DNA from: Pseudorhizobium banfieldiae | GTDB taxonomy: Bacteria > Pseudomonadota > Alphaproteobacteria > Rhizobiales > Rhizobiaceae | NCBI RefSeq assembly: GCF_000967425.1 | Contig: NZ_FO082820.1 | Coordinates: 868,001 to 932,000, forward strand | DNA: 64,000 bases | Direction of reading: 5' to 3' | Shown: piece after piece, positions 1 through 64,000 of the stretch | Position numbering within the stretch: the first letter of the stretch is position 1 | Layout of the letters: the number at the start of each line of letters is the position of its first letter | Notes under the pieces: generated by a model | What the model was told of the DNA's origin: nothing | What the model saw: only the letters and a program-made list of their open reading frames with translations | The model's database searches: none | Program-made: the position numbers and the translations under genes

Positions 1-816
1 GTGGGGCGCATATTTCGCCGGCGCCTTGAATAGGCCGGCCAGCATGGCGCTTTCGGCAAGGTTCACCTCGGTGATGTTCTTGCCGAAGTAGAACTGCGAT
101 GCCGCCGCCGCACCAAAGGTGCCGCCGCCCATGTAGGCGCGGTCGAGGTAATAGGCGAGGATCTCCTTCTTGGAGAGGTTGGCCTCGAGCCACAGCGCCA
201 GGAAGGCTTCCTTGATCTTGCGCTCGAAGGAGCGCTCATTGGTCAAAAACAGGTTCTTGGCGAGCTGCTGCGTCAGCGTCGAGCCGCCCTGGACGACGCC
301 ACCCGCCTTGGCGTTCTCGTTCATCGCCCGGGCAAGCCCGAAGAAATCGATGCCGAAATGGTCGAAGAAACGGCGGTCCTCGGTCGCCAGAACCGCCTTG
401 ATCAGGTGGTCCGGCAGCTCGTCGATCGGCACGGAGTCCTCGTGGATGATGCCGCGATGGCCGATCGTGTTGCCGTAGCGGTCGAGGAAGGTCACGGCGA
501 AATCGCCACGATTGCGCCAATCTTCCTTGGTTTCCTCAAACGCGGGCATGGCAAGCGCGAGCAGCACGACCGCGCCGGCCGTGCCGAGCGTCATGGCTTC
601 GCCGGCGAGTTCGAAGACGGCCTTCTTCCACCCACGGACGCGGAACCGGCGGAAGAAGATGGTGATCTCTTCCCAGATTTCGCCGAGCCGGAAGCCGAGG
701 TTCCAGACGGTGGAGTCGATCCAGGAATCGATGCGCAGCAGCAGGTGGCGCTTCTTGGGCTGCTGCTTCTGGCTGTTTGTCGGATCGTCCTGCACCGTGT
801 ATCCCCCGATCGTCAT
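1..816 (-). CDS. Penicillin-binding protein 1A family transglycosylase, N-terminal part
   Basis: The reverse strand is open from an ATG at 816 to the window edge (272 codons), so only the N-terminal part is present. A cytoplasmic N-terminus and one hydrophobic segment (about residues 75-92) precede a glycosyltransferase-51 domain that polymerises peptidoglycan glycan strands from lipid II in the periplasm. Family motifs seen: EDRRFFDHFGID, carrying the catalytic Glu, then GGSTLTQQLAKNLFL, then a conserved ERKIKEAFLALWLE stretch. The transpeptidase domain would lie beyond the edge, so PBP1A and a monofunctional enzyme cannot be separated; the N-terminal anchor and the EDRRFFDHFGID form favour a bifunctional PBP1A-like protein. 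Confidence 0.88.
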   Translation of the reverse strand, partial: MTIGGYTVQDDPTNSQKQQPKKRHLLLRIDSWIDSTVWNLGFRLGEIWEEITIFFRRFRVRGWKKAVFELAGEAMTLGTAGAVVLLALAMPAFEETKEDWRNRGDFAVTFLDRYGNTIGHRGIIHEDSVPIDELPDHLIKAVLATEDRRFFDHFGIDFFGLARAMNENAKAGGVVQGGSTLTQQLAKNLFLTNERSFERKIKEAFLALWLEANLSKKEILAYYLDRAYMGGGTFGAAAASQFYFGKNITEVNLAESAMLAGLFKAPAKYAPH

Positions 817-963
817 GCCGGTTGCTTGACGTCGCCATCATGAGCGGCCAGAGCAGCGGGCATGCATAATCAGCATTAGCTGATGAAATGTTGAAATGCG
901 ATGACAGAATCGCAACAGGCAAAAGCGGCAACCCCCTTATCGGTTCCCGGCACGGATATGTGA

Positions 964-1506
964 ATGACCGAACTGCCCTTCTGGAAGACGAAATCGCTGG
1001 AGGAGATGGACCAGCGCGAATGGGAGAGCATCTGCGACGGCTGCGGTCTTTGCTGTCTCAACAAGCTGGAGGACTGGGAAACCGGCGACGTCGTCTTCAC
1101 CTCCGTCCGCTGCCGGCTGATGGATGGCACGAGCTGCCGCTGCACCGACTATGAGAACCGCCAGGCGACGGTGCCGGAGTGCATCCAGCTGACGCCGTCG
1201 GCGGTCGACGAGATCGTCTGGCTGCCGCCTACCTGCGGATACCGACTGCTGCGCGAAGGCCACGACCTCTACTGGTGGCATCCGCTGGTTTCCGGCGATC
1301 CCGAAACCGTCCACCAGGCCGGCATCTCCGCCCGCGGCCACGAGACCGTCAGCGAAACGGACGTCCCGGTGGAGGATTTCGAGGAGTACGTGGTGGACTG
1401 GCCGTGGAAGGTGGGGGAGGCGGCCAATGGGCCGCCGGCAGGAGATGCCGGACCCGAGAGATCCGACACTGATCTCCCCGATCCGGCCCGCACCGTCACC
1501 GGCTAG
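964..1506 (+). CDS. YcgN/UPF0260-type cysteine-cluster protein
   Basis: A 180-residue protein of the YkgJ/UPF0260 family, presumed to bind a metal or iron-sulfur centre. Eight or more cysteines are clustered in the N-terminal half, including CDGCGLCC (about residues 24-31), C50, C58 and C60, C72 and C91, as is usual for YcgN homologues. The family function is unknown. The C-terminal 30 residues are Pro/Gly/Asp-rich and look like a low-complexity tail. The stop codon overlaps the 3' end of the convergent flavoprotein gene by four bases. Confidence 0.85.
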
Positions 1507-2669
1507 AAGATATTCGCCACCGGCTGCCCGAGCGCGACGGCCCCGGCGTAGCGCTCCTGCGGCCCCGCCTGCAGTGGATGATAGCGCGCGCCCTGGATGT
1601 CGCGGAAGCGCCGCTCCAGTCCGTTTGCCCGGTAGAATGACGCACCTCCCACTACCTCCATTGCAAGTTCCACGGCCTTGATGGCGTGCCGCGCCGTAAG
1701 TGAGCGAGCAATCATCACCTCGTTGACGCTCTCCGCTGACGGGCTGTTGCGCATGGCGACGTCCAGCATCCACCGGTGGGCAAGCTGTGCCGCCCGCAGC
1801 TCCGTCTCCATGCGACCGGCAAGCCGTGTCGTGTCGTCGGATACCGGTCGCTTGCGGGCAGCCTCCAGGGCCAGGTCCCGCGCGCTTTCCGCCACCCCCA
1901 GGTACACCGCGTAGATCAGCGGGAAGGCGAGCGTCGCGATGACCTGGAAGACGGGATGCCACTCGCCGCTCTTGCGCGAAAAGGCGACGTTCTGGTCGGG
2001 AATGAACAGGTTGTCGATGACGACGTCGTTGGAACCGGTGCCGCGCATGCCGAGCGTGTGCCACGTATCCTCGATGTGCACTTCAGGCGCCTTCATCGAC
2101 GCACCGAAATGAATGACGGAGCGGGTTCCGTCACCGGCGTCGAAGATGGCGCCGGTCATCAGGATGCTGCCTGCCTCCGCCCCGGAAGTGAAGGCCTTGC
2201 GCGCGGTCACGCGGTAGCCCCCGTCGACCTTCTCCGCCTTTCCCGAACCGCCGATCCAGTCCGACCCGCCGCTTGAAAGCAGGATCAGCCGCTCGGCCGC
2301 GATCCGCCGCAGCAGTGGCTCCACCGCCGTCACGCCCTGGTGGCGCCAGCGCCAGGCGGGAATGGCGACCTGATGAGTGTGCATGGCGAAGGCAAGAGCG
2401 GTCGAACCACAGGCATGGGCGATCGTCCGCAGCATTTCGGCAAGCTCCGGAAGCTCTGCGCCGCCACCGCCAAGCTCTGCCGGCACGCCGGCTTCGACAA
2501 GCCCGGCCTCCTGCAGCAGTTCGTAGTTTTCGCGGACGAAGCCGTCGGTCTCGTCCGCGGCGGCCGCCCGTTCGGCAATAACGCCGACCAGTGCGCTCGC
2601 TCGCTCGACTGCACTCGATGTCGGCTCTGCCGTTTCGGGGCGAGCCAGGGTGTCTGCCAGTCCTTGCAT
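1503..2669 (-). CDS. Acyl-CoA dehydrogenase family flavoprotein
   Basis: About 388 residues with the all-alpha N-terminal, beta middle and alpha C-terminal arrangement of acyl-CoA dehydrogenases. The middle domain shows the FAD-proximal [11 protein letters not shown] motif; the C-terminal domain ends in GARYHPLQ followed by GPQERYAG. That tail resembles the group-D flavin monooxygenases (DszC/HpaH-like) at least as much as fatty-acid dehydrogenases, so a monooxygenase or desulfurisation role is possible and the substrate is unknown. I place the start at 2669 because an AGGAGG sits eight bases upstream; an upstream in-frame ATG at 2696 lacks such a site. It is divergent from the HxlR regulator at 2850, a common regulator-target arrangement. 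Confidence 0.8.
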
Positions 2670-2849
2670 GTCGCAATCCTCCTTCACGAATGACAAGGCC
2701 TGCAGTCTGCGCCGATGCCGCCGATCCCTCCAGTTCAGGAACTGTACCGGTGGCCGTGGCGGAAGGTGGTGGTCGATTGTGGGATCGCGGGCGCTGGACT
2801 ATGATGGGACCAGGCTGGGCTTTGCGAGTGTTTCCGCGATAGGTGCACC

Positions 2850-3542
2850 ATGGAAGAGCGCGGTGGTTACGGGCAGTTCTGCCCGGTTTCGATGGCATCC
2901 GAAGTCCTTTGCTCGCGTTGGACGACGCTTGTGGTGCGCGAGCTTCTCTGCGGCTCCACCCGCTTCAACGAATTGCGCCGCGGCGTCCCGAGGATGTCAC
3001 CGGCCCTGTTGTCCAAGCGGTTGAAGGAACTGGAAAAGGCGGGCGTCATCGTTGTGGAGCGTTCTGCCGGCGGCGGTGTGGAATACCGGCTGTCGCAGTC
3101 CGGGGAGGACCTGCGGCCGATCATCATGGACCTCGGCGTCTGGGCCCAGCGATGGATGGAATCGCGGCTATCGCTGAAGAACCTCGATCCCTCGCTGCTC
3201 ATGTGGGACATGCAGCGCAATCTGGCGCTGGATCATCTCCCGTCGCGCCGCTGCACGGTACAGTTTCTGTACCCCGAGCTTTCGGGCGGGCAGAAACGAT
3301 GGTGGGTGGTGATCGAAAACGGCAAGGTCGATCTGTGCAACTTCGACCCGGGTCACGAGCTCGATCTTCTCGTCCGAAGCTCGCTCCACACCATGACGGC
3401 GGTCTGGATGGGCCTGACGACCGTGCGCGAAGAACTCAAGGCCGGCCGGCTGGAGGTGGACGGCGATCCGGCCTTGATCCGCAACCTGCCGGAATGGCTG
3501 GGGCTCAGCAAGTTCGCTCCGGTGCAGCGGATGGTGAGCTAG
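2850..3542 (+). CDS. HxlR-family winged-helix transcriptional regulator
   Basis: A 230-residue protein whose first ~110 residues form the HxlR DNA-binding domain: FCPVSMASEVLCSRWTTLVV, then the FNELRRGVPRMSPALLSKRLKEL recognition-helix region, then a wing ending in a YRLSQSGEDL stretch. The ~115-residue C-terminal extension is longer than in minimal HxlR proteins and probably binds a ligand or mediates dimerisation. A single cysteine in the conserved N-terminal position could make it redox-sensitive, as in some family members; that is inference. The 180-bp gap to the divergent flavoprotein gene should hold both promoters, so that gene is the likely target. Confidence 0.85.
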   Translation: MEERGGYGQFCPVSMASEVLCSRWTTLVVRELLCGSTRFNELRRGVPRMSPALLSKRLKELEKAGVIVVERSAGGGVEYRLSQSGEDLRPIIMDLGVWAQRWMESRLSLKNLDPSLLMWDMQRNLALDHLPSRRCTVQFLYPELSGGQKRWWVVIENGKVDLCNFDPGHELDLLVRSSLHTMTAVWMGLTTVREELKAGRLEVDGDPALIRNLPEWLGLSKFAPVQRMVS

Positions 3543-4164
3543 CCCGATCCATCCTGATCAGGATCAAGGTCACCACGCCGCTGACGAGCAGCATCCAGTC
3601 CTGTGGGATATTAAGCAGAAAGGCGGCGCTTCCGCCGATGAGCGACCAGAGCAGGGGGACGACGAGAAGCACAACCGGTACCCGCCGCGTTGCAAGCAGC
3701 AAGACGCCGAACGTGAAGATCGTTACGGGGCATGGCGTCACCCCGAATGCGGGCAGTTCAGCCAGGCCGTGCCCGAAGAAAATGCCGATCAGCGGATAGA
3801 GAACGGCCGCATAGGTCAAGAGGAAGTAGCCGACGTAGGTCCTGAGCCGGGGAGCATCGCCGAATTCCACGTCCCGCCGGGCAGCGGCCCGCAGGAACAG
3901 CAGCCCCTGGAGAAGGAAGCCGGCGCCGAACACGTAGGCAGCCCCATTGATGCTGCTGAAGAACGCCAGATGATAGAACAGACCGGTCCAGAGCCACATG
4001 GCGCCCAGCCCGAGGCTCACGAGCACGCCCGCCGACTTCGTCTGCCTCACGACCGCGTAGATGATGGCGACGCCCAGAGCCAGAGCAAGGAGCTGTGCTG
4101 GCCATATCGACTGATTGTACGCGGCAAAGACCGCCAGGAACTGGTCGCGGGAAAAGGGCAGCAT
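3505..4164 (-). CDS. DUF6064-type multi-pass membrane protein
   Basis: About 219 residues with some six or seven hydrophobic segments (LLALALGVAIIYAVV, VLVSLGLGAMWLWTGLF, FFLLT-type and VVLLVVPLLWSLIGG stretches), hence an inner-membrane protein. The pattern fits the DUF6064 family, of unknown function. The start at 4164 has a GGAGG seven bases upstream; the ATG at 4182 would add only six residues. Its 3' end overlaps that of the convergent HxlR gene by 38 bases. Confidence 0.75.
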   Translation of the reverse strand: MLPFSRDQFLAVFAAYNQSIWPAQLLALALGVAIIYAVVRQTKSAGVLVSLGLGAMWLWTGLFYHLAFFSSINGAAYVFGAGFLLQGLLFLRAAARRDVEFGDAPRLRTYVGYFLLTYAAVLYPLIGIFFGHGLAELPAFGVTPCPVTIFTFGVLLLATRRVPVVLLVVPLLWSLIGGSAAFLLNIPQDWMLLVSGVVTLILIRMDRASSPSAAPERTC

Positions 4165-4516
4165 GTCGAGGCCTCCATGCACCCAGTATCACCGCCGCCA
4201 TTCGTCCCGCATTGATCAAGCGCAACAATAACCGTTGGCGGCTTCAACGAAGCGCAGAAGCGGACAGATCCAGGGGCTTTCGCCCAGCTCACCTTCCGCC
4301 TCCGCTCTACGCCATCGCTATTCGAGCAAAAGCATGAGTGGTTGCCTATTCAGCAATTTGCTGTGCAGCCTGAAGACAGTTTTGTCGCCGAGCGGAATGA
4401 AAGAAGCAATAAAAAGGAGATCATTGGTGGCGTGCTCCCGCCACCGACGTTGACAGCACCTCTGAACATCGGCGAATTATTCTAACCTAACTGTTTGCTC
4501 GGACAACGTCATTTCC
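4165..4516. other. Gene-free interval, AT-richer
   Basis: No convincing reading frame is visible between the DUF6064 start and the orphan membrane protein. The right half is clearly AT-richer than neighbouring DNA and probably carries the promoter of the gene at 4517, but no clean -35/-10 pair stands out. Confidence 0.5.
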
Positions 4517-5533
4517 ATGTTTGGTAAAGATCGAGGTTCCTTTTTCAACTGGGCAACTACGGTTTTTGTCGTTGTTTTTTTCTGCTTGGTGATTGTGGCA
4601 ATCTATAAAACGGGGATCGCAACAGCGTTGCGAGACCAGCAGAAACAGGCAAATACTGTTCATTATGCAGAGCAGGTCAATGAGCTGATCGAATCAAGGT
4701 GCTCCTCCCGTAACGTTCCAGAATTGACTCAGTGTATTCGCGAAATACTGATTTCAACCAATGAGCATCAACGCGCGGAGCAAGACCTCGTAGCTCAGAA
4801 AGAGATGGCAGTCTGGTCGTTGTGGTCGATCTCCATCTCGGGGGCTGCGTTTGTAGTTACAGCCCTGGGCGTCTGGTTCGTCGCATTAACTCTGGATGAG
4901 GCGCGTAAGACGACGCGTGCCGCGATACTAGCCGCCGAGGAAGCCGCCAACACAAACGACATAACGAAGAGGGCGTTTCTGAGTGATCAGCGACCGTGGG
5001 TAGACGTTGATGTTCAGATCACCAGCGATCTGGTTTTTACGCAAGACGGAATAGTCAGTGAGATAAAAATCATAACCAGCAACCTAGGCAAGACGCCGGC
5101 CTCCAGCGTATTTGTAGTGACAACGATCGATTTGGCTGAGCCAGGAGAGTTTAAAGACCTGAAAACGAAAATGATGAAGTTCTGGATCGATCAGCACAAT
5201 CTCCGTCTCCTAGACCGCGTAAATTGGGGGACCCAAATCGGAGATGCTATCTTCCCGGGCAGTCCCAGAACTCGGACTCAACCGATAACGGTGAAGTCCG
5301 ACCTTCTTCGTCTACCGAACTCGGAAGGCAAGAAAATTATGCCCGGACTGCTGGTGGCCTGCACATATGGTCCTAAGGAGGACGGCGGGTTCTACGTGAC
5401 GGCCAAGATGTTCCATATCAATGGCCCGGGAGACGTCCGGAAAGTGCATCCCCTGACAGTGCCTGCGAGTGGAACAATCAGTAAAGATGAGATTACCGTA
5501 TCCAACGTATTCAGCGCAGCCTATGTCACATAG
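4517..5533 (+). CDS. Orphan membrane protein of unknown function, AT-rich
   Basis: A 338-residue protein that I do not recognise as a named family. It has two strong transmembrane segments (about residues 12-30 and 100-125) separated by a charged helical stretch with two cysteines, then a coiled-coil-like segment and a beta-rich C-terminal domain beginning near the motif FLSDQRPWVDV. An RPWV-containing soluble domain behind two membrane helices recurs in uncharacterised proteobacterial proteins. Codon use is noticeably AT-richer than in both neighbours (for example CTAGCC, AAAATC, GTATTT codons), which suggests recent acquisition. No operon partner is present. Confidence 0.6.
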   Translation: MFGKDRGSFFNWATTVFVVVFFCLVIVAIYKTGIATALRDQQKQANTVHYAEQVNELIESRCSSRNVPELTQCIREILISTNEHQRAEQDLVAQKEMAVWSLWSISISGAAFVVTALGVWFVALTLDEARKTTRAAILAAEEAANTNDITKRAFLSDQRPWVDVDVQITSDLVFTQDGIVSEIKIITSNLGKTPASSVFVVTTIDLAEPGEFKDLKTKMMKFWIDQHNLRLLDRVNWGTQIGDAIFPGSPRTRTQPITVKSDLLRLPNSEGKKIMPGLLVACTYGPKEDGGFYVTAKMFHINGPGDVRKVHPLTVPASGTISKDEITVSNVFSAAYVT

Positions 5534-5582
5534 TCGCTACCATTCCTTCCGACACGCTTCGTGAATTCTCTGCACATCGTGC

Positions 5583-5613
5583 TTGACCTTCCCATGATGG
5601 GAAGGTCCACCTA
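5583..5613 (+). promoter_or_regulatory. CueR-type copA promoter and operator
   Basis: A perfect 9-bp inverted repeat with a three-base centre (ACCTTCCCA-TGA-TGGGAAGGT, 5586-5606) lies inside an over-long spacer: TTGACC at 5583-5588, 19 bp, then CACCTA at 5608-5613. The stretched spacer with a central dyad is the signature of MerR/CueR-activated promoters and closely resembles the E. coli copA operator. The copA start codon follows 24 bases later. Confidence 0.85.
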
Positions 5614-5636
5614 TATGCGGAACAGAGGATTCCGCC

Positions 5637-7991
5637 ATGAACCAGACCGTCAAACTGACCCATATCGAACCGATCAGCATCCCCGTCGAAGGCATGACCT
5701 GCGCCTCCTGCGTGCGCCGCGTGGAAACCGCCGCCGCCAAGGTGCCAGGCGTGGCGACAAGCTCCGTCAACTTCGCGACCAAGAAGCTGACCGTCGAACC
5801 GACCGAGGACTTCTCACCCGAGGCGCTGACCGCAGCGATCGAGAAGGTCGGCTACGAGGTTCCCGCCGGCGCCATGCAGCGGGCGCTTCGGGACGCTGGC
5901 TATGCGGCCCCCTCGGCCAATCCCCATGCCGGCCACGGCGCGCACGACCATGCGCATCACGAAAACGCCGCCGACGAGCATGCCGGCCATGACCACATGC
6001 ACATGCATGGCGACGCAACGCTGAAGCGCGACCTCGCCATTGCCGCGATCCTCACCCTGCCGCTCTTCGTCCTGGAAATGGGCGGTCACGTCTATGATCC
6101 CATGCACCACTGGCTGATGGGCGTCATCTCGACGCAGAACCTCTATTACCTCTACTTTGCGCTGGCCACGGTCGTCATCTTCGGCCCCGGCTTCCGCTTC
6201 CTGAAAAGCGGCCTTCCGGCGCTCTTCCACGGCGCGCCGGAAATGAACTCGCTGGTCGCGGTCGGCGTGCTGGCCGCCTACGGCTATTCGTTGGTCGCGA
6301 CCTTCCTGCCCGGCCTGCTGCCGGAAAATGCCCGCTACGTCTATTACGAGGCCGCGACCGTTATCGTAACGCTGATCCTCTTCGGCCGTATGCTGGAGGC
6401 GCGCGCCAGCGGCCGCGCCAGCCAGGCGATCTCCAAGCTCGCCGGCCTGCAGGCCAAGACCGCCCGCGTCGAGCGCGACGGCAAGGCGGTCGATATCCCG
6501 ACCGAGGAGGTCGTGGTGGGTGACGTGGTCGTCATACGGCCCGGCGAGCGCGTCCCGGTCGACGGCACCGTCGTCGACGGTGCCTCGCATGTGGATGAAT
6601 CGATGATATCCGGAGAACCCGTACCGGTCGAGAAGGGCGAGGGCGCCACCGTCATCGGCGGCACCATCAACAAGACCGGCTCCTTCCGCTTTAAGGCGGA
6701 AAAGGTCGGCCGCGATACCATGCTGGCGCAGATCATCCGCATGGTGGAGCAGGCGCAAGGGGCAAAGCTTCCCATCCAGACCATGGTCGACAAGGTGACC
6801 GCCTGGTTCGTGCCGGCCGTGATTGCACTCGCCGTCGCAACCTTCTTCGCCTGGCTCGCCTTCGGCCCCTCGCTCAGCCATGCAGTGGTCGCCGCCGTTG
6901 CCGTCCTCATCATCGCCTGCCCCTGCGCCATGGGTCTCGCCGTACCGACCTCGATCATGGTGGGATCCGGCCGCGCCGCCGAGCTCGGCGTCCTCTTCCG
7001 CAAGGGCGATGCGCTGCAGGAACTTCGCTCGGTCGACATGGTCGTCTTTGACAAGACCGGCACGATCACCAAGGGCCAGCCGGAACTGACCGATCTCGTC
7101 ACGGCCGAAGGCTTTGGAGAGGATGAGGTCCTGGCGCTCGTCGTGGCCGTCGAGGCCCGCTCCGAGCACCCGATCGCCGAGGCCATTGTCAAGGCGGCAG
7201 AGGAGAAGGGGCTGGCCGTCAAGCCCGCCACCGGCTTCCAGGCGACGGCCGGCTACGGCATCGAGGCCCACGTTGCCGGTCGTCGGATCGCGGTCGGTGC
7301 CGACCGCTTCATGGAAAAGCTCGGCCTGTCCGTCGCATCCTTCGCAGAGGCTGCCGCCCGGCTGGGGGATGAGGGCAAGACGCCGCTCTATGCCGCCATA
7401 GACGGCAAGGTCGCGGCTGCGATCGCCGTTACCGATCCTATCAAGCCCGGCAGCGCCGCGGCGATCGCTGCGATGAAGGAGATGGGGCTGACCGTTGCCA
7501 TGGTCACCGGCGACAACCGCCGCACCGCCGAAGCCGTCGCCCGCCAGGCAGGCATCGACCGCGTCGTGGCGGAAGTCCTGCCCGACGGGAAGGTCGCCGC
7601 CATCCATGAGCTTCGCGCCGGAGGCCGCAAGCTTGCCTTCGTCGGTGACGGCATCAACGATGCGCCCGCACTGGCCGAGGCCGATATCGGCATTGCCGTC
7701 GGTACCGGCACGGACGTGGCGATCGAAAGTGCGGACGTGGTGCTCTCGGGCGGCGCGCTCTCCGGCGTCGCCGATGCCATTGCCGTCAGCCGGGCGACCA
7801 TCCGCAACATCAAGGAGAACCTGTTCTGGGCCTTCGGCTACAATGTCGCGCTGATCCCGGTCGCCGCCGGCGTTCTCTATCCGGCCTTCGGCATCCAGCT
7901 GTCGCCGATGATCGCCGCCGGCGCCATGGCCTTCTCCAGCGTCTTCGTCGTCCTCAATGCGCTGAGGCTGCGCGCGGTCAAGGTCAGTTAA
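5637..7991 (+). CDS. copA: Cu(I)-exporting P1B-type ATPase
   Basis: A 784-residue copper-translocating ATPase (called ActP in rhizobia) that pumps Cu(I) from cytoplasm to periplasm. In order: one N-terminal heavy-metal-associated domain with MTCASC (Cys22, Cys25), a His/Met-rich linker (about residues 96-123, [12 protein letters not shown] and HDHMHMHGD), eight membrane helices, the actuator loop with SGEPVPVEK, the transport motif CPC (about 428-430), the phosphorylation motif DKTGT (about 472), SEHP in the nucleotide domain, and GDGINDAP. Near the linker start, [10 protein letters not shown] repeats the end of an HMA domain, as if a second HMA had been largely deleted. It forms an apparent operon with cueR 12 bp downstream. 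Confidence 0.97.
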
Positions 7992-8003
7992 GGAGAGATT
8001 GCG

Positions 8004-8426
8004 ATGAACATCGGCCAGGCATCCGACGCCTCCGGCGTCTCCGCCAAGATGATCCGCTATTATGAGCAGATCGGCCTCATCCGGCCCATGGGCCGCACCG
8101 GAAACAATTACCGCGTCTATGGAGACGAGGAGGTGCACATCCTCCGCTTCATCAAGCGTGCCCGCAATCTGGGCTTCTCGCTGGAGGAAACGGAGACGCT
8201 CCTGAAGCTCTGGCAGGACAAGGGCCGCACCAGCGCCTCCGTCAAGGAGGTGGCAGAGGTTCACATCGTCGATCTGGAGCGGCGCATTGCGGAGATGCAG
8301 GGCATGGTCAAGACGCTGAAGCATCTCTCCCATTGCTGCAGCGGAGACGACCGCCCCAACTGCCCGATCCTCGACGATCTGGCGGGTGTCGCTCCGGCTC
8401 CCGTCCGCGCGAAGAAACGTGCTTGA
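8004..8426 (+). CDS. cueR: Cu(I)-responsive MerR-family regulator CueR
   Basis: A 140-residue MerR-family activator. The winged helix occupies residues 1-70, followed by the dimerisation helix and a metal-binding loop HCCSGDDRPNCPI. Ser77, Cys112 and Cys120 fall at the same numbers as the Cu(I)-selectivity residues of E. coli CueR, which argues for a monovalent-copper sensor rather than a mercury or zinc sensor. An extra Cys111 is present. It is placed between copA and copZ and should control both through the two dyad operators. Its own stop codon lies inside the -35 element of the copZ promoter. Confidence 0.95.
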   Translation: MNIGQASDASGVSAKMIRYYEQIGLIRPMGRTGNNYRVYGDEEVHILRFIKRARNLGFSLEETETLLKLWQDKGRTSASVKEVAEVHIVDLERRIAEMQGMVKTLKHLSHCCSGDDRPNCPILDDLAGVAPAPVRAKKRA

Positions 8427-8446
8427 CCCTCCCACTGTGGGAAGGT
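8423..8446 (+). promoter_or_regulatory. CueR-type operator upstream of copZ
   Basis: A second copy of the copper operator: TTGACC at 8423-8428 and the dyad ACCCTCCCA-CTG-TGGGAAGGT (8426-8446), with one mismatch between arms. The -10 expected 19 bp downstream (near 8448) is weak. The -35 hexamer overlaps the TGA stop of cueR (8424-8426), so the promoter begins inside the regulator gene. Confidence 0.75.
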
Positions 8447-8480
8447 TCAGAAGGCAACAACAACAAAAGGAGACTGCTCG

Positions 8481-8678
8481 ATGACCACCACTTTCAACGT
8501 CCCGGACATGACCTGCGGCCACTGCGAGAAGAGCGTCCGCTCCGCCCTTGGCGAGGCACTGCCGGGCGCTGCCGTGACCGTCGACCTCGACGCCAAGCGG
8601 GTCACCGTCGAAGGCGATGCCGCCCGCGCCGAAGAAGCGATCCGGGATGCCGGCTATACGCCGGAAAAGGCTGCCTGA
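8481..8678 (+). CDS. copZ: CopZ-like copper chaperone (HMA domain)
   Basis: A 65-residue single HMA-domain protein with the metal site MTCGHC (Cys12, Cys15) after the first beta-strand and the usual beta-alpha-beta-beta-alpha-beta layout ending in AIRDAGYTPEKA. It would carry Cu(I) in the cytoplasm and hand it to CopA. AAAGGAG lies seven bases upstream of the ATG. It has its own CueR-type operator and so is co-regulated with copA. Confidence 0.92.
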   Translation: MTTTFNVPDMTCGHCEKSVRSALGEALPGAAVTVDLDAKRVTVEGDAARAEEAIRDAGYTPEKAA

Positions 8679-8744
8679 CGCCAGGAATAAGATGCCGCCC
8701 TGCGAAAGCAATCCAGCAGGGCGGCGGCCGAGGTCCGTCTCGCC

Positions 8745-9149
8745 TCAGACCGGTGCGGCAGTCTTCAGGTGGGGACGAAGGGCTTCCACGACCTCCTCCG
8801 GCTCGAACGGCTTGCTGAGGCAGGGGCTGCCCTGGAACCGCTCGGGAAGGAAGTGGCACTCATATCCGGTCAGGAAGACGAACGGGATTCCCTCTTCTGC
8901 AAGACGCTCGGCGAGCGGGAAGACGTCTTCGCCGCCGAGTTTCACATCCAGCGTGGCAGCATCCACGCGAATGCGCTCGTTGTTCAGCAAGTCGAGTGCC
9001 ATGCGCAGATCCGACACCGGCCCGACGATGTCCGCTCCGGCATCCTCGAAGGCATCCGTGATCATCGAGGCCACCAGATACTCGTCCTCCACGACCAGGA
9101 CCGCTTTTCCTGCGAAGGTGGTGTCGATCTTGTCTCGTCTCGTCTCCAT
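8745..9149 (-). CDS. Single-domain response regulator (receiver only)
   Basis: 134 residues forming one CheY-like receiver domain without an output domain. The acidic pocket (Glu21, Asp22, Glu23), the phospho-acceptor Asp68 in TLDVKLGG, Thr94 and Lys113 (LSKPF) are all present, so it should be phosphorylatable. The sequence type is that of stand-alone receivers abundant in rhizobia and often paired with HWE histidine kinases; no kinase is adjacent. A possible EcfG-type promoter lies upstream at 9208-9233. Confidence 0.88.
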   Translation of the reverse strand: METRRDKIDTTFAGKAVLVVEDEYLVASMITDAFEDAGADIVGPVSDLRMALDLLNNERIRVDAATLDVKLGGEDVFPLAERLAEEGIPFVFLTGYECHFLPERFQGSPCLSKPFEPEEVVEALRPHLKTAAPV

Positions 9150-9511
9150 TTTCTTGCCTCCGGTCTCTCCGGTTGCAGCCCGCTATGACAACCTGCTTTT
9201 GCGAGGATACGCAGAGGGAAGGGAGATCGTTCCCGTACGTTAGCGAACGGAGATAACCATGGGACCTTTGAAACCGGCTCAAATAGTTCCGCGAACCGGA
9301 GGAGGTTTGCCTCCTTTCCGGCGTCAGTGGATTTTTTGATCCGTCAACCCATTGGAGCAACAACCTTCTTTGATGCGCAGGAGGCCCTGCGGCCAAAGCG
9401 GCCTTTCCTTTGCGTGGTTAGCCTCTATATTCGGCCTATCGTCTGCAGACTGAGAAGGGCGCAGACGGCTGAGGGACCAAACGCGCTCTTGCCCCAATCC
9501 GGAGGCGCGTG
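9150..9511. other. Intergenic region between divergent regulators
   Basis: A 362-bp interval without a credible gene, between a leftward receiver gene and a rightward Crp/Fnr gene. It holds the possible EcfG-type promoter at 9208-9233 and a short GGAGG/CCTCC stem-loop around 9299-9317. No canonical Fnr or Crp dyad was recognised. Confidence 0.5.
9208..9233 (-). promoter_or_regulatory. Possible EcfG-type promoter of the receiver gene
   Basis: Read on the reverse strand: GGAAC (9233-9229), 17 bp, CGTA (9211-9208). This deviates from the general-stress consensus GGAAC-N16/17-CGTT by one base. It lies about 60 bp upstream of the receiver start codon, a plausible promoter distance. Confidence 0.4.
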
Positions 9512-10228
9512 ATGGAAACTCCGCTCCAAGCCACCATTTCCAACAAGCTGCTTTCGCTGCTGCCGCCCGATGACTTCGAGCAGATCAGCGGCAAGCTCGA
9601 GCATGTCCTGCTGCCGCGAGGAACTTCGATCGGCATGTCAGGCCAGCCGATCGACTACCTCTATTTCCTGACTTCTGGCATCGGTTCGATCGTTGTGGAA
9701 ACGCCGGAGGGACACCGGGCCGAAGCGGGCATGTTCGGGTTTGACGGTTATGTTCCCACCTCGGCCGTGGCCGATGTGGAACTCAACGCGCATGATGTGA
9801 GCATTCAACTAGATGCCGAAGCCTACCGGATGAGCTATGCCGATTTCCGGCATGCCATGGAGACCAACCGGAGCTTTTCGCGCGTCGTCGTCCGCGCCAT
9901 GGAAGCCTTCTCGATCCAATTATCCTATACGCTCGCCTCGAATGCCATTCATGACGTCACCGAGCGGCTCGCACGATGGCTGCTGATGTGCCACGACCGC
10001 GTGCCCGGCGACGAGATCGCCCTGACCCACGAATATCTGGCGGTAATGCTTGCTGTCCGCCGCCCGAGCGTCACGACCTCCCTCCATCTTCTGGAAGGCA
10101 GCGGCTTCATCAAATCGGAGAGAGGCAAGGTCATCGTCAGGAACAGACCCGGTCTCCAGGAGTTCGCACGGGATGCCTATGGGCGGCCGGAAGAGGAATA
10201 CCGGCGTCTGATGAAGGACTTGTTCTGA
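9512..10228 (+). CDS. Crp/Fnr-family transcriptional regulator (copy 1)
   Basis: A 238-residue protein with an N-terminal cyclic-nucleotide-binding-like beta-roll (to about residue 120, with YLYFLTSGIGSIV) and a C-terminal Crp-type helix-turn-helix: LTHEYLAVMLAVRRPSVTTSLHLLEGSGFIK. The N-terminal cysteines of FNR are missing, so it is not an iron-sulfur sensor; the ligand is unknown. GGAGG lies six bases before the ATG at 9512, favoured over the overlapping GTG at 9509. It is a close paralogue of the convergent gene at 10546, with the same C-terminal YGRPEEEYRRL tail. Confidence 0.88.
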   Translation: METPLQATISNKLLSLLPPDDFEQISGKLEHVLLPRGTSIGMSGQPIDYLYFLTSGIGSIVVETPEGHRAEAGMFGFDGYVPTSAVADVELNAHDVSIQLDAEAYRMSYADFRHAMETNRSFSRVVVRAMEAFSIQLSYTLASNAIHDVTERLARWLLMCHDRVPGDEIALTHEYLAVMLAVRRPSVTTSLHLLEGSGFIKSERGKVIVRNRPGLQEFARDAYGRPEEEYRRLMKDLF

Positions 10229-10290
10229 GCAGGATGGTGCAGCCGGCAGGTCCTCATCATCCATCAGGCGGTCCCTGAGGGAGACGGCCC

Positions 10291-10542
10291 GTGTCGATCA
10301 AACGGTACTATTTTAATATTCGGGATGATGGCAGCACCGTGCTGGATGAAGAGGGGGAGGAACACCGGAGCCTTGAGGAGGCACGCCAGAGTGCTGTCGA
10401 TGCCATCAAGGAACTCGCCGCCGCCCGGATCAGGACGAACGAGATGATCGGCAACACCGTCCTCGACGTCTGCGACGAAACCGGCGCGGTGCTCATGAGC
10501 ATTTCGTTGCGGCAGGTGATTGAAGAGCAGTTGAAGCGCTGA
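10291..10542 (+). CDS. DUF6894 family small protein
   Basis: An 83-residue protein with a GTG start and GAGGGAG just upstream. The pattern YYFNIRDDG, then DEEGEEH, then SLEEARQSAVDAIKELAA, and a C-terminal DETGAVLMSISL matches the DUF6894 family common in Rhizobiales, function unknown. It is soluble and acidic. It follows the first Crp/Fnr gene on the same strand and ends three bases before the second, convergent one. Confidence 0.8.
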   Translation: MSIKRYYFNIRDDGSTVLDEEGEEHRSLEEARQSAVDAIKELAAARIRTNEMIGNTVLDVCDETGAVLMSISLRQVIEEQLKR

Positions 10543-10545
10543 GGG

Positions 10546-11268
10546 TCAGAACTCGCCGATCAGACGGCGGTACTCCTCTTCCGGCTTGCCATAGGCGGTC
10601 GTCGCAAATTCCTGCAGGCCCCGGCGGTCGCGGATGGTGATGCGTCCGCGCTCGGCCTGGATGAGCTTCCGGCCCTCCAGCACATGCAGGGCGGTCGTGA
10701 CGCTCGGCCGCCGGACGCCGAGCATCAGCGAGATGAAATCATGGGTCAGCGCAATCTCGTCGCCATCCACCCGGTCATGGCACATCAGCAACCAGCGCGC
10801 GAGACGCTCGTCGACCTGGCGGGTGACGTTGCAGAGCGCGGTATAGGATATCTGCGACGAGAACGCCTGGATGAAGCGCGCCAGCAGGTTGGAGAAGGTG
10901 GGGTGTTCCGGCAGCAGCGCCTTCGCCGCGTCGAGGGGCATCCGGAATCCGCGACCTTCCACCTGGATGAGCACCTGATGCACGCTGATCGTGCCGCCCA
11001 CGCCGGCAGAGGTCGGTGCGAAGCCTTCGCGGCCGAACATGCCGGCCTCCGCGCGCTGCGCCTCGGCCGCGACGGTGACCACCGAACCGATGCCGCTGCA
11101 CAGGAAGTAGACATGCTCGATCTGCCCGTCGGCGCCGACGATCTCGAAGCCTCGCGGAAGCTCCACCGCCTCCAGGTGGTGCGATACCGCTCCGAACTCG
11201 CGTTCGGGCAACAGGGCTAGCAGTCGGTTTTGCGCGGCCGGGTGGTATGCGATGGACATTTTTCTCAT
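10546..11268 (-). CDS. Crp/Fnr-family transcriptional regulator (copy 2)
   Basis: A 240-residue paralogue of the regulator at 9512: same length, same beta-roll core (VYFLCSGIGSVV) and a nearly identical helix-turn-helix (LTHDFISLMLGVRRPSVTTALHVLEG). It too lacks the FNR cysteine cluster. No strong ribosome site precedes either ATG (11268 or 11259). The two genes converge on a DUF6894 gene, which suggests an inverted local duplication followed by divergence, or exchange of one ancestral regulator-DUF6894 unit. Confidence 0.87.
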   Translation of the reverse strand: MRKMSIAYHPAAQNRLLALLPEREFGAVSHHLEAVELPRGFEIVGADGQIEHVYFLCSGIGSVVTVAAEAQRAEAGMFGREGFAPTSAGVGGTISVHQVLIQVEGRGFRMPLDAAKALLPEHPTFSNLLARFIQAFSSQISYTALCNVTRQVDERLARWLLMCHDRVDGDEIALTHDFISLMLGVRRPSVTTALHVLEGRKLIQAERGRITIRDRRGLQEFATTAYGKPEEEYRRLIGEF

Positions 11269-11550
11269 TGATGTCGGGCGGAAGGTCCGGCCGCCATGCC
11301 CATGAGTCCCCCGGCGGTTCAGAATCGTATAGCACCGCGATTTTGCTGCGGATTTTGGGTACGGTGGCGGACAATCATGGCGCGTGCACGGCTGCTCTCC
11401 GGCGGCTTCCGGGGCTGGTGCGATCCTGACGATGCAGTTCTTGGTCCCCTAGCGTACAAAGCCACATCGCCCGATCATTTCCTGATAGCCTGTCATAAGC
11501 GTCGAACGATCTTCTCGACGGGCTCCTGCAGACATGGAAGGAGGTGCGGC

Positions 11551-11805
11551 ATGTTGACGAGACAGGACGGGCTTCAGGTTGGTGTATTCACGCCTGATGA
11601 TCTCGAACTGATGCGCAATGCCTTTCACCTTGCCTTGAGCTCGGAGAAAGGCCTGGATGGAAGCGACAAGGGCGAGGACCTAGGGCGCTCCATCATCCGG
11701 CTCTACAGGATGGGCCTTCACGAGCCCCAGAAGCTTGGCGCGGTGGCCGCGCTCATGACCTCCACGAGGCTGGTTCGCAATACCGGGCGCCTGCATATCT
11801 CGTGA
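11551..11805 (+). CDS. Small conserved-type hypothetical protein
   Basis: An 84-residue soluble protein with no family I can name. The start at 11551 is set by an AAGGAGG seven bases upstream; longer in-frame starts from 11296 have none. It is mostly helical (FTPDDLELMRNAFHLALSS, then LGRSIIRLYRMGLHEPQKL) and resembles small rhizobial proteins of unknown function found near regulators. The 280-bp gap upstream holds no other gene. Confidence 0.6.
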   Translation: MLTRQDGLQVGVFTPDDLELMRNAFHLALSSEKGLDGSDKGEDLGRSIIRLYRMGLHEPQKLGAVAALMTSTRLVRNTGRLHIS

Positions 11806-11874
11806 CCGGTTCGGGCCCCACGAGACAGCAGCCTCGCCGGCTGCCGTCCGCTAGATCCGGCTGAGGGGGCAGCG

Positions 11875-12159
11875 ATGACCGACGACCAACGGATCCTGGG
11901 CGCACGCATTTCGGGAAGGGTGCAGGGGGTAGGCTTCCGTGCCTGGACACAGGGCCAGGCACGGAAGCTGGGTCTTGCCGGATGGGTGCGCAACGAACGG
12001 GACGGAACCGTTGCCGCCGTGTTCGCCGGACCGCCCGCCGCGGTTGCCGCCATGGTGGAACACCTGTGGCAGGGTCCGCCCGGCGCCTCCGTCTCGGCCG
12101 TGGAGACCTGGGACGAGAACCTCGCCGATCTGCCGCCGGAGTTCCGCGTCACGCGGTGA
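11875..12159 (+). CDS. acyP: Acylphosphatase
   Basis: A 94-residue acylphosphatase that hydrolyses carboxyl-phosphate bonds such as acetyl phosphate. The active-site loop is seen as GRVQGVGFRAWTQ, with the catalytic Arg of GFR, and the Asn of GWVRNERDGTV completes the site. Length and the ferredoxin-like order of motifs are standard. GAGGGGG lies upstream of the ATG. Confidence 0.93.
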   Translation: MTDDQRILGARISGRVQGVGFRAWTQGQARKLGLAGWVRNERDGTVAAVFAGPPAAVAAMVEHLWQGPPGASVSAVETWDENLADLPPEFRVTR

Positions 12160-12269
12160 CGCTCCGCACTAGTTCAAAGCCGCACCCATCTCTGACCCCA
12201 TCCCCAACCCTTCGGAGAAGGTGGAGGGGAAGGTATTTTTACCCTCTTGTGCTGTGTCTATTTCTGGTT

Positions 12270-12283
12270 GAGTTAGTGAACTC
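12270..12283. promoter_or_regulatory. Short dyad upstream of the LuxR-type gene
   Basis: GAGTT-AGTG-AACTC forms a perfect 5-bp inverted repeat with a four-base centre, 25 bp before the LuxR-type start codon. It could be an autoregulatory operator; it is short and may be chance. Confidence 0.3.
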
Positions 12284-12307
12284 GATTGCATTCAGTTTGA
12301 TTCAGTA

Positions 12308-12982
12308 ATGACGAGTGAAACCCCTTTTGCCGCCGTAAGCCGAATGATGCTCGACCGGTGGCTGAAGACGGACGGGCAGCATCCTGCAACCCCCGACACG
12401 GTCTACCAGCCGGCGCTCGATCACCTGTCGATCAAGATGCGCCTGACGGTGTTCCACATCACCGGGCCGGACCCGCTGCAATGGGAAATGCGGGCGGTGC
12501 GGCATTCGGGCTTCACATCCCGGCTCCTCAACATCAACCAGCTCTTCGCGGATTGCCGCATCGGCGACTTCAAGGATCGCCGTTATATGGAGGAGGCAGT
12601 CATCCCGAGGCTGCTGGAGGTCTCCAGGACCCAGCAACCGCGCATCGAAATGGTCAAGACGCGCCTGCTCGGCGTCAGTCTGGGTTATGACAGGATCCTT
12701 CTCCCGCAGAAGAACGCCGAGGCTCCCGAGTGGATCATATCGAGCTCCTATGCCCGCTTCCTCCTCAGCCGGCCGCAGGAGCAGGCGAACCTGGACGTGG
12801 CTGACGAAGCCATTACCCAGCTTCTGGTCGAGGGTGCGACCGCGAAGGAGATCGCGGCGACGCTCGGCGTTTCACACCGGACCGTGGAGCATCGCCTGAG
12901 CCGGCTGAAGGAGCGCATGGGCGCACGCAACACGGTGCATCTCGTCGCCATGCTCATGGCGGGCCATATCGACCGCTCCTGA
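12308..12982 (+). CDS. LuxR-type (FixJ/NarL HTH) transcriptional regulator with PAS-like N-terminus
   Basis: A 224-residue protein. The C-terminal ~60 residues form a LuxR-type helix-turn-helix: LLVEGATAKEIAATLGVSHRTVEHRLSRLKERMGARN, a textbook recognition-helix pattern. The N-terminal ~150 residues lack acyl-homoserine-lactone-binding and receiver signatures and look PAS-like. Its stop lies seven bases from the end of the convergent flagellin gene. A link to flagellin control is suggested only by position. Confidence 0.82.
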   Translation: MTSETPFAAVSRMMLDRWLKTDGQHPATPDTVYQPALDHLSIKMRLTVFHITGPDPLQWEMRAVRHSGFTSRLLNINQLFADCRIGDFKDRRYMEEAVIPRLLEVSRTQQPRIEMVKTRLLGVSLGYDRILLPQKNAEAPEWIISSSYARFLLSRPQEQANLDVADEAITQLLVEGATAKEIAATLGVSHRTVEHRLSRLKERMGARNTVHLVAMLMAGHIDRS

Positions 12983-12988
12983 ACGGGC

Positions 12989-14776
12989 TCAGCGGAAGAG
13001 CTGGAGCATGTGTTCCGCATTGGCATTGGCGATGGAAAGCGCCTGGATCGCCAGTTGCTCCTGCGTCTGCAACGCCTTCAGCCGGGTCGACGCCTCGTCC
13101 ATGTCGGCATCGACGAGACGGCCCACCCCCTGGTCAAGTTTGGCCATGGACTGCTGGACGAAATCCGTCTGCATCCCGATACGCATCTGCAGCGCCCCAA
13201 GCACCGACGCGCCCGCGATGACTTTGCTGGTCGCAGTGTCCACGTAGGTGATGTACTCGCCCAGCAGGTCCGGCCGCTTGACGATATCGACATCGAGAAG
13301 CTTCATTGTCGCGAGCGGTTCGATGCTGACGACGACGTCAGACAGAACGACACGGGTCGAGGATCCGGAAAGACGATCGGTGAGAGGATTGGAGCGGATG
13401 CTCAGGCTCCAGGGTGAGGTGGCTTCCACCACCACGTCCCAGTCCTGCTCCAGGACCGACTGGAGAAGGACAGCCATTTCCTCGGCCGTCTCCACCTTGC
13501 CCGTGTCCTTCCCGAGGACGGTATTTACATAGGTGCGGTCGAAGGAGTGATGGGTGGCCGGCTGGCCGTTGATCGAGAAGTTGAAGTCGATCTGTACACC
13601 GTCTGCGTTGTTTCCATCCTTGTGGAGGGTGAATGGTTCGAACGAGAGGCCCAGAGCTGCACGCTGTCCATAGCCGGAGAGGCCGTCAGAGACGCCGGTA
13701 TCAGCAAACGAACTCGTCACGTTGGAAACGCCGACATAGGAGCCGGTGAGCCCGAGCGTGCGATCCTCCAGCGTCCCAATGCCCATCGTTACAGGGTCAT
13801 GGATCCAGTTGTTGGGGCCGACACGCATGCTCCAGTTGGAGTATACGTGTGCACCCGAGCCAGCGAGGAGGACATTCAGGATCTCGGCATACTTTTCGTT
13901 GGTGTCGATCACACCGTTCCAGCCCGGCTTAAGCGTGTCCAGCACGGCGCGGGTGATCGTGACCGTGGTTGTATGGCCCGCCTCGAGAGGAGCAGCAAAC
14001 CCTGTGGCAGGGTCGTCGGCATCAACGGTAACGTCGAATTCTATGATGTCTGACGGATCATCGAAGACAAGCGGGCCCGGGAAATCAAACGTCTTGAGCG
14101 GACGTCCTCCTGTTCCCTGTATCTGCGGTGCCCATTGCTCGATCCATTTGGCGTCGTTGTCCCAATAGCCGATCCGACGGATGCCGCCGATGTTGCCGAC
14201 GTCACGGGCATCTCCCTGAAGAAGGCCGCCGCCTGTGCTGTTGAAGAGCGAGACCTGCGACAGGTGGATCTTCATGCGTTCGACGGCCACGCCGTCGGTC
14301 TTGCTTCGGGTGAAGCCTGCGACCACGGAGACCTGGTTGGTCTGGTCGTCATAGATGTCGGGAACATCCGTGTTCAGCCAGTTCTGCCCGCTGAAGCTCG
14401 ATGACCGGGCGATCTCCTGGATCTGCCGCTTGAACTGCTCAAGTTCTTCCTGGATCTTCGCCTTGTCGACGCCGTCCTCGGTGGCGGCCACCAGGCGCGC
14501 CTTGAACTGGTGCATGATGTCCACGACGGCACTCATGCCCGTATAGGCCGTGTCGACCTTGGCCGCGCCCAGCCCGAGCGCATCGACGACGGCCGCCGTT
14601 GCCTTGTTGTCCGACTTCATCGTCGTCGAGATCGACCAGTAGGCGGCATTGTCGGTCGCCGTCTGGATCCGCAGTCCGGTGCTGACCTGCGCCTGGCTCT
14701 GCTGCATGCTCGCGCCAATGGTGCGCAGTGTCTGGAGGGCCGCAATTGCCGTGTGGTTGGTGAGGATGCTTGTCAT
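12989..14776 (-). CDS. Flagellin with an enlarged central domain
   Basis: A 595-residue flagellin. The conserved ends are clear: N-terminal D0/D1 MTSILTNHTAIAALQTLR, SGLRIQTATDNAAYWSI and SSSFSGQNWL, and C-terminal QTQEQLAIQALSIANANAEH. Most rhizobial flagellins are about 320-430 residues, so the surface-exposed middle (roughly residues 150-480) is strongly expanded. The ends have the alphaproteobacterial form, and no signal peptide is present, as expected for type III flagellar export. No other flagellar gene is in the window, so this is an orphan copy. It may serve as a minor filament subunit or an alternative antigenic form. Confidence 0.92.
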   Translation of the reverse strand: MTSILTNHTAIAALQTLRTIGASMQQSQAQVSTGLRIQTATDNAAYWSISTTMKSDNKATAAVVDALGLGAAKVDTAYTGMSAVVDIMHQFKARLVAATEDGVDKAKIQEELEQFKRQIQEIARSSSFSGQNWLNTDVPDIYDDQTNQVSVVAGFTRSKTDGVAVERMKIHLSQVSLFNSTGGGLLQGDARDVGNIGGIRRIGYWDNDAKWIEQWAPQIQGTGGRPLKTFDFPGPLVFDDPSDIIEFDVTVDADDPATGFAAPLEAGHTTTVTITRAVLDTLKPGWNGVIDTNEKYAEILNVLLAGSGAHVYSNWSMRVGPNNWIHDPVTMGIGTLEDRTLGLTGSYVGVSNVTSSFADTGVSDGLSGYGQRAALGLSFEPFTLHKDGNNADGVQIDFNFSINGQPATHHSFDRTYVNTVLGKDTGKVETAEEMAVLLQSVLEQDWDVVVEATSPWSLSIRSNPLTDRLSGSSTRVVLSDVVVSIEPLATMKLLDVDIVKRPDLLGEYITYVDTATSKVIAGASVLGALQMRIGMQTDFVQQSMAKLDQGVGRLVDADMDEASTRLKALQTQEQLAIQALSIANANAEHMLQLFR

Positions 14777-14967
14777 CTGAACCTGCCGCGCTGTTGCCTG
14801 CAGGTATGCTTTACAAATGGTTAACGGAAGTTACCCGGGACCTCCGTAGAAATACCGCCGCGGTGGAATTCTCGGTCCCCCGGAAGCCGTGCAGCCCCGA
14901 CAGGAAAAGCGGTTCAAAGCCAATGTGGAGCCGGCCGGAGAAAGTCACCTGCCCCTAGGCTCCAAAC

Positions 14968-14999
14968 GAAAAAAAAGGGCCCCTGACGGAGCCCTTTTT
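14968..14999 (-). terminator. Rho-independent terminator of the porin gene
   Basis: On the reverse strand AAAAAGGGC, a ten-base loop, then GCCCTTTTT followed by further T residues. It lies 18 bases past the stop of the outer-membrane protein gene, and the U-tail is on that gene's strand. Confidence 0.8.
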
Positions 15000-15016
15000 G
15001 CATGCTTCGGGGAGGA

Positions 15017-15640
15017 TCAGAACTTCACACCGATACCGACCTGTACGACGTGCTGGTCAAAGTCGACGTCGGCACCGCCGATGTCGCCGCTGCCGTAGTC
15101 GTTGTAGCGGTATTCCAGACGGCCGAACATGTTGTCGGTGAAGGCGTGATCGACACCGGCACCCAGCGTCCAGCCATGCAGCGTGTCGTCGTCTTCGACG
15201 GCGCCGCTGGTTTCCACGTTGGTGGCCGTCCAACCGCCGGCTGCGAAGATGAGCGTGCGGTCCATGGCGTAGCCGACGCGGCCGCGAACCGAACCGGAGA
15301 AGCCGGTTTCGAAGTCGCTCGTTGCCGTGATGGCATCGTCGTTCCAGTCATAGTTCAGATCGCCTTCGATACCGGCGACAAAGCCGTTCGACATCTGCCA
15401 GTTATAGCCGGCAAAGGCGCCGAAGCGGCCGCCGTCGAAATTTCCGTCAGCGCCAAGAGCTTCACCATCGCCCCAGCCGTAGCCGCCGTGGACACCGAGA
15501 TACGGGCCGCTCCAGCTGAATGCGGCCGGCATTTCAACGGCAGCCGGTGCTTCCGGAACATATTCCACGGCGTCAGCGGCAAGAGCCGAGGTGGATGCCA
15601 GCATTGCAACGCTTGCTGCCAGGATGAGAGTTCTCTTCAT
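15017..15640 (-). CDS. Omp25/RopB-like outer-membrane beta-barrel protein
   Basis: A 207-residue protein that starts with a signal peptide (MKRTLILAASVAMLASTSALA, cleaved after ALA) and continues as an eight-stranded barrel of the Rhizobiales Omp25/Omp31/RopB type: FSWSGPYLGVHGGYGWGDGEA, GGRFGAFAGYNWQ, VRGRVGYAMDRTLIFAAGGW, and a C-terminal strand VVQVGIGVKF ending in Phe. AAGGAG sits seven to eight bases before 15640, so the longer in-frame start at 15694 is rejected. Such proteins are abundant structural porins of the rhizobial outer membrane. Confidence 0.92.
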   Translation of the reverse strand: MKRTLILAASVAMLASTSALAADAVEYVPEAPAAVEMPAAFSWSGPYLGVHGGYGWGDGEALGADGNFDGGRFGAFAGYNWQMSNGFVAGIEGDLNYDWNDDAITATSDFETGFSGSVRGRVGYAMDRTLIFAAGGWTATNVETSGAVEDDDTLHGWTLGAGVDHAFTDNMFGRLEYRYNDYGSGDIGGADVDFDQHVVQVGIGVKF

Positions 15641-15982
15641 GATGCGTCTCCTTACTCGAATGCGGATGTCCAAGATGTAACCTATCTCACTCATAAAGCT
15701 GTAGCTGAATTACAACAGCTTTTTGTAAATGAGAAATGACAGTTTGTTGCCCCGGCCGTCCGTAGTTGATGATGGCGAAAGAACGAGCCGGAAGCCGCCG
15801 CGTTCCCCCGGTTTCGGCTCGTCGCATCAAACAAATTCCGCTGTTGCGAAATTGCATCAGGCAGGTTGAGCCGCCGGGCCACCGCCGCACTGGTTCCGCC
15901 CGCGGGAAACCAAGCAGCGCCCTTGTTTGTTGAACGGGCAGGAGTCCCCATATCCATGCCCGAGAGGCGAAGGAGTTTTCTC
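15641..15982. other. Intergenic region between porin and selO
   Basis: 342 bp. The left part must carry the leftward porin promoter; the AT-rich block 15680-15735 is the likely place. The right part precedes selO. No RNA gene or strong repeat is visible. Confidence 0.45.
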
Positions 15983-17446
15983 TTGTTCCAGTTCGATAAT
16001 TCCTATGCGCGCCTGCCCGAGCGCTTCTACGCATCAGTCTATCCCGAACCGGTGGAGGGCCCGGTCCTCCTGAAGTTCAACGAGGGCCTGGCGCAGGAGC
16101 TCGGCATCGAGGCGGACGTGACCGACCCACAGCGGCTGGCCGCGATCTTTGCCGGCAATGTCGTGCCGCAGGGTGCCACCCCGCTCGCCATGGCCTATGC
16201 CGGCCACCAGTTCGGCTCCTTCGTCCCGCAGCTCGGCGACGGACGGGCGATCCTGATCGGCGAGGTCGTCGACCGGAACGGAACCCGCCGCGACATCCAG
16301 TTGAAGGGTGCCGGCCCGACGCCGTTCTCCCGCCGCGGCGATGGCCGTGCGGCGCTCGGCCCGGTGCTGCGGGAATATATCCTTTCGGAGGCGATGCATG
16401 CGCTCGGCATCCGCGCAACACGCGCGCTGGCCGCCGTCGCGACAGGCGAACAGGTCTATCGCGAGACGCCGCAGCCGGGCGCCGTCTTCGTGCGGGTGGC
16501 ATCGAGCCATGTCCGCATCGGCACCTTCCAGTATTTCGCCGCCCGGCAGGATGTCGACGGATTGAAGACGCTGGCCGACTACGTGATTGAGCGTCACTAT
16601 CCCGAGCTTCGCGCGGTGGAGAAACCCTATCTGGAGCTGCTGCGAGCCGTCGCCTTCGCCCAGGCGGATCTCGTCGCCCGCTGGCTCGGGATCGGCTTCA
16701 TCCATGGTGTGATGAACACCGACAACATGACGCTGTCAGGCGAGACGATCGACTTCGGCCCCTGCGCCTTCCTCGACGAATACGACCAGATGAAGGTCTT
16801 CTCCTCCATCGACCAGGGCGGCCGCTACGCCTATCGCAACCAGCCCGGCATCGCCCAGTGGAACATCGCCCGGCTCGCCGAATGCATGCTGCCCCTGATC
16901 GACGAGGACCAGGACAAGGCGGTGCTGACCGCCAATCACGTGCTGAGCGAATTCGGCCAGCGCTTCCAGGCGGCATGGCTTTCGGTCTTCCGCAACAAGA
17001 CCTGCTTGTCATCGGAGGAGGAGGGAGACGGCGACCTCGTCCAGGCGCTGCTTGCCGCCATGCAGGAGGGCGAGGCGGACTTCACGCTGACCTTCCGTCG
17101 GCTCTGCGACGTCGCAGCCGGCGCGGGTGAGGAGGCCTTCCTTTCGTCCTTCAAGGAAAGGGACAAGGCAACCACCTGGCTCGAAACCTGGCGCCAGCGG
17201 CTCGAGCGGGAGAGGGGTTCGCAAGAGGAACGCTCTGCCGCCATGCGCGCCGTCAACCCGGCCATCATTCCCCGCAACCACAAGGTTGAGGAGGCGCTGG
17301 CTGCCGCCAACTACAGCGACCTCAGCTTCTTCAACCGGCTGCTGCAGGCGGTGGAACGGCCCTACGAGGATCGTCCTGAATTCGAGGCCTATACGGTCCC
17401 CCCGAAGCCGGAGGAACGGGTGCTGCAGACCTTCTGCGGCACGTGA
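15983..17446 (+). CDS. selO: SelO/YdiU protein adenylyltransferase (pseudokinase)
   Basis: A roughly 487-residue member of the SelO family, which transfers AMP to protein side chains and has been linked to redox homeostasis. The flipped-nucleotide kinase fold is supported by GDGRAILIGE, LKGAGPTPFSRRGDGRAALG, and the catalytic FIHGVMNTDNM with a downstream DFGPCAFLD. I prefer a TTG start at 15983: AAGGAG lies seven bases upstream, and the resulting N-terminus (FQFDNSYARLPERFY) fits the family. ATG 15956 is possible but poorly spaced. The bacterial enzyme here has no selenocysteine; the C-terminus ends in FCGT, keeping a Cys at the position occupied by Sec/Cys in the family. Confidence 0.93.
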   Translation: MFQFDNSYARLPERFYASVYPEPVEGPVLLKFNEGLAQELGIEADVTDPQRLAAIFAGNVVPQGATPLAMAYAGHQFGSFVPQLGDGRAILIGEVVDRNGTRRDIQLKGAGPTPFSRRGDGRAALGPVLREYILSEAMHALGIRATRALAAVATGEQVYRETPQPGAVFVRVASSHVRIGTFQYFAARQDVDGLKTLADYVIERHYPELRAVEKPYLELLRAVAFAQADLVARWLGIGFIHGVMNTDNMTLSGETIDFGPCAFLDEYDQMKVFSSIDQGGRYAYRNQPGIAQWNIARLAECMLPLIDEDQDKAVLTANHVLSEFGQRFQAAWLSVFRNKTCLSSEEEGDGDLVQALLAAMQEGEADFTLTFRRLCDVAAGAGEEAFLSSFKERDKATTWLETWRQRLERERGSQEERSAAMRAVNPAIIPRNHKVEEALAAANYSDLSFFNRLLQAVERPYEDRPEFEAYTVPPKPEERVLQTFCGT

Positions 17447-18061
17447 TCACGGCGTCGCGGTCGCGGTTTGAAAGCTGCCCTCGACCGGCCGCCCCACGGC
17501 CAGCGCCTTCACGAGGGCCGGCGAAAGCCGATCGCGATAGGCTGCATCCGGCTCGGCGCCCAGTGCGTCGAGCGTCTTGCTGAAGAAGCAGCGCACGGCT
17601 GCTGCGGAGGTGATGTCGAAGATCTCGGCATCGGAGAAGCCTTGCGCTTTCAGCTTTCCGACATCCTCTTTGGTGATGGAGGTGGCGTCACGCACGACCT
17701 TGGCTGCGAAACGCATCATTTCCCGCTCTGCCTCGTCGAGCGGCGCGTGGGCGCCGTCGGTCGCGGTGTCGGCCAGCTGGGTATCGCTGAAGCCTTCGCG
17801 CAGCAGCACGGAGCCGTGGGCCAGCATGCAGTAGGAGGACTTCAGTTCCCTGGCCGCCGCCAGCGTCACCAGTTCGTAGCGGCGCAGGCTCATGTGCCCG
17901 CGGATGCTGGCGAGCAGCGCCCCCCATTTTTCCATCACCTCCGGCCGGTGGCCGAAGATGCGGTACATGTTGGGCAGGTAGCCGTAGCTCTCTTCCGCCG
18001 AGACATACATGGCGGCGGTAGCGTCGCCGGCTTCGGGGCCGGGGGTGGAGATGAAGGCCAT
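17447..18061 (-). CDS. Peroxidase-related AhpD/CMD-family protein
   Basis: About 204 residues of the carboxymuconolactone-decarboxylase/AhpD superfamily, subgroup 'peroxidase-related'. The core motif appears as ELKSSYCMLAHGSVL, with Cys and His but Ala where AhpD has the second Cys of CxxC, so classical disulfide-based peroxidase activity is doubtful. The start at 18061 (MAFISTPGP) is preferred to 18097. The gene converges on selO with stops abutting. Confidence 0.82.
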   Translation of the reverse strand: MAFISTPGPEAGDATAAMYVSAEESYGYLPNMYRIFGHRPEVMEKWGALLASIRGHMSLRRYELVTLAAARELKSSYCMLAHGSVLLREGFSDTQLADTATDGAHAPLDEAEREMMRFAAKVVRDATSITKEDVGKLKAQGFSDAEIFDITSAAAVRCFFSKTLDALGAEPDAAYRDRLSPALVKALAVGRPVEGSFQTATATP

Positions 18062-18153
18062 CGGAACTGCTCCCCAAAGCGGGAAGCATACTCCCAAACC
18101 ATGGTCATGGGAATGCGGCCGGGCTCTCGTCCCGGCCGCGATCTTGTACCCGC

Positions 18154-19473
18154 TTACGCCTTGCCCGGCTTCGCCCAGCCGAGCGCATGGTAAAGCGCGA
18201 TTGCGCCGATGGTCGCCGTGCCGATGCCGTCGAGCGTGAAGCCGGCGACCTCGAGCTTGAAGTTGCCGGCGCCGAGCACCAGAGCCACGCCAACGGTGAT
18301 GAGGTTGCGCGGCTCGGCGAAATCCACCCTGTTCTCGACCCAGATGCGCCCCGCCGTTGCGGCGATCAGGCCGAAGACCACGATCGACAATCCGCCGAGC
18401 ACCGGGCCGGGGATCGTCTGGATCAGCGCCCCGAACTTCGGCGAGAAGCCGAGCAGGATGGCAATCGCGGCCGCGACGAGGAAGACGAGCGTGGAGAAGA
18501 TGCGCGTCACCGCCATCACGCCCATGTTCTCGGCATAGGTCGTCATGCCCGTGCCGCCGAAGGAGCCAGAAATCATCGTGGCGACGCCGTCGCCGATGAA
18601 GGCGCGGCCGAGATAGGGATCGAGGTTGCGGTCGGTCATCGCGCCGATCGCCTTGATGTGTCCGAGGTTTTCCGCCACCAGGATGACGACGACGGGCGCA
18701 ATCAGCGTGATCGCCGGAACCGAGAAGACCGGTGTCGTGAAGCTCGGCAGGCCAAACCAGGCGGCCGCCGCGACGCCGGAAAAGTCCACCGGCGTACCCA
18801 TGCCGAAGCCGTTGGCGAGAACGAGATAGAGGATGTAGGCCAAGGCTCCGCCGATGAGGATCGGCAGGCGGCGGGTCATGCCGGGGGCATAGACCGCGAT
18901 CAGCCCGACCGCAGCGACCGTCAGGATCGCCACCCAGCGCGACAACTGGCTGCCGTCCGGGCTGTCAGGACCGGTTCCCGAGGCGCTGGCGATCGCGATC
19001 GGCGCGAGCACGAGGCCGATGGCGGCGACGATGGCACCTGTCAGCACCGGCGGCATCAGCCGCTCGATCCAGCGGTGGCCGGCCGCCATGACGATCACGC
19101 CGATCAGCGCGTAGAGCGCGCCTGCGACGATGATGCCGCCGAGCGCCAGGGCGATGTTCGGATTGGGCGCTCCGGCAGTCGCTGCGGTCGCGACCAGGAC
19201 CGGACCGATGAAGGCGAAGGAGGAGCCGAGATAGCTCGGTACCCGCCCGCCGACGGCAATGAAGAAGATCAACGTCGAGATGCCGGAAAACAGTATCGAG
19301 ACGTTCGGGTCGAAGCCCATCAGGATCGGCGCGAGCACCGTCGAGCCGAACATGGCGACGACATGCTGCAGGCCGAGCACCATGGTCTGCCCGGCAGGAA
19401 GCCGCTCGTCAGGCAGGATGCGCCCCTCCGACTTCAGCCGCCACCGCGGAAAATAACCGCCACTTTCGCCCAT
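18154..19473 (-). CDS. NCS2-family nucleobase permease (uracil/xanthine type)
   Basis: A roughly 439-residue inner-membrane transporter with about 12-14 hydrophobic segments. Typical NCS2 features: LGLQHVVAMFGSTVLAPIL near the N-terminus, with the conserved QH, and GGTGMTTYAENMGVMAVTRI, whose TTYAEN pattern is closer to UraA/RutG uracil carriers than to xanthine/urate carriers. It is predicted to symport a nucleobase with protons. The start at 19473 follows alignment with the family; a 12-codon extension to 19509 is open. An 8-bp hairpin lies in the leader at 19547-19565. Confidence 0.88.
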   Translation of the reverse strand: MGESGGYFPRWRLKSEGRILPDERLPAGQTMVLGLQHVVAMFGSTVLAPILMGFDPNVSILFSGISTLIFFIAVGGRVPSYLGSSFAFIGPVLVATAATAGAPNPNIALALGGIIVAGALYALIGVIVMAAGHRWIERLMPPVLTGAIVAAIGLVLAPIAIASASGTGPDSPDGSQLSRWVAILTVAAVGLIAVYAPGMTRRLPILIGGALAYILYLVLANGFGMGTPVDFSGVAAAAWFGLPSFTTPVFSVPAITLIAPVVVILVAENLGHIKAIGAMTDRNLDPYLGRAFIGDGVATMISGSFGGTGMTTYAENMGVMAVTRIFSTLVFLVAAAIAILLGFSPKFGALIQTIPGPVLGGLSIVVFGLIAATAGRIWVENRVDFAEPRNLITVGVALVLGAGNFKLEVAGFTLDGIGTATIGAIALYHALGWAKPGKA

Positions 19474-19546
19474 TGGTATGCCCCATTCCATAAGAAGCCG
19501 CCGGCGCATCGAGCTCCGACGGCAAAGTGCTTCACTGTCTTGATCC

Positions 19547-19565
19547 GGCGGTCGTATCGACCGCC
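19547..19565. promoter_or_regulatory. Perfect 8-bp stem-loop upstream of the NCS2 permease gene
   Basis: GGCGGTCG-TAT-CGACCGCC, 74 bases before the permease start codon. It might be a regulator-binding dyad or the terminator stem of the upstream DapA-like gene on the same strand. There is no U-tract, which makes intrinsic termination less likely. Confidence 0.35.
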
Positions 19566-19696
19566 CGTCGCGCCGTCGTTAGCGCCAACGGAGGTAGCTG
19601 TCATCGGCAACAGAGACCTTACCCACAGCCGAGGGCGGTCGGTGACGTCTAAGCTCTATGCTGGCGCGGCGGCAGCCGACGTGGCCGAGGTCGTGA

Positions 19697-20602
19697 TCAG
19701 GCCTCGCGGAGAGGCGCGATCGCCGCCTCCACCTTGGCGTTGATCTCGGAGCCGAGCGGCAGGAGAGGCCGAGGGGGCAGGGCCGAGGACAGGCCCATGA
19801 GGTTCGCAGCGGTATACATGACCCGCAGGCTGCCATACGCCTTGAACAGGTCCCAGAGTGGCGAGAACATCGTGTCCAGGCGGGCCGCCCGGCTCTCGTC
19901 TCCGGCCATCGCGGCGCTGGTCAGAGCGGCCATGGCCCGAGGGAAGAGCCCGCCCGCGACGCTGTAGAAGGCGTCGGCCCCCGCAAGCAGGGCCTCTGCC
20001 GCTCCCCAGTCGCCGCTGTAGCCGATCGCGAAATCCGGGGACACGATGCGGCGCAGCCGGGCGATTTCGCCGGAGAAATCGCCGTTACCGGGCAGCGGCA
20101 TCTTCACGGCCTGGATGGTGGGCAGTGCGGCGAGCCGGCCGACGAGGTCCTGGCTGAAGCTGAAATGGGTGGTCGAGGGATTGTTGTAGATACAAAGCGG
20201 CAGGTCCGTCGCCCCGGCAACGGCCTGATAATGCTGGAACGCCTCCTCCTGCGTGAGCGGGGTATAGGAAACGGGTGCAAGCAGAAGCGCATCGGCACCT
20301 GCCGCCGCCGCATCGCAGGCATGTGCGACCGCCTCGTCGGTGCGTAGCGCCCCCACGCCGACGATCACCGGCAGCCGGCCTCCGACGGCTTCGATCGCGG
20401 CCTCCGTCGCGCGACGCCGCTCAGCTCGCGAGAGATACATGTAGGTGCCGGTGCTGCCGAGCAGCCCGATCGAACGTGCCCCGCTGCCGACAATGCGCTG
20501 GACGAGCCGCTGCAGGGCATCGGTATCCACATGGCCGTCCACGTCAGCGGGCGTGAGCGGAAAGGCGGAGAGGCCGGTGAAGAGCGGCAGGGGCGGGGTC
20601 AT
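19697..20602 (-). CDS. Dihydrodipicolinate synthase/N-acetylneuraminate lyase family aldolase
   Basis: A 301-residue (beta/alpha)8 aldolase. Seen are GSTGTYMYLSRAER in place of the GTTGE motif, the Tyr of CIYNNPS, and the Schiff-base Lys of IQAVKMPLP. The GTTGE-to-GSTGT change argues against true DapA (lysine synthesis) and for a pyruvate-dependent lyase of other substrate range. The start at 20602 (MTPPLPLF) matches usual family N-termini; the open frame extends upstream without support. No catabolic partner genes are adjacent apart from the permease. Confidence 0.82.
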   Translation of the reverse strand: MTPPLPLFTGLSAFPLTPADVDGHVDTDALQRLVQRIVGSGARSIGLLGSTGTYMYLSRAERRRATEAAIEAVGGRLPVIVGVGALRTDEAVAHACDAAAAGADALLLAPVSYTPLTQEEAFQHYQAVAGATDLPLCIYNNPSTTHFSFSQDLVGRLAALPTIQAVKMPLPGNGDFSGEIARLRRIVSPDFAIGYSGDWGAAEALLAGADAFYSVAGGLFPRAMAALTSAAMAGDESRAARLDTMFSPLWDLFKAYGSLRVMYTAANLMGLSSALPPRPLLPLGSEINAKVEAAIAPLREA

Positions 20603-20782
20603 CGGCAACTCGTGGAAGTCAGAATGGATCCGGGAGCGCCAGTATCGGGCTTTCTGCCTGCATCGCAAGCGTGACGAGGGAGGCATTTTTCCGGGTGCCG
20701 GTGTCGGGGCGACGGGAGTAGCCTCGTCCTTGGGCTACCGATCGCCGATGGGCGTGCGATCCAGCTTCGAGAGGAGAGCGAC

Positions 20783-21265
20783 ATGGCCAAGAACACGATC
20801 TGCATCTGGTACGACAAGGACGCCGAGGAGGCGGCCAACTTCTATGCAGCGACCTTTCCCGACAGCAGCGTGGATGCCGTGATACCGGCGCCCTCCGACT
20901 ATCCTTCGGGCAAGGCCGGAGACGTCATCGTCGTGGAGTTCACGGTCGCGGGTATTCCCTGCATCGGGCTGAACGGCGGCCCGACCTTCAAGCACAGCGA
21001 AGCCTTCTCCTTCCAGATCATGACGGAAGACCAGGAGGAGACCGACCGCTACTGGAACGCCATCGTCGGCAATGGCGGGCAGGAGAGCGAATGCGGCTGG
21101 TGCAAGGACAAGTGGGGCATCTCCTGGCAGATTACGCCGCGCGTGCTGACCGAGGCGCTCGCCGCCGGCGGCGCCGAGGCCAAGCGCGCCTTCGACGCCA
21201 TGATGACCATGCAGAAGATCGACGTTGCGAAGATCGAAGCGGCGCGCAGGGGGGAGGCGGCATGA
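20783..21265 (+). CDS. VOC superfamily protein (PhnB/3-dmu-9_3-mt type)
   Basis: A 160-residue glyoxalase-fold protein. The pattern ICIWYDKDAEEAANFY-AATFPDS, GDVIVVEFTVAG, ALNGG-like GLNGGPTFK, and CGWCKDKWGISWQITP matches the PhnB-like group of VOC proteins, whose functions are mostly unknown despite the old methyltransferase label. GAGAGG lies upstream of the ATG. It overlaps the next gene by ATGA, implying translational coupling. Confidence 0.9.
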   Translation: MAKNTICIWYDKDAEEAANFYAATFPDSSVDAVIPAPSDYPSGKAGDVIVVEFTVAGIPCIGLNGGPTFKHSEAFSFQIMTEDQEETDRYWNAIVGNGGQESECGWCKDKWGISWQITPRVLTEALAAGGAEAKRAFDAMMTMQKIDVAKIEAARRGEAA

Positions 21266-21477
21266 CGGAGGGACCCAAGGGCCCCGCCTCCTACTTCCCG
21301 TCGATCGAGAAGACGCATGGCCGGCCGATCGCCGAGTGGCAGGAGGTGGTGCGCAAGCACTATCCGGCGGGGCACATGCAACTCGTCACCATCCTGAAGA
21401 ACGAGCACGGCATGGGACACGGCCATGCAAACGCCATCGTCGCCCAGACGCTGGCGGAGGACAGGCCGAAGGCTTGA
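21262..21477 (+). CDS. DUF4287 domain protein
   Basis: A 71-residue protein, MTEGPKGPASYFPSIEKTHG onward, continuing with WQEVVRKHYPAGHMQLVTILK and GMGHGHANAIVAQ. This is the DUF4287 pattern (SYFPSIE-KTHG, HM-L-LK-EHG-GHGHAN). The ATG overlaps the stop of the VOC gene (ATGA). Function unknown; pairing with a VOC or DUF5655-type protein is frequent. Confidence 0.88.
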   Translation: MTEGPKGPASYFPSIEKTHGRPIAEWQEVVRKHYPAGHMQLVTILKNEHGMGHGHANAIVAQTLAEDRPKA

Positions 21478-21718
21478 CTGTCAGGACCGCGGTGCGACGG
21501 TCGACGGCCGCCCGGCGAAGGAGTGCCATGCCCTCATTTGGGTTGGACTTGGAGCTTCCTCTCTGTCACAAGCCACGCGGGACGCGACTGCCGTTATCTA
21601 TAGAACGGGGTCGGGCGACCGATTGACGTCACGTTGCTGCCGCGAGATCACGCTGGCCGTCCCGCTTCATGTCTTTGATCGAACAGCTGTTAGCCTTGCG
21701 GGAACCACGCAGGCCTGC

Positions 21719-21743
21719 GGAACCTCTTGCAGCAGCCATTGTT
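21719..21743 (+). promoter_or_regulatory. EcfG-type general-stress promoter
   Basis: GGAAC (21719-21723), 16 bp, TGTT (21740-21743), about 27 bp before the start of the small lipoprotein gene. It matches the alphaproteobacterial EcfG pattern except for T in place of the first C of CGTT. Confidence 0.5.
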
Positions 21744-21769
21744 GAAGCTCCAACCGACAGGAGAACACA

Positions 21770-22039
21770 ATGATGCGCCTCTTGATAACCGCCCTGAGCC
21801 TTGGCCTCACCCTTGGAGTGAGCGGCTGCACGACCGCCGGCGAGCTGGAACCGGTTCCCGGCAGCATCACCTATGGCGGCCAGCCGGCAACGCGGCTGAC
21901 GAAGGCTCCGGTCGGCAGCACGGTCACCCACCGCTTTCGCGACCAGTTCAACCAGGAATGGGGGGAGCGGTATGTTATCCGGCCCGACCGGTCGCTGCGG
22001 CTCGTCAGCCGCTACCGGATCGAATACCCCGACGACTGA
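21770..22039 (+). CDS. Small periplasmic lipoprotein
   Basis: 89 residues. The N-terminus is a lipoprotein signal: MMRLLITALSLGLTLGVSGC with lipobox GVSGC (Cys20). The mature part is beta-rich (ITYGGQPATRL, GSTVTHRFRDQF, RYVIRPDRSLRLVSRYRIEY) and short. I do not recognise a family. A likely EcfG promoter upstream suggests stress induction. GGAG precedes the ATG. Confidence 0.7.
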   Translation: MMRLLITALSLGLTLGVSGCTTAGELEPVPGSITYGGQPATRLTKAPVGSTVTHRFRDQFNQEWGERYVIRPDRSLRLVSRYRIEYPDD

Positions 22040-22114
22040 GCTTCTGCCGTCCGCAACCTCTCGCGCCGCGCGAACTTGCCTGGCGGAGCCGTAGCGGACC
22101 CGCTCAAGAAGCGA

Positions 22115-22140
22115 GGAACTCCCGGCACGCTCGAGGCGTT
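22115..22140 (+). promoter_or_regulatory. EcfG-type general-stress promoter
   Basis: GGAAC (22115-22119), 17 bp, CGTT (22137-22140): a full consensus match, 28 bp before the start codon of the 25-residue membrane peptide. Confidence 0.65.
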
Positions 22141-22167
22141 GTGGGATCGAAACAAAGGAGAAAGAAG

Positions 22168-22245
22168 ATGCTCAAAGGTATCGTGCTGTGGGCCATGGGT
22201 GTGCCCATCTTCGTCATCATCCTGCTCTACTTGTTCATCTTCTAG
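22168..22245 (+). CDS. 25-residue membrane peptide, probably stress-induced
   Basis: ATG at 22168 with AAAGGAG seven bases before it. The peptide is a basic start (MLKG) followed by a single hydrophobic helix (VLWAMGVPIFVIILLYLFIF) to the end. Very short one-helix proteins of this form occur across Rhizobiales. The full-consensus EcfG promoter and strong ribosome site make it likely to be a real gene. Confidence 0.7.
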   Translation: MLKGIVLWAMGVPIFVIILLYLFIF

Positions 22246-22318
22246 GTTGAACCGCCGGGGCGACCGTAGCACGGTCTGCGGTTGCCGCACCGGCCCAAGC
22301 AGGATGCCGACAGGAGGC

Positions 22319-22588
22319 TCAGTGCACGGACTCCTCGCCCGCGTCCTCGTCACCGATAAATGAGTGGATGCCATCCTTCTCGGCGGTGGCGAGAAACTCT
22401 TCCCAGGCGTCCTTGTCCGTCTCGAACGTCCCCTCCCAGGTGGTGACGTCTTCCTCCTGCGAAATGACCTCCAGCGTCCATCCGCCCGCACTTCCGACCG
22501 GCCGGTGGATATCGACGAGCACGGTTACGCCATCGTCCTCGAACTCTCCTGAAAAATCAGAATATTCCAGCTTTGGCTCTTTCGCCAT
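22319..22588 (-). CDS. Small acidic hypothetical protein
   Basis: 89 residues, strongly acidic, with no signal peptide or membrane segment. It is likely alpha/beta: VTVLVDIHRPVGSAGGWTLEV, then WEGTFETDKDAWEEFLATAE. A good AAGGAGCG lies upstream of the ATG. I do not recognise the family; the composition resembles small cytosolic rhizobial proteins of unknown role. The gene is convergent with the 25-residue peptide gene. Confidence 0.65.
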   Translation of the reverse strand: MAKEPKLEYSDFSGEFEDDGVTVLVDIHRPVGSAGGWTLEVISQEEDVTTWEGTFETDKDAWEEFLATAEKDGIHSFIGDEDAGEESVH

Positions 22589-22785
22589 CGGACGCTCCTT
22601 CGTTGATCCCCGCCGCGGCGCGGATGCCGCGCTTCATGGCTCTACCATAGGATCATTATGTGCTTGCGCAATGACGGCTATCTCCGATCACGCGCCGCCC
22701 TGCTTACGCTCGCCGCCGGGATTGTCCGCCTCGAGCGTCTCGACGTCCGGCGTATAGCGGAGGGGGTTGATGGCAAGGCGGCTGA

Positions 22786-25038
22786 TCATCTTTCGGGAAG
22801 CCCTTCCATGATCTTATCGATGGTGATCGGGAAATGCCGGTGGCGGGTGCCGGTGGCGTGGAAGATGGCGTTGGCGACGGCGGCGCCGACGCCGATGATG
22901 CCGATCTCGCCGAGGCCCTTGACGCCGATCGGGCTCGCCATCCTGTCCTCCTCCTCGATGAAGATCACGTCGATGTCGTGGACATCGGCATGGGCCGGGA
23001 CGTGATACTCGGCGATATTGTGGTTCATGATCCGGCCGGTCCGGTGGTCGATCATGCCTTCTTCGTGGAGCGCCATGCCGAGTCCCATGACGACGCCGCC
23101 GAGGATCTGGCTGCGGGCGGTCTTCGGATTGATGATGCGGCCGGCGTCGATGGCGCTGACCACCCGCGTCACCCGCGGCACGCCGAGTTCGGCATCGATC
23201 CTTACTTCCACGAAAACCGCGGAATGGGTGTAGCTCGTGAACTTCTTGGCCTGCTCCTGATCCGGCGCCACCTTGCCGTGGCCTTCCACGGAGGACATGC
23301 CGTGGTGGCCTAGGATATCGGCAATCGAGAGCCCGACCTGGTCGTTGCGATCGAGCACGAGGCGGTTGTCGCGGATTGCCAGTTCCTCGACGGGAGCATT
23401 GCCGAAGGGATGATTGTCCATCTTCTGGGCCAGCGACAGGAGCGTCTTCCTGATCTCCAGGCAGCCGGCCTGCACGGCGGAGCCAGAAGAGGCGGCAGTC
23501 CAGGAACCGCCTTCGACGGAAGTTTTCGGCAGGCTGGAATCGCCGATCAGCACGCTGACGCGCTCGGCTGGCTGGCCGAGTTCCTGCGCCGCGACCTGGG
23601 CGAGGATCGTATAGGTGCCGGTACCGATGTCGGAGGCCGCCGCCATGACGGTGATCTTGCCGTCGGGGAAGAGGCGGACCTTGGCTTCCGCCTGCGTCAG
23701 CGTCGCTTCCCACACACCGGTCGCGACGCCCCAGCCGATCAGGTCGTTGCCGTCGCGCATGGAGCCAGGCTCATGACTGCGCTTGTCCCAGCCGAAGCGC
23801 TCGGCACCGACGCGGTAGCAGGTGTCGAGCTCCTTGGAGGTAATCTGCAGGTCGTCGTTCTGGTCATAGCTGACGAAGTTCTTCCCCCTGAATTTTAGGG
23901 TTTCCATGCCGACCACATAGGCGAGTTCGTCCATCGCCGATTCCAGCGCCAGGAAGGCGGTGGCGGCACCGGGCGCCCGCATGTCGCCGGGCGTGGAAAG
24001 GCTCGTCTTTACAAGCTCGTAGGAGAGCTTGACGTTGTCGCACTTGTAGGTGAGGCCGGACCAGTTGACGACGTTTTCCTGGTAATCCTCGTGCAGCGAG
24101 GTGGTCTGGATCGCGTGGTGGCGGACGGACATCAGCTGGCCGTCGGCACTTGCCGCCAACTGTATGCGCTGGATCGTCGCCGGCCGCCAGGTGAGGTAGA
24201 ACATCTCGCTGCGGCTCATCTCCACCTTCACCGAGCGTTCGAGGTCGAGGCTTGCCATCACCGCGAAGAACAGCTGGTGCTTGGGGCGAAGGCCGGAGCC
24301 GAAGGCGCCGCCAACATAGGCGTTGACGACGCGCACTTCCTCCGGTTTCAGGCCGAAGACATTGCAGACATAGTCGTGGCTGTTCTGCGAGCCCTGCGTC
24401 TTGTCGTAGACGGTGAGCGTGCCGTCCTCGTTGCGGATGGCGGTGGAGGCGAAGAGCTCCATCGGATTGTGGTGCTCGCCCTGCTGGACATATTCCGTGT
24501 CGATCTTGAAGGGTGCGGCCTCATACGCACCCTCTGCATCACCTCGCGGATCAGTGGGGACCATGCTGTCCTTACGTGCCTCCGGCGGCACGTAGCTTTT
24601 CGCCCGCTCCACCGCGATATCGGTATGCGGCTCGTCTGCATGATACTCGATGCGGATCAGCTCGGCGGCGTCGCGGGCGGCCTCGAAGCTCTCGGCCACC
24701 ACGAGCGCGATCGGCTGTCCACCGAAGAGGATGCGGTCGTTTTCGAGCGGCCGGAACGGATGGCCGGGAAGCGCGACCTCGTCCTTCCACTTCTTGTCGC
24801 TCCGGGCGGCCGAGGGGCGGTTCTTGTGGGTGTAGACCTTGACCACGCCCGGATAGGCTTCCGCTTCCGTGGTGTCGATCGAGGCGATGCGGCCGCTTGC
24901 GATCGTCGCCTGAGCGGCGTAGCCGAAGAGCATGCCGGGATCGTGGTACTCGGCGGCATAGTGGGCGGTGCCGGTGACTTTGAGCGGGCCGTCGATGCGC
25001 GGCAGTGGAAATCCGAAGACTGGTTTTTCGTTCAACAT
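22786..25038 (-). CDS. paoC: Molybdenum-cofactor subunit of PaoABC-type aldehyde oxidoreductase
   Basis: A 750-residue large subunit of the xanthine oxidase family that binds molybdopterin and oxidises aldehydes. Seen: RIDGPLKVTGTAHYAAE at the N-terminus, GGAFGSG and MRAPGAATAFLALESAMDELA in the Moco domains, and the C-terminal GVKGLGEIG carrying the catalytic Glu. The size and the three-gene order (2Fe-2S, FAD, Moco) match E. coli PaoABC/YagTSR rather than xanthine dehydrogenase. AAGGAG precedes the ATG. No paoD-like maturation gene follows in the window. Confidence 0.9.
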   Translation of the reverse strand: MLNEKPVFGFPLPRIDGPLKVTGTAHYAAEYHDPGMLFGYAAQATIASGRIASIDTTEAEAYPGVVKVYTHKNRPSAARSDKKWKDEVALPGHPFRPLENDRILFGGQPIALVVAESFEAARDAAELIRIEYHADEPHTDIAVERAKSYVPPEARKDSMVPTDPRGDAEGAYEAAPFKIDTEYVQQGEHHNPMELFASTAIRNEDGTLTVYDKTQGSQNSHDYVCNVFGLKPEEVRVVNAYVGGAFGSGLRPKHQLFFAVMASLDLERSVKVEMSRSEMFYLTWRPATIQRIQLAASADGQLMSVRHHAIQTTSLHEDYQENVVNWSGLTYKCDNVKLSYELVKTSLSTPGDMRAPGAATAFLALESAMDELAYVVGMETLKFRGKNFVSYDQNDDLQITSKELDTCYRVGAERFGWDKRSHEPGSMRDGNDLIGWGVATGVWEATLTQAEAKVRLFPDGKITVMAAASDIGTGTYTILAQVAAQELGQPAERVSVLIGDSSLPKTSVEGGSWTAASSGSAVQAGCLEIRKTLLSLAQKMDNHPFGNAPVEELAIRDNRLVLDRNDQVGLSIADILGHHGMSSVEGHGKVAPDQEQAKKFTSYTHSAVFVEVRIDAELGVPRVTRVVSAIDAGRIINPKTARSQILGGVVMGLGMALHEEGMIDHRTGRIMNHNIAEYHVPAHADVHDIDVIFIEEEDRMASPIGVKGLGEIGIIGVGAAVANAIFHATGTRHRHFPITIDKIMEGLPER

Positions 25039-25049
25039 CTGGATCTCCT

Positions 25050-26062
<1,013 letters not shown>

Positions 26063-26066
<4 letters not shown>

Positions 26067-26584
26067 TCCGCAGCCTCCCGCATGCCGACTTTCACTTCCT
26101 GGTCCATGACGTCCTGGATCGCATCGGCGATGTTGGTATAGGCGCCGCAGCGACAGAGATTGCCGCTCATCATCTCGCGGATTTCCTCCCGGCTTCTGGC
26201 GTGACCCTCCCTGAGAAGGGCCACGGCGGAACAGATCTGACCGGGCGTGCAATAGCCGCACTGGTAGGCGTCGTGCTCGACGAATGCCTTCTGCACGGGG
26301 TGCATGTCGTCCGGCGTGCCGAGGCCTTCGATGGTGGTGATGTTCGTGCCGTCGAGGGTGACGGCGAGCTTCAGGCAGGAATTGATGCGCTCGCCATCGA
26401 TCAGCACCGTGCAGGCGCCGCACTGGCCATGGTCGCAGCCCTTCTTCGTGCCGTTGAGCTGCATGGGCCCGCGCAGCAGGTCGAGCAGCGTCACCCAGGG
26501 GTGGATTTCGAGATCGTGGCGGCGGCCGTTGATGGTCAGCGCAACCCGCGTCTTCGGCTGCGCATGTGCCGTGGCGATATCCAT
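26063..26584 (-). CDS. paoA: 2Fe-2S subunit of PaoABC-type aldehyde oxidoreductase
   Basis: 173 residues with two 2Fe-2S sites: the plant-ferredoxin-type cluster Cys50, Cys55, Cys58, Cys70 (KKGCDHGQCGACTV) and the four-helix-bundle cluster Cys109, Cys112, Cys144, Cys146 (QCGYCTPGQ and GNLCRCGAYT). E. coli PaoA carries a twin-arginine signal; none is visible here, so the complex would be cytoplasmic unless the true start is elsewhere. A full-consensus EcfG promoter lies 30-55 bp upstream, so the operon is probably part of the general stress response. Confidence 0.9.
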
Positions 26585-26615
26585 GGAAAGCCCTTTCCGG
26601 AAAGTGTTGCGGACT

Positions 26616-26640
26616 AACGGAAGGCAGGGGCGATTGTTCC
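26616..26640 (-). promoter_or_regulatory. EcfG-type promoter of paoABC
   Basis: On the reverse strand GGAAC (26640-26636), 16 bp, CGTT (26619-26616), a perfect consensus match, 32 bp before the paoA start. Confidence 0.65.
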
Positions 26641-26692
26641 GGCACTGGGGGTGCTTGAAACCGGCGCCTACCGCATTTGCCGAACTTTTCGG

Positions 26693-26717
26693 GGAACCTA
26701 GACTTTAGTATAGTGTT
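26693..26717 (+). promoter_or_regulatory. EcfG-type promoter of the small membrane protein gene
   Basis: GGAAC (26693-26697), 16 bp, TGTT (26714-26717), 38 bp before the ATG at 26756. It is divergent from the paoABC EcfG site only 52 bp away. Confidence 0.55.
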
Positions 26718-26755
26718 GTTTGCGGCATCACCCATTGCGAACAAGGTGACCGATC

Positions 26756-26992
26756 ATGCTTCGATTGAGCCAACTCGGATTTTGTGCGCTGGCCTTCATC
26801 GCGCTTCAGCTTGCCATCGGCACCGGACTTCGCGTCGGTGGCTGGACGGGGTTCTGGATGGCGGCCGTATCCATATTCCTGCTGGTCTTGCTGGTCATCG
26901 AGGAGATGGCCGGGGTAGACCTCAAGAAATCGATGATATCGCAGCCGCAGGAAGAGCGGCGAAGGCGCGAGCGCAACCGCGACCGCTGGTGA
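26756..26992 (+). CDS. Small two-helix membrane protein, probably stress-induced
   Basis: 78 residues with two hydrophobic helices (LGFCALAFIALQLAIGTGLRV and FWMAAVSIFLLVLLVI) and a strongly basic C-terminal tail (EERRRRERNRDRW) likely to face the cytoplasm. No family recognised. AAGGTGA lies upstream, and an EcfG-type promoter precedes it. Confidence 0.65.
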   Translation: MLRLSQLGFCALAFIALQLAIGTGLRVGGWTGFWMAAVSIFLLVLLVIEEMAGVDLKKSMISQPQEERRRRERNRDRW

Positions 26993-27017
26993 GGCCGAAC
27001 CCGTTTCTTGTTTCCCC

Positions 27018-27998
27018 TCAATGCCTTGCACGGCCGAAGACCGACCAGTCGGTCTTCTTCGACAGAAGCTCCAGCCCGAGCGTGCCGAGCCAGCTGTTGC
27101 CCATCGGATCGAGCGCCGGCGACCAGACGGCAATAGATGCCCGATGCGGCGCAATCGCCAGGATACCGCCGCCGACGCCTGACTTGGCGGGAAGGCCGAC
27201 GCGATAGGCAAAATCTCCCGAGCCGTCATACTGGCCGCAGAGCATCATCACCGCCAGGATGCGCCGTGCCCGGCGGGCGGCCGCGACCGTCACCTCGTCG
27301 CCATCGTCCGGATCATCCAGCATCAGGAAGCAGCCGGCCTTCGCAAGCCAGCGGCAATCGAGCTTGATGGCGCATTGGTGGATATAGGCGTCCAGCACCT
27401 TTTCCACCGGGTGGTTCAGGTTGCCGTAGTGGCGGGCCATGTACATCAGCGAACGGTTGAGATCGCCGCCGGTTCGGTCGCTCTCCAGCACAGTCTTGTC
27501 GAGGTCGACTGTCCGGTCCTCCAGCAGGTTTTCGAGGAGTTTCACCACGTGGCGGTTCGGCCCGGCATTGCCACCGATGCCGACGAGGATGTCGCAGATT
27601 ACGAGCGCACCGGCATTGATGAAAGGATTGCGCGGAATGCCGCGGTCGCGCTCCAGGTCGATGATCGAGTTGAAGGGATCGCCAGATGGTTCGCGGCCCA
27701 TGCGCTTCCAGAGCTTTTCGCCGACCGCCTCCAGCGCCACTTCCAGCGCAAACACCTTGGAAATCGACTGGATGGGAAAGCCGACGCCCGCGTTGCCGGC
27801 CGAAACGAGCTCGCCCATGCGTGTATAGACGGCGATGCCGAATTTCTCGAAATCGGCCTTTTTCGGCGCCGGCTTGTCGCACTCCTCCGCCTCCTGCACC
27901 GCCTTCTCGTAGATGCCGGGGGCAGCCTTGCGGACATCCTCCACAACCTCCTCGAGGATCGCCTTCAGAGCCCTGGTGTCCTGCAAGGGGTTGTTCAT
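27018..27998 (-). CDS. glsA: Glutaminase A
   Basis: A 326-residue serine-dependent beta-lactamase-fold glutaminase converting glutamine to glutamate and ammonia. The catalytic SxxK is seen in FPIQSISKVF (Ser78, Lys81), followed by NPFINAGALV, the YMARHYGNLN region and the C-terminal SGVGGGILA. Length is typical (about 305-330). A GC-rich inverted repeat (GCCCGCC/GGGCGGGC) lies just upstream of the start codon in the 5' leader (28007-28031) and could influence its expression. Confidence 0.93.
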   Translation of the reverse strand: MNNPLQDTRALKAILEEVVEDVRKAAPGIYEKAVQEAEECDKPAPKKADFEKFGIAVYTRMGELVSAGNAGVGFPIQSISKVFALEVALEAVGEKLWKRMGREPSGDPFNSIIDLERDRGIPRNPFINAGALVICDILVGIGGNAGPNRHVVKLLENLLEDRTVDLDKTVLESDRTGGDLNRSLMYMARHYGNLNHPVEKVLDAYIHQCAIKLDCRWLAKAGCFLMLDDPDDGDEVTVAAARRARRILAVMMLCGQYDGSGDFAYRVGLPAKSGVGGGILAIAPHRASIAVWSPALDPMGNSWLGTLGLELLSKKTDWSVFGRARH

Positions 27999-28112
27999 GC
28001 CGTGCCCGCCTTTCGTTTCCGGGCGGGCATTTAGGGCGGGGCTGGGGGAGGGGGTAGTGGGGTGAGGATGGATGGTGCTCCTTATAAAATCACCGTGATA
28101 GGAATTTAATCC

Positions 28113-28141
28113 TTGACGGCGTCACGGTCGTCTGGTAGGGT
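28113..28141 (+). promoter_or_regulatory. Sigma-70-type promoter of a candidate small RNA
   Basis: TTGACG (28113-28118), 17-bp spacer, TAGGGT (28136-28141). The predicted start near 28148 is followed by a terminator hairpin at 28205-28233 and no reading frame. Confidence 0.5.
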
Positions 28142-28147
28142 TCAGGC

Positions 28148-28233
28148 ATAGTCGAAGATCTGTAGCCGGCCGGCAGCCGAGTTGCAGGCCTTCCAGTCAA
28201 AGCTGGCCCGGCCCCCTGCGCCGGGCCTTTTTT
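28148..28233 (+). ncRNA. Candidate ~86-nt small RNA at the left edge of the GTA cluster
   Basis: The interval between glsA and the small terminase gene (27999-28311) holds no credible gene, but it holds a promoter-like pair (28113-28141) and, about 90 nt on, a strong intrinsic terminator: GGCCCGG, nine-base loop, CCGGGCC, then six T. A smaller hairpin GCCGGCCGGC lies inside. It could be an sRNA or the leader/attenuator of the GTA operon, since the next gene starts 79 bases past the U-tract. No known family was recognised. Confidence 0.45.
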
Positions 28234-28311
28234 CGTTCAGACGCCGGATGCCTCTGTCGCCGGAGCTTTTTTCGGGCTCGCCGGGCGCCGGCGCGTGGCT
28301 GGAGATTTGCC

Positions 28312-28926
28312 GTGGATCATGCCGATCAACCCGAAGCCTTCGATCCGCTGGCGGTGGACCTTGCGCTGTTTGGCTGCTGGGAGGCCGCACCCGCCTATCG
28401 CGACGCGCTGCCGGAAGGCGATGTGCTGGCCGGGGATGTGCGGGCACTGGTGCTTGAAACGAAGTCCGCGGAGGGGGTGCTGGTTTCCGCGGCCGAAGAG
28501 CTGCGGCGGCTTCTGAACGAGATGACCGTGGAGATGCGCGGCCAGTTCGACGCCTTCCGCAAGATGCGGATCGCGGCCGAGGGCCTGCTTGCCGGTGGCG
28601 ACGAGACGGCGGGAAAGCTTGCCCGCGCCGACATCAAGGCCGCGACCGACGCCATGTCGCTGATCGTCCGGACCTTGGAAAAGGTCGACAGCCTGCAGCG
28701 CCAGCTTGCCCGTGACCGCGAGGACGAGGCTGAGCGCGCGGCGGAGGCAAGCGGATATGGGGAGGCGAAGGAACGGCTCCTGAAACTGATCGAGGTGAAG
28801 GCGCGTGAACAAGCGGCCCTACTATACCGGGACTGGCAGCGTGACCGTCCTCCGGATGACCTCGACGCCCTTGTTGCCAGAGCCGAACGTCATTCAGGCG
28901 AGCCGGACGAGGCGCCGCCAGGATGA
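28312..28926 (+). CDS. GTA gp1-position protein, putative small terminase subunit
   Basis: 204 residues from a GTG start. It is predominantly helical, with a long heptad-like middle (AAEELRRLLNEMTVEMRGQ, then AIKAATDAMSLIVRTLEKVDS-type) and an acidic/Pro tail. Position directly before the large terminase, size and helical content fit the small terminase subunit that recognises DNA for packaging in GTAs; there is no sequence motif that proves it. Its 3' end overlaps the open frame of the large terminase. Confidence 0.6.
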   Translation: MDHADQPEAFDPLAVDLALFGCWEAAPAYRDALPEGDVLAGDVRALVLETKSAEGVLVSAAEELRRLLNEMTVEMRGQFDAFRKMRIAAEGLLAGGDETAGKLARADIKAATDAMSLIVRTLEKVDSLQRQLARDREDEAERAAEASGYGEAKERLLKLIEVKAREQAALLYRDWQRDRPPDDLDALVARAERHSGEPDEAPPG

Positions 28927-30385
28927 CAGGCTGGCGAAACTTGCAGAGCGGCGGCGGCAAAAACTGGCGGAACGCCATGAACGCCGAATGGCGGAGGTCG
29001 ATCGCGTGCATGAGAGGGACTGCGCCAGCACGACACGCGTTCTCGACCGAGCAGGAAGCCACCTGACGCCAGTCAATGAAACAGTCTCCCGCGCCGCCGA
29101 CGCGGCGCTGCTGGATCCCTGTAACAGGCACAGGGATGACGGAGACCTGGAAGTTCACATCGGTCGGTTCGAGCGTGACTGGGGTGTCACGGGCCGCGAC
29201 GAACAGAAGCCGCCCGATGGCGACTGGCGGACATGGCTGGTCATGGGCGGGCGCGGCTCGGGCAAGACGAGAGCCGGGGCGGAATGGGTGCAGGCGCTGG
29301 TCGCGGCAGAGGGTGAGCGATCGGAGCTTCGGATTGCGCTGGTGGCGGAAACGCTGGGCGAGGCGCGCGAGGTAATGGTGGACGGGGTTTCCGGCATCTG
29401 CCGGATCGCTCGCGGGAGCAAACGACCGGAGTTCGAGATCTCGCGGCGGCGGATTGTCTGGCCGAACGGCGCGGTGGCGCAGATCTTCTCATCGGAGGAT
29501 CCGGAGAGCCTGCGGGGGCCGCAGTTTCATTACGCCTGGTGCGACGAGCTGGCGAAGTGGAAGCATGCGGAGGAGACCTTCGACATGCTGCAGTTCGGCC
29601 TGAGGCTCGGCCGCGACCCGCGGCAACTGGTGACGACGACGCCGCGGCCGGTGCCGCTCCTGAAACGGCTGATGGCGGACGCCGGCACGCGGCTGGTGCG
29701 GATCGCGACCAGGGACAATGCCGAGAACCTGGCGCCCGGCTTCCTCGTCGAGCTGCAGAAGCGCTACGGCGGCACAAGGCTCGGGCGGCAGGAGATCGAC
29801 GGCGAACTGATCGAGGATCGCAAGGACGCGCTGTGGAAGCGCGCCGAGATCGAGGCCTGCACGGTGAGGGTGGCGGAGGCGCTGCGGCGGATCGTCGTGG
29901 CGGTCGATCCGCCTTCCGGTTCCGGCGAGCATTCCTGCTGCGGCATTGTCGTGGCGGGTCTCGACGCGGGCGGCCGGGCGGTGGTGCTGGCGGATTGTTC
30001 CGTGGAGGGCATGACGCCGGCCGGCTGGGCGAAGGCCGTGGCCAATACCTACCGGCGGTTTGCCGCCGACCGGATCGTTGCCGAGGTGAACCAGGGCGGC
30101 GAGATGGTGGCGGCGATGCTGAGAAGCGTCGACGTGTCGCTACCGCTGACGCTGGTTCGGGCAACGCGCGGCAAATACCTGCGCGCCGAGCCGGTCGCGG
30201 CCCTCTACGAGCAGCGGCGGGTGGTGCATGCGGGGCGGTTCGTGGAACTGGAAGACCAGATGTGTGATTTCGGGCCGGAGGGCTTGTCCTCGGGCCGCTC
30301 GCCCGACCGGCTGGACGCGCTGGTCTGGGCGCTCACGGCTCTCCTGATCGAGGGGCAGGGAGAGCCGCGGGTGCGGGGAATCTAG
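28805..30385 (+). CDS. GTA/phage large terminase subunit
   Basis: A motor ATPase-nuclease that packages DNA into heads. Walker A is GGRGSGKTRAG (about residues 152-162), Walker B and the adenine region follow (FHYAWCDELAKW), and the nuclease domain shows VAVDPPSGSG and SPDRLDALVWAL. The frame is open from a GTG at 28805, but the first ~130 residues do not look like other GTA terminases: they overlap the previous gene and include LDPCNRHRDDG, which is the translation of a short inverted-repeat element at 29115-29137. The true start is uncertain. The core from about residue 140 onward is intact. Confidence 0.88.
   Translation: MNKRPYYTGTGSVTVLRMTSTPLLPEPNVIQASRTRRRQDDRLAKLAERRRQKLAERHERRMAEVDRVHERDCASTTRVLDRAGSHLTPVNETVSRAADAALLDPCNRHRDDGDLEVHIGRFERDWGVTGRDEQKPPDGDWRTWLVMGGRGSGKTRAGAEWVQALVAAEGERSELRIALVAETLGEAREVMVDGVSGICRIARGSKRPEFEISRRRIVWPNGAVAQIFSSEDPESLRGPQFHYAWCDELAKWKHAEETFDMLQFGLRLGRDPRQLVTTTPRPVPLLKRLMADAGTRLVRIATRDNAENLAPGFLVELQKRYGGTRLGRQEIDGELIEDRKDALWKRAEIEACTVRVAEALRRIVVAVDPPSGSGEHSCCGIVVAGLDAGGRAVVLADCSVEGMTPAGWAKAVANTYRRFAADRIVAEVNQGGEMVAAMLRSVDVSLPLTLVRATRGKYLRAEPVAALYEQRRVVHAGRFVELEDQMCDFGPEGLSSGRSPDRLDALVWALTALLIEGQGEPRVRGI
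29115..29137. repeat. Short palindromic repeat inside the terminase N-terminus
   Basis: ATCCCTGT-AACAGGC-ACAGGGAT, an 8-bp inverted repeat flanked by GG and GACGG. Sequences of the form GGATCCCTGT...ACAGGGATGACGG resemble dispersed rhizobial intergenic repeats (from memory, not searched). Here it is translated in frame within the large terminase reading frame. Confidence 0.5.
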
Positions 30386-30386
30386 A

Positions 30387-30527
30387 TTATTCGGCTGCCT
30401 GCAGGCGCGGCTGCGGAGCCGCGTTCTCGCGCATCTGGCGCCATTCGGATTCAAGACGATCGAGAACGTGCTGGGGAATCGGCTGCTGCTTGGGCTGCGG
30501 GGCCGGGGCTTGCGGGTTCATCATCAT
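30387..30527 (-). CDS. 46-residue Pro/Gln-rich protein encoded antisense within the GTA cluster
   Basis: On the reverse strand an ATG triplet (30527, 30524, 30521) opens a 46-codon frame ending TAA at 30387, two bases beyond the terminase stop. The start region MMMNPQAPAPQPKQQPIPQ is Pro/Gln-rich and is followed by an amphipathic helix (HVLDRLESEWRQMRENA). GGAGAG precedes the ATGs, and a full-consensus EcfG promoter lies upstream at 30555-30579. Both elements point away from the GTA operon, so this is probably a separate stress-regulated gene. No family recognised. Confidence 0.6.
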   Translation of the reverse strand: MMMNPQAPAPQPKQQPIPQHVLDRLESEWRQMRENAAPQPRLQAAE

Positions 30528-30554
30528 GATCTCTCCATCTCAAAGGCCGACCAA

Positions 30555-30579
30555 AACGTCCTGTGGCACCGTTGGTTCC
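30555..30579 (-). promoter_or_regulatory. EcfG-type promoter of the antisense 46-codon gene
   Basis: On the reverse strand GGAAC (30579-30575), 16 bp, CGTT (30558-30555), an exact match to the general-stress consensus, 28 bp before the first ATG of the small gene. Confidence 0.6.
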
Positions 30580-30682
30580 ACAAGATGAAGGAATTGTAAA
30601 TCAGCGTCTAACCACTTCAAACGATTTAGTTTTTCTAAACCGATTGAAAGATCGCCGAATTTCTCCAGCGGAGTTAACAGCC

Positions 30683-31315
30683 ATGGTTTCCAGGGCCATC
30701 GACCGCCCGTCCTTCTTCGCGCGGGCGCGGCAGAAGCCGTTCCGCGGTCGCCTGACGCAGAGGCAGGTCGAGGGGCTCTCCGCCATCCTCGACGGTTGGT
30801 GCGCCCGCACCGGCGACGATGGCGCAGAGGCCGGCCGGCGGGAACTCGCCTATGTGCTGGCGACCGCCTTCCACGAGACGGCGGCGACCATGCAGCCGGT
30901 GCGCGAGACGCTGGCGCGGACGGATGCGGAGGCGATCCGTCGGCTGGATGCCGCCTTCGCCGCCGGGCGGCTGGGCTCGGTCAGGACGCCCTACTGGCGG
31001 CGCGACGGCGAGGGCAAATGCTGGCTCGGCCGCGGCCTGGTGCAGCTCACCCATCGGAAGAACTACGAGGTGATGTCGGAGGTGACGGGGGTGGACCTCG
31101 TCGCCGATCCGGGCCGGCCGATGGAGATGGACGTGTCTGTGGCGATCCTGATCGAGGGCATGCGCCGCGGCAGCTTCACTGGGCACCGGCTGGAGGACTA
31201 TCTCGGGCCAGACCGCGAGGACTGGCTGGGCGCGCGCAAGATCATCAACGGCCGCGACCGGGCGGACCTGGTGGCGGGGCATGCCCGGGAGTTCGCGCGG
31301 GCACTGGGCTGTTGA
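30683..31315 (+). CDS. GH19-type endolysin (peptidoglycan/chitin hydrolase)
   Basis: About 210 residues of glycoside hydrolase family 19. The sequence runs FRGRLTQRQVEGLSAILDGW, AYVLATAFHETAATMQPVRE (catalytic Glu in FHE), YWRRDGEGKCWLGRGLVQLTH and ARKIINGRDRADLVAGHA, the usual order for phage muramidase-like GH19 enzymes. It probably opens the cell wall for particle release. I start it at 30683 (MVSRAIDRPSFF) with GGAG nine bases upstream; the frame is open from 30563. Its place between terminase and portal is not standard for RcGTA-type clusters. Confidence 0.85.
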   Translation: MVSRAIDRPSFFARARQKPFRGRLTQRQVEGLSAILDGWCARTGDDGAEAGRRELAYVLATAFHETAATMQPVRETLARTDAEAIRRLDAAFAAGRLGSVRTPYWRRDGEGKCWLGRGLVQLTHRKNYEVMSEVTGVDLVADPGRPMEMDVSVAILIEGMRRGSFTGHRLEDYLGPDREDWLGARKIINGRDRADLVAGHAREFARALGC

Positions 31316-31348
31316 TGGTATCTAGCGCATATGCTATGAACTGCATCA

Positions 31349-31636
31349 ATGGCGCCGGCAAGATTGATCCTCGACCGCAAGCTGCTTCTCGATGACGGCC
31401 GGATCATCCAGATCCGGATCTGGCGACTTCCCGAGGCGGATGCCGAGCGGCCTCACGGTCTGAAGTACTCGCTTTTCTTCGGCCGGGCCGGGGAACGGAT
31501 CATCGGCTACGACAACGAGAAGGGCAAAGGCGACCACCGGCACCACCGCAGCCGGGAGGAACCCTACCGGTTCTCGAGCCTTGAGCAGTTGATCCGCGAC
31601 TTCGAGAACGATGTCGAACGGGAGATGATGGGATGA
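31349..31636 (+). CDS. tumE: TumE-type toxin (DUF6516)
   Basis: A 95-residue protein with the DUF6516 pattern: LILDRKLLLDDGRIIQIRIW, KYSLFFGRAGERIIGYDNEKGKGDHRH, and YRFSSLEQLIRDFENDV. The charged GYDNEKGKGDHRH block is the family hallmark and presumably the active site. It overlaps the next gene by ATGA, the toxin-first, coupled arrangement of TumE/TumA-type toxin-antitoxin pairs. Inserted between endolysin and portal genes of the GTA. The 33 bp upstream are AT-rich with a GCATATGC palindrome that could be the autoregulatory site. Confidence 0.82.
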   Translation: MAPARLILDRKLLLDDGRIIQIRIWRLPEADAERPHGLKYSLFFGRAGERIIGYDNEKGKGDHRHHRSREEPYRFSSLEQLIRDFENDVEREMMG

Positions 31637-31995
31637 ATGAAGTTCGGCTGCATGTGACGGGCATCGGAAACTTTTTCGACGAAGCGGCGAAGGCGGCTCG
31701 CGAGATCGACCGTGGCGATCTCGGAGAACAGCCGGCGGAAGTTGCGTTCCAGACCATGGACCTGCTGCTGAAGGTGCTGACGCCGAACCGGTGGCGGCTT
31801 CTGCGTGCGCTGAAGGTCGGGGGACCGACATCCATCCGGCAGTTGTCGCAGAAGCTTGGTCGCGATTATCGTGGGGTACACGCCGATGTCTCGGCGCTGC
31901 TTGAGTTCGGCCTGATCGTCCGCGATCGCGCAGGTCGGATCTCCGTCTGCTGGGACCGGATTATCGCCGAAATGGACTTGAACCAGACAGCCTGA
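31633..31995 (+). CDS. tumA: TumA-type HTH antitoxin
   Basis: 120 residues. The C-terminal half is a winged helix-turn-helix: LKVLTPNRWRLLRALKVGGP, SIRQLSQKLGRDYRGVHADVSALLEFGLIVRDRAGRISV. The N-terminal third (about residues 1-40) is probably the toxin-neutralising region. Coupled to tumE by a four-base overlap. The HTH proteins that accompany DUF6516 toxins have this form; it should repress its own promoter and bind the toxin. Confidence 0.8.
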   Translation: MNEVRLHVTGIGNFFDEAAKAAREIDRGDLGEQPAEVAFQTMDLLLKVLTPNRWRLLRALKVGGPTSIRQLSQKLGRDYRGVHADVSALLEFGLIVRDRAGRISVCWDRIIAEMDLNQTA

Positions 31996-32075
31996 GGGTC
32001 GGCAGGCAACCACCCGGCCAGGAACCTGTTCGCCATTGCCTTGTTGGACGCGCGACGTTCATCGGGGACCAGTGC

Positions 32076-32690
32076 ATGTGGACATGGCTCAGCGAGAATT
32101 ACGGGGTGGTTTCGGCAGTGGCGAGCGTTGCGACGCTCGGGGTCTGGGTAGCCTATCTGCAGCTCTTCTACATGAGCTACCGGCACCAGCTGCGGCCGAA
32201 GATACTGATCACGCGCGGTGGCGGCCACAAGCTTTCCGCCCGCTGCATGCTGACCAACATGAGCCCGGAGATCGTCTTCATCCAGGGCCTGCTCGTCAGG
32301 CTCGCCTTCGACGACAGGGAGCTTTTCTGCTCGCTGAGCGACATCGAGAAGGTGGCGAACCAGGGCCGCGACCCGCGCAGTGAGCTGTTTCAGGGACCGC
32401 TGTCGAGCGGCGAATATCTCGACCTGGGTTCGTTTGAGGACCTGGCGACAGCGGCGATGGAGAATTGCGTTCCACCGACGGGGATCGACGACCTGCGCGA
32501 GCTGGGCGTAACTGCCGTCGGGATCTATCCCTGGCACGAGCAGATGGTGGCGGCGGAGCGGAGCTTCACGGTGCGCCACGAGCATGGCCGGCGCGCACTG
32601 GTTTCCGACAAGCCGACGGCGCGGCAGATCCGCTCGCAGCGCGAATTGCGGCGGATCGAGCGGATCATGTGGGAAAAGGCACAGGATTGA
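32076..32690 (+). CDS. Hypothetical single-pass membrane protein between tumA and portal
   Basis: 204 residues with one N-terminal membrane helix (VVSAVASVATLGVWVAYLQLFYM) followed by a soluble beta-rich domain (KILITRGGGHKLSARCMLTNMSP, GIYPWHEQMVAAERSF) and a basic C-terminal helix (RQIRSQRELRRIERIMWEK). I do not recognise a family; similar 'YLQLFYMSYRHQLRPKI' membrane-anchored proteins occur as orphans in rhizobia. It is probably cargo rather than a virion gene, because RcGTA-type clusters have no counterpart here. Confidence 0.6.
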   Translation: MWTWLSENYGVVSAVASVATLGVWVAYLQLFYMSYRHQLRPKILITRGGGHKLSARCMLTNMSPEIVFIQGLLVRLAFDDRELFCSLSDIEKVANQGRDPRSELFQGPLSSGEYLDLGSFEDLATAAMENCVPPTGIDDLRELGVTAVGIYPWHEQMVAAERSFTVRHEHGRRALVSDKPTARQIRSQRELRRIERIMWEKAQD

Positions 32691-32771
32691 GGGAGCCGCA
32701 GGCAGGCCAGGCGTGAGCGGGGCCGCGATTGCAAGCCTCCGCTGGCGGATAGGGACAAGGGACAAAGCAAG

Positions 32772-33947
32772 ATGAGCTTTCAATTCAGGCTGCCGTGGCG
32801 AGGCCCCGGCAGGAGAGAACCTGTGGCCGGCGCACCGGTTGTCGAAGCCAAGGCGGCGACTGCCTTTGCACTGGTCGCTGGCGAGGGGATCGCCCACTGG
32901 TCCGGCCGCTCCTATGGCGGGCTGGCACGGGCGGGCTTCATGAGGAACCCGGTGGCGCATCGGGCCGTGCGGCTGGTGGCCGAGGCGGCGGCCTCGGTGC
33001 CGTGGCTTGCCTACGAGGGCGAGGCAGAGGTGAGCGCGCATCCGGCCCTGGCGCTGCTCTCGCAGCCAAACGGGCGCCAGGCCGGGCCGGACTTCTTCGA
33101 GGTTCTCTACGGCCACCTGATGCTCTCCGGCAATGCCTATGTGGAACCGCTGGTGCTGGGGGACGCTCTGCGGGAACTGCATCTGTTGCGGCCGGACCGG
33201 GTGAGCGTGGTGGAGGGCCGCGACGGCTGGATCACCGCCTATGACTACCGGGCGGGCAATGTGAGCCGTCGACTGCCGGTGGAGAGCGAGGGGCGGCTTT
33301 CGCTCCTGCACCTGAAACTCTTCCATCCGCTCGACGACCACCTTGGCTTTCCGCCGCTGGCAGCGGCCGGTGCGGCGCTCGACCTCCACAATGCGGCGGG
33401 CGAATGGAACAAGGCGCTGCTCGACAATTCCGCCCGACCCTCCGGAGCGCTGGTCTACCAGCCGAAGGAGGGCGGCAATCTCTCCGCCGACCAGTACGAG
33501 CGGCTGAAGGCCGAGCTGGAAAGCGGCTATGCCGGCGCCGTCAATGCAGGGCGGCCGCTGCTGCTCGAAGGCGGGCTGGACTGGAAATCGATGGGATTGT
33601 CGCCAAAGGACATGGACTTCATTGAGGCGAAGAACGCCGCCGCCCGCGACATTGCGCTGTCGCTCGGCGTGCCGCCGATGCTGATGGGCATTCCGGGTGA
33701 CAATACCTATGCGAACTACCAGGAAGCGAACCGTGCCTTCTACCGGCTGACGGTGGTGCCGCTCCTGACGCGGACGGCGGCGAGCTTTTCCGCCTGGTTG
33801 TCGGAAGCCTATGGCGAGGCGCTGCGGCTGGAGCCCGACCTCGACTGCATCGCCGGGCTTTCGGCCGAACGCGATGCGCTCTGGGCAAGGGTGGGGGCGG
33901 CGGAGTTCTTGACGGAGGAGGAGAAACGGCAGGCGGTGGGGTATTGA
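32772..33947 (+). CDS. Phage/GTA portal protein (HK97 family)
   Basis: A 391-residue HK97-type portal, the dodecameric ring through which DNA enters the head. Seen: MRNPVAHRAVRLVAEAAASV, LMLSGNAYVEPL, LRPDRVSVVEGRDGWITAY, the clip/stem region, and LSLGVPPMLMGIPGDNTYANYQEANRAFYRLTVVPLL, which is highly typical. Length is usual. GTA gp3 equivalent. The next virion gene (DUF6107) starts 1.8 kb downstream because of the inserted hicA-hicB-secB-like block. Confidence 0.93.
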   Translation: MSFQFRLPWRGPGRREPVAGAPVVEAKAATAFALVAGEGIAHWSGRSYGGLARAGFMRNPVAHRAVRLVAEAAASVPWLAYEGEAEVSAHPALALLSQPNGRQAGPDFFEVLYGHLMLSGNAYVEPLVLGDALRELHLLRPDRVSVVEGRDGWITAYDYRAGNVSRRLPVESEGRLSLLHLKLFHPLDDHLGFPPLAAAGAALDLHNAAGEWNKALLDNSARPSGALVYQPKEGGNLSADQYERLKAELESGYAGAVNAGRPLLLEGGLDWKSMGLSPKDMDFIEAKNAAARDIALSLGVPPMLMGIPGDNTYANYQEANRAFYRLTVVPLLTRTAASFSAWLSEAYGEALRLEPDLDCIAGLSAERDALWARVGAAEFLTEEEKRQAVGY

Positions 33948-34182
33948 GGGCGGGTTGCCGGAACCGGGGGCGTCGCCTCGGGCTCTTCATGCCCGGCAGT
34001 CGAAGACCACAATTTTTACTTGCGTCAGCGTAGCGGGTTCTGCTTTGCTCGTATGGATGAGGCCGCCTCACTTTGAGCTTTAACTTGCCTGAAACTTTTG
34101 CTTCCGATGATCGTTGGATGCGTGCGACTATTTTTCAGTTGCATGCGGCCGCGTGTCGTGGAATAGGCATGAGAAAGTCTTC

Positions 34183-34434
34183 ATGTCGAAGCTAGACAGG
34201 CTGATCCAAGAGTTCAGGCAATGCAGAGGGCCGTTCCCCTATAAGGAGCTTGTTCGTCTGCTAGTCGGGCTCGGCTATACCGAGAGAGCCACCGGTGGAG
34301 GATCCAGAAGACGTTTCATGAACAGTGTTACTGGTCATATCATTCGTCTTCATGAGCCTCACCCGGGTACTGAGGTCAAGTTCTACGTCGTAAAAGACGT
34401 GCGCAACTCGCTGATCGAGCAGGGGTTAATATGA
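34183..34434 (+). CDS. hicA: HicA-type toxin
   Basis: An 83-residue YcfA/HicA-like double-stranded-RNA-binding-fold mRNA interferase. The pattern LLVGLGYTERATGGGSRRRFMN, then HIIRLHEPHPG-EVKFYVVKDVRNSLIEQGLI matches the HicA subgroup with GSRxRF in place of the GSHxxF active-site His; catalysis may differ or use the later His residues. ATG at 34183 is preferred (MSKLDRLIQEF); the frame is open from 34114. Codon use is AT-richer than in flanking virion genes. It overlaps hicB by four bases. Confidence 0.8.
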   Translation: MSKLDRLIQEFRQCRGPFPYKELVRLLVGLGYTERATGGGSRRRFMNSVTGHIIRLHEPHPGTEVKFYVVKDVRNSLIEQGLI

Positions 34435-34979
34435 GAACAATTAGCTACAAGGGCTACCAAGCATCAGTTGAATACGAAGACGGTTCGCTGTTCGTAAAGG
34501 TTCTCCATATTGATGACGTGCTCATCGGGGAGTGCGACGCGGCATCAGAAGCACCGAGGGTACTTAAGGACCTTGTAGAAGGGTATCTCCAGGATTGTGC
34601 CGAACTTGGGAGGCAGCCGACAAAACCCTTTAAAGGCTCGTTCAATGTCCGAATGACACCCGAGATGCATCGAATGATCGCCATGGATGCAGCTAGTCGC
34701 GGGATGTCACTCAACGCGTGGATATCTGAAGCCGCAACGGAAAAACTGGAATGCGAGCGCTGGGGTACGCGAATCGACGGCGTTGTATTCCAGAGCCAAG
34801 AAAAGCTTCAGCGATGGGTAAGCTCCCAGGTTGTGCGACTCTCGAATTACCACTGGCAGGCGTCGCTTCATTTATCGAGCGGGAAGAGGAGTGCGCTGGA
34901 CGAGAAGACAGAGCACGATCGACCTGCACTCAGCATGATGCGAGCCTTCAAAGCGCAACGGACACATTATCATGGCTGA
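34431..34979 (+). CDS. hicB: HicB-type antitoxin with RHH domain and C-terminal extension
   Basis: 182 residues. The N-terminal HicB fold (GYQASVEYEDGSLFVKVLHIDD, about residues 7-28, then a helix to 60) is followed by a ribbon-helix-helix DNA-binding motif FNVRMTPEMHRMIAMDAASRGMSLNAWISEAA (about 71-102). About 75 residues remain beyond the RHH, much more than in ordinary HicB (total usually 110-150). In SecB-linked toxin-antitoxin systems such an extension is the chaperone-addiction segment; here that is inference from the SecB-like gene that overlaps its 3' end by eight bases. Confidence 0.8.
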   Translation: MRTISYKGYQASVEYEDGSLFVKVLHIDDVLIGECDAASEAPRVLKDLVEGYLQDCAELGRQPTKPFKGSFNVRMTPEMHRMIAMDAASRGMSLNAWISEAATEKLECERWGTRIDGVVFQSQEKLQRWVSSQVVRLSNYHWQASLHLSSGKRSALDEKTEHDRPALSMMRAFKAQRTHYHG

Positions 34980-35433
34980 GGACACGCAGCCCTCTCAAAG
35001 ATCTCAAGTTATTGCGCTCTCGGTCATTGATGTCGACATCCTTTTCTCCGTCGGGGCAATGGCCGACGAAAGCGAGTTCTCCTTCGATGTTGAGATCACT
35101 CGCCCGGAGCCAGTTGAAGAGGGGATCTTCGCGTTCCAAGCCAACCTTCAAGTTATAAAGAGAAAGGAAGGCGAGACGTCTGAAGCTGCTGGCTTCAAAG
35201 CCAAATATTGGTGTGGCTTCCAACTGGAGGCGGAAGACGACGCTACGGAGATCGCTTCGCAGTTTGCATCGACGACAATTTGGGCAGCATTCTCAAATCT
35301 TTTCGCAGTAGTGAAAAATCAGATGGGCGTCTACTTCCCACAACTGCCGCCTGCTCCAGGTAAGATCAAGGCAATTGATCAACCGACAGACTATTCTGGC
35401 AAGCTTGATGACGGCGGATTGCTGGACGATTGA
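34972..35433 (+). CDS. SecB-like chaperone of a toxin-antitoxin-chaperone module
   Basis: A 153-residue protein, close to SecB length (about 150-160). After a short N-terminus come beta-strand-like segments (FSFDVEITRPEPV, GIFAFQANLQVIKRK) and a helix with IWAAFSNLFAVVKNQMGVYFPQLPPAPGKI, which corresponds to SecB's LFPYAR...FPQLNLAPVNF region. It is not the housekeeping secB, which is very different in sequence. Position immediately after hicB (overlapping start) supports a HicA-HicB-SecB TAC module in which the chaperone stabilises the antitoxin. Assignment is by pattern only. Confidence 0.6.
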   Translation: MAEDTQPSQRSQVIALSVIDVDILFSVGAMADESEFSFDVEITRPEPVEEGIFAFQANLQVIKRKEGETSEAAGFKAKYWCGFQLEAEDDATEIASQFASTTIWAAFSNLFAVVKNQMGVYFPQLPPAPGKIKAIDQPTDYSGKLDDGGLLDD

Positions 35434-35717
35434 TGCGCGTTTTAGGGCGTGCGACGGCCGAGGCATCGAACTGATCACACGCTTACGGTCAAAAGAGCGA
35501 GGCGGTGAGAGCACGGTAAATCCTGAAAAATCGGAACGCATCCTCGTTCATCGCCTTCTGAATGAACGGGCTTATCCATCACGTGAAGAACCGGAATCGC
35601 TGCACGAACATCCCGGGCCAACCGATTCAAATGAATAGGCAATCGGATGCCGGAGCGGCGGGGCGGTGATCGCCGGCCGCTGGTCCATGCGTTCATCCTA
35701 ATCAAGGAAGATTAACA
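35434..35717. other. Interval between the SecB-like gene and DUF6107
   Basis: 284 bp with no credible gene; an 87-codon frame at 35375-35638 has no ribosome site and random composition. A GC-rich inverted repeat (GCGGC...GCCGC) around 35655-35682 may end the cargo operon. The virion gene following has AAGGAAG before its ATG. Confidence 0.45.
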
Positions 35718-36035
35718 ATGGCTGACCTTGGCAACGAGGCTGGCGTCCTGGCGGCGAAGGCGGCCGGGGCGGCGGCGGGTGCGGGTGTGTCGCTCATCTA
35801 CCTGTTGCCGAAGAGCCGGCGCGAGGCGGCGAGCCGCTTCTTTACCGGGCTCTGCTGCGGGCTGATTTTCGGCAAGCCGACCGGCCTGTGGCTCTCCGAC
35901 AGGATGGGGATCGCGGACGAGCTGACCGGGCTGGAAATTTCACTTACCGGCTCGGCGGCGGCAAGCCTTCTCGCTTGGTGGGTGCTCGGCGCGCTCGTGC
36001 GTGTAGCGGAGCGATGGGGCAAGCGGGCGGGCTGA
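35718..36035 (+). CDS. DUF6107-type small membrane protein of the GTA cluster
   Basis: 105 residues with about three hydrophobic segments (AAKAAGAAAGAGVSLIYLL, FFTGLCCGLIFGKPTGLWL, AAASLLAWWVLGALVRV). It fits DUF6107, which sits between portal and prohead protease in Rhizobiales GTA clusters (the g3.5 position). Function unknown; membrane character would allow a holin-like role, but that is inference. Confidence 0.75.
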   Translation: MADLGNEAGVLAAKAAGAAAGAGVSLIYLLPKSRREAASRFFTGLCCGLIFGKPTGLWLSDRMGIADELTGLEISLTGSAAASLLAWWVLGALVRVAERWGKRAG

Positions 36036-36082
36036 TCCTCCGCCGGCTCTCGAACAGACAATCACGATTGCAGGAGACTTTC

Positions 36083-36700
36083 ATGCACGCTGACCGCGGG
36101 CCCCGCACCCCCATGGGTGCACCCAAGCGCCCGATACTGCGCCCGAGTGCGCGGAAGTTCGCCAACCTGGAGCTGGCGGGTGTTTCCGGCGACGGGACGT
36201 TTTCCGGCTATGCCTCGGTGTTCGGCGAGGTCGATCTCGGCAAGGACAGGATCGAGCGCGGCGCCTTTGCCAATTCGCTGGTGGAACGCGGCGCGCGCGG
36301 CGTGCGCATGCTCTACCAGCATGATCCGGCAGAACCGATCGGCGCCTGGACGGTGATCCGCGAGGATGCGCGCGGGCTGTATGTCGAGGGGCGGCTTTCG
36401 CCGGGCGTCGGTCGCGCGGCGGAGGTGTTCTCGCTGATGAAGTCCGGGGCGCTCGACGGGCTGTCGATCGGCTTCCGGACGGTGAAGGCGCGCTCCGACC
36501 CGAAGAGCGGGGTGCGGCGCATCCTGGAGGCGGACCTCTGGGAAATCTCGGTGGTGACCTTCCCGATGCTGCCCTCGGCGCGCGTCTCCGACGTCAAGCA
36601 TGCACGGTTCTTCCGCGACCGGGAAGCCGAACTCGTCCGCCAGATGCGGCGTGCGGCGAAGATGATGTTGAAACCCAGCTTCAAAGGAAAAGCGACATGA
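36083..36700 (+). CDS. HK97-family prohead protease
   Basis: 205 residues. The herpesvirus-assemblin-like protease motifs are RGVRMLYQHDPAEPIGAW (catalytic His) and GALDGLSIGFRTV (catalytic Ser), with the family's GYASVFGEVDLGKDRI start. It cleaves the capsid scaffold/delta domain during head maturation. AGGAGA lies five to six bases upstream of 36083, which sets the start although the frame is open further upstream. It overlaps the capsid gene by ATGA. Confidence 0.92.
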   Translation: MHADRGPRTPMGAPKRPILRPSARKFANLELAGVSGDGTFSGYASVFGEVDLGKDRIERGAFANSLVERGARGVRMLYQHDPAEPIGAWTVIREDARGLYVEGRLSPGVGRAAEVFSLMKSGALDGLSIGFRTVKARSDPKSGVRRILEADLWEISVVTFPMLPSARVSDVKHARFFRDREAELVRQMRRAAKMMLKPSFKGKAT

Positions 36701-37968
36701 CGGACATGACAAAGACGGCGCCTGAGGTGAAGGCCCCCGAAATCAAGGGAGTGCCGGAAACGGTGACGGCGGCCTTCGACGAGTTCATGGAGGCCTTCGA
36801 GGCCTTCAAGGACGTCAACGACCGGCGGCTGGGCGAGATCGAGCAGAAGCTGTCGGCCGACGTCGTGACGCGCGACAAGATGGATCGCATCAACCGGGCG
36901 ATGGACGAACAGAAGAAGGTGCTCGACCAGATGCTGCTGAAGAAGGCGCGGCCGGCGCTCGGTTCTTCCCAGGGCCGTGAGCTTTCGCCGGAGGCCGAGG
37001 AGCACAAGGCCGCCTTCGACGCCTATGTACGCCGCGGCGACGAGGCGGGGCTGCGCGAGCTGGAGGCAAAGGCATTTTCCGCGACGGCCGGGGCTGATGG
37101 CGGCTACCTGGTGCCGCCGGAGACGGACAACGAGATCGGGAGGCGGGTTTCGATCGTGTCGCCCATGCGGGCGCTTTCGACCGTGCGAACCGTCTCCACG
37201 TCCGTCCTGAAGAAGCCGTTCGCCACCGCCGGACTTTCGACCGGCTGGGTGGCCGAGACCGCGGCGCGGCCGCAGACCAACACGCCGCAGCTGGCGGAGC
37301 TTTCCTTCCCGACGATGGAGCTTTATGCCATGCCGGCGGCGACGCAGGCGCTGCTGGACGATGCGGCCGTCGACATCGAGGCCTGGATTGCCGGCGAGGT
37401 GGACATCGTCTTCGCCGAGCAGGAGGGGGACGCCTTCATCCGCGGCGACGGGGTGAACAAGCCGAAGGGCTTCCTCACCTATACGGCGGTGGCGGAGAGC
37501 GTCTGGACCTGGGGCAATCTCGGCTACATCGCGACAGGCGCGGCAGGCGCCTGGAAGACGACGGGCCCATCCGACACGCTGGTGGACGTCATCTATGCGC
37601 TGAAGGCCGGGCACCGCCAGAACGGCACCTTCATGATGAACCGCAAGACGCAAGCTGACGTGCGCAAGTTCAAGGATGCCGACGGCAACTACCTCTGGCG
37701 GCCGCCGGCATCGGCCGGACAGCCGGCCTCGCTGATGGGCTTCCCGATCGCCGAGGCCGAGGAAATGCCGGATGTCGGCGCCAATGCGCTGGCGGTGGCT
37801 TTTGGCGACTTCCGCTCCGGCTATCTCGTGGTGGACCGGGCCGGCGTGCGCATCCTTCGCGACCCGTATTCCGCCAAGCCCTACGTGCTCTTCTACACGA
37901 CCAAGCGCGTCGGCGGCGGGGTACAGAACTTCGAGGCAATCAAGCTGGTGAAGTTTGCGGCCAGCTGA
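36697..37968 (+). CDS. Major capsid protein (HK97 fold)
   Basis: 423 residues. Residues 1-125 form the coiled-coil delta domain (FDEFMEAFEAFKDVNDRRLGEIEQKL) removed by the protease; the mature fold starts near AFSATAGADGGYLVPPETDNEI and contains DAFIRGDGVNKPKGFLTY, FMMNRKTQADVRKFKD and FGDFRSGYLVVDRAGV. Standard GTA gp5. The stop codon TGA is the first arm of a perfect 10-bp hairpin (37966-37990), which opens the inserted repeat and may reduce read-through into the connector gene. Confidence 0.95.
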   Translation: MTDMTKTAPEVKAPEIKGVPETVTAAFDEFMEAFEAFKDVNDRRLGEIEQKLSADVVTRDKMDRINRAMDEQKKVLDQMLLKKARPALGSSQGRELSPEAEEHKAAFDAYVRRGDEAGLRELEAKAFSATAGADGGYLVPPETDNEIGRRVSIVSPMRALSTVRTVSTSVLKKPFATAGLSTGWVAETAARPQTNTPQLAELSFPTMELYAMPAATQALLDDAAVDIEAWIAGEVDIVFAEQEGDAFIRGDGVNKPKGFLTYTAVAESVWTWGNLGYIATGAAGAWKTTGPSDTLVDVIYALKAGHRQNGTFMMNRKTQADVRKFKDADGNYLWRPPASAGQPASLMGFPIAEAEEMPDVGANALAVAFGDFRSGYLVVDRAGVRILRDPYSAKPYVLFYTTKRVGGGVQNFEAIKLVKFAAS

Positions 37969-37990
37969 GGGGGCTCAGGCAGCCCCCTCA
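37966..37990. repeat. 10-bp hairpin overlapping the capsid stop codon
   Basis: TGAGGGGGCT-CAGGC-AGCCCCCTCA, perfect arms with a five-base loop. The left arm includes the TGA of the capsid gene. There is no T-run, so it is not a classical terminator; it may be an mRNA-stability stem or a by-product of repeat insertion. Confidence 0.6.
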
Positions 37991-38161
37991 CCAAGTTCGC
38001 CTCTCCAATCGGCTCTGCCTCTTGGGGCGAACTATCCTCTCCCACCAAGGGAGAGGAACCATTGCCGCGCCCTCGGCGCCTAACCTCTCCCCTTGTGGGA
38101 GAGGTTACAAAATCGAAGGCTTAGCCGTAGGCTAAACTTCAGATTTTGTTGGTGAGGGGGC
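37982..38161. mobile_element. MITE-like 180-bp repeat with 13-bp terminal inverted repeats
   Basis: Ends GCCCCCTCACCAA (37982-37994) and TTGGTGAGGGGGC (38149-38161) are perfect inverted repeats. The interior has further dyads, including CCTCTCCC...GGGAGAGG and GGCTTAGCC, as in dispersed rhizobial palindromic repeats. TGAGGGGGC occurs directly repeated at 37966-37974 and 38153-38161, possibly a target duplication. It has no reading frame, so it would need a transposase in trans. It supplies the GAGGGGG that could act as ribosome site for the connector gene. Confidence 0.6.
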
Positions 38162-38162
38162 C

Positions 38163-38771
38163 ATGGCGACGGAACTTCCCCAATCATTTTCGGACACCCC
38201 AATGACCTATGCCCAGACCACTCCGCCGATCGCGGAGCCGCTGACGCTTGCCGAAGTGAGGGCGCATCTGCGTCTTGATGATGCGCAGGAGGATGCGCTG
38301 CTCTCCTCGCTCATTGCCACGGCGCGCGAGCACCTGGAGCGCGAGACCGGGCTCTGCCTGATGGCGCAGGCCTGGCGGCTCTATCTCGACGACTGGCCGG
38401 CGGACGGCATCATCCGCATCGCGAAATCGCCGGTGCAAGCGATTCAGAGTATTACTGTTTTCGATGCGGACGGCGCGCCGCTTCAAGTTCCGCTTGAAGA
38501 TCATCTTCTCGACGGGGCGGGGCGGCCGGCGCGGCTCTGGCTGCGCCATCCGCCTATCCCCGGACAGGCGATGAACGGTATCGAGATCGAGTTTTTCGCC
38601 GGCTTCGGCGAGGCGGGAACCGACGTGCCAGACACGCTGAAGCGGGCGATGCTGATCCATGTCGGCCACATGTTCGCCTTCCGCGGGGTGATCTCGCCCG
38701 ACCAGCAGCCGGCCGGCATTCCCGCCGGCTACGAGCGGCTGATCGCGCCGTTCCGGATGCGGAGGCTCTGA
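38163..38771 (+). CDS. Head-tail connector protein (gp6-like)
   Basis: 202 residues from ATG 38163, or 189 from ATG 38202 (MTYAQTTPPIAEPLTL), which matches usual family N-termini better; the extra 13 codons may come from the adjacent repeat. Pattern: LAEVRAHLRLDDAQEDALLSSLIATAREHLERETGLCL, SPVQAIQSITVFDADG, LKRAMLIHVGHMFAFRG. This is the GTA gp6/HK97 gp6-like adaptor docking on the portal. It overlaps the next gene by one base (TGATG). Confidence 0.88.
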   Translation: MATELPQSFSDTPMTYAQTTPPIAEPLTLAEVRAHLRLDDAQEDALLSSLIATAREHLERETGLCLMAQAWRLYLDDWPADGIIRIAKSPVQAIQSITVFDADGAPLQVPLEDHLLDGAGRPARLWLRHPPIPGQAMNGIEIEFFAGFGEAGTDVPDTLKRAMLIHVGHMFAFRGVISPDQQPAGIPAGYERLIAPFRMRRL

Positions 38772-39103
38772 TGACCCAAATCTTCGATCCGGGACGAATG
38801 ACCACGCGACTGGTGCTCGAGGCGCCGGTGGAGATGCCCGACGGGCAGGGTGGTGCGGCGGTGACCTGGGAAGCCGTGCGTTCGCTCTGGGCGCGGGTGG
38901 AGCCCGTGCGGGTTTCGGAGCGGCAGGAGGCGGGGGCGGAAAGCGCCACCAACAGCCACCGCATCTGGATCTGGTTCCGGGAGGACGTCGTGGCGGGACA
39001 GAGGTTCCGGAAGGGTGCGCGGCTGTTCGCCGTCAAGCTGGTGCGCGATCCGGACGAGACGCAGCGCTTTCTCGTCTGCCATTGCGAAGAGGCGGCAGCA
39101 TGA
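38771..39103 (+). CDS. Phage head-closure protein (gp7-like)
   Basis: 110 residues with the SPP1-gp16-like pattern FDPGRMTTRLVLEAPVEMPDGQGG, VTWEAVRSLWARVEPV and SHRIWIWFREDVVAGQRF. It forms the ring that closes the head after packaging. It starts at the stop of the connector gene and overlaps the next gene by ATGA. Confidence 0.88.
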   Translation: MTQIFDPGRMTTRLVLEAPVEMPDGQGGAAVTWEAVRSLWARVEPVRVSERQEAGAESATNSHRIWIWFREDVVAGQRFRKGARLFAVKLVRDPDETQRFLVCHCEEAAA

Positions 39104-39519
39104 GTGCGGCAAATGCATTGCTGGTGGCGATCCATGCGCTGGTTGCCGCCGATGCCGAGCTTGTGGCGGTGATCGGAACGGATGGCATCCGGGACCGGCT
39201 GCTGCCGCGCCCGGTGCTGCCTGCACTCGTCATGGGCGAGATGGAGACGCGCGACTATTCCACCGCCACCGAGGCCGGCGAGGAGCATCGGCTGGTGCTG
39301 GAGGTCTGGTCTGAGGCGGCCGGACGGCGAGAGGCCGAGGAGATTGCCGAACGGGTGCGGGTGCTGCTGCAGGATGCGGCGCTCCCCCTGGCCGGCCAAG
39401 TGCTGGTGAGCCTGGCTCATGAGCGGACACGCACGCGCCGGCAGGCGAATGCGAAGCTGTTTGTGGCCGAGCTGCGGTTCAGGGCAGTGACGGAGCCGCT
39501 GGAGCCGGTTTCTCCATAG
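39100..39519 (+). CDS. DUF3168 tail-completion protein
   Basis: About 139 residues, MSAANALLVAIHALVAADAE onward, with LPRPVLPALVMGEMETRDYSTATEAGEEH and VLVSLAHERTRTRRQANAKLFVAELRFRAVTEP. This is DUF3168 (GTA gp8), the tail terminator located between head closure and the tail tube. ATGA overlap with the preceding gene. Confidence 0.9.
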   Translation: MSAANALLVAIHALVAADAELVAVIGTDGIRDRLLPRPVLPALVMGEMETRDYSTATEAGEEHRLVLEVWSEAAGRREAEEIAERVRVLLQDAALPLAGQVLVSLAHERTRTRRQANAKLFVAELRFRAVTEPLEPVSP

Positions 39520-39557
39520 CCGTCGCGGGCTTACTCACACAGGAAAGGAACGGGATA

Positions 39558-39965
39558 ATGGTGGCGCAGAAGGGCAAGGACCTGCTCTTGAAGATCAGCG
39601 ATGGCGGCAGCTATGTGACGGTGGCCGGCTTGAGGTCGCGGCGGCTGGCGTTCAATGCCGAGACAGTGGATGTGACGGATGCCGAAAGCGCCGGGTGCTG
39701 GCGCGAACTTCTGGGTGGCGCCGGCGTGCAGCGGGCCTCGCTGACGGGGGCGGGCCTGTTCAAGGACCAGGCGAGCGATACGCTGGTGCGTCAGGCCTTC
39801 TTTGCCGGCTCGATCCTCTCCTGGCAGGTGCTGATCCCGGATTTCGGCACGGTGACCGGGCCGTTTCAGATCACGGCGCTGGAATATTCCGGCGAGCACA
39901 ATGGCGAGCTGCGCTTCGAACTGGCGCTGGAATCGGCCGGCCAGTTAAGTTTTGGGGCGCTCTGA
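39558..39965 (+). CDS. Major tail protein, TP901-1 family
   Basis: 135 residues: VAQKGKDLLLKISDGGSYV, VAGLRSRRLAFNAETVDVTDAES, DTLVRQAFFAGSILSWQVLIPDFGTVTGPFQITALEYSGEHNGELRF-type tail. It forms the tail tube (GTA gp9). AGGAAAGGAACGGG precedes the ATG. It ends one base into the next start. Confidence 0.93.
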   Translation: MVAQKGKDLLLKISDGGSYVTVAGLRSRRLAFNAETVDVTDAESAGCWRELLGGAGVQRASLTGAGLFKDQASDTLVRQAFFAGSILSWQVLIPDFGTVTGPFQITALEYSGEHNGELRFELALESAGQLSFGAL

Positions 39966-40366
39966 TGGGTGCGGGGGCAAGGGCGAACCGCAGGCGCGGC
40001 GAGGTGGAGGCGGTGATCGACGGCGAGCGGCGCGTGCTCTGCCTGACGCTCGGAAGCCTGGCGGAACTGGAAACGGCCTTCGGCGCGGGCGATCTCGGCG
40101 GACTTGCCGAACGCTTCTCCTCGGGCCGGATGAAGGCGGTCGACATGGTCCGCATCCTGGGCGCCGGGCTCAGGGGCGCCGGCAACCTTTATTCCGATGA
40201 CGAGGTGGCGGCGATGAGCGTGGAAGGCGGCATTGCCGGCTGCGCAAGGATCGTCGGCGAACTGCTGGTCGCGACTTTCGGGTCATCGCAGGAGGCGGCC
40301 TCGCCGGACCCTTTAGCGCCGCAGCCGGCGGGCGGGATGCCGAACCGTTTCCCTGGGAAGCGGTGA
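39965..40366 (+). CDS. GTA gp10-type tail-assembly chaperone
   Basis: 133 residues in the 'gene transfer agent family protein' pattern: ANRRRGEVEAVIDGERRVLCLTLGSLAELETAFGAGDLGGLAERF and MKAVDMVRILGAGLRGAG. A tail-assembly chaperone that is normally made together with the following short protein. Overlaps both neighbours by a few bases. Confidence 0.85.
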   Translation: MGAGARANRRRGEVEAVIDGERRVLCLTLGSLAELETAFGAGDLGGLAERFSSGRMKAVDMVRILGAGLRGAGNLYSDDEVAAMSVEGGIAGCARIVGELLVATFGSSQEAASPDPLAPQPAGGMPNRFPGKR

Positions 40367-40545
40367 TGCATGCCGGGTTCTGCCTGCTGCGGCTTTCTCC
40401 CGACATATTCTGGCGCCTGACGCCGGTTGAGTTTTTTGCGATGACCGGTGGGCTGCGGCCGAGGCGGCCGGAGATGGCACGGGACGGGCTGGAGGGGTTG
40501 ATGAGGCAGTTTCCGGATGGAGCGGCGTGTGGGCGAGGAGGGTGA
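40363..40545 (+). CDS. Second tail-assembly chaperone (TAC_6/rcc01693-like)
   Basis: 60 residues, MMHAGFCLLRLSPDIFWRLT then PVEFFAMTGGLRPRRPEMARDGLEGLMRQFPD. This short pattern is that of the g10.1 tail-assembly chaperone that in other GTAs directly precedes the tape measure gene. Here the tape measure lies 4.3 kb further right, behind the inserted autotransporter/TetR block. Confidence 0.85.
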   Translation: MMHAGFCLLRLSPDIFWRLTPVEFFAMTGGLRPRRPEMARDGLEGLMRQFPDGAACGRGG

Positions 40546-40818
40546 GGTCGTTTCGCCGCTCGGGCTGATCCGCTGTTTCGGGGTTAAGGCGACCGTGTTC
40601 TTTCGGCCCATTGCGGACGGGCCCGTCCCAAAGCTGCGAGCAATGACCATTACTTTGCTCGTTGTCGCTACAACTGACGTACTCTTGTCTTAGCTCGGCT
40701 CAGAAGAGCGCCAGCAGGCAGCTGTCGACGGCAGAGACACTGCCTCGGCCCGATCCTGGCCATAGTTCTTCAAGTATCAATCCGCCGCCCAAGTGCACCC
40801 GAGAAGGAGGCTGGCGCG
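40546..40818. other. Left junction of the autotransporter insertion
   Basis: 273 bp without a gene between the tail chaperone and the end of the leftward autotransporter gene. No clear terminal repeat, transposase remnant or terminator is recognisable, so the insertion mechanism is unknown. Confidence 0.45.
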
Positions 40819-43260
40819 CTAGAACGTCTTTCGGTATCCAACCGCTATGCCCGCGGCCGAAGCATTCGGCACATGGCCAGCATCGACGCGATACTGTAGC
40901 CCCACTCGCAGATGCCCCTCACCAACTGGGACATTATAGTCCATACCGAAATCCAGCTCGCGGCCGGTCGGTTCGACCTCCGCCGCCATCTGGCGCTGCT
41001 GGATCTCTCCGGCAGCATTACGGCCGGTCGGGATATTCAGCTTCATCGAGCCGCTTTCGATGCGCAAGGGTTGAGCAACGGAGAAAGAAAGTGAATCCTG
41101 CTCCTTTACCAGGTTGCCGATGCGCATTCCGACCTGAAACGCCGAAAAATCGACGTCGCTGATCGATCCGATCAAACCTGCGGTTCCGCCAGAAGCTCTC
41201 GCCGTCCCGTATTCGAACCGGCCAAACAGCCCCAGGTGCGGCGCCAGTTGATGATCGAGACCGGCGTGGAATGTGGCAACCTTACTCCCGGTGCCCCAAG
41301 CGAACGCCGTGCTTGGCTCCATCCCGAGAAGGCTTTCCTGATCATCCAGATAGCTGGCTCCGAAACTGACGCGGGTCGCTTCGCCGATTGCGACGTTGAT
41401 ACCGCCGCCTGCAACAGATCCCAGCTCCTCCTCGTGCGTGCCTTCCCCTGCAAAACCAACCGCCGTGACTGCGAAAGGCCCAAGTTCGCGACTGGAGATG
41501 GCTGCAACATTTTCACCCACAAGCGAGAGAACAGAGCTCTGACTGTGCCACGCGGGTGCGGGACTGGTCTCGAAGATGCCTGTTGCATCGGCCGAAACTG
41601 AAAGGCCCGCCGTTGCGCCGTAAGCGTCGTTCGGTAGGAGCAGGCCCGGCTTGGGCAGCGCATGCGAAGGGGGAACGGCAACCCACTGCATCAGGTCGGG
41701 AAGCATTGGGGGGCTCGGCGCTTGGACGAGTTGTGAACCTTCGACGTTGTAGCTGCGGTTCAAGGCATCGAAGACCGCGACCTGAGTCCCAGCCAGGGCT
41801 CTTTCGATCCCATTGCCAAAGCTTTGCGAAGGAGCAACCGTCATCTCGTTGAGGCTCGTCCGATCGCTGGTCAGAACGTGATCTCCAGAGAGATACGATA
41901 CGTTGCCGATCGGGCTGAGTGCCGCTGCGACGTCCAGAACCCCATGCCCCCATTCCTGGGAGAAGGCATGGGAAACGCCGTTGCCGAAGTCGCTGGTGCC
42001 ACTGACCGGAACGCCTAGCTTGCTGAACCAGCTATTGTCTGCGCTCGCAAGAAGTCTCTTCGTCCACTCCTCCGGCGTCAGGTCCGGGAAGGCCTCCGCC
42101 AGCAGCGCAACCGTCCCGGCGATCTGCGGTGCGACGTAGGATGTGCCTGTGCCAGCAGAATAGGAGGTATCGGAAGTCGCGCTCGCTGCACTCGTTGTTC
42201 CATCTCCCGCCATGCAGAAGCTTGCAGCCAATCCACAGGGAGCCGACAGGCGGACAGCCTTCGTGATCTCTCCTGCCGCGTTCACTTCGAAATAGCCATT
42301 GGCGGCCGCGACCCAGGCCTCCTGCAAGCGCTGGTCAAAATGCGGGAGGGCCGCCATCACGTCGCCGGACGCCAAGGCCTCGTTGTTCGAGAGCGCCCAT
42401 ACGATGACGCCTTCACGCTGGAAACCATCCAGCGCATCAAGATAGGTTTGCCACTTCGCCGCACCATAATTGCCGATCAGCGCATTCAGGCCTTGTGCCA
42501 CGGTCCGGCCGGGATTGGCCTGAAGGTGAGATGCGAAATCGGAGGCAGCCAGCTCGAACCCCCACGAATTGTTCTGCGCAACAGCACCGCGCGAGGCAGC
42601 GTCAAGCGTGCCACCAATGACATTGTCCAGATTGAGATTGGTGCCGCCTGCCGGATTGATGGCGGTCAGATGCAAGCCGGCAGAAGGGGCCACTCCGTGC
42701 ATTCCCCTGTCATCCTGAGCGCCTGCAATCAGCGAAGCCACATGCGTGCCGTGATCGCTGCTCGGCAGCGTGCCGTACCGATAGATCGTCTTGCCCCCAA
42801 ACTCCTGATGCGTCGTGCGAAAGCCGCTGTCGACGACGGCAACAAGCTGGCCTGCGCCGCTGATGCCCGAGGACAAGGCCGTGTGCAGGTTGTGCAGTTC
42901 AAACGCGCTGGACTGGCTCGTCGCGGGCGCACCGGAGGATGCGCAACCGACATAAGTGCAGTTGGCGTCAGCCGCGCGAAACTCGGCGGACGTCCGAATT
43001 TGCTCCGCCCGCGCCGGATTGATGGTCACGCCGCCTGATGTCCAATCACCTTGGGAGAGCGAGGGTGAAGGCGGGGTGGGTGCCGGAGCGGGTGCGGGCG
43101 CGCTGGGCGAAACCGGTGCTGGAGCTGCGACCGCCGGTGGCGATGAACTCCCGGAACCTCCATCGCCGGATCCGCCCGATCCGCCGGAGCAGCCGCTCAC
43201 CAGGAGGCCTGCAGAGAAAAGGGCGATCGGCCCCATCAACGCGGTATTCGACATGCTCAA
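40819..43260 (-). CDS. Autotransporter subtilisin-like serine protease with lipoprotein signal
   Basis: 813 residues. The signal ends in a lipobox LLVSGC (Cys near residue 24), followed by a Gly/Ser/Pro/Ala-rich linker to about 70. The S8 peptidase triad is present: Asp in QLVAVVDSGF, His in SDHGTHVASLIAG, Ser in GTGTSYVAPQIAG, with Asn in AQNNSWG as oxyanion residue. From about residue 540 the protein becomes a type V beta-barrel (SVAGGGINVAIGEATRVSFGASY, GLFGRFEYGTARA) ending in YRKTF, the expected terminal Phe. The architecture matches SphB1-like surface maturation proteases. It stands opposite to, and splits, the GTA tail operon. Confidence 0.9.
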   Translation of the reverse strand: MSMSNTALMGPIALFSAGLLVSGCSGGSGGSGDGGSGSSSPPAVAAPAPVSPSAPAPAPAPTPPSPSLSQGDWTSGGVTINPARAEQIRTSAEFRAADANCTYVGCASSGAPATSQSSAFELHNLHTALSSGISGAGQLVAVVDSGFRTTHQEFGGKTIYRYGTLPSSDHGTHVASLIAGAQDDRGMHGVAPSAGLHLTAINPAGGTNLNLDNVIGGTLDAASRGAVAQNNSWGFELAASDFASHLQANPGRTVAQGLNALIGNYGAAKWQTYLDALDGFQREGVIVWALSNNEALASGDVMAALPHFDQRLQEAWVAAANGYFEVNAAGEITKAVRLSAPCGLAASFCMAGDGTTSAASATSDTSYSAGTGTSYVAPQIAGTVALLAEAFPDLTPEEWTKRLLASADNSWFSKLGVPVSGTSDFGNGVSHAFSQEWGHGVLDVAAALSPIGNVSYLSGDHVLTSDRTSLNEMTVAPSQSFGNGIERALAGTQVAVFDALNRSYNVEGSQLVQAPSPPMLPDLMQWVAVPPSHALPKPGLLLPNDAYGATAGLSVSADATGIFETSPAPAWHSQSSVLSLVGENVAAISSRELGPFAVTAVGFAGEGTHEEELGSVAGGGINVAIGEATRVSFGASYLDDQESLLGMEPSTAFAWGTGSKVATFHAGLDHQLAPHLGLFGRFEYGTARASGGTAGLIGSISDVDFSAFQVGMRIGNLVKEQDSLSFSVAQPLRIESGSMKLNIPTGRNAAGEIQQRQMAAEVEPTGRELDFGMDYNVPVGEGHLRVGLQYRVDAGHVPNASAAGIAVGYRKTF

Positions 43261-43588
43261 GTAAGACCATCGACGAGAGTAGGATGATGATGCTCTCTGA
43301 TGACCGCCTGACGGACCTTGAGCTGCACAAATGCGCTATCTTTCAGAAATCAGGCTTATTTATGAGCTTAGGCTAAAAAAGGGCGCACACATAGATGGTG
43401 GGAAAAGCACCTGGATGACTGTCCAAACTCGGCGCCATTTCAACCTCCACTCTTGAAGCAGTTGATGTCCCCCTTCTGGCGCAATGCTGACGGTCATCGC
43501 CCGGTGGCGGCACAAAGCGGACTTGTTGACCGAGAAGGTAGGGCAGCCTGCCGCCCGCATCTCGGTCATTGAGGTCGGTAACGAAGTA
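43261..43588. other. Upstream region of the autotransporter gene
   Basis: 328 bp. The AT-rich block 43345-43385 is the likely leftward promoter region for the autotransporter. No further gene is seen; the cupin gene ends at 43589. Confidence 0.45.
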
Positions 43589-43936
43589 CTATTCCGCTTC
43601 GGACCAGTGAGGATACGTCACATAGGCGGTAAGCGCGCCTTCTGCGTGGGAGCGGATGACGACCGCGTTGCCCTTTGGCATGTAGATGATCTCGCCGGAA
43701 CCCGCGGTCAGGGTCTCGCCATTGGCTTCGACCGAAACCCTTCCCTCCAGGACCACCATGACGTCGTCGACGACGATATTGGTCTCCATGACCTGGTCGG
43801 GGCCATACTTTCCATACCCGACCGTGACCGGTCCCCCCTGCCGCTGATCCGCCAGGTTCGCGGCAAAGATGTCGGCGTCCTGCCCGGGCGAGCGTTCGAA
43901 TATGGCATCAGCCGGTTCAAATCTGAGGACTTTCAT
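43589..43936 (-). CDS. Cupin-domain protein (EutQ-like)
   Basis: 115 residues forming a single cupin barrel: TNIVVDDVMVVLEGRVSVEANGE, GSGEIIYMPKGNAVVIRSHAEG, and AYVTYPHW. The pattern resembles EutQ-like ethanolamine-utilisation cupins, though no eut genes are present; the metal-binding His of classical cupin motif 1 is not obvious, so enzymatic activity is uncertain. The start at 43936 overlaps the TetR stop (ATGA), so both are one transcript. Confidence 0.8.
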   Translation of the reverse strand: MKVLRFEPADAIFERSPGQDADIFAANLADQRQGGPVTVGYGKYGPDQVMETNIVVDDVMVVLEGRVSVEANGETLTAGSGEIIYMPKGNAVVIRSHAEGALTAYVTYPHWSEAE

Positions 43937-44583
43937 ATCTTTCCTTTCTGAGTTCCGGTGCAGTCGGATGGGGTAAATCGTTCGAGACCGGTGCCGCCTG
44001 CGATAACGGCGGCGAACGTGGCGGTGGCGTCGGCGGACGAGCTCCTGCCAATGACGACATCCGCCGCCAGACATTCCCCAGCAGCAACGAAGGCTCGGCA
44101 ACGCCTTTCGAGTTCGGAAGGAGCGAGAGCGACATGCGGACGGAGGACGGCGATGAACATCCGAACGCTGTTCTCAAGCAGATCGGCGAAGACCGAGGCT
44201 TTTTCCGGCGTTCCGCCGAGGGCCGCGCCGACCGCTTGAAACTCGCCGGTGACGTCGCTCGCGCAATCGATATAGGCCCGTGCCAGTTCCTGGACCGTTT
44301 CCCGAGTGCCAATCTTGCTGCCCGCCATGCGTTCGCGAAAGGCATCGATTTTCTCGATGTCGATCCAGCGATAGAGTTCAAGCAGGAGATCGATCCGCCT
44401 GCGGAAATGATCATAGGCGACAGGCTTCGAGACACCTGCTCGCTCGGCGAGGCGCGCAAGGGTGAGCTCGTCTGTTCCCTCTTCGCCGACCATGCCTCGT
44501 GCGAGCTGGAGGAGTTGTCGATGCCGGTCCTCGTAGGAAAGACGCTCGGCTCGGGTCGATGTGTCGGGTCTCTTCGCAGCCAT
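43933..44583 (-). CDS. TetR-family transcriptional regulator
   Basis: About 216 residues from M at 44583 (12 more if 44619 is used). The N-terminal helix-turn-helix is GTDELTLARLAERAGVSKPVAYDHFRRRIDLLLELY, a standard TetR DNA-binding domain; the rest is a helical ligand domain. It is co-transcribed with the cupin gene and likely represses that operon; the inducer is unknown. Part of the insertion that separates tail chaperone and tape measure genes. Confidence 0.87.
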   Translation of the reverse strand: MAAKRPDTSTRAERLSYEDRHRQLLQLARGMVGEEGTDELTLARLAERAGVSKPVAYDHFRRRIDLLLELYRWIDIEKIDAFRERMAGSKIGTRETVQELARAYIDCASDVTGEFQAVGAALGGTPEKASVFADLLENSVRMFIAVLRPHVALAPSELERRCRAFVAAGECLAADVVIGRSSSADATATFAAVIAGGTGLERFTPSDCTGTQKGKI

Positions 44584-44806
44584 ACTGAAGAAACCTACTA
44601 AACGTAACTTCGTTCCCATCAGTGTTGCGATCAGCGTTTCCTGTCCGGGTAGTTGGAGACTGGATTGTCCAACTCGCGGACGCCCAGGACGGCTTCCCCA
44701 TCATCCAGCGGGTAGCGACCTTCTTCCGGTTCGCGCCACCGGTGTTCGAAACGACGAAAAACGTCCCTGCAGCCGGATCACGCCTGCGTCCACGAAAGGT
44801 AATCCC

Positions 44807-45343
44807 ATGGAAGACGATGACATTTCGCTTGCCGGTACCCTCGGCGAGGCGGAGGAACTTTCGCGTGTGATGGCGGATCTGGAGGCGCGGTCGCAGCGGT
44901 TCGGGGCGGCGCTGACGGGGGCTTTGCGCTCTGCGACGGTCGGCGGCAAGGGGCTGGAGGATGTGCTGCGGGGGCTCGGCAACCGGCTGACGGATATTGC
45001 GCTCTCGGCGGCGCTGAAGCCGCTCGAAGGGGCGCTCGGCAATGCGATCGGCGGCTTCATGGGATCGGTTGTGCCGTTCGCGGATGGCGGCGTGGTGCGC
45101 AGCCCCAGCTTCTTTCCGATGGGGGGCGATCTCGGCCTGATGGGCGAGGCGGGGCCGGAGGCGATCCTGCCGCTGAGGCGCGGACCGGATGGCGTCCTGG
45201 GCGTCGCGGCGGGCGGTGGCGGGGCGGCGACGCAGATCGTCTTCAACGTGACCGCGACGGATGCCGCGAGCTTCCGCAAGAGCGAGGGGCAGCTCGCCGC
45301 CATGCTGGCAAGAAGCGTCGGGCGCGGGCAGCGCGGGCTGTAG
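44807..45343 (+). CDS. Short GTA tail tape-measure protein
   Basis: 178 residues, very short for a tape measure but usual in GTAs (about 180-220). Pattern: AGTLGEAEELSRVMADLEARSQRFGAALTGALR, GLGNRLTDIALSAALKPLEGALG, PFADGGVVRSPSFFPMGGDLGLMGEAGPEAILPL, and a C-terminal VFNVTATDAASFRKSEGQLAAMLARSV. It sets tail length. AAAGGT seven bases upstream of 44807; an open frame from 44561 is discarded. The start of the native operon is restored here after the insertion. Confidence 0.85.
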   Translation: MEDDDISLAGTLGEAEELSRVMADLEARSQRFGAALTGALRSATVGGKGLEDVLRGLGNRLTDIALSAALKPLEGALGNAIGGFMGSVVPFADGGVVRSPSFFPMGGDLGLMGEAGPEAILPLRRGPDGVLGVAAGGGGAATQIVFNVTATDAASFRKSEGQLAAMLARSVGRGQRGL

Positions 45344-45393
45344 CGGGGCAGGGCGAGAGCGATCTTTCGAGCCCACGAAAATGAGGATCTGCG

Positions 45394-46032
45394 ATGACGG
45401 GATTTCACGAGGTGCAGTTTCCGCTGCGGCTGGCGCTCGGTACGAGCGGCGGCCCGGTGCGGCGGACCGATATCGTCAACCTGTCCAACGGGCGGGAGAA
45501 CCGCAATGCCCGCTGGCGGGATTCGCGTCGCAGCTATGATGCGGGGTCGGGCATCAAGTCTGTTGCCGATCTCTATGCGGTGCTCGAATTCTTCGAGGCG
45601 CGCCGCGGACGGCTGCACGGCTTTCGCTTCCGCGACCCGCTGGACTGGAAATCCTGCGCGCCGGGTGCGGTGGTCTCCGCCGGCGACCAGCAGATCGGCA
45701 CCGGCGACGGGACAACGGCGAGTTTTCCGCTGGTGAAGACCTACGGCGACGGGGGCACAGGCTGGGTGCGGCGGATCGCCAAGCCGGTGGCGGGGACGGT
45801 GCAGGTCTCGGTCGATGGCGTCGCGGTGGCGCCGGCGAACTATTCGGTGGATGCCGTGGCGGGCATGGTTACCTTCGTGCCAGGACAGATACCGGCGACG
45901 GGTTCGGTGGTGCGGGCGGGGTTCGAGTTCGACGTGCCGGTCCGCTTCGACACCGACCGGATCGAGGTCGATCTCAGTCATTTCGATGCCGGGCGCATTC
46001 CGACCATTCCGCTGACGGAGATCCTGCCATGA
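45394..46032 (+). CDS. DUF2460 distal tail protein (GTA gp12)
   Basis: 212 residues: TGFHEVQFPLRLALGTSGGP, VNLSNGRENRNARWRDSRRSYDAG, FFEARRGRLHGFRFRDPLDWKSC, and a C-terminal PVRFDTDRIEVDLSHFDAGRIPTIPLTEI. Textbook DUF2460/TIGR02217 phage tail protein, the distal tail hub component. It overlaps the next gene by ATGA. Confidence 0.94.
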   Translation: MTGFHEVQFPLRLALGTSGGPVRRTDIVNLSNGRENRNARWRDSRRSYDAGSGIKSVADLYAVLEFFEARRGRLHGFRFRDPLDWKSCAPGAVVSAGDQQIGTGDGTTASFPLVKTYGDGGTGWVRRIAKPVAGTVQVSVDGVAVAPANYSVDAVAGMVTFVPGQIPATGSVVRAGFEFDVPVRFDTDRIEVDLSHFDAGRIPTIPLTEILP

Positions 46033-46916
46033 GGAGCATACCCGAGGAACTTGCCGCGCATCTTGCGGGCGACGCCACTACCACCTGCCATTGCTGGCGG
46101 GTGACGCGGCGCGATGGCGCAGTGCTCGGCTTCACCGACCACGACCACGACCTTGCCTTCGACGGCACGCTCTTCCTGGCCGCCAGCGGCTTTGCGGGCA
46201 GCGAGGTGGAGACCGCGACCGGGCTGGCGGCGAGCGTCGACGAAGTGGCGGGCGGCTTTTCGAGCGAGGTGATCCGCGAGGAGGCCCTGGCTGCCGGGCT
46301 CTATGACGGAGCGCGCGTGGAGCGCTTCCTCGTCAACTGGGACGCGCCCGAGGCGCACATGCTGCTCGACATGCGCGAGGTGGGAGAGGTGACCCGGGCG
46401 GGCGAGGCCTTTTCCGCCGAGCTTCGCAGCATGGCCCATCGCCTCGCACAGCCGCAGGGGCGCGTCTACAACCGCCGCTGCGACGCCGAGTTCGGCGACG
46501 GGCGGTGCCGGGTCGATCTGTCTGCCTGGCAGGGGAGCGGCAGCGTTCTGGCGGTCACGGACGCGAGCACGATCAGCGTCGGCGGACTGGACGGGTTCGC
46601 GGAAGGATTTTTCCGCCTCGGCGTCCTGTCGCTCGCCGACGGGCGGCGGATCGACGTCGAGGGCGATCGCCGGCTGCCGGACGGCGCGCGGGAGCTTTCC
46701 TTCTGGCTGCCGCTGGAAGGGGCGCCCGGGGACGTATTGACGCCGGGGCAGGCGTTCACCATCACCGCCGGCTGCGACAAGACCTTCGCCACCTGCCGCG
46801 ACCGCTTTGCCAACCAGGTCAACTTCCGCGGCTTTCCGCACGTTCCGGGCAGCGACTTCGCCTATTCCTATGCGGCCGGCGAAGGACGTCACGATGGCGG
46901 GGCCATCTTTTCATGA
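46029..46916 (+). CDS. DUF2163/BR0599 tail hub protein (GTA gp13)
   Basis: 295 residues. The N-terminal DUF2163 part has TTTCHCWRVTRRDGAVLGFTDHDHDLAFDG, and the C-terminal BR0599 part has CDAEFGDGRCRVDL, ITAGCDKTFATCRDRFANQVNFRGFPHVPGSD. Four cysteines in the latter probably bind an iron-sulfur cluster, as described for the hub protein of RcGTA. ATGA overlaps on both sides. Confidence 0.93.
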   Translation: MRSIPEELAAHLAGDATTTCHCWRVTRRDGAVLGFTDHDHDLAFDGTLFLAASGFAGSEVETATGLAASVDEVAGGFSSEVIREEALAAGLYDGARVERFLVNWDAPEAHMLLDMREVGEVTRAGEAFSAELRSMAHRLAQPQGRVYNRRCDAEFGDGRCRVDLSAWQGSGSVLAVTDASTISVGGLDGFAEGFFRLGVLSLADGRRIDVEGDRRLPDGARELSFWLPLEGAPGDVLTPGQAFTITAGCDKTFATCRDRFANQVNFRGFPHVPGSDFAYSYAAGEGRHDGGAIFS

Positions 46917-47356
46917 CCGGCCAGGGCGCGCGGATCGTCGCCTTAGCGGAGAGCTGGATAGGCACGCCCTATCGCCACCAGGGCGCCACGAAAGGGGTCG
47001 GCTGCGATTGCATCGGCCTCGTTCGCGGCATCTGGCGGGAACTCTATGGCAACGAACCGGAGGCCGTGCCGGCCTACGCGCCGGACTGGGCCGAGCGCAG
47101 CGGCGAGGAGCGGCTGCTGGAGGCGGGGCTGCGGCTGTTCGGCCCGGCGCTGCCGATGGACGCCGCCGCACCGGGCGACCTGCTGCTCTTCCGCTGGCGG
47201 CCGGACTGCGCGGCAAAGCATGCGGGCATCCAGGCAGGGCCACGGCATTTCATCCATGCCTATGAGCAGGCGGCGGTGATCTGCTCGGCGCTGGTGCCGT
47301 CATGGCGCCGGCGGATCGTGGCGGTGCACCGGTTTCCAGTTGCGCCCGTGGATTGA
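46913..47356 (+). CDS. NlpC/P60 tail peptidase (GTA gp14)
   Basis: 147 residues of NlpC/P60, a murein endopeptidase carried by the tail. The catalytic Cys lies in KGVGCDCIGLVRGIWREL and the His in DCAAKHAGIQ; GTPYRHQGAT is the family's conserved lead-in. It starts with an ATGA overlap. Its TGA stop is inside the -35 box of the adjacent small-RNA promoter (TTGAAA at 47353). Confidence 0.92.
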   Translation: MTGQGARIVALAESWIGTPYRHQGATKGVGCDCIGLVRGIWRELYGNEPEAVPAYAPDWAERSGEERLLEAGLRLFGPALPMDAAAPGDLLLFRWRPDCAAKHAGIQAGPRHFIHAYEQAAVICSALVPSWRRRIVAVHRFPVAPVD

Positions 47357-47381
47357 AAAAACGAGCGGCTTGGCGTATATT
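47353..47381 (+). promoter_or_regulatory. Strong sigma-70-type promoter between GTA gp14 and gp15
   Basis: TTGAAA (47353-47358), 17-bp spacer, TATATT (47376-47381). This is the closest match to the housekeeping consensus I see in the window. It points into a short hairpin-rich segment that ends in an intrinsic terminator. Confidence 0.7.
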
Positions 47382-47387
47382 CCGGAG

Positions 47388-47473
47388 TGGTGAGCGAGGC
47401 GGTAACCTCGCCCACCTTGGACTTACTTTGGGAAGTATACCCGGACGGCTATCGACCAGCCCGTCCGGGTTTT
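47388..47473 (+). ncRNA. Candidate ~86-nt antisense RNA
   Basis: From the expected start at about 47388 the RNA would fold into a 5' stem-loop (GGTG-A-GCGAGG...CCTCGC-C-CACC, 47389-47416) and finish in a terminator: CCCGGACGG, 12-base loop, CCGTCCGGG, TTTT (47440-47473). No reading frame with a ribosome site lies within. It is exactly antisense to the 3' part of the 29-codon frame on the other strand, so it probably regulates that peptide gene; the arrangement is that of type I toxin-antitoxin units. The terminator should also attenuate transcription into gp15. Confidence 0.6.
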
Positions 47474-47512
47474 CCTCAAGGTAAGCGCAATGCCAATCGG
47501 GGTGAGCTTCAT
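47423..47512 (-). CDS. 29-residue basic peptide, candidate type I toxin
   Basis: Reverse-strand ATG at 47512 with GGAGG seven bases upstream. The frame encodes 29 residues and stops at TAA (47425-47423). The peptide starts MKLTPIGIALTL and ends GWSIAVRVYFPK: an amphipathic basic peptide with a hydrophobic start. The last two thirds of the frame pair with the candidate antisense RNA transcribed from 47388. The ~110-base leader back to a weak TAGATT box (47638-47633) is GC-rich with strong dyads (CCGGCGCGCCGG), as in tightly controlled toxin mRNAs. No family assigned. Confidence 0.5.
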   Translation of the reverse strand: MKLTPIGIALTLRKTRTGWSIAVRVYFPK

Positions 47513-47654
47513 AGCACTACCTCCAGGTTCGAGAGCAAGGCCCTTGCCGAGGCCGGTGGGGCCCGTCCTCACCGGCGCGCCGGCTGGCGCGGCGCTCGCT
47601 GCTTCTGCTCCCGAACATCATCACCCTATCACAATCTAGCCGCGCATCCAGCGG

Positions 47655-50600
47655 GTGCCGCAAGGGGCTTCCATGGCCACTATTCTCTTCCAGGCGGCGG
47701 GCGCGGCGCTCGGCGGTGTCTTCGGTCCTGTGGGCGCGATGCTTGGGCGCGCGGCGGGCGGGCTGGCCGGCAGCCATGTGGATCGCGCGCTGATCAATGG
47801 TGGCCGGACGATCTCTGGAGCGCGGCTGGCGACTGCACGCATTCCGGGTGCCGACGAGGGCGCGCCGATCAGCCGCGTCTACGGGTCGGCCCGGATCGGC
47901 GGCACACTGATCTGGGCGACGCGTTTCGAGGAAGAGGTGCGGCGGGAACGCTCCGGCGGCAAGGCGAGCGGTCCGCGGGTGGAGAGCTTCCGCTACTTCG
48001 CCAACCTCGCCATCGGGCTGTGCGAGGGCGAGATTGCCGGGATCAGGCGGGTGTGGGCGGACGGTCGCGAGATCGACCTGACGGGCGTGGAGATGCGCGT
48101 CTATCGGGGCGGGGAGGACCAATTGCCCGATCCGCTGATCGAGGCAAAACAGGGCATGGGCAACGCGCCTGCCTATCGCGGCCTCGCCTATGTCGTCTTC
48201 GATCGCCTGCCGCTCGATCCGTTCGGCAACCGTATTCCGCTGCTGCAGTTCGAGGTGCTGCGTCCGGTCGGCGCGCTGGAGCGGCAGATTCGTGCGGTCA
48301 CGATCATTCCCGGCGCGACCGAGCACGGCTATGCGAACGTGCAGGTGACGGAGAAGACGGGCGAGGGCAGCGCCCGGATCATGAACCGCCATACCTTGAC
48401 AGCGGCGACTGACTGGCAGGCCTCGATCGACGAGCTGACGGCGCTCTGCCCGAACCTCGAGCGGGTGGCGCTGGTCGTCAGTTGGTTCGGGACGGACTTG
48501 AGGGCCGGCCACTGCCGGATCCTGCCGGGTGTGGAGGTGCCGCACCGGGACGACGAAAGCTCGCCTTGGTCGGTCGCCGGTTTCACGCGCGCCGATGCCC
48601 ATACCGTCAGCCGGCACGGGGGCGGTCCGGCCTATGGCGGCACGCCGAGCGACGATAGCCTGCTCCAGGCCATTGCGGACCTCAAGGCGCGGGGACTGGA
48701 GGTCTATCTCTACCCGTTCCTGATGATGGACGTTCCGCAAGGCAACGGCCTTCCCGATCCGCATGGAGGCGCGGAGCAGGCGAGCTACCCCTGGCGCGGC
48801 CGCATCACCTGCCATCCCGCACCCGGCCTGCCCGGCACGACCGACCGAACGGCGGCGGCGCGAAGCCAGGTGGCGGCCTTCGCCGAAGACGCGGACGGTT
48901 ACCGGCGCATGGTGCTGCACTATGCCGGACTGGCGGCCGAAGCCGGCGGCATTGATGGCTTCCTCATAGGCTCGGAACTGCGCGGGCTGACTCAGTTGCG
49001 CGACGAGGCCGGGCGGTTCCCCTTCGTCGAGCAGTTGGTGCAACTGGCGGAGGATGTCCGGACGATGCTTGGCTCGCAGGCGAAGCTGACCTACGGCGCC
49101 GACTGGAGCGAGTATTTCGGCTATCACCCGCAGGACGGCTCCGGCGACGTCTTCTTCCACCTTGACCCGCTCTGGGCGTCGCCGGCGATCGATGCCGTGG
49201 GCATCGACAACTACATGCCGCTTGCCGACTGGCGCGACGAGGATCTCGCACGCGCCAATCCCGAGGGGTTCCGTCTCGCCGAGGACGACGAGGCAATGGG
49301 GGCGCAAATCGCGGCGGGGGAAGGCTTCGACTGGTACTATGCGAGCGATGCGGATCGAGCCGCACGCCTTCGGACGCCGATCACCGACGGGGCGGCGGGC
49401 AAGCCCTGGGTGTTCCGGCCCAAAGATCTGGCCGGCTGGTGGTCGAATTCTCATCATGATCGCCTCGGCGGCGAGGAGGTGGCGCAGCCGACCGGCTGGC
49501 AACCGGCGATGAAGCCGATCTGGTTCACCGAACTCGGCTGCCCGGCGGTGGACAAGGGGGCCAACCAGCCGAATGTCTTCGTCGATCCGAAATCGGCCGA
49601 AAGTACCGCCCCGCATTTTTCGAGTCTCGCCCGGTCCGATGCCATGCAGCGGCGCTTCCTGGAGGCACATCACCGGCATTGGCAGGGGCAAGACACCGGA
49701 CCGGTCGACCCGGACCGTGTCTTCGTCTGGACCTGGGACGCGCGCCCCTATCCTGCCTTTCCCGCCGATCTTTCGGTTTGGAGCGACGGCGGCAACTGGC
49801 GAAGTGGCCACTGGTTGAATGGCAGGCTGGGCGCGGTGACATTGGCCGATACGATCGCTTCCGTCCTGGCGGATCATGGTTTTCACGATTTCGACGTATC
49901 GGCGGTGAGCGGTGACCCCATCGGCTATGTGCAGGCGGAGGTGACCTCGGCACGTGCCCTGCTCGCGCCGCTGCTCGATGTCTTCAGGATCGACGCGATC
50001 GAGGAAGCGGGGCGGCTCAGGTTGCGGTCGCGAGGCGCTGCGAGCCTTCCGCCAGCCGTCATCGATGTGCTCGCCGATGTCGAGGATCAGCCGCTGTGGA
50101 GCGAGACCCGCGGCCATGACAGCGACTTCGCCGCCGAAATGGTGATCGGTTCCTACAATCCCGCTTTGAACTACGAGCAGGCGAGCGCCCGGTCCCGGCG
50201 GACGCGGACGGCGAGCAACCGGGTGCTCGGCTATGACCTGCCGTCCGTCCTGGCCGAGGAGGCAGCGCTTTCCGCAGCGGAGGCTGCCGTCCGCGATCAG
50301 TGGGTGTCGCGACGGACGCTGAGCTTCGCGCTGTCCCCGGCGGACGTCGGCCTCCAGCCAGGCGATCCGATCACGTTGCCGCAGGCTGGCGGGACGTTTC
50401 TCGTTTCGCGCGTGGAGGAAGGGCCGGTGCGCCGGATCGAGGCGCGCCAGCACGCAACCTCCGCGCCTGCCGCACCCGTCCAGGAGACGCCGGGGCCGGG
50501 AGGTGGGGACACCGGTTCGGACGCGTTTGCACCGATCCTCCATCTTCTCGACCTGGCGCGTTTCTCCTCCGGTCCCGGGGAGAGCTTCGCCCGGGCGGCA

Positions 50601-51458
50601 GGCCATGCGCGTCCCTGGCAACGGATCATGCTGTCCTCGTCGCCGACGACGGACGGATATGGGCTGCGTGCAGTGCTCGACCGGCCGGCGCGGATCGGAC
50701 GGCTCACGGCGCCGCTTGCGTCCGGCACCATATCGGGGCGCTTCGACCATGCGTCGAGGATTGAGCTCGACCTCTTCTTCGGCGGCCTGTCGTCTGCCTC
50801 CTTGGAAGCGGTTCTGGCGGGCGAGAACCGGCTGGCGGTGAAGGCAGCGAGCGGGACATGGGAGATCGTCAGTTTCCTTGAGGCGCAGGAAGTGGCGCCT
50901 GGACGCTGGCGGCTCGCAAGGCTGCTGCGCGGACTGGCAGGAACGGAGGACGCAATGTCCGAGGGCGCGCCGGCGGGTTCGCCGGTGGTGCTGCTGGACG
51001 AGGCGGTCGCGTCGCTCGGGCTTGCCGCAGAGGAACGTGGCCGCATGCTGAACTGGATTGCCGAAGGCAGCGGGGCCGGCGGTGGCCGTGTGGGGCCATT
51101 GCCCTTCCAGGGCGGGATCAGGGCGGAGACACCGCTCTCGCCCGTGCACCTGGGCGCCCGCCGACTGGCCAATGGCGACCTGCTGCTGTCTTGGATCCGT
51201 CGGGGCAGGGTGGAGGCGGACGACTGGGGTGCCGCCGATGTTCCGCTCGACGAGCCGGAGGAGCGCTACCGCGTCGACATTCTGGACGGTTCCACCGTGC
51301 GGCGTTCGGCGGACCTCGCGGCCCCGCAACTCCTCTACAGCCTCGACGAGCAGATCACCGATTTCGGCCAGCCGCTGCCGGCGGTGACCATACGGGTTCG
51401 CCAACTGGGCCGGGCGGTGCCGCTCGGGATTGCGGCGACCGCCACCATTCAAACCTAG
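47655..51458 (+). CDS. GTA gp15-type giant tail protein with TIM-barrel domain
   Basis: 1267 residues, the baseplate 'megatron' of GTAs. N-terminal segment MATILFQAAGAALGGVFGPVGA resembles a membrane-active helix, followed by a phage-tail assembly region with RVYGSARIGGTLIWATRF. The GTA TIM-barrel (roughly residues 300-740) shows YAGLAAEAGGIDGFLIGSELRGL, YGADWSEYFGY, FHLDPLWASPAIDAVGIDNYMPL and WFTELGCPAVDKG, a glycoside-hydrolase-like fold thought to act on the cell surface. A tail-3 domain (DFAAEMVIGSYNPALNYEQ onward) and C-terminal beta domains follow. Intact and full length. Confidence 0.93.
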   Translation: MPQGASMATILFQAAGAALGGVFGPVGAMLGRAAGGLAGSHVDRALINGGRTISGARLATARIPGADEGAPISRVYGSARIGGTLIWATRFEEEVRRERSGGKASGPRVESFRYFANLAIGLCEGEIAGIRRVWADGREIDLTGVEMRVYRGGEDQLPDPLIEAKQGMGNAPAYRGLAYVVFDRLPLDPFGNRIPLLQFEVLRPVGALERQIRAVTIIPGATEHGYANVQVTEKTGEGSARIMNRHTLTAATDWQASIDELTALCPNLERVALVVSWFGTDLRAGHCRILPGVEVPHRDDESSPWSVAGFTRADAHTVSRHGGGPAYGGTPSDDSLLQAIADLKARGLEVYLYPFLMMDVPQGNGLPDPHGGAEQASYPWRGRITCHPAPGLPGTTDRTAAARSQVAAFAEDADGYRRMVLHYAGLAAEAGGIDGFLIGSELRGLTQLRDEAGRFPFVEQLVQLAEDVRTMLGSQAKLTYGADWSEYFGYHPQDGSGDVFFHLDPLWASPAIDAVGIDNYMPLADWRDEDLARANPEGFRLAEDDEAMGAQIAAGEGFDWYYASDADRAARLRTPITDGAAGKPWVFRPKDLAGWWSNSHHDRLGGEEVAQPTGWQPAMKPIWFTELGCPAVDKGANQPNVFVDPKSAESTAPHFSSLARSDAMQRRFLEAHHRHWQGQDTGPVDPDRVFVWTWDARPYPAFPADLSVWSDGGNWRSGHWLNGRLGAVTLADTIASVLADHGFHDFDVSAVSGDPIGYVQAEVTSARALLAPLLDVFRIDAIEEAGRLRLRSRGAASLPPAVIDVLADVEDQPLWSETRGHDSDFAAEMVIGSYNPALNYEQASARSRRTRTASNRVLGYDLPSVLAEEAALSAAEAAVRDQWVSRRTLSFALSPADVGLQPGDPITLPQAGGTFLVSRVEEGPVRRIEARQHATSAPAAPVQETPGPGGGDTGSDAFAPILHLLDLARFSSGPGESFARAAGHARPWQRIMLSSSPTTDGYGLRAVLDRPARIGRLTAPLASGTISGRFDHASRIELDLFFGGLSSASLEAVLAGENRLAVKAASGTWEIVSFLEAQEVAPGRWRLARLLRGLAGTEDAMSEGAPAGSPVVLLDEAVASLGLAAEERGRMLNWIAEGSGAGGGRVGPLPFQGGIRAETPLSPVHLGARRLANGDLLLSWIRRGRVEADDWGAADVPLDEPEERYRVDILDGSTVRRSADLAAPQLLYSLDEQITDFGQPLPAVTIRVRQLGRAVPLGIAATATIQT

Positions 51459-51471
51459 AAGGAGACAGAGC

Positions 51472-51684
51472 ATGGACGGAATGAAGACCTGGTACCAGTC
51501 GAAAACGGTATGGGGCGCGCTGATCGCGGTAGCGGCCTCCATTGCACAGGTGGCGGGGGTGGATCTGGCGCCCGACGTGCAGGACGACATGGCCGACCTT
51601 GCGATTGCGCTTGGCGGTGCGCTGGGCGGCGCCTTGTCGATCTATGGACGCATCTCCGCCAGCACCGCCATTGGGCGGCGATGA
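51472..51684 (+). CDS. Small holin-like membrane protein at the end of the GTA operon
   Basis: 70 residues: MDGMKTWYQSKTVWGALIAV, then a hydrophobic helix, an acidic DLAPDVQDDMADLAI turn, a second Gly/Ala-rich helix and a C-terminal YGRISASTAIGRR. Small 'SKTVWGAL...YGRI-A' membrane proteins are common next to phage lysis genes. AAGGAG seven bases before the ATG. It is 13 bp after gp15 and likely the last gene of the operon. Confidence 0.75.
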   Translation: MDGMKTWYQSKTVWGALIAVAASIAQVAGVDLAPDVQDDMADLAIALGGALGGALSIYGRISASTAIGRR

Positions 51685-51696
51685 GCGCCATCGGCT

Positions 51697-51740
51697 CCGG
51701 GAAGGTAATCGAAACCTTTCCGGGCTCCCCCCTGTTTTTT
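51697..51740 (+). terminator. Probable terminator of the GTA operon
   Basis: CCGGGAAGGT (51697-51706) pairs with ACCTTTCCGG (51714-51723) with one bulge, and a run of six T follows at 51735-51740. It lies just past the last GTA gene. Confidence 0.6.
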
Positions 51741-51834
51741 ACCCTTCCATAACCACAGGTCCACGACGCCTCCATAAGTGCGGACCCTTTCTCCAGATCC
51801 GGGGTTTGATGCCCGGACGAGAAAAGGGGGCTCG

Positions 51835-52098
51835 ATGACGGAGCGGATGACAGCCTGGCTGGCCGAGGCTCGCGAGGCGCATAATTACCGGCGCATGTAC
51901 GCACTGGCACTCAAGATCCTGCGCGAAGCAGGCGCCGGACCTCTGGCACAGGCGGCGTCCTGCGTCGTCGTCTCCCTCTGCGACATCATCTATGATCCGG
52001 TGGCGGACGCATGGCGCCTGAAGCAGGCGCGGCGGTTCTTCCAGTGCCTTCTCGATCAGCTTGCAGCGGAAGTGGAAGCCCTTCGGCAGGCGTCGTGA
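51835..52098 (+). CDS. Small helical hypothetical protein
   Basis: 87 residues, MTERMTAWLAEAREAHNYRRM onward; mainly helical with ALKILREAGAGPLAQAASCVVVSLCDIIYDPVADAWRLKQARRFFQCLLDQLAAEVEAL. GGGGG precedes the ATG at 51835; the frame is open from 51778. I do not recognise a family. It lies outside the GTA terminator and has no clear link to either neighbour. Confidence 0.6.
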   Translation: MTERMTAWLAEAREAHNYRRMYALALKILREAGAGPLAQAASCVVVSLCDIIYDPVADAWRLKQARRFFQCLLDQLAAEVEALRQAS

Positions 52099-52211
52099 CG
52101 CTGCGTGCGGCAGGCCCGGATTCATCCCTTTCTTCGCATTCATTTGCCATTCAGGCGTGCTTGGTTACATAATCCATCACATGCATTGGATCTGTTCGAT
52201 CCGCCCTGACG

Positions 52212-52487
52212 ATGGATAGCAACACGATGGCGCGACTGCCGATACCTGCGATGCTCATCGCCGGCCTTGCCGGTCTGACTGCCTTCGAAGCCCCGGCAGC
52301 GGGGGACTACTTCATCCTGGCCGCCGCCGACTGCGGCGCGGCAGCAAGCCGCGTCGTCAGCGAGACGGGCGGCCAGCTTCTGTCGGCACAGCCATCCTCC
52401 GACGGCCAGACCTGCGTCGTCACCGTTCTCGTCCAGGGCAATGGCAATGAGAGGCCGCGCAAGGTAACAGTGCGGGTGCCGATGTAA
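52212..52487 (+). CDS. feuN: Small periplasmic protein, probable FeuN
   Basis: 91 residues (86 if ATG 52227 is used) with a signal peptide (PAMLIAGLAGLTAFEAPAAG) and a short beta-rich mature domain with two cysteines (AADCGAAASRVV, GQTCVVTVLVQ). Position directly upstream of feuP-feuQ is that of FeuN in Sinorhizobium meliloti, a small periplasmic inhibitor of the FeuPQ two-component system. Assignment rests on position, size and export signal. Confidence 0.6.
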   Translation: MDSNTMARLPIPAMLIAGLAGLTAFEAPAAGDYFILAAADCGAAASRVVSETGGQLLSAQPSSDGQTCVVTVLVQGNGNERPRKVTVRVPM

Positions 52488-52533
52488 TGACAGGGGCGGC
52501 GATCCGCGATCGTCGCATAGGGTGGGGCAGTCC

Positions 52534-53205
52534 ATGCGCATTCTCGTAGTTGAAGACGACGTCAATCTGAGCCGGCAGCTGACCGATGCGCTGAAGGAGG
52601 CGGGTTATGTCGTCGACCAGGCGTTCGACGGCGAGGAGGGACATTTCCTCGGCGACACGGAACCCTATGATGCCGCCATCCTCGACATTGGCCTGCCCGT
52701 CATGGACGGAATAAGCGTAGTGGAGAAGTGGCGCACGGACGGCCGGCGGATGCCGGTCCTGATGCTCACGGCGCGCGATCGCTGGAGCGACAAGGTGGCC
52801 GGCATCGATGCGGGCGCCGACGACTACGTTGCCAAGCCCTTCCATGTGGAGGAAGTGCTGGCCCGCGTGCGCGCCCTCATCCGCCGCGCCGCCGGACATG
52901 CGTCCTCCGAACTCATCTGCGGGCCGGTCCGTCTCGACACCAAGGCGTCGAAGGCGAGCGTCGACGGCATGCCGCTGAAACTCACCTCCCACGAATTCCG
53001 GCTGCTCTCCTATCTGATGCATCACATGGGCCAGGTGGTGTCGCGCACGGAACTAGTCGAGCACATGTATGATCAGGATTTCGACCGCGACTCCAACACC
53101 ATCGAGGTGTTCATCGGGCGGCTGAGGAAGAAGCTCGGCGTGGACCTGATCGAGACGGTGCGCGGCCTCGGCTACAGGATGCAAGCCCCGACCGACGTCA
53201 GCTGA
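52534..53205 (+). CDS. feuP: OmpR/PhoB-family response regulator FeuP
   Basis: 223 residues. Receiver domain MRILVVEDDVNLSRQLTDAL with phospho-acceptor Asp in AAILDIGLPVMDG, then a winged helix with LTSHEFRLLSYLMHHMGQVVSR and IEVFIGRLRKKLG. In S. meliloti FeuP with FeuQ controls cyclic glucan export (ndvA) under low osmolarity. ATG 52534 is preferred to the GTG at 52522 because MRILVVEDD is the usual start. feuQ begins four bases after its stop. Confidence 0.88.
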   Translation: MRILVVEDDVNLSRQLTDALKEAGYVVDQAFDGEEGHFLGDTEPYDAAILDIGLPVMDGISVVEKWRTDGRRMPVLMLTARDRWSDKVAGIDAGADDYVAKPFHVEEVLARVRALIRRAAGHASSELICGPVRLDTKASKASVDGMPLKLTSHEFRLLSYLMHHMGQVVSRTELVEHMYDQDFDRDSNTIEVFIGRLRKKLGVDLIETVRGLGYRMQAPTDVS

Positions 53206-53209
53206 CGCC

Positions 53210-54616
53210 ATGACCGGGCCGAGTTCCCTTACCGCCCGCGTTCTCCTTCTCGCCACCCTCTGGTCCGGACTGGCCCTGGTGGTGATCGCCCTCGTGATTT
53301 CCGCCCTCTACCGTCAGTCTGCCGAACGGGCTTTCACCGACCTCTTGCGGGCGCAACTCTACAACGTCATCAATTCGGTTTCGATCGGCGAGGGCAACAA
53401 CCTCGCCGGTAACCCGCAACTGGGCGACCTGCGCTATTCCCAGCCGGAAACCGGCTGGTACTGGATCATCGAACCGCTCGGGACCTTCGCCGCCGCGCCG
53501 CTTTCCTCGCCGTCCCTGGGCGTTTCGAAGATTGCCGTCCCGAGCATCCTGAACGTTCCCTTCAACAACCGCTATGAGCGCTTCTATCCTGTGGTCGACG
53601 CCTTCGGAAACAATGTGCTGGTGGCCGAGACAGAGGTCGTGCTCGACAGCCAGGGGCGGGCGGCACGCTTCCGCGTTGCCGGGAACCTCGACGCCATGGA
53701 AGAGGACATCGCCACCTTCAACCGTAGCCTCTACATTGCCCTCGTGGTGTTCGGTCTCGGCAGCCTTGTCGTCAATGGCGGCGCCATCCTCTTCGGCCTG
53801 CAGCCGCTCGACAGGGCACGCCGCGCACTGGAAAGGATTCGCCGTGGCGACGCGGAGCGTCTTGAAGGGGAGTTTCCGCGCGAGGTCCTGCCGCTCGTCA
53901 ACGAGATCAATGCGCTGATCGAGAGCAACCGCCGCATCGTCGACCGTGCCCGCATGCAGGTCGGCAATCTCGCCCATTCGCTGAAGACCCCGCTTGCCGT
54001 CCTGCTGAACGAGGCCCGCTCGCTCGAGGCCACGCAGGGCGAACTGATGAGGTCGCAGGCGGAAGCCATGCAGGCGCAGGTGCAATCCTATCTCAACCGG
54101 GCGCGTATTGCAGCACAGCGTGAATCCGTGCTGGTTCGCACGGAGGTCGAGCCCGTGCTGGAGAGGCTCGTCCGCGTGATGCGCCGCCTCAACCCGGAGA
54201 GGGAATTCAACCTTTCGGTCTCTCCTGGCGCTGTTCTCGCGATGGAGCAGCAGGATGTCGAGGAGACAGTCGGCAACCTGCTGGAGAATGCCGCCCGCTT
54301 CTGCCGGACCGGCGTCTGGCTCAGGGTCGCTGCGGCAGCCGGACCTCCGGCCGGCGAACCGGCGGACACGATCCGCCGGACTTGGCTGGAAGTGGTGGTC
54401 GAGGACGATGGACCGGGACTGGAGCCCGGCCAGCTCGGCGAGGCGACGAAGCGTGGCCGCCGCTTCGACGAGAGCCGGCCCGGTGCGGGCCTCGGGCTCT
54501 CGATCGTGAGCGAGATCGCCGGCGAATACCAGGGCAGCTTCGAGCTTCAGCGCAGCGAAAAGGGTGGCCTGCGCGCAACACTTCTGTTGCCGTCGGTGAC
54601 GAAGGATGTTGCCTGA
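53210..54616 (+). CDS. feuQ: Sensor histidine kinase FeuQ
   Basis: 468 residues. Two membrane helices (about 12-30 and 172-195) flank a periplasmic sensor domain; a HAMP-like stretch is followed by the phospho-His box NLAHSLKTPLAVLLNEARSL and the ATPase motifs NLLENAARFC, VVEDDGPGLEPGQ and GAGLGLSIVSEIAGEY. Cognate kinase of FeuP by operon position. The H-box form AHSLKTPL groups it with the PhoQ/FeuQ kinases. Confidence 0.9.
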   Translation: MTGPSSLTARVLLLATLWSGLALVVIALVISALYRQSAERAFTDLLRAQLYNVINSVSIGEGNNLAGNPQLGDLRYSQPETGWYWIIEPLGTFAAAPLSSPSLGVSKIAVPSILNVPFNNRYERFYPVVDAFGNNVLVAETEVVLDSQGRAARFRVAGNLDAMEEDIATFNRSLYIALVVFGLGSLVVNGGAILFGLQPLDRARRALERIRRGDAERLEGEFPREVLPLVNEINALIESNRRIVDRARMQVGNLAHSLKTPLAVLLNEARSLEATQGELMRSQAEAMQAQVQSYLNRARIAAQRESVLVRTEVEPVLERLVRVMRRLNPEREFNLSVSPGAVLAMEQQDVEETVGNLLENAARFCRTGVWLRVAAAAGPPAGEPADTIRRTWLEVVVEDDGPGLEPGQLGEATKRGRRFDESRPGAGLGLSIVSEIAGEYQGSFELQRSEKGGLRATLLLPSVTKDVA

Positions 54617-54708
54617 CGCGGACAAAGGCTCCATATCCCCTTGGCGGGTCCCGGCGAGCATCGCCGCCCTGGCTCGATGCGGGAAATACTCCAACCGGTG
54701 CTGAACAC

Positions 54709-55128
54709 ATGCGTCTCAGAAGTTTGCAGATTGGTGCGACGTTCCTTGGTCTGGCAGTCATTGCCGGATGTTCGACTACATCCGGAAGCGGCGGCAGCCT
54801 GCTTCCGTCCAGGTCCTCGGGTTCGACGACCTATATCGCTGCATTGCAGGGCGGCATCGTCAGCCGCAGCGGCGTCGAGATCAGCAATAGCGACAGGGCA
54901 AGGGCACTGGAAGCCGAATATCGCGCACTGGAAGCGGCGGCGGTCGGCCAGCCTGTCACCTGGAGCGGCAGGGATGTCAGCGGACAGGTTGTCGCGGCTG
55001 CTCCCTACCAGGTTGGTTCGCAGAACTGCCGGCAGTACAAGCACACGCTGACTGCCAGCGGACGGCAGGCGATCGCACGCGGTGCGGCCTGCCGAAACAA
55101 GGACGGCAGCTGGACCCCGCTCATCTAA
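54709..55128 (+). CDS. Small lipoprotein of the 17-kDa surface-antigen type
   Basis: 139 residues. Lipoprotein signal with lipobox VIAGC (Cys21) after MRLRSLQIGATFLGL. The mature domain ends in QNCRQYKHTLTASGRQAIARGAACRNKDGSW, the pattern of the C-terminal part of the RT0821/17-kDa outer-membrane antigen family. Probably anchored in the outer membrane. Start chosen for the signal; the frame is open from 54382. Confidence 0.8.
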   Translation: MRLRSLQIGATFLGLAVIAGCSTTSGSGGSLLPSRSSGSTTYIAALQGGIVSRSGVEISNSDRARALEAEYRALEAAAVGQPVTWSGRDVSGQVVAAAPYQVGSQNCRQYKHTLTASGRQAIARGAACRNKDGSWTPLI

Positions 55129-55267
55129 GAATTTGACATAAGTCATGGCCGGAATCGCGCTACGGGTGCATCAGGGGCACAAGCAACTTGCGGCCAAACG
55201 CCTCAAATCTGTGTCATGACCGGCTTTGCCGTTGGAAAGGCAGCCCGGTTCCAGTATTTGGACCATT

Positions 55268-56407
55268 ATGTTCTTGTGGATCATCCTCGCTGTCCTGACC
55301 GCCGCCGTCGCGGCCGTCCTGCTCGTCACGCTGGCGCGCGGCGCCAAATCCGAAATTCCCGATCGCGCCGGAGAGATCGCCGTCTATAGAGATCAGATGG
55401 CCGAACTCGAGCGCGATCGCGAGCAGGGCCTGATCTCCGCGGAAGAGGCCGAGTATGCGAAGGCCGAGATCGGCCGCCGGCTGTTGTCGGCTGCCGGAGA
55501 GGCGGAGAGCCAGAGCGAAGCTCCCGCCGGCCGTACCGGCCTGACCGCAACAGGCGCAGCGGTGACCCTTCTCGTCCCCGCCGTGGGACTGTCCCTCTAT
55601 CTGTTGCTCGGCAATCCGCAGCTCCCGGACCAGCCGCTTGCCGCCCGACTTGAGAATCCCGGCCAGAACATGGCCTTGCTGGTCGCCAAGGCCGAACGGC
55701 ACCTGGCCGAGAACCCGAAGGACGGTGCGGGCTGGGACCTGCTGGCGCCGATCTACTTCAAGGCCAGGCGGCTGGGCGATGCGGAACTCGCATTCCGCAA
55801 TGCCATGCGGCTGCTTGGGACCAGCCCGGAGCGGCTTGACGGGCTGGGGGAGACCCTCGTTGCCGCCAATGACGGCATCGTCACCGAGGATGCGCGCCTC
55901 GCCTTCGAGGAGAGCCTGCGCCTTCAGCCGGACAATCCCCGCGCCCGCTTCTATGTCGGTCTCGGCCTGGAGCAGGCCGGCCGCCGCGACGAGGCACGCG
56001 CGGCCTTCGAGGCGATTGCCAAAGCTTCTCCGCCCGACGCGCCTTGGATGGACCTGATCCGGCAGCATATCGCGGCGACCGGCGGTACGCCCCCGCAGGC
56101 GGCGGAAGCGACGAACGGGCCATCCGCGGACGACATGGCTGCGGCGGGCCAGATGTCCGAAGGCGATCGCCAGAACATGATCCGCGGCATGGTGGAGAGC
56201 CTCGCGGCCCGCCTGCAGGACGATCCGAACAACCTGGAAGGCTGGCTCCGGCTGGTGCGGTCCTATTCCGTGCTCGGCGACAAAGAAAAGGCCGAGGAAG
56301 CGCTTAAGAGCGGCTTGAAGACATTCCCGGCGGAAGGCAGCGAGGGGCAGCAACTGATTGCGCTTGCCCGCGAGGTTGGCCTGGCCGTCGAAGGAGCGAC
56401 GCAATGA
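55268..56407 (+). CDS. cycH: Cytochrome c maturation protein CycH (CcmI)
   Basis: 379 residues. N-terminal CcmI membrane helix [20 protein letters not shown], then a cytoplasmic leucine-zipper-like segment ([23 protein letters not shown]), a second helix ([20 protein letters not shown]), and periplasmic TPR repeats ([70 protein letters not shown]). It presents apocytochrome c to the haem lyase. First gene of cycHJKL; a TTGACA-like -35 lies at 55133. Starts overlap downstream by ATGA. Confidence 0.92.
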
Positions 56408-56859
56408 CACGCAAACAGAAACGTCTCACCATCATCGCCGGCGGCATGAGCTTCATCCTCGCCGCCGTCCTCCTGGTCATGTTCGCCTTCAGCCAGTCGG
56501 TCGCCTATTTCTATATGCCGGCAGATCTCGCCACCACGGAGGTTTCTCCGGGCACGCGCATCCGCCTTGGCGGCCTGGTGGCCGAGGGATCGGTCAAGCG
56601 TGGTGCGGGTTCTACGGTAAGCTTCTCGGTAACCGACGGCTCGAACACGGTGCCGGTCAGCTATACGGGCATCCTGCCCGACCTGTTCCGCGAGGGACAG
56701 GGCGTGGTGACCGAAGGCGCGTTCGACGCTGCGACCCACTCCTTCGTTGCGGATTCTGTGCTGGCCAAGCATGATGAGAACTACATGCCGAAGGAAGTGG
56801 CCGACCGCCTGAAGGAGCAGGGGGTCTGGCAGCACGGCGGGGAGGCGGCGACGCAATGA
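56404..56859 (+). CDS. cycJ: Haem chaperone CycJ (CcmE)
   Basis: 151 residues. One N-terminal membrane helix, then the OB-fold: [57 protein letters not shown]. The His in LAKHDENY binds haem covalently. Overlaps both cycH and cycK by ATGA. Confidence 0.95.
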
Positions 56860-58844
56860 TCATCGAAGTCGGACATTATGCGCTCGTCCTTGCGCTCGCC
56901 ACCGCGCTGATCGTGTCGATCCTGCCGTTGATCGGCGCGCGCCGCAACGATGCGGCGATGATGGCGCTGGCGCCGGTCGGTTCGATCCTGATGTTCCTGC
57001 TGGTGCTGTTCTCCTTCTCGGCTCTGACCTGGGCCTATGCGGCCTCCGACTTTTCGGTGAAGAACGTTTGGGAGAATTCCCACTCGATGATGCCGTTGGT
57101 CTACAAGTTCTCCGGCGTCTGGGGCAACCACGAAGGCTCGATGCTGCTCTGGCTGCTGATCCTGGTCTTTTTCAGCGCCCTCGTCGCCTTCTTCGGGCGC
57201 AACCTCCCCGACACGCTGCATGCCAATGTGCTGGCGGTGCAGGGCTGGATCGCTACCGCCTTCACGCTGTTCATCCTGCTGACATCCAATCCTTTCGCCC
57301 GCCTCAGTCCGGCGCCTGCCGAAGGCCAGGACCTTAACCCGATCCTCCAGGACCCGGGACTGGCGGTGCATCCGCCGCTCCTCTATCTCGGCTATGTAGG
57401 CTTTTCCGTCTGCTTCTCCTTCGCGGTCGCGGCCTTGATCGAGGGCCGTATCGATGCGGCCTGGGCGCGCTGGGTGCGTCCGTGGACGCTGGCTGCTTGG
57501 ACCTTCCTGACTGCCGGCATCGCGATGGGCTCCTACTGGGCCTATTACGAACTCGGCTGGGGCGGCTGGTGGTTCTGGGACCCGGTCGAAAACGCCTCCT
57601 TCATGCCCTGGCTCGCCGGCACCGCGCTTCTGCACTCGGCGCTGGTGATGGAGAAACGCGAGGCGCTGAAAATCTGGACCGTGCTGCTGGCGATCATGAC
57701 CTTCTCGCTGTCGCTGCTCGGCACCTTCCTTGTCCGCTCGGGTGTGCTGACCTCGGTTCACGCCTTTGCCACGGACCCCACGCGCGGCATCTTCATCCTG
57801 GCAATCCTCATGCTGTTCATTGGCGGTGCCTTTGCGCTCTTCGCCTGGCGGGCACCGATGCTGAAGTCCGGTGGCCTTTTCGCGCCGATCTCTCGCGAAG
57901 GTTCGCTCGTCCTCAACAACCTGATCCTGACGGTCGCAACGGCGACGGTCCTGATCGGAACGCTTTATCCGCTGGTGCTGGAAACGCTGACCGGCGAGAA
58001 GATTTCGGTCGGGGCGCCATTCTTCAACATGACCTTCGGGCTGCTGATGATCCCGCTGCTGATCGCCGTTCCGTTCGGGCCGATGCTCGCCTGGAAGCGG
58101 GGCGACCTGCTCGCCGCACTGCAGCGCCTCTACGTCGCCGCCGGACTGGCGCTGGTGGCAGGCCTGACCCTCTACTACATCGAGAACGGCGGCCCGGTGA
58201 TGGCTGTCTTCGGCCTCGCCATCGCCTTCTGGGGGATGTTCGGTGCACTGGCCGACCTCTGGTATCGCGCCAACTTCGGCAAGCTGCCGTTCAACGTCGC
58301 CTGGCGTCGGCTGGTCGGCCTGCCGCGGTCGGCCTTCGGGACGGCGCTGGCGCATTTCGGCCTCGGCGTGACCGTCCTCGGCATCGTCATGGTGACGACA
58401 TATGAGACGGAAACGGTTGTCGAGATGAAGCAGGGCATGGCGGCGGAAGCCGGCGGCTACTCGCTCGTCTTCGACGGCATGCGCGAGGCGGTTGGTCCGA
58501 ACTATACCGAGGAACAGGGACACTTCACCATCAGCCAAGGAGGCGTGGTGGTGGCAGATACGTGGTCGTCGAAGCGGCTCTATACCGCAAGGCGCATGCC
58601 GACGACGGAAGCCGGCATCGTCACCTTCGGATTCAGTCAGCTCTACGTCTCGCTGGGCGACCCGATCGCCGGTGGCGGCATGGTGGTGCGCATCTGGTGG
58701 AAGCCCTTCATCCTCTGCATCTGGGGTGGATCGCTGATCATGATGATTGGCGGCTTCGTCTCGCTCTCCGACCGGCGGCTGCGGGTGGGTGCCCCGACGC
58801 GCCGCGCCCGTGCCGTCCGCCCGGCGATGGAGGCGGCGGAATGA
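56856..58844 (+). CDS. cycK: Haem lyase subunit CycK (CcmF)
   Basis: 662 residues with about 15 membrane helices. The haem-handling signature [20 protein letters not shown] is intact, as are the lead-in [15 protein letters not shown] and [14 protein letters not shown]. It attaches haem to apocytochrome c together with CycL and CycH. Overlaps with both neighbours indicate tight translational coupling. Confidence 0.97.
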
Positions 58845-59299
58845 TCCGCAAGTTTCTCCTCGTCCTCCTCATCCTGCTCGCCCCCCTTCCGGCGCTCGCG
58901 GTCAATCCCGACGAGATCCTCGCCGATCCTGTGCTCGAGGAGCGGGCGAGAAACCTCTCGGCGAACCTGCGCTGCATGGTCTGCCAGAACCAATCGATCG
59001 ACGACTCCAATGCGGAACTGGCCCGGGACCTGAGGGTCCTGGTGCGTGAACGGCTGCAGCAGGGTGACACGGACGAAGAGGTGATAGACTACGTCGTCTC
59101 CCGCTATGGCGAGTTCGTGCTGCTGAAGCCGCGTTTTTCCCTCCGCACCATGCTTCTGTGGACCGCTCCTGCATTGCTGCTCGGCATCGGCGGGATCGTG
59201 CTTGTGCTGATGGCCCGCGGGCGCCTCAGGGCACGCGCGCCGGCTCCTCTTTCGGCCGAGGAGCAGGCCCGGATCGACGAGCTTCTCGACAGGCGCTAG
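58841..59299 (+). CDS. cycL: Cytochrome c maturation protein CycL (CcmH)
   Basis: 152 residues. A signal peptide (ending PALA) is followed by the thiol-redox motif [19 protein letters not shown] and a C-terminal membrane helix ([20 protein letters not shown]). It reduces the CXXCH cysteines of apocytochrome c. Last gene of the operon; degP follows after 134 bp. Confidence 0.95.
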
Positions 59300-59433
59300 C
59301 CAGCCCCAACATTACGAAGTTTTCATCCGCCTGACACCTGCAGTTAAGGTGAGCCTTCCTATATCTCTTCGCATCCACCGCCTTCCGGGCGCTTCCCGGA
59401 AACAGACACAGTGAAGAGAAGAAGGTACTCACA

Positions 59434-60978
59434 ATGCTCAACAGCAAATTCGGACGCCCCTCGCTGAAGACCGTGCTGAAGACCTCGACGGTCGCCGGGC
59501 TGACCGCGGTGATGCTGTCGACCGGCGTCCCCGGACAGGTCATCGAGTCGTTCGCCGATCCCGTCAAGGTTCAGGCGCCACAGGCTCCCAGCTTCGCCGA
59601 CGTCGTCTCCGCCGTCTCGCCGGCCGTCGTGTCGGTGCGTGTCCAGTCGGAAACCCAGGCGGCCAGCGACAACAGCAATTTCTCCTTCAACTTTGGCGGC
59701 CAGGGCTTTGAGGACCTGCCGGACGATCACCCGTTGAAGCGGTTCTTCCGCGATTTCGGTGGCCCGCAGTTCCGCGACGGTCCAGACAGCGACCGCAGCG
59801 AGCGCAACGGTCCGCGTCGCCTGCGCCCGACCTCCCAAGGCTCCGGCTTCTTCATCTCCGAGGACGGCTACCTCGTCACCAACAACCACGTCATCGCCGA
59901 CGGTGCCGCCTATACGGTGGTACTGGATGACGGCACCGAACTCGACGCCAAGCTGATCGGCTCCGACAGCCGCACCGACCTTGCGGTGCTGAAGGTCGAT
60001 GCCAATCGCGAATTCACCTATGTCAACTTCGCGGACGACACGAAGGTGCGCGTCGGCGACTGGGTCGTGGCGGTCGGTAACCCGTTCGGCCTCGGCGGTT
60101 CTGTGACGGCGGGCATCATCTCGGCCCGCGGCCGTGACATCGGCTCTGGTCCATATGACGATTACATCCAGATCGATGCGGCCGTGAACCGCGGCAATTC
60201 CGGCGGTCCCGCCTTCAATCTCGAGGGTGAGGTCATCGGCATCAATACGGCGATCTTCTCACCTTCGGGCGGCAATGTCGGCATCGCCTTCGCCATTCCC
60301 GCTTCGGTTGCCCGCGACGTGGTGACGGAACTGATGAAGGACGGCAAGGTCGAGCGTGGCTGGCTCGGCGTGCAGATCCAGCCGGTCAACAAGGACATTG
60401 CCGAATCGCTTGGCCTCTCTGAGGCGCAGGGCGCCCTCGTCGTTGCTCCGCAGGAAGGTTCGCCGGGTCAGAAGGCCGGCATCAAGGAAGGCGACGTGAT
60501 CACCGCCCTCAATGGCGATCCGATCAAGGATGCTCGCGATCTCGCGCGCAAGGTCGCCGCCATGAATCCGAACGCGAAGGTCGATATCGCTATCTGGCGT
60601 GACGGCAAGTCCCAGAACCTCGAAGTGACACTGGGCAACCTGGCCAGCGAGCAATCCGCAAGCGCCGATACGGAGACACCGGAAGCTCCCGCGCCTTCGA
60701 CGGAGCAGGCGTTGGCAAGCCTTGGCATCACGGTAGCGCCTGCCGAGGACGGCGCAGGTCTCTCTGTCGTCGAAGTCGATCCGGAGTCTGAAGCGGCAGG
60801 TCGCGGCCTGCGTGCCGGCGAGAAGATCGTCTCGGTCAACAACCAGTCCGTGAAGACTGCCGCCGACATCGAGAAGGTCATCGAGCAGGCCCGCAACGAT
60901 GGGCGCAGCCGCGCGCTGTTCCAGGTTGAGTCCGATCGTGGCAGCCGCTTCATCGCGCTCCCGATCAACGAAGGCTGA
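59434..60978 (+). CDS. degP: DegP/HtrA-type periplasmic serine protease
   Basis: 514 residues. Signal region SLKTVLKTSTVAGLTAVMLS, protease domain with catalytic His (TNNHVIADG), Asp (SRTDLAVLKV) and Ser (NRGNSGGPAFN), then two PDZ domains (around 290-380 and 420-505, with GSPGQKAGIKEGDVI and EAAGRGLRAGEKIV). A periplasmic protease/chaperone. Position after cycL matches degP1 of S. meliloti. A strong terminator follows at 61001-61034. Confidence 0.95.
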   Translation: MLNSKFGRPSLKTVLKTSTVAGLTAVMLSTGVPGQVIESFADPVKVQAPQAPSFADVVSAVSPAVVSVRVQSETQAASDNSNFSFNFGGQGFEDLPDDHPLKRFFRDFGGPQFRDGPDSDRSERNGPRRLRPTSQGSGFFISEDGYLVTNNHVIADGAAYTVVLDDGTELDAKLIGSDSRTDLAVLKVDANREFTYVNFADDTKVRVGDWVVAVGNPFGLGGSVTAGIISARGRDIGSGPYDDYIQIDAAVNRGNSGGPAFNLEGEVIGINTAIFSPSGGNVGIAFAIPASVARDVVTELMKDGKVERGWLGVQIQPVNKDIAESLGLSEAQGALVVAPQEGSPGQKAGIKEGDVITALNGDPIKDARDLARKVAAMNPNAKVDIAIWRDGKSQNLEVTLGNLASEQSASADTETPEAPAPSTEQALASLGITVAPAEDGAGLSVVEVDPESEAAGRGLRAGEKIVSVNNQSVKTAADIEKVIEQARNDGRSRALFQVESDRGSRFIALPINEG

Positions 60979-61000
60979 TCCTCCCAATCGGCATCAGGAA

Positions 61001-61034
61001 GGGGCGCCGCCGGTCACGTCGGCGCCCCCTTTTC
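61001..61034 (+). terminator. Rho-independent terminator after degP
   Basis: GGGGCGCCG (61001-61009), ten-base loop, CGGCGCCCC (61020-61028), then CTTTTC. Perfect 9-bp GC stem, 22 bp past the degP stop. Confidence 0.85.
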
Positions 61035-61068
61035 ATTTCCTCCGCCGGTCTGCAGTCAAGGAGCGAAG

Positions 61069-61824
61069 ATGGACGCCCCCGCCCGCCACGCCGATCCCCG
61101 TGAATCCGATGGTGCAAACGGCGCCGCCGACGCTATGGTGCCGCACATGAAGATTCTGGTGATTGAAGACGACCTCGAAGCGGCCGCCTACATGACGAAA
61201 GCCTTCCGCGAGGCCGGCATCGTCGTCGACCATGCAAGCGACGGCGAGAGCGGCCTCTTCATGGGCAGCGAGAACAGCTATGACGTCATGGTCATCGACA
61301 GGATGCTGCCGCGCCGCGACGGCTTGTCGGTGATCAGCGAATTGCGCAAGCGTGGCGTCGAGACGCCGGTGCTGATCCTCTCCGCCCTCGGTCAGGTGGA
61401 TGACCGGGTGACCGGCCTGAGAGCCGGTGGCGACGACTACCTGCCCAAGCCCTATGCCTTCTCCGAACTCCTGGCACGCGTGGAAGTGCTCGGTCGCCGC
61501 AAGGGCAAGCCCGAGCAGGACATGGTCTATCGCGTCGGCGACCTGGAGCTCGACCGGTTGTCCCATGAGGTGAAGCGTGCGGGCAGGGATATCCTCCTGC
61601 AGCCGCGCGAATTCCGGCTTCTCGAATACCTGATGAAGAATGCCGGGCAGGTGGTGACCCGCACCATGCTGCTGGAACATGTCTGGGACTATCACTTCGA
61701 CCCGCAGACCAATGTGATCGACGTGCATGTGTCGCGGCTCCGCTCGAAGATCGAGAAGGACTTCGACAGGCCGCTCCTGAAGACGATTCGCGGCGCCGGC
61801 TACATGATCAAGGACGAGGCGTGA
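61069..61824 (+). CDS. OmpR-family response regulator downstream of degP
   Basis: 251 residues, or 225 from MKILVIEDD at 61147. AAGGAG five bases before 61069 supports the longer form. The receiver has Asp in VMVIDRMLPRRDG and the Lys of LPKPYAFSE; the winged helix has LQPREFRLLEYLMKNAGQVVTR and VIDVHVSRLRSKIEKDF. It is paired with the kinase four bases downstream; synteny with S. meliloti suggests a degP-linked envelope-stress system. Confidence 0.9.
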   Translation: MDAPARHADPRESDGANGAADAMVPHMKILVIEDDLEAAAYMTKAFREAGIVVDHASDGESGLFMGSENSYDVMVIDRMLPRRDGLSVISELRKRGVETPVLILSALGQVDDRVTGLRAGGDDYLPKPYAFSELLARVEVLGRRKGKPEQDMVYRVGDLELDRLSHEVKRAGRDILLQPREFRLLEYLMKNAGQVVTRTMLLEHVWDYHFDPQTNVIDVHVSRLRSKIEKDFDRPLLKTIRGAGYMIKDEA

Positions 61825-61828
61825 GTCC

Positions 61829-63241
61829 GTGCTGACCCGGCTTCGTCTCATGTTCCGTTCGACGGCCGTGCGGCTGTCTGCGCTCTACATCCTGCTTTTC
61901 GCGATCTGTGCCGCATTCCTCGTCGTCTACGTGACGGCGATGTCGGAGCGGATTCTGGCGCAGCAGACGAGGGAGAACCTCGTCCAAGAGGTGGCCGACA
62001 TACAGCGTTCCTTCGAGCGCGGCGGACTGAACGGCATGCTGCGGCTCATGGAGCGGCGGGCGCGTCAGCCCGGTGCCAATCTCTACGTCGTCGCCGGGCC
62101 GAACGGCGAAATCCTCGCCGGCAACGTCGCCTCGCTGCAGCCGGGGGTGCTCGACGAGCAGGGCTGGACCCGCTTTCCCTTCGCCTACAAGCCCTTCTCC
62201 GAAGCGGGCGCGGAGCGCGAGCACATGGCAATCGCCAATGTCGTGGTGATGGAGAACGGCCTGCGGGTGATGGTCGGCCGGGATCTCGGCGAACCGGGCC
62301 GGTTCCGCGGCATTGTCCGCCGCGCGCTGATGCTGGCGCTGACGATCATGGGGATCGGTGCGCTGTTCATCTGGTTCGGGATCGGCCGCAATGCGCTGAA
62401 GCGGATCGACCGGATGTCGGCGGCAAGCCAGAAGATCATGGCCGGCGATCTTTCGCAGCGCCTGCCGGTTGGCCGCTCGGGCGACGAGTTCGATCGGCTG
62501 TCAGAATCGCTCAACGCGATGCTGGGGCGCATCGAGAAGCTGAACGAGGGCTTGCGGCAGGTCTCCGACAACATCGCCCATGACCTCAAGACGCCGCTGA
62601 CGAGGCTGCGCAACAAGGCGGCGGATGCCCTGGGAGACGAGGAACCGGAAAGCCGCCGCGTGGCACTGGAGGGGATTATTGCGGAGTCCGACCAACTGAT
62701 CCGAACCTTCAACGCGCTGCTGATGATCTCCCGCGTCGAGGCGGGATCGATCGCCGCCGAGATGAGCGAGGTCGACCTGTCCGCCATCTCCGCAGACAGC
62801 TGCGAACTCTACGAGCCCGTCGCCGAAGAAGCGGGCCTGAAGCTGGAAACCGCGATCGAACCGGGCGTGAGGGTCAAGGGAAATCGGGAACTGATCGGCC
62901 AAGCGATCTTCAACCTGCTCGACAATGCCATCAAGTATGGTGGCGAGGGGAAGGGGGCAGGCGAGATCCGGCTGGTGCTGAGGCTCGAGGATGGCTCGCC
63001 GCGGCTTTCGGTCTGCGACAGCGGCCCAGGCGTGCCGGAGGACAAGCGCCATGAGGTGACGAAGCGCTTCGTACGCCTCGATGCCAGCCGATCGAAGCCC
63101 GGCACCGGGCTCGGGCTTTCGCTGGTGGAGGCGGTGATGGACCTGCATGGCGGATCGCTCAGGCTTTCTGCAACCCATCCCGAGCGGGAGAATGCGCCGG
63201 GGTTGACGGCCACCATGGTATTCCCGCCGTTCAGGCCCTAA
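61829..63241 (+). CDS. Sensor histidine kinase downstream of degP
   Basis: 470 residues from a GTG start. Two membrane helices (about 14-35 and 160-185) bracket a periplasmic domain; HAMP near RMSAASQKIMAGDLSQRL; H-box SDNIAHDLKTPLTRLRNKA; ATPase motifs NLLDNAIKYGG, VCDSGPGVPEDK and GTGLGLSLVEAVMDLHGG. Partner of the preceding response regulator. glnE begins 27 bp after its stop. Confidence 0.92.
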   Translation: MLTRLRLMFRSTAVRLSALYILLFAICAAFLVVYVTAMSERILAQQTRENLVQEVADIQRSFERGGLNGMLRLMERRARQPGANLYVVAGPNGEILAGNVASLQPGVLDEQGWTRFPFAYKPFSEAGAEREHMAIANVVVMENGLRVMVGRDLGEPGRFRGIVRRALMLALTIMGIGALFIWFGIGRNALKRIDRMSAASQKIMAGDLSQRLPVGRSGDEFDRLSESLNAMLGRIEKLNEGLRQVSDNIAHDLKTPLTRLRNKAADALGDEEPESRRVALEGIIAESDQLIRTFNALLMISRVEAGSIAAEMSEVDLSAISADSCELYEPVAEEAGLKLETAIEPGVRVKGNRELIGQAIFNLLDNAIKYGGEGKGAGEIRLVLRLEDGSPRLSVCDSGPGVPEDKRHEVTKRFVRLDASRSKPGTGLGLSLVEAVMDLHGGSLRLSATHPERENAPGLTATMVFPPFRP

Positions 63242-63268
63242 GAAGAGGGTCGTCGAGGGAGGACGCCG

Positions 63269-64000
63269 TGGGAGAGACTGCAACCTATCTGAAGGACGTC
63301 GCCGCAGAGGTCATCCGGCCGCAGAGCCAGACCGAGGCGAAGACCGTCACGTCGCAATTGAAGGACCTTGCGAAGCAGGAGGCGGCGCTGGCGGAGGTCA
63401 TCGCCAGTGATGGCGCGCTGAGGTCGTTCCTGGTCGCCGCACTCTCCCTCTCGCCCTATCTGCGCGAGGCCGCAACGGTCTCTCCACATCTGCTTGCGAC
63501 TGCGGTGACGGAGCCGCTGGAGCCGACGCTGGAGCGGCTGGTGACCGAGACCCGCGACTGCTGGAAGCCGAGGGAGGGCAGGACCCCGTCTGAAGCGGAG
63601 GTGATGACGGCACTCCGTACGCTGAAGCGGAGCGTCTCCTTCCTGGTGGCACTGGCGGATCTCGCCAGGCTCTTCACCGCCCGCGACACGACCCGCTGGC
63701 TGACGCTCCTCGCGGATGCAGCGGTGGCGGCCGCGATCGACCACCTGCTGCTCGGCGGCCACGAAAGCGGCAAGTTGACGTTGAAGGATCCGGAGAAGCC
63801 GAGCATCGGCTCAGGGCTGATCGTGCTGGGCATGGGCAAGCTCGGCGGCTACGAGCTCAACTATTCCTCCGATATCGACCTCGTCATCTTCTTCGACCCG
63901 GAAAGTGGTATCCTGCCGGACCCGCTGGACGGTTCGGAGATTTACGGCCGGATGATGCGCCGGCTGGTGCGCATCCTGCAGGAGCGCACGGCCGACGGTT
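63269..64000 (+). CDS. glnE: Glutamine-synthetase adenylyltransferase, N-terminal part
   Basis: A GTG at 63269 with GGGAGGA five bases upstream opens a frame that runs off the window (244 codons seen). The nucleotidyltransferase signature GLIVLGMGKLGGYELNYSSD followed by IDLVIFFDPE is unmistakable for the adenylyl-removing (N-terminal) domain of GlnE, which controls glutamine synthetase by adenylylation. The C-terminal half is outside the window. Order HK-glnE matches S. meliloti. Confidence 0.95.

Follow-up and report, generated by a model that had tools for sequence, protein, structure and literature searches.

Toxin-antitoxin-chaperone (TAC) systems are among the few defence systems with an understood trigger. 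According to the available portions of the published descriptions, the HicAB-SecB system of Methylomonas methanica (Mmet-HicAB-SecB) needs its chaperone, as was shown in E. coli, and Mtb HigA1 is folded and stable only with the chaperone bound to its tail (PMC5105189); in CmdTAC the T4 capsid protein pulls the chaperone off and in HigBAC a lambda tail protein does the same (PMC11618068, PMC11980606, PMC12593503). There has been little follow-up work on HicAB TACs, and the words chaperone, SecB, TAC and tripartite are absent from a 2024 review on HicAB. The original prediction made for the present locus had called a HicAB version of a TAC little studied; such a system was already known from M. 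methanica.

We analysed a stretch of 64,000 nucleotides from the chromosome of Pseudorhizobium banfieldiae, hereafter the window, and we consider it probable that one of its loci is a three-gene TAC module of the HicAB class, with the mechanism and the prophage origin proposed below. It is composed of the following elements:

34142..34155, short palindrome, possible HicB operator (pair I3, 91% complementary, 28 bases 5' of hicA)
34183..34434, plus strand, hicA, toxin, 83 aa (PF07927, E 3.8e-7)
34431..34979, plus strand, hicB, antitoxin, 182 aa (PF05534, E 9.1e-20 at residues 52-101)
34972..35433, plus strand, gene 3, protein of predicted SecB fold and candidate TAC chaperone, 153 aa

The genes hicA and hicB overlap by 4 bases (ATGA), and hicB and gene 3 by 8 bases. 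HicA scores 30.6 bits against PF07927, for a cut-off of 27, and HicB is likewise above its Pfam cut-off. The toxin gene comes first, as in a HicAB system; toxin and antitoxin belong to a known TA family and share one operon, and the adjoining gene codes for a candidate chaperone with, by structure prediction, the SecB fold, which is the composition of a TAC. The GC content of the three genes is 0.51-0.53, for 0.66 in both flanks. The HEPH motif of HicA, kept in 19 of the 21 HicAs listed, is present, but at the F.H position the protein has Asn where 15 of these 21 have His, a difference that we count against the TAC reading. PADLOC gave no match for the module.

HicB consists of a HicB/RHH core (residues 1-105) and a long tail (about 106-182), a C-terminal extension as in TAC antitoxins; the HicBs found without a third gene mostly have 107-134 aa. 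Its AF2 model (pLDDT 81.8, pTM 0.44) shows the core, the RHH region and a tail helix to about residue 151, followed by about 30 low-confidence residues, and this poorly predicted end would be compatible with an unfolded chaperone-binding tail, without being a proof of it. The C-terminal ends shared by these HicBs (HG, HA, NA or DA) were considered as a degron or binding motif and rejected, since they are imposed by the ATG of gene 3, which overlaps them. The original prediction had described three genes in this block with four- and eight-base overlaps, a HicA-like toxin, a HicB-like antitoxin with an unusually long tail after its RHH motif and a block AT-richer than its surroundings, and all these points hold.

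That gene 3 matches SecB, as was also claimed, is borne out by its predicted fold but not by its sequence. Structure prediction, the check suggested at the time, gave a confident fold, and this fold is that of SecB. On the other hand, neither gene 3 nor its relatives, of which 8 and later 49 were searched, match the Pfam SecB model (PF02556), and in Pfam, NCBIfam and PADLOC gene 3 has no family beyond one sub-threshold 15-residue motif. The genome's own export SecB, encoded elsewhere, matches PF02556 with 183 bits. Comparison by hhalign of the gene 3 profile with 14 export SecBs gave a weak match (probability 1.9%, E 0.026, 113 columns), in which FPQLPPAP is aligned with the FP.L.L.P region, and a search of the PDB with gene 3, by phmmer and with two profiles, found no SecB chain, the best matches (E 1.6 and 0.1) being unrelated chains. 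The case for SecB rests on the fold. Gene 3 would represent a new family of SecB-fold chaperones for which Pfam has no model; as the standard SecB model does not detect this family, the number of such modules is probably underestimated.

A search of 5.8 billion proteins with gene 3 alone returned only gene 3 itself, and with HicB it returned 110 proteins, many of about 170-187 aa; a 16-row profile of gene 3 found 39 proteins, none with a Pfam domain. We give the pairing at the DNA level, for 102 HicB loci obtained by reading on downstream of HicB relatives in contigs of genomes and viruses (the genome loci being the best 80 of 357), with a third gene defined as an ORF of 120-200 aa starting at most 60 bases from the hicB stop. 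Such an ORF stands at the stop of 26 of the 27 HicBs of at least 150 aa, where it has 139-176 aa, and of 7 of the 75 shorter ones (Fisher 8e-17), these loci being related to one another and in part redundant (HicB is identical in L017 and L097 and nearly so in L092 and L093). The signature W..[FY]...Q...P.[FL]P, written after the first relatives were known, occurs at 17 of the 27 long-HicB loci and at none of the 75 others (Fisher 9e-13); within the window it is found in one of the 244 stop-to-stop ORFs of at least 120 aa, gene 3 being included in this set. The offset between the third gene's ATG and the hicB stop is the same at 13 of these 17 loci, the ATG lying seven bases ahead of the stop's last base. 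IMG/VR viral contigs account for nine of the 17, and the named hosts of the remaining ones include Mesorhizobium, Agrobacterium, Hoeflea, Phyllobacterium, Rhizobium and Roseicella. The original prediction had named long-tailed hicB genes that never accompany the third gene as an argument against itself; the opposite is seen, and together with the SecB fold of gene 3 this pairing supports the HicAB TAC interpretation.

Two further observations count against the TAC reading: the long-tailed HicB of L100 (186 aa) is the only one whose stop is not followed by a third gene, and the signature is missing from 9 of the 26 third genes. Among the latter only L033 scores on Pfam SecB, with an E of 0.0012 that is below the cut-off. 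At L031, L046, L064, L101, L103, L104, L105 and L107, long-tailed HicBs are followed by a different third gene (141-165 aa, no Pfam match), possibly further SecB-fold families.

Gene 3 could also be a SecB-fold protein with another job, for example that of a transcriptional or export helper, placed beside an ordinary two-part HicAB. Such a role would agree with the fact that no sequence similarity of gene 3 to known TAC chaperones was detected; however, the identity between known TAC chaperones can be as low as 14-19% according to the available text of PMC5105189, and the pairing of tail and third gene, together with the restriction of the signature to long HicBs, makes this explanation very improbable in our opinion.

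In genomes of the family, an insensitive six-frame search for gene 3 gave matches in 7 of 297 at E ≤0.1; the window's own match and those in G086 (E 6e-5) and G149 (E 0.0011), whose contigs have the same lengths as L008 and L017, are real, and the other four have no HicB in the listed flank. A nine-row profile matched 2 of 397 genomes from the order, the genome itself and G140, the latter probably by chance, with no HicB in its listed flank.

The module is surrounded by a gene transfer agent (GTA) cluster of the RcGTA type, the genes of a domesticated virus that carries DNA from cell to cell, with these features:

28805..30385, plus strand, large terminase-like ORF of the cluster, named by position and homology (tblastn matches in relatives, no NCBIfam family)
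31349..31995, plus strand, second TA pair, TumE toxin (31349-31636; PF20126, E 6e-17) and HVO_A0114-type winged-helix protein in the TumA position (31633-31995; PF25212, E 9e-24)
32772..33947, plus strand, GTA portal (PF04860, E 2e-83; TIGR01537, E 7e-69)
35718..36035, plus strand, small conserved gene (105 aa) that separates slot and protease (tblastn matches in relatives)
36191..36700, plus strand, prohead protease (PF04586, E 1e-32; TIGR01543, E 2e-35)
36697..37968, plus strand, HK97-type major capsid protein (PF05065, E 4e-90; TIGR01554, E 2e-121)
45394..51458, plus strand, GTA tail genes: distal tail (Rcc01695 family; TIGR02217, E 6e-91), baseplate hub (TIGR02218 'phage/gene transfer agent baseplate hub', E 1e-93) and 'megatron' (NF048004 GTA_megatron, 1652 bits)

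With a head-tail connector and a TP901-type tail protein, this is the head and tail gene set of an RcGTA-type agent, including its GTA-specific baseplate proteins. The cluster is a stable resident of the lineage: among 57 genomes of the genus a portal match was obtained in 55, a small number of these matches being fragments or another phage, and dN/dS values of 0.00-0.28 against two relatives indicate purifying selection on the GTA genes and on TumE/TumA. The TumE-TumA pair sits between a GH19 gene and the portal; it is also present in 4 of 50 same-genus clusters, with TumA alone in L176, and in many same-genus clusters (L130-L156) the GH19-to-portal gap has a small conserved gene starting MIRHIVFFTA (Dabb-like, by eye). 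A minus-strand block at about 40650-44700 separates the distal-tail from the tail-protein genes, breaking up the GTA gene series, and contains, named by eye, a long autotransporter-like ORF (40819-43260) and a TetR-like ORF (43933-44619).

Comparison with relatives of the genus delimited the slot of the module:

33965..35583, plus strand, exchanged segment, with hicAB-gene 3 here (1619 bases) and ParD-ParE in L127 (685 bases)

L127 and L129 are near relatives. Homology by blastn to L127 ends at 33964 and resumes at 35584, and to L129 it ends at 33969 and resumes at 35584; on either side the flanking DNA has 82-95% identity, and ParD and ParE matches lie between the exchange borders in L127 and L129. 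One TA module has been replaced by another inside the GTA cluster. The block had been called probably acquired, which was right but missed this replacement of a resident pair. No flanking repeats or transposase signs were found at the exchange borders, and promoter and terminator scans gave chance numbers only.

The same-genus set comprised 50 of the other 54 matching genomes; two decayed clusters were added later, and one contig-end fragment and one 32% match were left out. HicA, HicB and gene 3 had no match in these 50 clusters, and the gap between the portal and the 105-aa gene has ParD-like and ParE-like genes in 37, ParD only in one and neither in 12. Pfam recognised RHH_1 in one ParD (E 5e-7) and ParE_toxin in three ParEs (E 2e-10 to 1e-11). 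ParD and portal divergences are only modestly correlated (Mantel r 0.35, with 0 of 2000 permutations as high), and exchange is therefore common. L128, L166 and L176 lack the protease gene as well as the capsid gene, and L156 lacks only the latter; ParD-ParE is present in L166, ParD only in L156 and neither in L128 and L176, and the two further decayed clusters have no TA match. A protection of the GTA from decay by a TA was considered and rejected as unproven, the decayed clusters being too few and related. A minus-strand PAP2-like gene (by eye) lies in the portal-to-protease gap of L128, L165 and L176.

In the wider family, the capsid protein was found in 160 of 217 genomes, and we sampled 60 of these 160 regions, mostly one per genus. 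ParD-ParE occupies the slot in two of the 60 (L180 and L181), and of the 59 gaps that could be measured, 13 are longer than 500 bases. The L211 gap holds a PIN-domain gene at 4237-4614 (oriented; Pfam E 1e-19), and that of L223, in another genus, a HipA-like ORF (by eye) at 3053-4396 (oriented). Among the HicB loci, ParD-ParE stands at the slot in L021, L024 and L111, and ParD only in L098. A TA at the slot is thus found chiefly in this genus and in some of its neighbours and is not general. Among the titles and abstract starts listed by literature searches, none reports TA modules within a GTA cluster.

These observations bear on two other explanations of the locus. TA cassettes could be plain selfish cargo that inserts into a permissive gap of the GTA operon, is exchanged there and is maintained by addiction, with no role towards GTA or phage. 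The sharp exchange with the resident pair, the other genes taken up by the gap in other genera (as the PIN-domain gene) and the modest ParD/portal correlation are all in keeping with this, but more than half of the signature loci are in viral contigs and known TACs act in phage defence, so that we regard it as rather unlikely. Alternatively, the SecB-fold protein could be wired to the GTA itself: GTA portal, capsid or tail proteins would draw the chaperone off and the toxin would fire in the few producers, limiting or timing production, the slot holding TAs for that purpose. The position between portal and protease/capsid genes, the ParD-ParE orientation on the GTA strand in 37 of 37 relatives carrying the pair, the TAs upstream of the portal (TumE-TumA here and in the four clusters mentioned, HicA-HicB without chaperone in L021, L023 and L024) and the sensing of capsid and tail proteins by TAC chaperones, as far as the available descriptions go, speak for such a wiring. 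Nevertheless the usual occupant, ParD-ParE, has no chaperone for sensing, and the slot is without a TA in most of the 60 wider-family regions and, within the genus, in 12 of 50 clusters; we hold this explanation to be decidedly unlikely.

For the TAC module that we favour, starting from the gene order and overlaps, the HicA and HicB families, the predicted SecB fold, the tail/third-gene pairing and the exchange with ParD-ParE, we infer every further step of the mechanism as follows. HicA would be an RNA-cleaving toxin which halts translation, and HicB would neutralise HicA and repress the operon. The long tail would make HicB unstable unless the SecB-fold protein binds to it, a dependence of folding and stability proposed by likeness to Mtb HigA1 and Mmet HicAB. 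Something would draw the chaperone away, most likely freshly synthesised structural proteins of a phage, as happens in CmdTAC and HigBAC; HicB would then fail, HicA would be freed and growth would stop before phage are made. By analogy, phage or GTA structural proteins may be the trigger of this module. The cassette would have come from the prophage pool and taken a GTA slot often occupied by a TA pair, and it would also help to retain the GTA cluster, the loss of the segment freeing the toxin.

A broader proposal, which we think unlikely, is that GTA clusters of this lineage keep a dedicated TA place by the capsid genes, where the chaperone would read unfolded structural proteins of the GTA or of phage and couple particle production to growth arrest. 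If true, TA occupancy would help to explain the upkeep of GTAs, which cannot spread themselves. The persistence of GTAs is a long-standing question, on which TA addiction or TA control of particle producers bears. The sharper point is indeed the place, as ParD-ParE, TumE-TumA, HicAB and HicAB with a chaperone all occur inside GTA clusters. Besides the putative SecB-fold family, its prophage spread and the ParD-ParE exchange inside the GTA cluster are new here.

Among described systems, Mmet-TAC is alike in having hicA, a hicB with C-terminal extension and a SecB-like chaperone (PMC5105189, available text), a likeness by description; it differs in that the module here lies in a GTA cluster and has a chaperone outside Pfam SecB. 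Mtb-HigBA1-SecB (Rv1955-Rv1957) has a toxin-antitoxin pair of the HigBA family, unlike the HicAB found here, and its chaperone and gene 3 share 7% identity in a structural alignment. In CmdTAC and HigBAC, as their available descriptions report, a SecB-like chaperone likewise guards the antitoxin and a phage structural protein is the trigger (PMC11618068, PMC11980606, PMC12593503), whereas their toxin families differ from HicA. Finally, in gene content the cluster shares with the alphaproteobacterial RcGTA-type agents the portal, prohead protease, HK97 capsid, Rcc01695-type distal tail, baseplate hub and megatron; it differs by the TA modules inside it, which are not described in the portions of the GTA literature examined.
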